Shown piece by piece: positions 1-22,292 of a stretch of 22,292 nt of DNA. The DNA comes from a virus. Numbering within the stretch: the stretch's first letter is position 1; each line of letters starts with the position of its first letter. Where the stretch lies: positions 1 to 22,292 of the IMG/VR virus record IMGVR_UViG_3300032265_001580; one strand, written 5' to 3'. The notes beneath the pieces are model-generated. The model was not told the DNA's origin. It made no database searches and was given only the letters and a program-made list of their open reading frames with translations. Made by a program: the position numbers and the translations under genes.

Positions 1-1002
1 ATCTAATGTCCAATACAATACAGTTGCATTAGGAATATTACTTCCCGTGATAGTAAAGATTACTGTATCACCTTCATTCATATTGGTCTTATCTGGACTA
101 ATAGAGTAGTTGCTTGAAGATGGAGTTCCGCCGGTAAATCCTGATTGTGTTGCAGTTGGTGCAGTTAATGTAAATGCACCGGTTGGAGTTGATGCTTTGA
201 CAGTACTAGTAATGGTTGCATCAACGTTATCATCAGGTGGTCCAACTGCATCGTCTGCAAAATTAATTGTCAATGTTAACACACTAGGTGTTGATGCATT
301 ATCTACACGAGCAGATAGTTTGTAATAGTTACTAGTATATGCACCTACTGAGCTGTTTGTTTTTACAATTTGAGAGTCGTTGGTGGTTAAACCATAAAAA
401 TTTGAGTAATCAATAGCCACTTCGCCTATACCGGCTAGTAGTGTAGTCCAGCTTTGATCTTTAGTTGTGCTAGTTCCACCATTGGTGTTTGCGCTTGCTC
501 GAATTTTTCCGCCTGCATTAAAAAAGTATCTAGCGGCATTGCTTGATGCAAATGTAACTGTTACTGTTTGTGTTAATACGTTGTTCCAGGGCTGATTGCT
601 AGTTCCGGAAACCAGTGTAGTGTCAGCAAGTTGTCCAGAACCAGCGTTAAATTTATTAGTAGTAATCCTGTCAGCCATGTAATTAAACTGGCCGCGGATA
701 GCTTCGCTGATTACAGTAACTCTGCTTTGGGGTGATACCAAATTTGAACCGCTATAGGAAGTTGACGTTTCTGCAACACCGCCTAATGTGCCGCCTGTTT
801 GATGCTGATATACTTTGGCAATATCATTACGCAAAGCAATCCAATCGGCTGCCGATATTGTATTACCAGTAGATACTGTTGGACTAGTTGTTGTTTGTCC
901 ATAGCCACTCTGGCCGCTACCAACACCGAGAACTAGATCAACTTTTTGTTTTATAGTTGAATAGTCACCAGACTCTATTTTTTGACCAACACCTGCTGCC
1001 AT
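1..1002 (-). CDS. Tail fibre or adhesin-like structural protein, C-terminus cut by window edge
   Basis: The frame is open from an ATG at 1002 to the left edge: 334 residues with no stop, so the 3' end lies outside the window. The start is supported by a good ribosome site (AAAGGA, about 7 nt upstream) and a 10-nt gap from the previous stop. Residues about 48-72 look helical (AADWIALRNDIAKVYQHQTG), a type of segment I recall from N-termini of marine phage fibres. Residues 157-168 (ARYFFNAGGKIR) and the following Thr/Ser-rich beta region recur, from memory, in phage virion proteins. From about residue 298 a new Ig-like or Calx-beta-like domain begins (NMNEGDTVIFTITG at 307-320, then VLYWTLD), typical of tandem surface-adhesion modules, so the full protein may be much longer. 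It lacks the anchor shared by the three genes upstream. Function is inferred: an outer fibre or decoration protein. No enzyme motif is seen. Confidence 0.8.
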   Translation of the reverse strand, partial: MAAGVGQKIESGDYSTIKQKVDLVLGVGSGQSGYGQTTTSPTVSTGNTISAADWIALRNDIAKVYQHQTGGTLGGVAETSTSYSGSNLVSPQSRVTVISEAIRGQFNYMADRITTNKFNAGSGQLADTTLVSGTSNQPWNNVLTQTVTVTFASSNAARYFFNAGGKIRASANTNGGTSTTKDQSWTTLLAGIGEVAIDYSNFYGLTTNDSQIVKTNSSVGAYTSNYYKLSARVDNASTPSVLTLTINFADDAVGPPDDNVDATITSTVKASTPTGAFTLTAPTATQSGFTGGTPSSSNYSISPDKTNMNEGDTVIFTITGSNIPNATVLYWTLD

Positions 1003-1012
1003 TTTATATCCT

Positions 1013-2560
1013 TTACAGTATTACTGCTTCAACTAATTTTTCTTCAACACCATCGTGATCTTCAAGTGCAATTGCAAATACTAAATGATCATACGATACA
1101 TCTTCGCTATCTAAATCAATAACTCCGCTAATACTGTTTTCACAAGATATTGCAGTTCCTCTATTAAATGCTATTAATCTGTCGCCTTTGGCAACTGGAT
1201 GTTTGATTCTAACCGGAACACGACCTTTTAGCGCAATATATGTTCCGCCGACTAGATCTTTATTCATCATAAACGCAGGCTTAGCACTAACTACACCAAT
1301 AGCCCTAGCACCAACTGCGCTTTCTGTAACTTCGGCATCACCGCCAACAATTACTACTGTACCAACAGGATATTCTTGATCGGCAAGATATTTTTCTGCT
1401 AAGTCAGCATATTTTGCACTCGTAGCAACACCGGTGAATGTTGAAGCTGTGATTGATCCGTCGTTACCTCTAGCGGCAATTGTATTAGCAGTTCCACTAA
1501 CTGTTGCCGATACATAGCTGCCGCTGTCAACTTGCATTTGTTTTGCTTGATCCGCAATACCTTTAAAACTAACAGCATATACATTGTTGTATTTGGCAGT
1601 TGAAGAACCAATGTTACTTGGATTTTGAGTGGATGCATCACTACCAGGAAGTATATCGCCGCCTTGTAATTTGATCGGAGTCTGTGTACCGCTCGAACTT
1701 GTTTGGAATACAATTGTATTTCCAACAGTGTTTTGAATATAAGGTGTACCGCTGTTGATCCAAACTCTTAGTGTGGGGCTGGTACCAACTGTAAATCCAC
1801 TGTCTACAAAACTACCAAGACTCTGTGTAGTAGCATATGCGCTAGCAGGATATCCACCTAAAGCATCAGAGTCAGTGGCTGTTCCCCAGAATCTGTAATT
1901 GCTAAGTCTAGTTGAATAAACAGGAGTTGAATTTACTGTAGTATTTGTTAAACTGTTTAAGGTTATACCGGGTTCAATAACACTAAATCCGGTAATAGGA
2001 TTACCTGTACTTAGGGTAAATGCTGTAGGAGAAATAGCAAATACAACTTTTGTACTGCTACCAGATTCTCCAACTTTAGCCTGTATAATAGCATGGCTTA
2101 ATGGACTAGGCTGATTGTCTTGTACACTGATACTCTGCATCTGTGTAGCACCAAATCCTGTAACACCTTGCGGGCCAATTAATTGAAACTGTGTTCCGTC
2201 TGAAGTAGAACATGCATACAGCTGACTAGTTGATGTTTGAAACCACAGGTCGCCCTGTGTTAGTCCTGTAGGCTGTGAATCGCTTAGGGCGGCACCGCCT
2301 GTAGTACGCCAAGAATTGTTTTTATCAAAGAATTTTAACTTATTTGATCCGCTGTCGTACCAAATTTGACCACTGATAGAATTTGGCGGAGGAACTGTGC
2401 CTGAAAAGTTTTCTAGCAACCAAACATAGTTGTCGTTCTGAATTTCGCCATAGCCAGCATAATTTTTACCGACTAGTCTGAGATCTGTTGTATTATCAAT
2501 TGTACCGTCTTGCACTACGGAAATAGTACTTCCGTTGTATCTGTGAATGCTATATGGCAT
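1013..2560 (-). CDS. Tail fibre protein with shared anchor and peptidase-G2-like C-terminal domain
   Basis: This 515-aa protein is the third of three paralogous fibres. Residues 1-132 are the shared anchor: GKNYAGYGEIQNDNYVWLLENF at 31-52, then two copies of a GxxWxx motif (GQIWYDS at 64, GDLWFQT at 103), closing with LIGPQG. The middle is Ser/Thr/Gly-rich beta structure with FWGTATDSDAL, as in its paralogues, and an IGSSTAKYNNVYA segment near 316. From about 384 to the end lies a compact, more charged domain (DLAEKY, PVGTVVIVGGD, IGVVSAKPAFMMN, GRVPVRI, KGDRL) resembling the peptidase G2 (intramolecular chaperone) domain of phage appendages. It probably forms a trimeric fibre whose C-terminal domain assists folding or caps the tip; that is inference. 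Start: ATG with AAGGGG about 8 nt upstream, in a 38-nt gap after the previous gene. Receptor binding by this protein is plausible but not shown. Confidence 0.85.
   Translation of the reverse strand: MPYSIHRYNGSTISVVQDGTIDNTTDLRLVGKNYAGYGEIQNDNYVWLLENFSGTVPPPNSISGQIWYDSGSNKLKFFDKNNSWRTTGGAALSDSQPTGLTQGDLWFQTSTSQLYACSTSDGTQFQLIGPQGVTGFGATQMQSISVQDNQPSPLSHAIIQAKVGESGSSTKVVFAISPTAFTLSTGNPITGFSVIEPGITLNSLTNTTVNSTPVYSTRLSNYRFWGTATDSDALGGYPASAYATTQSLGSFVDSGFTVGTSPTLRVWINSGTPYIQNTVGNTIVFQTSSSGTQTPIKLQGGDILPGSDASTQNPSNIGSSTAKYNNVYAVSFKGIADQAKQMQVDSGSYVSATVSGTANTIAARGNDGSITASTFTGVATSAKYADLAEKYLADQEYPVGTVVIVGGDAEVTESAVGARAIGVVSAKPAFMMNKDLVGGTYIALKGRVPVRIKHPVAKGDRLIAFNRGTAISCENSISGVIDLDSEDVSYDHLVFAIALEDHDGVEEKLVEAVIL
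1016..1411 (-). other. Peptidase-G2-like (autoprocessing chaperone-type) C-terminal domain
   Basis: Residues about 384-515 of the 515-aa fibre. The order DLAEKY, then PVGTVVIVGGDAEVT, then GARAIGVVSAKPAFMMN, then ALKGRVPVRIKHPVAKGDRL matches my memory of the terminal domain of many marine phage fibres and of the peptidase G2 family. That family includes the autocleaving end of the phi29/GA-1 neck appendage. I cannot assign a catalytic residue by eye, so cleavage is not claimed. Confidence 0.6.
2165..2560 (-). repeat. Fibre anchor copy 3 (protein-level repeat)
   Basis: Residues 1-132 of the 515-aa protein. It aligns by eye with the starts of the 363-aa and 708-aa proteins: an early TxLxxIGKN-type segment, a Y-G-x-x-x-N-x-N-(F/Y) motif, LLENF, and two GxLWYD-type motifs about 39-43 residues apart. 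It is the most divergent copy (GDLWFQT replaces GDLWID). Confidence 0.8.
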
Positions 2561-2598
2561 TTATTCTACCCCTTAACTTTATATATTTAGTTTAACCA

Positions 2599-3690
2599 TT
2601 ACCATAAGTCGTTCCAGGTACCGTTGTAGACCTGGGCTTTGTTAGTGGTTGTGTTATAAATTATTTCGCCGTAGTTAGCAGAAGTCAACGTTCTAGCATC
2701 TCTTGCTGTGCTAGTATACTTGGGCAACATTAAACTTTGGCTCGCTCTAAAACTACCTGCTACATCAAGCGTGTAAGCAGGACTATTGTTAAAAATACCC
2801 ACTTGTTGATTAATACTTCGAACTGTAATTGCATCAACTACACCTGATGAATTTTTAACTTTAAGCAAATAATCTTGGCCGCTAGTGTTGCTTATTTGCT
2901 GGAATGCTACTGTCGAAACTCTTATTTCTGTATTCTGACTAGGGCCTAAAATTAAAGGAGTTTGATTCTGAATTGTTACCTGCCCTAAGGTTGTAGTGTT
3001 AGACTGTGTGCTCATGAAACTAGATGCAGTTTGCAGAGTGCCAGTACCATCAACTAATGCATCAGCTCGGGTAGCAGTTACATTAAATTTAATACCACTC
3101 AAAGTACTTTGATTAAATCCAGGACGAATTGATCCAGTATATTGAGGTAATATTGTAGGATCTTTTAGGTCAAATGCTGTAGATTCTTTACTAAAAATAC
3201 CCAGTAATGCCCCTGCTACTTTTAGTTCAACAACTGTTTTACCCAATCCATTAGTGTCAGTATAGGTGTTTGTAAAAAATCCAGACTCTCCTTGACCGTT
3301 TTGATAGATAGGACCGGCTAGAGTTCTGCCAGTGTTGTGATAAAACCAAAGCTGTTTATTAGTGCTGTCAATCCATAGGTCGCCTTGAACTGCGGTCAAT
3401 GGAACAGTTGATTGTACAATAGGGCCGCTACTGGCTCTAAATGTAGTACCGTTATAAACTTTTAAAACATTTAAGCTAGTATCATACCATAATTGTCCCG
3501 TAATAGGCTGTGTAGGAGCACTGGTATTGGCAAAGTTTTCAAGTAAGTTTACAAAATTTTGATTGATAAATTTACCATAGTTACTGACATTTTTACCTAT
3601 TAATGTAAGGTCTGTAGAAATATTATCAATTTGGGTATCTTGTATTACGATCGGAGTCGACCCGCTTGTTGTACTAATAGTATATGACAT
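2599..3690 (-). CDS. Tail fibre protein with shared anchor, short plain C-terminus
   Basis: This 363-aa protein is the shortest of the three paralogous fibres. The anchor spans residues 1-128: LIGKNVSNYGKFINQNFVNL then ENFAN, GQLWYDTS at 65, GDLWIDST at 103, and a GPIY close. The middle matches the 708-aa paralogue segment by segment: ADAL, a VTIQNQTPLILG strand, VKNSSGVVDAI, and NNSPAYTLDVAGSFRAS. It ends soon after, with YGEIIYNTTTNKAQVYNG and a C-terminal Trp, a half-repeat that looks like another GxxWY-type module. It has no collar or G2 domain. Its ATG overlaps the upstream stop by one base (TAATG), with GGAG 10 nt upstream, so it is probably translationally coupled to the 708-aa gene. 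Likely role: a short fibre or a fibre partner of its neighbours. The role is inferred; family membership rests on direct comparison with the neighbours. Confidence 0.85.
   Translation of the reverse strand: MSYTISTTSGSTPIVIQDTQIDNISTDLTLIGKNVSNYGKFINQNFVNLLENFANTSAPTQPITGQLWYDTSLNVLKVYNGTTFRASSGPIVQSTVPLTAVQGDLWIDSTNKQLWFYHNTGRTLAGPIYQNGQGESGFFTNTYTDTNGLGKTVVELKVAGALLGIFSKESTAFDLKDPTILPQYTGSIRPGFNQSTLSGIKFNVTATRADALVDGTGTLQTASSFMSTQSNTTTLGQVTIQNQTPLILGPSQNTEIRVSTVAFQQISNTSGQDYLLKVKNSSGVVDAITVRSINQQVGIFNNSPAYTLDVAGSFRASQSLMLPKYTSTARDARTLTSANYGEIIYNTTTNKAQVYNGTWNDLW
3307..3690 (-). repeat. Fibre anchor copy 2 (protein-level repeat)
   Basis: Residues 1-128 of the 363-aa protein, with GQLWYDTS at 65-72 and GDLWIDST at 103-110. 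It is close to copy 1 at 5409-5816. The identical GQLWYDTS string in two adjacent genes argues for duplication rather than convergence. Confidence 0.85.
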
Positions 3691-5816
3691 TATACAATTA
3701 CTCCAGTAAAGATAATATAGTTGATAGTTTGGTAGGGATTCATTGTATTAACTGGAACATTTAAGTTGCCACCTTGTGCATCAACTCCGCCGCTGTTGGG
3801 CAAATATTGTGCTGTATTAGCCGCAGTTGGTCCAAGATTTAGATTTGAAACTGTTTCTGCATCAGCAACGTCTGAAACTGTACTAGGACGTATAGCATAA
3901 TATTGATTCCCTTTGAGTCCAGTATCCTGATTAGTACCTTTAAGATCATGTTTGTGATCTGGAAGATTTTGCGTGTCTAATGTTACTTGTGAATTTCCAC
4001 TTCCAGCACCAACATTATCGGCACTGATGTCAGTTACTCTGTCTGCCGGAGTAGTAATTGTTGTGATCGGACTACCGTCGATTACACTACTAACAGTTGT
4101 TCCATTGTCCATATTATCGGGACCTAACGGGAATCTGCCTCTCAAATCTGGTAAAGCAAAAGTTGATTGCCCTTGTAGTAATCCCAATGCTTTATAAGTG
4201 TAACCTATAATCTTAAATAGATCTGGGAAGTTTGTTATCAATTGCTCGCTACCGTCGCAGAGTAAGTAACCAGAAGGTATTTGAACATTTGGATTATTAG
4301 CAGGATCTCCTGCCCAAGGAAATATTGCACCAATCGGTACTGTTGGAATATTAGATATAAAACTCTGTTTGGTTGTTTTTCTTAAACCAACACCGGGTCT
4401 GCTAATGATTAATACATCGGTAATATTTGAATCACTTACTAGTGTTTTAGTATCGATAAAGTCAGAGGACAATGTAGTTACAAACTGAGCTGTGCTACCT
4501 GTGCCGTTTACACTGATTGCCGGGCTTGTTATATCTCCTGCAAGACTAAACGATACCGGAGTAGCCCATCTACTTGCACTTCCAGAAATAGATCCTGTGA
4601 TTGTACTGTTAGAAGTTATGTTACCGTTAAAAGTTCCATAAAAATTATTAGCATATATATTATTAAATTTCTTAGTCGCTGAACCAATATCGTATACGCT
4701 GTCAGTACTAGGTAATAGGGCGGCACCGGTTGTTGGAGTTCCGTTGTTATTCCAATTTAAATAAAGTTGTCCGTTAACCGTAACATCGTCTCCTAATGTA
4801 CTAGTTCCGTTTACAGACAAATTAGTTCCTGCAGATATTGAAGTACCTGCGACAATACTAGTTGTAGATACAATATTACCAATAACGTCTAATACTGCAA
4901 CGGGACTTGCATTATTAACGCCTACTTTTGCACCAACAATGCTTAACGGGCTTAACACATTACCGCTTGAATCTCTAACACGTATAAAAACATTGTTGTT
5001 AGTAGTATCTGTATTTGATATAACTGTTGATCCGTTTTCTTGTTTCAGTTCAGTAACACTAGAACCAAGACCAATTGCTAATCCTCGAGAATTTTGAATT
5101 GTTATTTTATTATTGGTAATACTGTCTGCATCACCTCTAAGGAAGTTTCCTGCAGGAACAGTAGTTCCGTTAACAATTAATGCGCTGGCTTTTTCCGCTG
5201 TTCCCCACATGCCCATTGCAGGATTAATGTTTAATCCTATCTTTAATGATGAAGTTTCAAATCCTCTAATTGCAATTTTAGGAGTAAACGCTTCTGTTGC
5301 AATAATAGCAACACTAAGACCAGCAACTAAAAAATTAATTATAACATGATTAATATTTGTAGCATCTGCAATTGTTTGTACTAATGGGCCGCTGTCTGCA
5401 CCTGAACTAAATTGAGGTCCAACTAACACCCATGCACTTCCAGAATACAAATAAAGTTGTTGATGGACACTATCAATCCATAGATCGCCGGTAAAAGACG
5501 ATGTTGGTTTTGTAGAATCTTTTCTCACACTGCCGGCAGCTTGCCAACTACCTGCTGTATCTGTTCCGTCAACATTTATTTTTAACTGATTAACGCTGGT
5601 ATCATACCAAAGCTGTCCTTGTGTAGGATGGGCAGGTCTAGTTGAATTAGCAAAGTTTTCTAATAGATGTAAAAAATTTGTGTTAACCGCAGAACCGTAG
5701 CCCGGAGCATTTTTTCCAATAAAAGCCAAACTAGTTTGATCTGTTACTAGTGTATTATCCGGAATAGGAATTCCATTTGAACTAGGAGTAGATGTATGAA
5801 ATATATTATATGTCAT
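3690..5816 (-). CDS. Tail fibre protein with shared anchor and phage tail-collar domain
   Basis: This 708-aa protein is the longest and first-transcribed of three paralogous fibres. Domains in order: anchor 1-136 (AFIGKNAPGYG, LLENFAN, GQLWYDTS at 67, GDLWIDSV at 110, LVGPQF); a backbone with WGTAEKASAL, NKITIQNSRGLAIG, VRDSSGNVLSP and NNASPVAVLDVIGN; a Ser/Thr/Asn-rich stretch with IGSATKKFNNIYANNFYG near 378-395; a tail-collar domain at about 491-575 (VPIGAIFPWAG, IPSGYLLCDGS, FALPDLRGRFPLG); NLPDHKHD at about 616; and the end NPYQTINYIIFTGVIV. The collar plus DHKH plus NPYQTINYI series is that of the phage tail-collar (microcystin-dependent-protein-like) family found at fibre tips, as in short tail fibres. 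It is therefore a candidate receptor-binding or irreversible-attachment fibre. Its ATG shares one base with the stop of the 200-aa gene. Confidence 0.9.
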   Translation of the reverse strand: MTYNIFHTSTPSSNGIPIPDNTLVTDQTSLAFIGKNAPGYGSAVNTNFLHLLENFANSTRPAHPTQGQLWYDTSVNQLKINVDGTDTAGSWQAAGSVRKDSTKPTSSFTGDLWIDSVHQQLYLYSGSAWVLVGPQFSSGADSGPLVQTIADATNINHVIINFLVAGLSVAIIATEAFTPKIAIRGFETSSLKIGLNINPAMGMWGTAEKASALIVNGTTVPAGNFLRGDADSITNNKITIQNSRGLAIGLGSSVTELKQENGSTVISNTDTTNNNVFIRVRDSSGNVLSPLSIVGAKVGVNNASPVAVLDVIGNIVSTTSIVAGTSISAGTNLSVNGTSTLGDDVTVNGQLYLNWNNNGTPTTGAALLPSTDSVYDIGSATKKFNNIYANNFYGTFNGNITSNSTITGSISGSASRWATPVSFSLAGDITSPAISVNGTGSTAQFVTTLSSDFIDTKTLVSDSNITDVLIISRPGVGLRKTTKQSFISNIPTVPIGAIFPWAGDPANNPNVQIPSGYLLCDGSEQLITNFPDLFKIIGYTYKALGLLQGQSTFALPDLRGRFPLGPDNMDNGTTVSSVIDGSPITTITTPADRVTDISADNVGAGSGNSQVTLDTQNLPDHKHDLKGTNQDTGLKGNQYYAIRPSTVSDVADAETVSNLNLGPTAANTAQYLPNSGGVDAQGGNLNVPVNTMNPYQTINYIIFTGVIV
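4092..4346 (-). other. Phage tail-collar domain
   Basis: Residues about 491-575 of the 708-aa fibre. Diagnostic segments are GYLLCDGS, FPDLFKIIGYTY and FALPDLRGRFPLG, followed outside the core by a DHKHD histidine motif and a terminal NPYQTINYI. This order is characteristic of the PF07484 family. Confidence 0.9.
5409..5816 (-). repeat. Fibre anchor copy 1 (protein-level repeat)
   Basis: Residues 1-136 of the 708-aa protein. It is slightly longer than copies 2 and 3 because of extra residues between the two LW motifs (NVDGTDTAGSWQ). The same IGKN, YG, N-x-NF, LLENFAN, GQLWYD and GDLWID landmarks occur in the same order. Confidence 0.85.
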
Positions 5817-6418
5817 TATGCTACCCCGGTTAAGCTCTGAATACGTACTGTATAGTCAATCTGTATTAATCTGTTTAAACTCTTTTGTACAGGATGAAAA
5901 ATAACATGAGTTAGCAATAAACTATTGCTTGCAGAGCTATAACTTCTTAATCCCAACTCGTCAAATACAAAATCACTATTGTTATTTGTTGTGTTATCAA
6001 ATGCCTGTTGCCCCGTTGGCTCACCGTAATCTAACATGCAGGTGACAAATACGTCGGTATAATTTGTGCCGGTTACATGTCGAGTTTCAAGATAATTTCT
6101 AGTAGGATCAGTATTAGTTACTGCCTGTCCATCAACCACTTTAAAGTAAGTTTTGTTATATAAACTTGCATTTGATCCAGTACTATTTGGTGTCAAATAT
6201 GTAATAATTCCGGTAGGATCAATAGCTGTTCCGCCATTGCCAAAATCCATTTGATATATAAAACCTTGGCTTGTGTTAGCAATACTTTCTGCTAGAGCCA
6301 CGCTCATATTCTCGTAATGGATAGCATTACGTTTGTTTATATAGATTTCTTGCGTTACAGGGTCATAAATTTTAATATGCCCTTCGATGTGTATTCCGGA
6401 TAAGTCTTTACTCTGCAT
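5816..6418 (-). CDS. Putative baseplate or tail connector protein (gp8 position), 200 aa
   Basis: I do not recognise a named family with certainty. The protein is beta-rich, with no signal peptide, membrane segment or catalytic motif. Visible blocks are GHIKIYDPVTQEIYINKRN at 13-31, IHYENMSVALA at 33-43, MDFGNGGT at 57-64, VFDELGL at 151-157 and LLLTHVIFHPVQ then LNRLIQIDYTVRI at 167-193. From memory, similar proteins (GH-x-K-I-x-D then NAIHYENMS) sit between the large baseplate protein and fibres in marine T4-like phages. T4 has gp8 in this place, but at 334 aa it is larger and I see no sequence match. The start is well supported: GAGAG with a 6-nt spacer, 23 nt after the giant gene's stop, and a late-promoter-like octamer just upstream. 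The stop overlaps the ATG of the collar fibre (TAATG), so the two are probably made together. An adaptor holding fibres to the baseplate is a reasonable guess. Confidence 0.75.
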   Translation of the reverse strand: MQSKDLSGIHIEGHIKIYDPVTQEIYINKRNAIHYENMSVALAESIANTSQGFIYQMDFGNGGTAIDPTGIITYLTPNSTGSNASLYNKTYFKVVDGQAVTNTDPTRNYLETRHVTGTNYTDVFVTCMLDYGEPTGQQAFDNTTNNNSDFVFDELGLRSYSSASNSLLLTHVIFHPVQKSLNRLIQIDYTVRIQSLTGVA

Positions 6419-6438
6419 GTTGATCTCTCATAGTTTAT

Positions 6439-6446
6439 TATTTATC
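6439..6446 (-). promoter_or_regulatory. T4-like late promoter candidate (GATAAATA)
   Basis: Read on the minus strand, GATAAATA matches the T4 late consensus TATAAATA at 7 of 8 positions and overlaps the stop codon of the giant gene. The start codon of the 200-aa gene follows 20 nt later. A transcript starting about 6 nt after the box would carry a leader of roughly 14 nt that contains the GAGAG ribosome site. AT-rich DNA makes chance matches likely. Confidence 0.35.
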
Positions 6447-9400
6447 GTGGCGCAATAGTAGCATTTTTCTTTATAAAATTAGCTATTGTGTTGTTAGAAT
6501 CTTCTAGTTTTATACCTTCACCGTCTTCCCAATATGTCATATTATTTTTTACGATGACAATTTTAGTGTTAACTAGTGGCACAGCAACCAAGTGTATTGT
6601 ATTTCCTACAACAGTAAATTCTGGAGGATATGTTGTATCTCCAAGTGGGCTGTAAGGATAACCGTTACTTTCTACAAAAACTGTAGAAGAAGTTTTCTTC
6701 AAACGATATCCCCCAACAAACACATCAATATCATCTGATCTACTAAACTTTAACTTAGGAGTAAACGAAGATACTGTTCCATCTGCTAGAATAGTTTCTG
6801 TTTCAATTTGATCTGTGTAAGGGATAGTTTCTGTTGGGCCTGCATCTTGAACAATTGATCCTGCAAGATGCACTGCCGGAGCACCTGTGCCTAATGTGCC
6901 GCGTCTTAGTTGTGAAAGAACGTTGTCTATTTTTACAAAAAATTCAATACGCTCACCGTTGATGAAAACTATCCCGGGTAAGTTTGCGGCAGGATTTGGC
7001 GGTGTAAGTATACTACCATCTGCTACTGCAATAGATAATGTGTTTTGTGTTATATCAGCTGCCAGCGTAGTTGCTTTTGCGGCATTTAGTCGTTTATAGT
7101 GTACTCGATTAAGCATGTCTTTAAACTGCATAAATCCAAAATCAGGATTAGATCCTTCGGTTCGTGTATAGACTTTAATAGCTAAAGAATCAATAACTTG
7201 TCCGGGGACTACTTCTTCAGGAGCATGACTGTTCATTGGAGATATCAATTTATCCCCATCAACTACAATATCATCAGGAGCATAACCCACAGCAGTACTT
7301 AATGCAGATCCTCTAAACATGCCGCCATTCAGTTGAGTATCGTATGTGTCAGGATTAGGTTCTACGCTGCCGTCGGGATCTATTTCAGACGTACTGCTGT
7401 CCCATGCATCAGAATCCCAACCTAAGTCTAAATCCCATCCGCCATGGATTGTAAAATCAAGACCCATAATATTAACACCGCCGTAGTCAACACCAGTCAT
7501 TAGCTGTGAGAAGTCTTTGCCCGTGTCTCCAACAGTAGGTTTGTAGTTATATTGAATTCTATCGGCTGCATTATAGTGAACAAAATCTTTTAGATATTTT
7601 ACAGAAATATTTTGTGTTATTCCATCAACAGGTGCAGGTGGTGCTGTTGTAAATGTTATAACTCCGTAATATTCTGTTGTATTATTGATTGTTTTAGATC
7701 TAATAGAGAACACATATTCGTTTCGTAAAACATCAACGCCATTTACTGTAACTGTTTGATATTTTGAAAACGGTATTTGCGGAGCCCATTTTAATGCAAA
7801 CTGTAATTTAGATCCAGTGCCTTTAAATGTCTCAGTTACTGTATTATCAGTAATGAAATTTGATTTAGCTATCCTGTCAAATTTAACAGCAATTTTATTT
7901 GTCCTAACAGTTTTGCTTTCAATGATAGCAGATGCTCTAGCGGCAGCGCCGCCTAAATTTAAACCGCCATCTAATTGAATTACAGGGGCTTCTAAATAAC
8001 CTGAGCCGCTGGCAATTAATTCTATTCTGTTAACTATACCGATAGATATGTAGGCACGAGCTTCAGCTCCAGATCCATATCCCCCAATAATTTTTACTAC
8101 TGGTGGAGAAATATATCCAGAGCCACCATTGACTATTTTAATTGATGTGATGGTAAATCCTGCATTGTCATACCACATTTTCCAAGGATATTGTGTAATA
8201 TCTTTAGAATCATACACGATTTCACCGTTTTCAACCTTAACTGAAATAGGTACTATATTTGAATTTTCATCAATGACCGGCAATAGATCAAAGTCTGATA
8301 CTATTGATTTAGCATAGTCTGTAGCTGTATAGGAACTTACGTACTCTCTAATACTTGTTCTATAAGGCTTAACTTCGTCAATATAGTTTTCAAAGTTACT
8401 TAGATTGTTAGGCTGATAAGTTGCTGGTTGATTTAGAGTTCCTACATTATGTCTTGCTTTGACAAAACTTGTTTTAAACGCCCAGTCAACAAATGACTGT
8501 TCGTAGAAAACATAACGTAAACTACCAAAGAAAAATTTTAAGTAATTTGGTTTTAATTCATTAATTAATAACTTATTTTTAATAGTTGTTAAAATTATTT
8601 GCAATTCAATTCCGGCCGCATCATCATAAAATGCACCGTCATATAACTGATCGCTAAATCCTAATGTAGCAGAACCATTGTCGTATAGATTACTTAAAAA
8701 TTCAATAGTACCGGCTTGTCTGCCAATTACTGTATAATTTTGTGTGTAATCAATAGTTGTAATATTATTATATTTTTCTAATAAAATCCAACCGCCTGTG
8801 CCAATATTTTTAACTTTAACAATATTTCCAATATTAGCATCAAGCGTTGCCAAGTAATAGGTATTGTCTACAATATAGTCTATTTTTGTAAATTGATTGT
8901 ATCCAACTGCATACCAATCTATATATTGCCAAAATTGTGTAACATCATAACTTTGTACTCGTACACGGTCCCAACGAGGAGTCGAGTCCCATGGTGTACT
9001 TTCACCATTATTCCATTGTAAGATTGCCCATTTATTGTAAGAAGCACTATCGCTAGTAACTAATACACTATATGGTCTTACTACAAAAGAAGTAGTAGAT
9101 TGTTCATAATTTGTACCGCTATTAATAATAACTACACTGTCAATACCGCCTGTGCTGTTCAATGTTGTTTTAATTAATGCATCTTCTCCGCTTCCAATAA
9201 CTGTTATATAAGGAGCATTAACATATCCTTTGCCAGGATTAACTATAGTGGCTCCAATAATTTGGCCGGCTAATAATCCTGTGCTAGCAACTATCGGAGT
9301 TATTTTTGCGTGTGTTAATCTTGTTGTTCCTACAAATTGTAATTCTACTTCAGATGTAATTGAAATATCCCATTTGCCAGTAGCGGCTCCTGGGGCAGTT

Positions 9401-12400
9401 TCGGCTTTAGTTAGATCTGTTAAATCATAATTATCTGAGACAAGCACTGATGATAATGTACTATTAACATCTGTAATAAACTGTTTTAGTGCTTCAAAAC
9501 GATTGACAAACATGCTCTGTCTTGGTCTAGACAAAATGCCGTACCGTTGTTTCAAAGGCAATGATAAGTCCGGTAACTGCTGTCCATTTGCATCTTTACC
9601 GGCTAAACTTTCAAACCATTTAGATTCAATTGATGACGGTAGATCAGTATTAGGATCTTCACTAACTATCTTCCATTCTGTATGTAAATTTTGTTCTTTG
9701 TTATCAATGTTCCAATAATCAATATGTAGCACAACATCGGCTGATTTTAAATATTGCTTGCAGTTTACTAGGCTGAAACTATTAGAACCTGTTAATACTA
9801 AACAACTATATCCATAACTAGTTGGGTCAGAAATAAGGCTTGCTACTTCAGCTGCCGATAAAGTTCTACCTAAAATGTTAGGCGTAATAGTTTTATTTTT
9901 TACCCAGAAATAGTAAGTGGTAATTAATGATTTAGTAACTGTGTCAAATCGTTGACTAGTGCTGTAAACTGACTTACCGTATAAACTCTTTCCGCTAATA
10001 CCGGCAGCTAATCCTGCTTCAGTATCTGCTCGAGCATCCCACTGGTCCGGAGTTAGTCTCGACGATACCCATTCGTATACATCAATACTAGCAGAGTACT
10101 GCGGGTAATTCATCGGATCAGGAGCGTATAATTTATTCCAATTAGTGCTTCTATACACTATATCACCATCTAAGTTTTCAACAAACTTAGCACGGGTTAG
10201 ATTCCACCAAAGTGTACCAACCTTGTCAGACAACCAATTAGATTCAGGATTTAAATTTATCGATGAGACGGTTTTATCAGTATACGAATATACTGCTGGA
10301 TCATAATATGTTTTATATTTTATTTCTTGATCAGCTATGCCCGGAATACGGCCATACGGAGCATCTACCACGTCAATATATGTTATTAATTGATTGCTTC
10401 TCTTATTGTATAAGAAAGCCTTTTTAATTTTGCTAACATCTGGTGCAGGAACTTGTTGATGTAATACTGACCAAGATTTATTAGAATTTTGTTTAGTATA
10501 TGTATAGGCAACACCGTATCCACTATTTGGTGCACCAGCTATTACTGTATTTTTACCAGCAGATATCGATATACCATAATTTATACCTTCTGGATATTGT
10601 TCGTCTGGTGAAACACCACTAAAACTTTCAGCATATATAAATTTTGTATTATATCTATCAAATATATCAACTCTACCAGATCTTACTAACTTATCAATAA
10701 AGGTTAGAGAGTTATTATCAAAAGTAGTAGCAACACTATCAAAGGTAGTTATATTGTTTATACTACCTTTTGCAGATAACACAATTAACGATTCTGCATC
10801 TCCAATGAATTCAACATAGGATCCAAATAATTCATTCTGTTCGTCTTTAGGACTAGTTAGAATTTGTAGTGGAATGTAATTATAAGCAGTATCTGTTGCT
10901 GTAAATATTTGTACTTTACCTTCAGCAAAATTATCTAAATTAGCCAACGGCGATCCGACTGCTAGGTAACTGCCGTCGGCAGATACTGCTACAGATTCTC
11001 CAAATCTATCACCAGGATTAATTGTTGTAATTTGCTGTCCGCCCATTACTTCAATAGGCGATCCATAACCTGTGTCTGTTTTATGATATACAAAAATTTC
11101 ACCAGTATTAGCATCATACTCGCTTGCCATTAGTCTCCAATCGCCGGATGGAGGAGTAGTGTTAGTTTGCACAAGTGCTTGGTAATACGATCCTAAATAT
11201 CTTACATATTCGTCTACATTATAAGTAGTGCCCGGAACAAAATCACCAGTCTTTGTTGCAAAACTATACTGGTCCGATCCAGGTGCTCCAACAACTATTC
11301 TGCCGCCATCAGCAGTTGCAGTTATAGAATAACCAAACTGTGAATATGTTGCTGTTCCTACTAAAGGCGGTTCTGTATGTGCCCAAGCTGTACCGTCATT
11401 AGATGAAAATATGTCAACTCGACCTTGCGAATTATGGTATGCAGGACTTGAGATGATTAATAAGTAACCATCAATTTCATTTTGGCTAAATGCTATTTTA
11501 GCTCCGAACAGATCCCCAGAGCTTATTCCGGCAGGCACTGGTACTACATTTTGAACATTAAATCCAATATAACCAATTGATAATACTTTTACTGTGTTAG
11601 TAGTAGCATTAGAGTATACAACAAGTTTACCATCAGGACTAAATTTTATATCTCCAGCAGTAATAGCAAATAATGTTGTTGAAAAATTCTGCCAGGTATT
11701 ATTAAAATTCTTGGAATATAAATTTATTTTTTCATAGTCTGCAATTGCAATTGTATTGCCGTCTGGACTAGTAGCAACTAATTTAGCAAACTTTTGAGTT
11801 GTAAACATCGGGTCAATAGCTAATTCAGCGTAAACCGGATTATGCTGATAAACGGTCCATTTTCCTGATCCGTTATCATCTGCCCAAATTAATTCGTTGG
11901 GTTTTAAATTAGGAGGTAAAACATCGTTAATGTTATCAACATTATTAACCCTGCTCTTTAAAAATCTATAACTGAGAATACTAGTTAGGTCATTCTTTAA
12001 AAAATCTGTGTGAGTAAAACCAGTTATTTTAGCTGTTATAGTAATAGTTGCATTAAGTACAGAAGCTATTTGATAAAAACCATTTAACGATGTAGTATGT
12101 GTTATTCCAATAATATTGCCAGCTTGTACTGTGGGAGTCCTATCACACGATAAAGTCAATGTTGTTCCGCTGTAGTTTGCATCTGTTATTTTAAAAGTAT
12201 TTTTTGTAAATCTATAAACACTCCATGACAGCGCATCAAACGGACACCAAATGTAATCTCCGTCTGTAAATTTATTAATGTCATGAGTTATGACATCTGT
12301 TAAAGAATTAAGACTGTATTTTACATCATCATATCTAGCATAACCGGGTGTTCTTAGATAAGGTTTTTTAGTAGTTAATGGCCAAGGATTATTATTGTAA

Positions 12401-15400
12401 TCAGCAGGTTTAACATATACATTAGACGGCGTTTGTCTATAGACAAAGTCTAATAAATTTTGATCAACAGTATTAACTAATTCAAAAGATTGCGGATTAA
12501 TTTTAAATTGATTTATATCTAAAATAAATTCTAGTTCAGTAAATGTATCAACAGATCCGTACTCACCAACACGCAATGCCCACTCTTCATTGAATGTTAG
12601 GCTTTCCATATTATCTGCACTGAGTACATCAAATAATTTGTTCAATACATTTTGTGTACCTTTTTCAATTATCATCCCTTGATAAAATTTATATTGGCTA
12701 ACATCATCTTGAATAATATTAGCAAGGTACTGTCGAGACTGATACCCAATTAAATGTTGCGCAAACTCTTGCTGTTGTACGTCAAAATTTCCGCTATCTA
12801 AATTATAAAAATCAGTAAACTGTTGTACTTTATAATCCCAATTAGGTAACAATTCTGCTGTAGGTTGCTTTGTTAGTTTAATCCATTGTGCATCATTAAA
12901 GGAAGCCAGACTTGATAACTTCATCGATGCTGAATAATAAAACGATTTGTATTTTACAATGTCACCTAAGTTATAATCAGTATGCGGAGCCCAATCAACA
13001 ATCTTTGCCTGATCAAAAATAAATCCAGGAATATTAAATCCGCCATTCCAGTTTTGTGTTATATAACCTAAAACTTTTACACGTTCTTGTCGATAACCGG
13101 GTTCAAGATTATAGATAACATCGTTAAACATTGTTCTGTTATCTAACAACAATGTATGCTCTTTTTGTATCAAATAGAGTACTGCACCATAAATTCCATG
13201 ATTGGTATTTTTTGATGTTAATATAAAATCATTGTCACTTCTGTATATACTGGTTAACTCGGTGGCTAGGGCTTGGCCGTCAACTCTAAATATTTGGTAT
13301 CCGTAGAATTGATCGGTAATATCATTTACCGTTGCATAAGTTGTTGTTAGTGTTAATTGTCCGGCTGCCGGGCTCAAACTTAATACAGATCCAGATGTCC
13401 ATCCTTGTACTGTCCAGAAAACAAATTCTTTTGCTGAACTTTCCCAATTGCTAACCGTACTTAAATTATTATTAAAAGTATCAAATACAAATCCCTGTGC
13501 GGCAAGATATGCCCCATACCCTAAAAGAAAATCAACTACTGCTTGTATTGAATCTAATTGTGTTCCGTAGCTTAATACTTGTTCTTGAGTTGTATCAAAA
13601 GACTCTCTAATATAAACGTCGTGGCCTCCAATAGTTGGTAAAGCACCGAGCTGAATAAAATTTAAACTGTTAAAAGTTGTTGTACTTGTGTGGCTAGTAA
13701 TTACTCTATAGTAAAACGATCCGTATCGAACTACAGTTCCTACGAGATAATATTGATTTTCGTTCCATGTTACATAAGATTCACTAATACCCCCAACATT
13801 AGATATGTTTCCGGGAGTAGTCCAAGAATAGTATTTAAAGTAAGGGTGTTGTCTTACATAACCAGAAATTTCAAAATTGCCGTCGGACACTTTTGTAATC
13901 ATGATACCGCTATAGACTAACTTTTGTACTGGGCTACTAGTGTTTAAAAATATATTATAATTTTCTTGAGGAACAAATATTCCAGTAGTGGATGATGGAT
14001 TTTTGCTGTCTAGTAATAAATTAAATTTTGGCTTACTAGTAAATCCGCCTAATTTTGATCCTAAGCTATTTGTTAAATTTTGAACATCGGATACGTATTG
14101 ATCTATAGAGGCGGTTGTTTCGCCTAACATATGATCTACTAGATAATTTACTAAGCCTGATGTAAAAATTCTAGTTGAGCTAAATGTAGTACTAGGTAAT
14201 ACAATATCAGATAATTTAAATCTTAAATTTGTTTCAGAATAAACAAATTGATTTGCTAAATTTTTTACAATTCTACTTCGATCAAAACAAGTACCTAGTA
14301 CTTTATTTGGCTGCAATAATAATACTGTTTGCATTAATGCAAAAGGATAGAATGAAGATTTTCTCCATGCGGTTTCTACAGGACCGTAATCTCCAAATGC
14401 ATAAGATCCGCCTGCTACAGAACTAACTAGACCGTTGACAAAATTTGCAGTAAGTGGATTTGTTAAATTTCCAGATTCGTCTACAGGTAATCCCGTATCT
14501 AAAATTGATCTTACAAATTTTAAATTTTGTTTTACTGTAGTACCTGGTTCTCTAATAATACCGTTACGTAGATCTTCCCATAATAATAAATTATTATTAG
14601 TATATGGAGCAGGTCCATATACCGATGTCCACCATACTGGTTCTATACTAAAACCTAATATTTCCCAGGGATGGGTGTGTGGTCTGTCTGTATCTAAATA
14701 CCAATTAAAAATACCCCTCCAATATGCCGGCACTGGATTGCCGTCGGGACTATAATTTCCAGAGTAATTAAATGTAAACGGATCTGTAGAATTGTATCCT
14801 AGTTGTTTAGTGTAATCTTGAGATATTAGTGATGTCCATTGATAAAAGAATGTAGATAATACTTGATCGAATTCTTTTTTTGAATAATCCGTTGTTCTTT
14901 CATATCCAGGAATAAAATCATAAATGTTAAACACTTCTGGATTGTACGACACCTTAATATTGTTAAAAATTCTTTTTTCTAATTCTAATATTAAATCATC
15001 TCTAAAATCATCAAAGGCAACTATAATACTACCGTCGTGTCCTTGAATTACTTTTGTTGGTGTTCTATAAGTATTATCAATAAAAATCTTAGGTTCAAAT
15101 TTAGGATACAGTCCTAATTTTGTAGGTGTTGGCGGGCAGAAACTACCGTCTGTTGAATGATACTCGTATGCTTCAATGGTGTCACCAACTGTTAAACTTG
15201 TTAGTATCTCAAAGAATACATCAGTGCCAAACACATAATCTTTTCCGTGAACTAGTTGTACTCCATTAAGATATAGTGTTACTGACTGATTACTTAGATT
15301 GGTAAGATTAAATGCATCTGTTAAAGGGTATTTGGTAATACGATTATCTAATACAGTATATTCAAGTCTTACTGCACCGTTATATCCAAACATATCAGAC

Positions 15401-18345
15401 AAATAGTAGGGATATGTTTTAGGATATCCGGCTAGCATTTTGTTTAAAATAAAATCAACATGCTGTCTAGGACTAGTATCTATACCAGAATTATCGGCAG
15501 CAATTAAAAATGCTCTTTTAAATTTTGAATAATCAGTATTTGCTGTTTCAATTGCTTTAAAGATATTTGCTGTTTGACTTCCTAAATGGTACAAACTTAA
15601 ATTTACTGGGCCACTATGTTGTACAAAACGTGTGCCATATGATGTTATATTTCCCAAGTCTCTTAAATTTCCAACTCCGGGATAGGCTCCTGAAAAATTA
15701 GAAATATTTTCTACTATAGAATCAACATGGTTAATAACTTCTCCCAATGTAAAATCTACTAAATTACTATTCAAAGGATTATTTTGTAGATTAACAGGTA
15801 TCTCATAATACCCATTGTTATTTTTAGCAGTTGCACTGAAAGTTTTTAATGTAACAACATCAGTCAATTCAACTGCTGTCGATAATTGTACAACTTTTTT
15901 TGCAGGTAATGTTACGATAGTAAAAAATTTAGGATCTAATCGTTTTCCGTTAATGTAAACACGCACTACTAAATCAGTTATAGAATTAATATTGTTATAA
16001 ACATCAATTGGAAAATTATTGACTAGCCCGCTGTTTTTAAAAATTCTAACTACCGGTTGAATGTTTTTTACTAAAGAAGTACTCCATCCGTTGGTGTACT
16101 TAAACAATGTAAGATTATTAATTAATTTTAAAAATCCAATATCTGTTTTTTTAGTTTCAACCATTGTATTAATTTTATAATTGAAACTGTCATTTAACAA
16201 ATTAAAGGTAAAAGAAATATCTCCAATATTGTTAATATTTTGATAGGATAATGCAAAACCTAATTCTGTATCAATAAGAGAAGATGTGCTGGGCTTATAA
16301 GAAAATACTTGGGTACCCTCAAAATTTGTTCCAGTATATGCCGAAGTATCACCGTAGCTCACGCCATACTCATCAAACACATCAAACATTGGACTTTGAT
16401 TTGCCTTAGTTTTAATCTGTCCTAATTTCCAATTAGTGCCATTAAACCAGTACATTAATCCTCGATTAGCTGTTCCTTGTCTAACTAATACAGTTTCATA
16501 TAGCTGTGCTTCGGCATCAGTTTCTTCTGTGAGATTAATCTGTTTTAAACTGCCTGCATAATTTGCAAATTGATGTGTTCCAGAGCTAACACTTAATATA
16601 TTAACTAGGTTAGTCAATCCTTTATCATAGTATAACTTAATTTTAGAATTATCAATAACACTAACATAGTAAGTTTTTCTATTTAATAACCCTGCAACAT
16701 CTAAATTAGTATTGCTTAGATATGTTAATTGATCTCCAGTATTAAATCCGTGAGTATCATTATAAGTAATTCCGGTAACTGTATTAAGGCCCGTAGCAAA
16801 ATTAATTATGTTGTTGTCTACATCAACTTTAGATGCATCAAAATTAGATACTTTAGATGGATGTATAACTGTTACAAAATTAATTTTATAAATTTTATTT
16901 TTTACACGGCTGTCTGTATCAGCAGTAAACAATATACGCATGCCTTCGGCGAGCGATACTCCATCTACAATATAACCTAAACTGCCTTCAACATTACTAA
17001 AGACATCTTTGGTATATGTGTCAACAAGATCAACGTCTTTTTTAGCTTGATAGCCAAAATTATACAATTTTAAACCAGAACTAAATTCAATAATTGGTCT
17101 AGTAGCTCTATTATTCTGATCTAAGTCCGCTCCAGATGCAGTTACTACATCTTCGTGGAACCATCGATTATATCGAGACCAAGGATTTCTATCAGGACTA
17201 GATCTATTAACTGTTATATAATCTTTAGTTTTAGCTGCCGATGATTGAGCACTAAACGATTCTTGATCAAACGGAGTATCATCAAACAAGGTAACTGTTT
17301 CTATACTATAGCTAGCAAGGACTTCTAAATCAGTTTCCGGTATTAATTTAATAGCAGTACCAACTCCTTCGACATACCAATATCCAGTCGAGTATGTGTT
17401 AGGAGAAATATTCCCTACAAACTCCAATTTCATACCATTAGACAATGATGTTCCATTACTTAATTTGTAAGATTTTTTACCTACAATGTCAGATTCAACA
17501 TTTAAAAATGTATCTTGATCAATATCTTTAATTTTAAGAAGTCCGCCGATATTAGCGTCAGCTTCACTTAGATAATATAATACACTAGGTGCAGTATGCG
17601 GAACTGTAAAAACTAGTTCACCTTCAACAATGCTGTTGTTTGTTATACCATCATTGACATATCTATTAAGATTGTCTTGTGTTCTTTCTGTTTTGATACT
17701 AAAAATGTTAGACGGGCTGTCGATGATGAATCTATACGTCTGTCCTCTATAAAGAGTTAGTGTAGGATTTATTGTAAGTCCGTCAGGCGTAAACACATAT
17801 GCATATGATCCACCCTGGTCTTCTAATTTAACTGTATATGTACTGTCAACTGCTAGTTGCTGGCCCGAAACTGTGATAGGATTTGGTCCAAATGGTAGCC
17901 AGTAATAGTGTTGGAAATTTACAAACTTGTCCCAATCAATATGGGGGTCCCAAGAATATAATTCTTGTCGATTTAATCTTTCGTGATTGTTGGTTATTCC
18001 GCCAAAAATATCTATATGATTAATGTGGTCAACATAATCTTTATAGAAGTTAACATTTCCAATATAGTCTTTAATTACTGCCGCAGGTTCTAACTGATAA
18101 TTTTGTCTGTCAGAATTGGCTGCTTTTAAAAATACATCGTTACCATTTACTGATTTTGCATTCTGTCTACCAATATATCCGCTAACCTTTTTAACAGTAC
18201 CGGGTTGAGTTAATTGTGTCAATGTTGAATGAATGAATTTTTTATTGCTATCTGTACGATAAAACGTAGGCAATAATGTTTCTGTAATCCTAGTATTTGC
18301 ACTAGGTATAGGTAATCCGTATTCGTTTTGATTTTCAGTAGCCAT
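6442..18345 (-). CDS. Giant multidomain baseplate/tail structural protein, 3967 aa (gp7 position)
   Basis: This single uninterrupted frame takes up more than half the window. Its ATG shares a base with the gp6 stop (TAATG), with GGA about 9 nt upstream. Blocks in order by residue: 127-156 Trp/His-rich (WDPHIDW, YYWLPFGPNP); 167-275 degenerate cupredoxin-like; 374-400 (DRNPWSRYNRWFH); 625-718 (FDVFDEYG, FSYKP); 1219-1299 (THPWEILGF, YGPAPYT); aromatic modules near 1545, 1803 and 2387; FG-GAP-like propeller 2179-2633; 2706-2740 (VGTLWWNLT, DVYEWVSS); RYGILSRPRQSMFV near 2940; GSGY repeats near 3033-3080 and 3403-3475; EVKPYRTSIREYVSSY near 3320; and a C-terminal block 3745-3848 (FINGERIEF, RRGTLGTG). 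Several blocks match, from memory, large tail proteins of pelagiphages and metagenomic T4-like phages. T4 gp7 (wedge initiator, 1032 aa) lies after gp6, so an enlarged outer-wedge protein is the likely role. No hydrolase motif, signal peptide or membrane segment was seen. Confidence 0.85.
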   Translation of the reverse strand: MATENQNEYGLPIPSANTRITETLLPTFYRTDSNKKFIHSTLTQLTQPGTVKKVSGYIGRQNAKSVNGNDVFLKAANSDRQNYQLEPAAVIKDYIGNVNFYKDYVDHINHIDIFGGITNNHERLNRQELYSWDPHIDWDKFVNFQHYYWLPFGPNPITVSGQQLAVDSTYTVKLEDQGGSYAYVFTPDGLTINPTLTLYRGQTYRFIIDSPSNIFSIKTERTQDNLNRYVNDGITNNSIVEGELVFTVPHTAPSVLYYLSEADANIGGLLKIKDIDQDTFLNVESDIVGKKSYKLSNGTSLSNGMKLEFVGNISPNTYSTGYWYVEGVGTAIKLIPETDLEVLASYSIETVTLFDDTPFDQESFSAQSSAAKTKDYITVNRSSPDRNPWSRYNRWFHEDVVTASGADLDQNNRATRPIIEFSSGLKLYNFGYQAKKDVDLVDTYTKDVFSNVEGSLGYIVDGVSLAEGMRILFTADTDSRVKNKIYKINFVTVIHPSKVSNFDASKVDVDNNIINFATGLNTVTGITYNDTHGFNTGDQLTYLSNTNLDVAGLLNRKTYYVSVIDNSKIKLYYDKGLTNLVNILSVSSGTHQFANYAGSLKQINLTEETDAEAQLYETVLVRQGTANRGLMYWFNGTNWKLGQIKTKANQSPMFDVFDEYGVSYGDTSAYTGTNFEGTQVFSYKPSTSSLIDTELGFALSYQNINNIGDISFTFNLLNDSFNYKINTMVETKKTDIGFLKLINNLTLFKYTNGWSTSLVKNIQPVVRIFKNSGLVNNFPIDVYNNINSITDLVVRVYINGKRLDPKFFTIVTLPAKKVVQLSTAVELTDVVTLKTFSATAKNNNGYYEIPVNLQNNPLNSNLVDFTLGEVINHVDSIVENISNFSGAYPGVGNLRDLGNITSYGTRFVQHSGPVNLSLYHLGSQTANIFKAIETANTDYSKFKRAFLIAADNSGIDTSPRQHVDFILNKMLAGYPKTYPYYLSDMFGYNGAVRLEYTVLDNRITKYPLTDAFNLTNLSNQSVTLYLNGVQLVHGKDYVFGTDVFFEILTSLTVGDTIEAYEYHSTDGSFCPPTPTKLGLYPKFEPKIFIDNTYRTPTKVIQGHDGSIIVAFDDFRDDLILELEKRIFNNIKVSYNPEVFNIYDFIPGYERTTDYSKKEFDQVLSTFFYQWTSLISQDYTKQLGYNSTDPFTFNYSGNYSPDGNPVPAYWRGIFNWYLDTDRPHTHPWEILGFSIEPVWWTSVYGPAPYTNNNLLLWEDLRNGIIREPGTTVKQNLKFVRSILDTGLPVDESGNLTNPLTANFVNGLVSSVAGGSYAFGDYGPVETAWRKSSFYPFALMQTVLLLQPNKVLGTCFDRSRIVKNLANQFVYSETNLRFKLSDIVLPSTTFSSTRIFTSGLVNYLVDHMLGETTASIDQYVSDVQNLTNSLGSKLGGFTSKPKFNLLLDSKNPSSTTGIFVPQENYNIFLNTSSPVQKLVYSGIMITKVSDGNFEISGYVRQHPYFKYYSWTTPGNISNVGGISESYVTWNENQYYLVGTVVRYGSFYYRVITSHTSTTTFNSLNFIQLGALPTIGGHDVYIRESFDTTQEQVLSYGTQLDSIQAVVDFLLGYGAYLAAQGFVFDTFNNNLSTVSNWESSAKEFVFWTVQGWTSGSVLSLSPAAGQLTLTTTYATVNDITDQFYGYQIFRVDGQALATELTSIYRSDNDFILTSKNTNHGIYGAVLYLIQKEHTLLLDNRTMFNDVIYNLEPGYRQERVKVLGYITQNWNGGFNIPGFIFDQAKIVDWAPHTDYNLGDIVKYKSFYYSASMKLSSLASFNDAQWIKLTKQPTAELLPNWDYKVQQFTDFYNLDSGNFDVQQQEFAQHLIGYQSRQYLANIIQDDVSQYKFYQGMIIEKGTQNVLNKLFDVLSADNMESLTFNEEWALRVGEYGSVDTFTELEFILDINQFKINPQSFELVNTVDQNLLDFVYRQTPSNVYVKPADYNNNPWPLTTKKPYLRTPGYARYDDVKYSLNSLTDVITHDINKFTDGDYIWCPFDALSWSVYRFTKNTFKITDANYSGTTLTLSCDRTPTVQAGNIIGITHTTSLNGFYQIASVLNATITITAKITGFTHTDFLKNDLTSILSYRFLKSRVNNVDNINDVLPPNLKPNELIWADDNGSGKWTVYQHNPVYAELAIDPMFTTQKFAKLVATSPDGNTIAIADYEKINLYSKNFNNTWQNFSTTLFAITAGDIKFSPDGKLVVYSNATTNTVKVLSIGYIGFNVQNVVPVPAGISSGDLFGAKIAFSQNEIDGYLLIISSPAYHNSQGRVDIFSSNDGTAWAHTEPPLVGTATYSQFGYSITATADGGRIVVGAPGSDQYSFATKTGDFVPGTTYNVDEYVRYLGSYYQALVQTNTTPPSGDWRLMASEYDANTGEIFVYHKTDTGYGSPIEVMGGQQITTINPGDRFGESVAVSADGSYLAVGSPLANLDNFAEGKVQIFTATDTAYNYIPLQILTSPKDEQNELFGSYVEFIGDAESLIVLSAKGSINNITTFDSVATTFDNNSLTFIDKLVRSGRVDIFDRYNTKFIYAESFSGVSPDEQYPEGINYGISISAGKNTVIAGAPNSGYGVAYTYTKQNSNKSWSVLHQQVPAPDVSKIKKAFLYNKRSNQLITYIDVVDAPYGRIPGIADQEIKYKTYYDPAVYSYTDKTVSSINLNPESNWLSDKVGTLWWNLTRAKFVENLDGDIVYRSTNWNKLYAPDPMNYPQYSASIDVYEWVSSRLTPDQWDARADTEAGLAAGISGKSLYGKSVYSTSQRFDTVTKSLITTYYFWVKNKTITPNILGRTLSAAEVASLISDPTSYGYSCLVLTGSNSFSLVNCKQYLKSADVVLHIDYWNIDNKEQNLHTEWKIVSEDPNTDLPSSIESKWFESLAGKDANGQQLPDLSLPLKQRYGILSRPRQSMFVNRFEALKQFITDVNSTLSSVLVSDNYDLTDLTKAETAPGAATGKWDISITSEVELQFVGTTRLTHAKITPIVASTGLLAGQIIGATIVNPGKGYVNAPYITVIGSGEDALIKTTLNSTGGIDSVVIINSGTNYEQSTTSFVVRPYSVLVTSDSASYNKWAILQWNNGESTPWDSTPRWDRVRVQSYDVTQFWQYIDWYAVGYNQFTKIDYIVDNTYYLATLDANIGNIVKVKNIGTGGWILLEKYNNITTIDYTQNYTVIGRQAGTIEFLSNLYDNGSATLGFSDQLYDGAFYDDAAGIELQIILTTIKNKLLINELKPNYLKFFFGSLRYVFYEQSFVDWAFKTSFVKARHNVGTLNQPATYQPNNLSNFENYIDEVKPYRTSIREYVSSYTATDYAKSIVSDFDLLPVIDENSNIVPISVKVENGEIVYDSKDITQYPWKMWYDNAGFTITSIKIVNGGSGYISPPVVKIIGGYGSGAEARAYISIGIVNRIELIASGSGYLEAPVIQLDGGLNLGGAAARASAIIESKTVRTNKIAVKFDRIAKSNFITDNTVTETFKGTGSKLQFALKWAPQIPFSKYQTVTVNGVDVLRNEYVFSIRSKTINNTTEYYGVITFTTAPPAPVDGITQNISVKYLKDFVHYNAADRIQYNYKPTVGDTGKDFSQLMTGVDYGGVNIMGLDFTIHGGWDLDLGWDSDAWDSSTSEIDPDGSVEPNPDTYDTQLNGGMFRGSALSTAVGYAPDDIVVDGDKLISPMNSHAPEEVVPGQVIDSLAIKVYTRTEGSNPDFGFMQFKDMLNRVHYKRLNAAKATTLAADITQNTLSIAVADGSILTPPNPAANLPGIVFINGERIEFFVKIDNVLSQLRRGTLGTGAPAVHLAGSIVQDAGPTETIPYTDQIETETILADGTVSSFTPKLKFSRSDDIDVFVGGYRLKKTSSTVFVESNGYPYSPLGDTTYPPEFTVVGNTIHLVAVPLVNTKIVIVKNNMTYWEDGEGIKLEDSNNTIANFIKKNATIAPR
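7921..8139 (-). repeat. GSGY-type beta repeats in the giant protein
   Basis: Residues about 3403-3475 contain two units of the form GGSGYxxPPVVKIxGG..GSGAEARA followed by IxLIASGSGYLEAPVIQLxGG. A more divergent unit lies at about 9106-9249 (NPGKGYVNAPYITVIGSG, residues 3036-3053). Such units are common in phage virion proteins and form beta-helical or beta-sandwich spacers; the structural role here is inferred. Confidence 0.6.
10447..11811 (-). other. Seven-bladed FG-GAP-like beta-propeller in the giant protein
   Basis: Residues about 2179-2633 divide into seven units. Core motifs are: 1 LVATSPDGNTIAIA; 2 IKFSPDGKLVVYS; 3 LFGAKIAFS, ISSPAYH, GRVDIFSS; 4 FGYSITATADGGRIVVGAPG, GEIFVYHK; 5 FGESVAVSADGSYLAVGSP, GKVQIFTA; 6 LFGSYVEFIGDAESLIV, GRVDIFDR; 7 YGISISAGKNTVIAGAPNSG, YTYTK. 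FG near the start, GAP/GSP/SSP in the middle and a G-x-V-x-I-F strand at the end are the integrin-type FG-GAP signature. Blades 1 and 2 lack the FG and GAP and look more like generic SPDG blades. Blade 4 holds an inserted aromatic module. Confidence 0.7.
11128..11244 (-). other. Chitin-binding-like aromatic module 3, inserted in propeller blade 4
   Basis: Residues about 2368-2406: PGTTYNVDEYVRYLGSYYQA, a run of Thr/Pro, then DWRLM with Trp 2403. The pattern Y-x(3)-(D/E)-x-V-x-Y-x-G-x-Y-Y-x-A ... W resembles small CBM5/12-type (ChtBD3) carbohydrate-binding modules. It falls between the GAPGSD and GEIFVYHK strands of blade 4. Confidence 0.6.
12874..13002 (-). other. Chitin-binding-like aromatic module 2 in the giant protein
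   Basis: Residues about 1782-1824: Trp 1785, YNLGDIVKYKSFYYSA, then Trp 1821 in QWIKL. It has the classic W...Y-x-x-G-D-x-V-x-Y-x-x-x-x-Y-x-A...W spacing of CBM5/12-like modules and is the best conserved of the three copies. Confidence 0.65.
13648..13776 (-). other. Chitin-binding-like aromatic module 1 in the giant protein
   Basis: Residues about 1524-1566: Trp 1527, YYLVGTVVRYGSFYYRVI, then FNSLNFIQL. It has the same layout as modules 2 and 3, but the second Trp is replaced by Phe, so ligand binding is less certain. Confidence 0.55.
17521..17847 (-). other. Cupredoxin-like domain lacking copper ligands
   Basis: Residues about 167-275 of the giant protein: NPTLTLYRGQTYRFIID, then NIFSIKTER, then a VNDGITNNSIVEGELVF strand, FTVPHTAPSVLYY and LSEADANIGG. 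This strand order and the TLYRGQTY and APxxLYY landmarks look like a cupredoxin fold. The usual His, Cys and Met ligand positions read Phe/Ser, Leu-Ser and Ile here, so a metal site is not expected. A structural role is inferred. Confidence 0.5.
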
Positions 18346-21300
18346 TAATAATTTCCGCTAGTAATGTTTTGACTATTAAGATTGGATGACAGTGCCGATA
18401 TCGATCCTGCACTTTGTAACTGGCTTGCCGTAACTGCGGATATAATTTCTATATCGTTAATTGAAGCACCGTTAATAAAAATTTGATCATTTTCACACGG
18501 TATTTCAAATAGGCTACCAAAAGTTAAGTCACCTTCTTTTGGCACAATTAAGAAATTAACAATGTTAGGTGTTAATGCGTTCATTACATAAGTTAACAAT
18601 TCACTAAAGTAAAAGCTGTCGCCAAAATCAAAATTATCTAAAGCAAAAAATTGATTAATTGCGGCTAGTACTCGAGTTTTTACATCATTATCGCTGATAA
18701 CAATATGTGTATTTTTTACTATTTTAAAAGTTGCTTGCACATCTGTTGTTGCAGAACTACCAAATAGTATTTTATATTTTACAGGATGATATACAATTTC
18801 GTCGCTGATTGGTTTAATTAAATTTAAATTAGGTGCTAGAACATTGTACAAATAATCAGTACTTGGGGGTAATGGTTCTGAGCTCAACGATCCTTGTAGC
18901 CATTGGCGGTAACTGATATCATATTGTGTGGTTAGTACATAGATGTCAATAATATTTGTTTTTCCTGGATCAATACGTGCTTCGTAGCTAGCATTGTGAA
19001 TATATTGAAATTTAATATTTCTACGTCCGGGAAACACTCTGTAATCTTGTGTTATTACTAGTGTTGATGCAGATACTAGTTTTTGAACTGTATTACTGTC
19101 AATAAAATAAAAATATTGTCCTACTGATCCAGAATATCCACTTTGTGTAGGGTATATCCTTACAGTATTATTGCTGTTATCAAATAAACGATAGTCTTCT
19201 TTGCCAGTATCAATTGTGTATTTTTCTAACACAACATATTTTGTAGTATCTGTTGTAGACGGTGCTACCAATTCTTCAAATAATGTTGGGTCGTCTACAA
19301 TTCCATCATCGTTTGTGTCGCTAAAGGTGACTTCAATTTTTTTAGTATCAGTATATCCGTCAATGCCTTTGTAACTATCTGTAATTTCCCACTTATGGTC
19401 GTAAGTAAAGGGCAACACTGAATTAGGTTGAGTATTAATTCCAAGCACTTTAATATTATCTTTTACAACTGTGTTAGTTGTTATATCATAAATTTTGTGT
19501 GATGCATCAAAATAAAATCTAATTTGTTTATCACTTTCAAATATATAACGAACTAATCTACTTTTTACGGTATAGAATTCTGTATCAGTTGTAAACAACA
19601 GTAACCAACTTGAATCAAGTTGTTGGCTTGAATTGTTTCCTGCATTTGTTAGGCTAAATTTGTCTTTAATGTTTAAATTAACTTCAAAAACAATTTTCCA
19701 GATAGCATTTTGGCTGTCGTAACGTAGTCCGAACGACTTATTCGAATAGATTAAGTCGACCAGTGTACTGATAGTATTAGTAGTTAAACTAGTATCCCAT
19801 GCAGGAATAATACCGCTTAGGATAGAATTACTAGGAACTATAGTGTTTAACAATACTGGTATTGTAATTGATGTTGATGGGATACCATTTCCATTAACTG
19901 TTACTACTTGTGCCCATAAAGTTGTTGCGGCTCCTGTAGGTAAAGATCCGCTAATAGGTGTTAGGGTATTTTGATTATTAATATCAAAGTAATAACCGGT
20001 CGGTGCTGTAAACTGTAGCAGACTATTAGCTACAATATATGATAGATCGCCTGTTACACTGCTAGTACCAACTGCTACATCAATACCGCTAACAGAAAAA
20101 TTACCTATTGATTGATTAGTATCACTACTGATATTGGTCCAAATTTTAGGATCAGGGCTAGTAGGGACAGTTTTTCTAAATTTAGAATAATAATAGTCCC
20201 TTAATTGTTTAGATTGTAAAGCATTTATTACTCGATTATAGATAACAGCTTCAATATCTGTTTGCGTTAAGTAATTAAATCTGAAAGTATCCGTATATTC
20301 TTGTCGATATAAGGCACCGTCGTCGGCAAATAAATTAGTTTTACTGTATTTGCCAGTTGGATCTACTAGATCAAAATATCTACTAATACCGCTTGAACTG
20401 CGATTGACTGCTTTAATTTTAACAATATCTTGGTTCACAGACAAAGGCGCTATATTATAATCTTCAGCCGTGATCATACGGTTTTGTGTATAATAGTTTG
20501 CAGGAGCATTTGTTTTAATATTAGTATTTGTTTCTGTTGAACTACTGTTAGCTACAGAAGAAACTAAATTTAACCCAATTGTTAGTGTTTCAATTTGTCC
20601 TACATTCGATGCATAAGGTATTTGTATTGTGACATTACGGATATCTGCAGGATTAATAGTGTAGCTGATACCATTGCTAGTTCTATAGTAAACTCTAAAC
20701 GTGCCTAGCGGAAGATTTCCAAAGACGCCGTCACTAAATGCAAGACTAATTCGATCGTTTGATCTAGTTGTTACTGCATAAATGTTTCTTATTGACTTAC
20801 TTAGGCTGTTATAAATGATATTATTGCCCTTGGTGTTAGACACCTGTGACCAATATTCATTTTCTAATCCGTTTTGATCTAATCTATATAACCAAATATC
20901 ACTATTGTTAACATTAATAGCATCTAAGTCAACTATTTCGTTGCTAGCAGGTTGGGCAACTGTAAATGTTCCTTGACTCAATGTGCCTTGTTTAAAATGT
21001 AGGAAGAATCCTGTATTAGCACTGCCATTACCACGACCATCATTTCTATGAATGAATGATAATCTATTTCCAATTAGCGGAGGTTCTTCTTTAATAACAA
21101 GATTATCAGTGTCTAAAATTGTTGATACTATTTCAAATGCCATGTTACGACCATCTACCGATTTGGTAAATTCATATACAGGAACTCCTGTATTGGCAGC
21201 TTGAAGCCTGTACTGATCTGTTGGGATACTGTCAATTACTGCACTAGCATCAGGATTGCCAAACTGTCTAGTTGCTGGGATTGCCGCGTTAATAACTTTA

Positions 21301-21770
21301 ATAAATTGATCGTACCAGCTGGAATTAGCACTGTCGTTCCACCCGATAACCTGATTGGCTAAATTTCTTCCGTTACTATCTAAAATAGTTTGTGTAGTTT
21401 GTACAGAAGAAAACTTTAATAATCCAGATGCTGGAATATTTCTAGATACAGGATAGCTCAATAGTTTAGCAAAACGTAATACACTTTCTCGACGTTCTGC
21501 AAGCTCTAAAAAGTTGTCTCGAGCATTAAGATCTGCACGGAAAGCAATACTTTGACCTAAAAATGCAATGATATCAATTAACGCTAGGTATTCTGAAGAC
21601 TCAATATAATCGTTAAAATCTTCAGGATAATTTTCTCTAATGTACTGAATCATAACCCTGCGTAAATTCTCAAAGTCATAACTTTGAAAATCAGCATTGG
21701 CGAAGGTTTGATATATTCTTTTCCAGTCTTGTGCGACTAATAATCTATTTTGTCTATCTGTAGATGACAT
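18345..21770 (-). CDS. 6: Baseplate wedge protein, gp6-like
   Basis: This 1141-aa homologue of T4 gp6 joins wedges into the inner ring of the baseplate. The N-terminal signature at residues 33-98 is clear: FENLRRVMIQYIRENYPEDF, IESSEYLALIDIIAFLGQ, FRADLNARDNFLELAERRES. Residues about 431-487 (ITAEDYNIAPLS, VNRSSSGISRYFDLVDPTGK) and the C-terminal part at about 980-1117 (DEIVYHPVKYKILFG, FKIVKN, LLTYVMNALTPNI) fit the long gp6 form of cyanophages and related phages. T4 gp6 is 660 aa, so about 480 residues are extra. Part of this is a central beta region (about 590-660) and part an EF-hand-like loop near 818-827 (DTNDDGIVDD). The ATG has GGGAA about 6 nt upstream, 49 nt after the gp25 stop, and sits against an inverted repeat. 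The stop overlaps the giant gene's ATG by one base. Assignment is by recognition of family motifs. Confidence 0.92.
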   Translation of the reverse strand: MSSTDRQNRLLVAQDWKRIYQTFANADFQSYDFENLRRVMIQYIRENYPEDFNDYIESSEYLALIDIIAFLGQSIAFRADLNARDNFLELAERRESVLRFAKLLSYPVSRNIPASGLLKFSSVQTTQTILDSNGRNLANQVIGWNDSANSSWYDQFIKVINAAIPATRQFGNPDASAVIDSIPTDQYRLQAANTGVPVYEFTKSVDGRNMAFEIVSTILDTDNLVIKEEPPLIGNRLSFIHRNDGRGNGSANTGFFLHFKQGTLSQGTFTVAQPASNEIVDLDAINVNNSDIWLYRLDQNGLENEYWSQVSNTKGNNIIYNSLSKSIRNIYAVTTRSNDRISLAFSDGVFGNLPLGTFRVYYRTSNGISYTINPADIRNVTIQIPYASNVGQIETLTIGLNLVSSVANSSSTETNTNIKTNAPANYYTQNRMITAEDYNIAPLSVNQDIVKIKAVNRSSSGISRYFDLVDPTGKYSKTNLFADDGALYRQEYTDTFRFNYLTQTDIEAVIYNRVINALQSKQLRDYYYSKFRKTVPTSPDPKIWTNISSDTNQSIGNFSVSGIDVAVGTSSVTGDLSYIVANSLLQFTAPTGYYFDINNQNTLTPISGSLPTGAATTLWAQVVTVNGNGIPSTSITIPVLLNTIVPSNSILSGIIPAWDTSLTTNTISTLVDLIYSNKSFGLRYDSQNAIWKIVFEVNLNIKDKFSLTNAGNNSSQQLDSSWLLLFTTDTEFYTVKSRLVRYIFESDKQIRFYFDASHKIYDITTNTVVKDNIKVLGINTQPNSVLPFTYDHKWEITDSYKGIDGYTDTKKIEVTFSDTNDDGIVDDPTLFEELVAPSTTDTTKYVVLEKYTIDTGKEDYRLFDNSNNTVRIYPTQSGYSGSVGQYFYFIDSNTVQKLVSASTLVITQDYRVFPGRRNIKFQYIHNASYEARIDPGKTNIIDIYVLTTQYDISYRQWLQGSLSSEPLPPSTDYLYNVLAPNLNLIKPISDEIVYHPVKYKILFGSSATTDVQATFKIVKNTHIVISDNDVKTRVLAAINQFFALDNFDFGDSFYFSELLTYVMNALTPNIVNFLIVPKEGDLTFGSLFEIPCENDQIFINGASINDIEIISAVTASQLQSAGSISALSSNLNSQNITSGNY

Positions 21771-21803
21771 ACGCTATTCCCATTTATATGATATTTAGCG
21801 TAT
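21769..21803 (-). promoter_or_regulatory. 8-bp inverted repeat over the gp6 start codon
   Basis: On the minus strand ATACGCTA (21803-21796) and TAGCGTAT (21776-21769) are perfect reverse complements separated by 19 nt. The 3' arm includes the first two bases of the gp6 ATG, while GGGAA (21781-21777) stays in the loop. In mRNA this could fold and limit initiation on gp6. There is no U-run, so it does not look like a terminator. The loop also contains TATAAATG (21788-21781), 7 of 8 to the T4 late consensus, discussed separately. Confidence 0.45.
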
Positions 21804-21819
21804 TTTATTAAGTGAGTGT

Positions 21820-22263
21820 TTAATTTGTCAAACCATTATTCTGATCAAATGTCAGTTGCATAGATTCTTGTATGTAATATGGCAAGTAAACCAATGTGCA
21901 GGCTATTTGTAAACCGCTTTCATATTGTGTTACAATCACTTGTTTGGCTCTAACACGAGGATCGTAGTTAATGATTTCTTCAACATTTTGTTGTATTAAT
22001 ACTTTTAATTGCTCTGTTAGAGGTTCGTAAAGCACATCCCATATGATTGTACCAAAAGTGGGATTCATTAAACGCTCGCCCTGACGAACATTAAAATGAT
22101 TTAATATATCTTGCTTGATTAAAGCGTAATCATATAGTGCAAATTTTTGTGTATCAGGACTTATTGTACTAAAACCTTTATAGGTCTTAGAGCCGGGAGC
22201 ATCCTTGTAGGTTAACTTACTAGGAATAGTAATTTTATCGTATAATTTAGGTGCTGTAGACAT
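21820..22263 (-). CDS. 25: Baseplate wedge protein, gp25-like
   Basis: This 147-aa protein belongs to the GPW/gp25 family, a small wedge component that contacts the sheath end and gp6 in contractile-tail baseplates. The family signature is NVRQGERLMNPTFGTIIWDV at residues 58-77, followed by LYEPL and then the helix LKVLIQQNVEEIINYDPRV at 86-104. The length is normal for the family. The name 'lysozyme-like' attached to this family reflects fold history; no lytic role is expected. The ATG lies 8 nt after a possible upstream stop. The ribosome site is weak: only AGG about 13 nt upstream, with AT-rich sequence directly before the ATG. It may depend on coupling with the gene before it. Its position just before gp6 fits a baseplate operon. 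Confidence 0.93.
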   Translation of the reverse strand: MSTAPKLYDKITIPSKLTYKDAPGSKTYKGFSTISPDTQKFALYDYALIKQDILNHFNVRQGERLMNPTFGTIIWDVLYEPLTEQLKVLIQQNVEEIINYDPRVRAKQVIVTQYESGLQIACTLVYLPYYIQESMQLTFDQNNGLTN

Positions 22264-22271
22264 AATAGTAT

Positions 22272-22292
22272 TTAAGCCTGCGTATCTTCGGG
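22272..22292 (-). CDS. Possible 3' end of an upstream gene
   Basis: On the minus strand the first bases of the window read Pro-Glu-Asp-Thr-Gln-Ala followed by TAA, 8 nt before the gp25 ATG. The short gap, the TAA stop and the same direction fit the packing of this operon. Six codons are too few to identify a protein. A PAAR-like spike tip or gp5/gp53-type baseplate gene would be a usual neighbour, but this is a guess. Confidence 0.3.
   Translation of the reverse strand, partial: PEDTQA

Follow-up and report, generated by a model that had tools for sequence, protein, structure and literature searches.

The window analysed here is a 22,292-nt fragment of the virus record IMGVR_UViG_3300032265_001580, and its genes, with all features described below, lie on the minus strand. 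A single open reading frame (6442..18345) encodes a giant virion structural protein of 3,967 amino acids (P0001), hereafter the giant, which matches phrog_10938 with 1014 bits, a family carrying the label 'virion structural protein'. Upstream is the gene of a gp6-like baseplate wedge protein (18345..21770; phrog_10646 with 931 bits, and phrog_219), preceded in turn by that of a gp25-like baseplate wedge protein (21820..22263; phrog_261 and phrog_43). On the downstream side the giant is followed by a 200-aa protein and then by four tail-type ORFs, and three putative fibre genes are found here. Three consecutive fibre-like ORFs at positions 1013-5816 of the window (1013-2560, 2599-3690 and 3690-5816) begin with a common domain some 90 residues long (phrog_15511/14394); a tail collar domain is present in one of them, and in another a Peptidase_G2 self-cleaving chaperone domain that scores below threshold.

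A matching gene order is found in Pseudomonas phage vB_Pa-PAC2, where a wedge protein, the giant, a protein of about 200 aa and tail-pin proteins follow one another. In T4 the genes are ordered 6-7-8-9-10, with gp7 and gp8 in the place after gp6. The order gp25-gp6-giant-tail pin or fibre genes, as expected of a wedge protein of the T4 gp7/gp8 type, is present in both the window and PAC2. Homology of the giant to T4 gp7 or gp8 was considered and rejected, as hhalign probabilities were below 1% and no PDB match to either protein was obtained. The first-pass annotation had spoken of a baseplate protein; its location directly downstream of the gp25-like and gp6-like genes bears this out, but similarity to T4 gp7/gp8 was not found, and the term is therefore a reading of gene order, by which the giant probably sits in the baseplate. 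At 25-30% identity, residues 1-2,099 of the giant match 96 cultured phages, the majority of them jumbo phages, and the source phage of the window is probably a jumbo phage as well. A second variable insertion is located at residues 501-600 and is present in about one quarter of the relatives (mean occupancy 0.26).

The feature under study is a seven-bladed propeller domain within the giant. The region 10447-11811 (residues 2179-2633), to which it had been assigned, is the right one, but the conserved flanks place the domain itself at residues 2160-2631 (10453..11868). It belongs to Pfam FG-GAP_2 (PF14312; E 2.2e-9, 37.8 bits with a cut-off of 23), matched also by 39 of 41 homologous IMG/VR segments at E <= 0.01, and not to the classical FG-GAP family PF01839 named earlier, which shows no match in the window propeller and a weak one in 3 of the 41 homologues. 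In the window protein, Pfam by itself scores no more than about two blades above noise, a single-sequence phmmer search of the propeller region against the PDB gave nothing useful, and no match was found in NCBIfam. A profile of the 41 segments, searched against the PDB by sequence only, identified integrin alpha-4 (3.9e-13), alpha-L (2.7e-11) and alpha-6 (1.4e-9); since integrins are found by the sequence profile alone, the propeller match is not due to chance. An AlphaFold2 model built on the homologue alignment (pLDDT 88.9, pTM 0.90) contains seven four-stranded sheets according to DSSP, although in the third sheet the outer strand, d3, is weakly defined. The best solved structures in a fold search with this model are integrin heads (E 4e-15, whole-chain TM-scores of only about 0.4-0.5); among viral matches, FG-GAP proteins from large eukaryotic viruses come first (TM 0.68). 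The ring is predicted to be closed, given the number of sheets, the pTM and the fold matches to closed propellers. The observation first made is confirmed, and the domain is read as a complete FG-GAP_2 (integrin-type) seven-bladed propeller.

In the model, N-terminal strands at residues 2164-2177 (11815..11856; WTVYQHNPVYAELA) form one side of the insertion slot, as compared with the two relatives L137 and L063 described below. Blade 1 (residues 2189-2225, 11671..11781, from DSSP of the model) and blade 2 (2233-2268, 11542..11649) are of a degenerate SPDG type, and the b-c loop of blade 2 bears CBM5/12-like modules in relatives. Blades 3 to 7 show the FG or YG, GAP-like and G-x-V-x-I-F motifs as originally described: blade 3 (2284-2329, 11359..11496) reads FG, ISSP and GRVDIF; blade 4 (2340-2435, 11041..11328) reads FG, VVGAP, an insert and GEIFVY; blade 5 (2451-2496, 10858..10995) reads FG, AVGSP and GKVQIF; blade 6 (2507-2575, 10621..10827) reads FG, IVLSA, a b-c loop of 33 residues and GRVDIF; and blade 7 (2593-2630, 10456..10569) reads YG, IAGAP and GVAYTY with a WSVLHQ end. 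An analogy with calcium-binding propellers had also been drawn. It is not backed, because the window propeller contains no DxDxDG-type motif and no more than 5 of 102 slots have such a motif, and a calcium-binding reading of the window propeller was rejected.

The aromatic segment in blade 4 is a CBM5/12-like module (residues 2367-2412, 11110..11247; E 2e-8 with our own profile) within an insert of about 2362-2414. It lies between two strands of the blade, as the first reading held, and more precisely in the b-c loop, which measures 61 residues in the window versus 2-22 in homologues without the insert. Surveyed across homologues, the long insert is absent from 79 of 97 aligned propellers, and blade 4 is retained in all of these. 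AlphaFold2 models the insert as a confident three-stranded piece. The notion that the repeat is a chance or degenerate pattern, or that the aromatic segment forms a regular strand of the blade itself, could draw on the missing FG-GAP motifs of blades 1 and 2 and on the two blades seen by Pfam alone, but it is refuted by the integrin profile match (about 4e-13), the high-confidence seven-sheet model and the homologues that keep blade 4 without the insert, and may be regarded as extremely improbable.

The family profile of the CBM5/12-like modules matches the PDB entries 9rkv (4.2e-9), 8fqc (1.0e-8) and 1ed7, the chitin-binding domain of ChiA1 (9.4e-7), whereas the insert segment alone reaches 17.9 bits with Pfam CBM_5_12, under the cut-off of 26.2; the whole giant exceeds this cut-off. 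The tryptophan in the AGWEPS stretch of ChiA1 is the exposed chitin-binding aromatic. In the window insert this stretch aligns to NTTPP and the tryptophan is absent, so that of the earlier description 'sugar-binding-like' the fold family holds and the chitin-binding residue does not. NTTPP is part of a longer stretch, NTTPPSGDW, that resembles the PPG motifs of gp124 from phage Milano. Two further modules are located outside the propeller, one at residues 1526-1575 (13621..13770; best stretch for Pfam CBM_5_12, own profile E 2.1e-13) and one at 1784-1835 (12841..12996; own profile E 1.2e-14), and both carry phenylalanine at the position of the ChiA1 tryptophan.

Within a clade of uncultured phages nearly every giant carries the propeller. 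A FastTree phylogeny was constructed from the flanks alone for 89 uncultured and six cultured giants. The 89 uncultured giants form the one clade in which the propeller occurs and the six cultured giants, which lack it, fall outside, their exact order being unsure on account of long outgroup branches. In an independent set of 60 relatives drawn by the upstream flank only, and therefore blind to the propeller, all 60 possess it. Some contigs that encode propeller-bearing giants reach 372 and 400 kb, and the lineage thus includes jumbo phages. Two relatives nested within the clade are without a propeller: L137 (9935-9997) has a 21-residue linker in its place between conserved flanks, and L063 (9830-10018) has a 63-residue slot holding a lone CBM5/12-like module, recognised by eye, between two W-x-V strands. 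In the six cultured jumbo-phage homologues the slot holds other sequence or almost nothing. Pfam found nothing significant in the slot contents of the cultured relatives, L137 and L063. The slot of Salicola phage SCTP-2 (L069, 14833-16155) contains some 300 residues of unrelated sequence that look by eye like a jelly-roll lectin or LamG-like domain and have no Pfam match. With the propeller as query, tblastn over 50,697 cultured phages gave no match beyond a weak one of 120 residues in Microcystis phages. Viral contigs searched with a Pseudomonas-type anchor yielded no relatives, which leaves the gap that separates the propeller clade from the cultured outgroups unsampled. No other 500-residue stretch of the giant is as poorly conserved as the propeller, which has a mean pairwise identity of 0.30 versus 0.47, 0.46 and 0.43 in the other parts.

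The positions of the modules follow a common pattern among relatives. In 97 propellers, the window included, 69 CBM5/12-like modules were located at d1-a2 (1), b2-c2 (35), d3-a4 (15) and b4-c4 (18). In the independent set of 60 propellers, 38 of 39 modules lie in b-c or d-a loops, b1-c1 included, and 34 of the 60 propellers contain no CBM5/12-like module. Taken together, 107 of 108 modules are found in b-c or d-a loops, distributed over five different loops. As these two loop classes lie on the same face of a four-stranded antiparallel blade, nearly all modules decorate one face. A relative with three modules (L005), at b2-c2, d3-a4 and b4-c4, was modelled with AlphaFold2 (pLDDT 85.8, pTM 0.86; seven four-stranded blades) and served as the reference. 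On this reference at least 175 loops of 40 or more residues occur on the module-bearing face and 2 on the opposite face; the sequences are related, so neither loop nor module counts are independent. When the window serves as reference, inserts at blade 3/4 move to the other face because its strand d3 is weak, and with that loop omitted the count of 112 versus 2 still favours the module-bearing face. Placement of the CBM5/12-like inserts of blade 3/4 in a c3-d3 loop, as the window reference suggests, was rejected, as the L005 model puts them after d3. For non-CBM modules at blade 3/4, for example that of L014, the side of d3 and hence the face is ambiguous. The slots of L014 and L062 also contain a second recurrent beta module (VGM.VSG.GI...T.V..V), found around blades 2 and 3 in many relatives. 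Mapped on the tree with missed detections allowed for, the modules require a minimum of 20 changes at b2-c2, 8 at d3-a4 and 6 at b4-c4, the first of which may be inflated by undetected modules.

These patterns may be accounted for by a modular display or adhesion platform, in which one outward face of the propeller carries exchangeable modules that touch the host; we give this reading a probability of roughly one half. A lineage of large tailed phages would have acquired the propeller once, at a fixed slot within a giant protein of the tail or baseplate region, and the ring would be tethered to the giant through both its ends. The face formed by the b-c and d-a loops would point outward, and swappable modules, mostly CBM5/12-like, would be grafted on it and contact the host envelope. 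This would constitute an adhesion step apart from the tail fibres, probably directed at host surface glycans or proteins. Fold family, single slot, insert positions, gain and loss pattern and faster divergence were computed here, and a host-recognition role is plausible, with indirect support from the rapid divergence and from the restriction of modules to one face. Fast divergence of the propeller also fits relaxed constraint, and the window insert without the chitin-binding tryptophan, the many propellers without a CBM5/12-like module and the docking use of such modules in phage Milano count against the platform.

The strongest rival is a docking scaffold, in which propeller and modules would be protein sockets for fibres, tailspikes or wedge proteins and would vary together with the fibres rather than with a receptor. 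Its precedent is phage Milano, in which CBM5/12-like modules dock the tailspike onto the baseplate: the matched domains of gp124 (8fqc) belong to an N-terminal tail-binding module, whose PPG motifs touch baseplate wedge proteins (PMC10811340). The closest solved relatives of the modules here, 9rkv and 8fqc, are phage tail proteins; the NTTPPSGDW stretch of the window insert is PPG-like, the insert is without the chitin-binding tryptophan, and three putative fibre genes follow the giant. The modules are gained and lost, however, while the remainder of the giant persists, and the complete absence of the propeller from two relatives rules out an essential socket. Docking is a serious but somewhat unlikely explanation. 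Less likely still is a structural filler or spacer, by which the propeller would stiffen or widen the tail tip with no specific partner and would tolerate inserts because the face is solvent-exposed. Loops on one free face would indeed gather inserts under weak constraint, and the domain is both the least conserved part of the giant and lost twice, but its retention in all 60 relatives sampled without regard to it, and the repeated use of one module family rather than random sequence, speak against a filler.

In tailed phages, fibres and spikes are where one usually looks for host recognition. Should the propeller be an adhesin, an uncultured lineage of large phages would possess a second site of recognition, modular in build, within the largest of its tail proteins. 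With slot and five grafting loops fixed, the site would be easy to read from sequence, and it would offer a clean natural case of domain grafting onto one propeller face. Ready test pairs are found among the natural variants, some of which have modules at different loops, some no modules, and two no propeller. If docking is correct instead, CBM5/12-like modules would be general tail sockets and their annotation as carbohydrate-binding would mislead.

Among the papers searched, none joined FG-GAP, baseplate and phage. Propellers have been described at phage baseplates and are precedents for the platform. The gp131C protein of phiKZ is a seven-bladed propeller at the baseplate periphery (PMC4901313), and the profile search of the PDB gave no match to it (4GBF) with E values of up to 1. 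It differs in being part of a separate protein (gp131) rather than of a slot in a giant, and CBM5/12 inserts are not reported there. The receptor-binding protein Gp45 of S. aureus phage phi11 is a five-bladed propeller involved in host recognition at the baseplate, with a modelled cavity of the size of GlcNAc (PMC4901313); it is a homotrimer and a separate protein, with no grafting of modules. Compared with the ChiA1 domain (1ed7) and Milano gp124 (8fqc), the window module has the pattern Y..GD.V.Y...Y.A ... W in common, but it lies inside a propeller loop and not in a chain of domains, and the AGWEPS tryptophan of ChiA1 is absent.

FG-GAP_2 repeats are also present in two cultured rhizobial jumbo phages, Phosso (XYS97266/67, XYS97288/89) and Atu_ph07 (AUZ95081), but in separate genes, and their giant homologues have no propeller in the slot. 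Where the window phage has its propeller, the giant slot of both phages is occupied by repeats. The Agrobacterium phage Atu_ph07 gene annotated 'Streptococcal hemagglutinin' (L233, 243018-244199) encodes an FG-GAP_2 propeller protein with a fold match to the window model. The genome of Sinorhizobium phage Phosso (L232, PV764938.1) contains 42 FG-GAP_2 matches, most of them in two adjacent hypothetical proteins of about 3,160 and 3,690 aa (48338-68978) far from the baseplate genes, and smaller FG-GAP proteins are encoded at 92124-94532.

A close likeness is to the integrin alpha heads (alpha-4, alpha-5, alpha-L, alpha-V), which likewise consist of seven blades of four strands each and show FG and GAP motifs. 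In integrins, the face to which the 2-3 and 4-1 loops belong holds the ligand contacts and the alpha-I domain, and this is the loop class that bears the phage modules here. Unlike the integrin heads, the window propeller has no DxDxDG calcium sites and two degenerate blades, and it lies within a tail protein with no beta-subunit partner, at TM-scores of about 0.4-0.5. The propeller may tentatively be viewed as a phage counterpart of the integrin head, a chassis in the tail on which modules, sugar-binding-like ones included, would be swapped on one face and alter what the phage grips while the fibres are unchanged, an interpretation that falls somewhat short of even odds. Integrin-type propeller, CBM5/12-like module and phage tail are each of known kinds, and the most interesting aspect is the one-face grafting across relatives.
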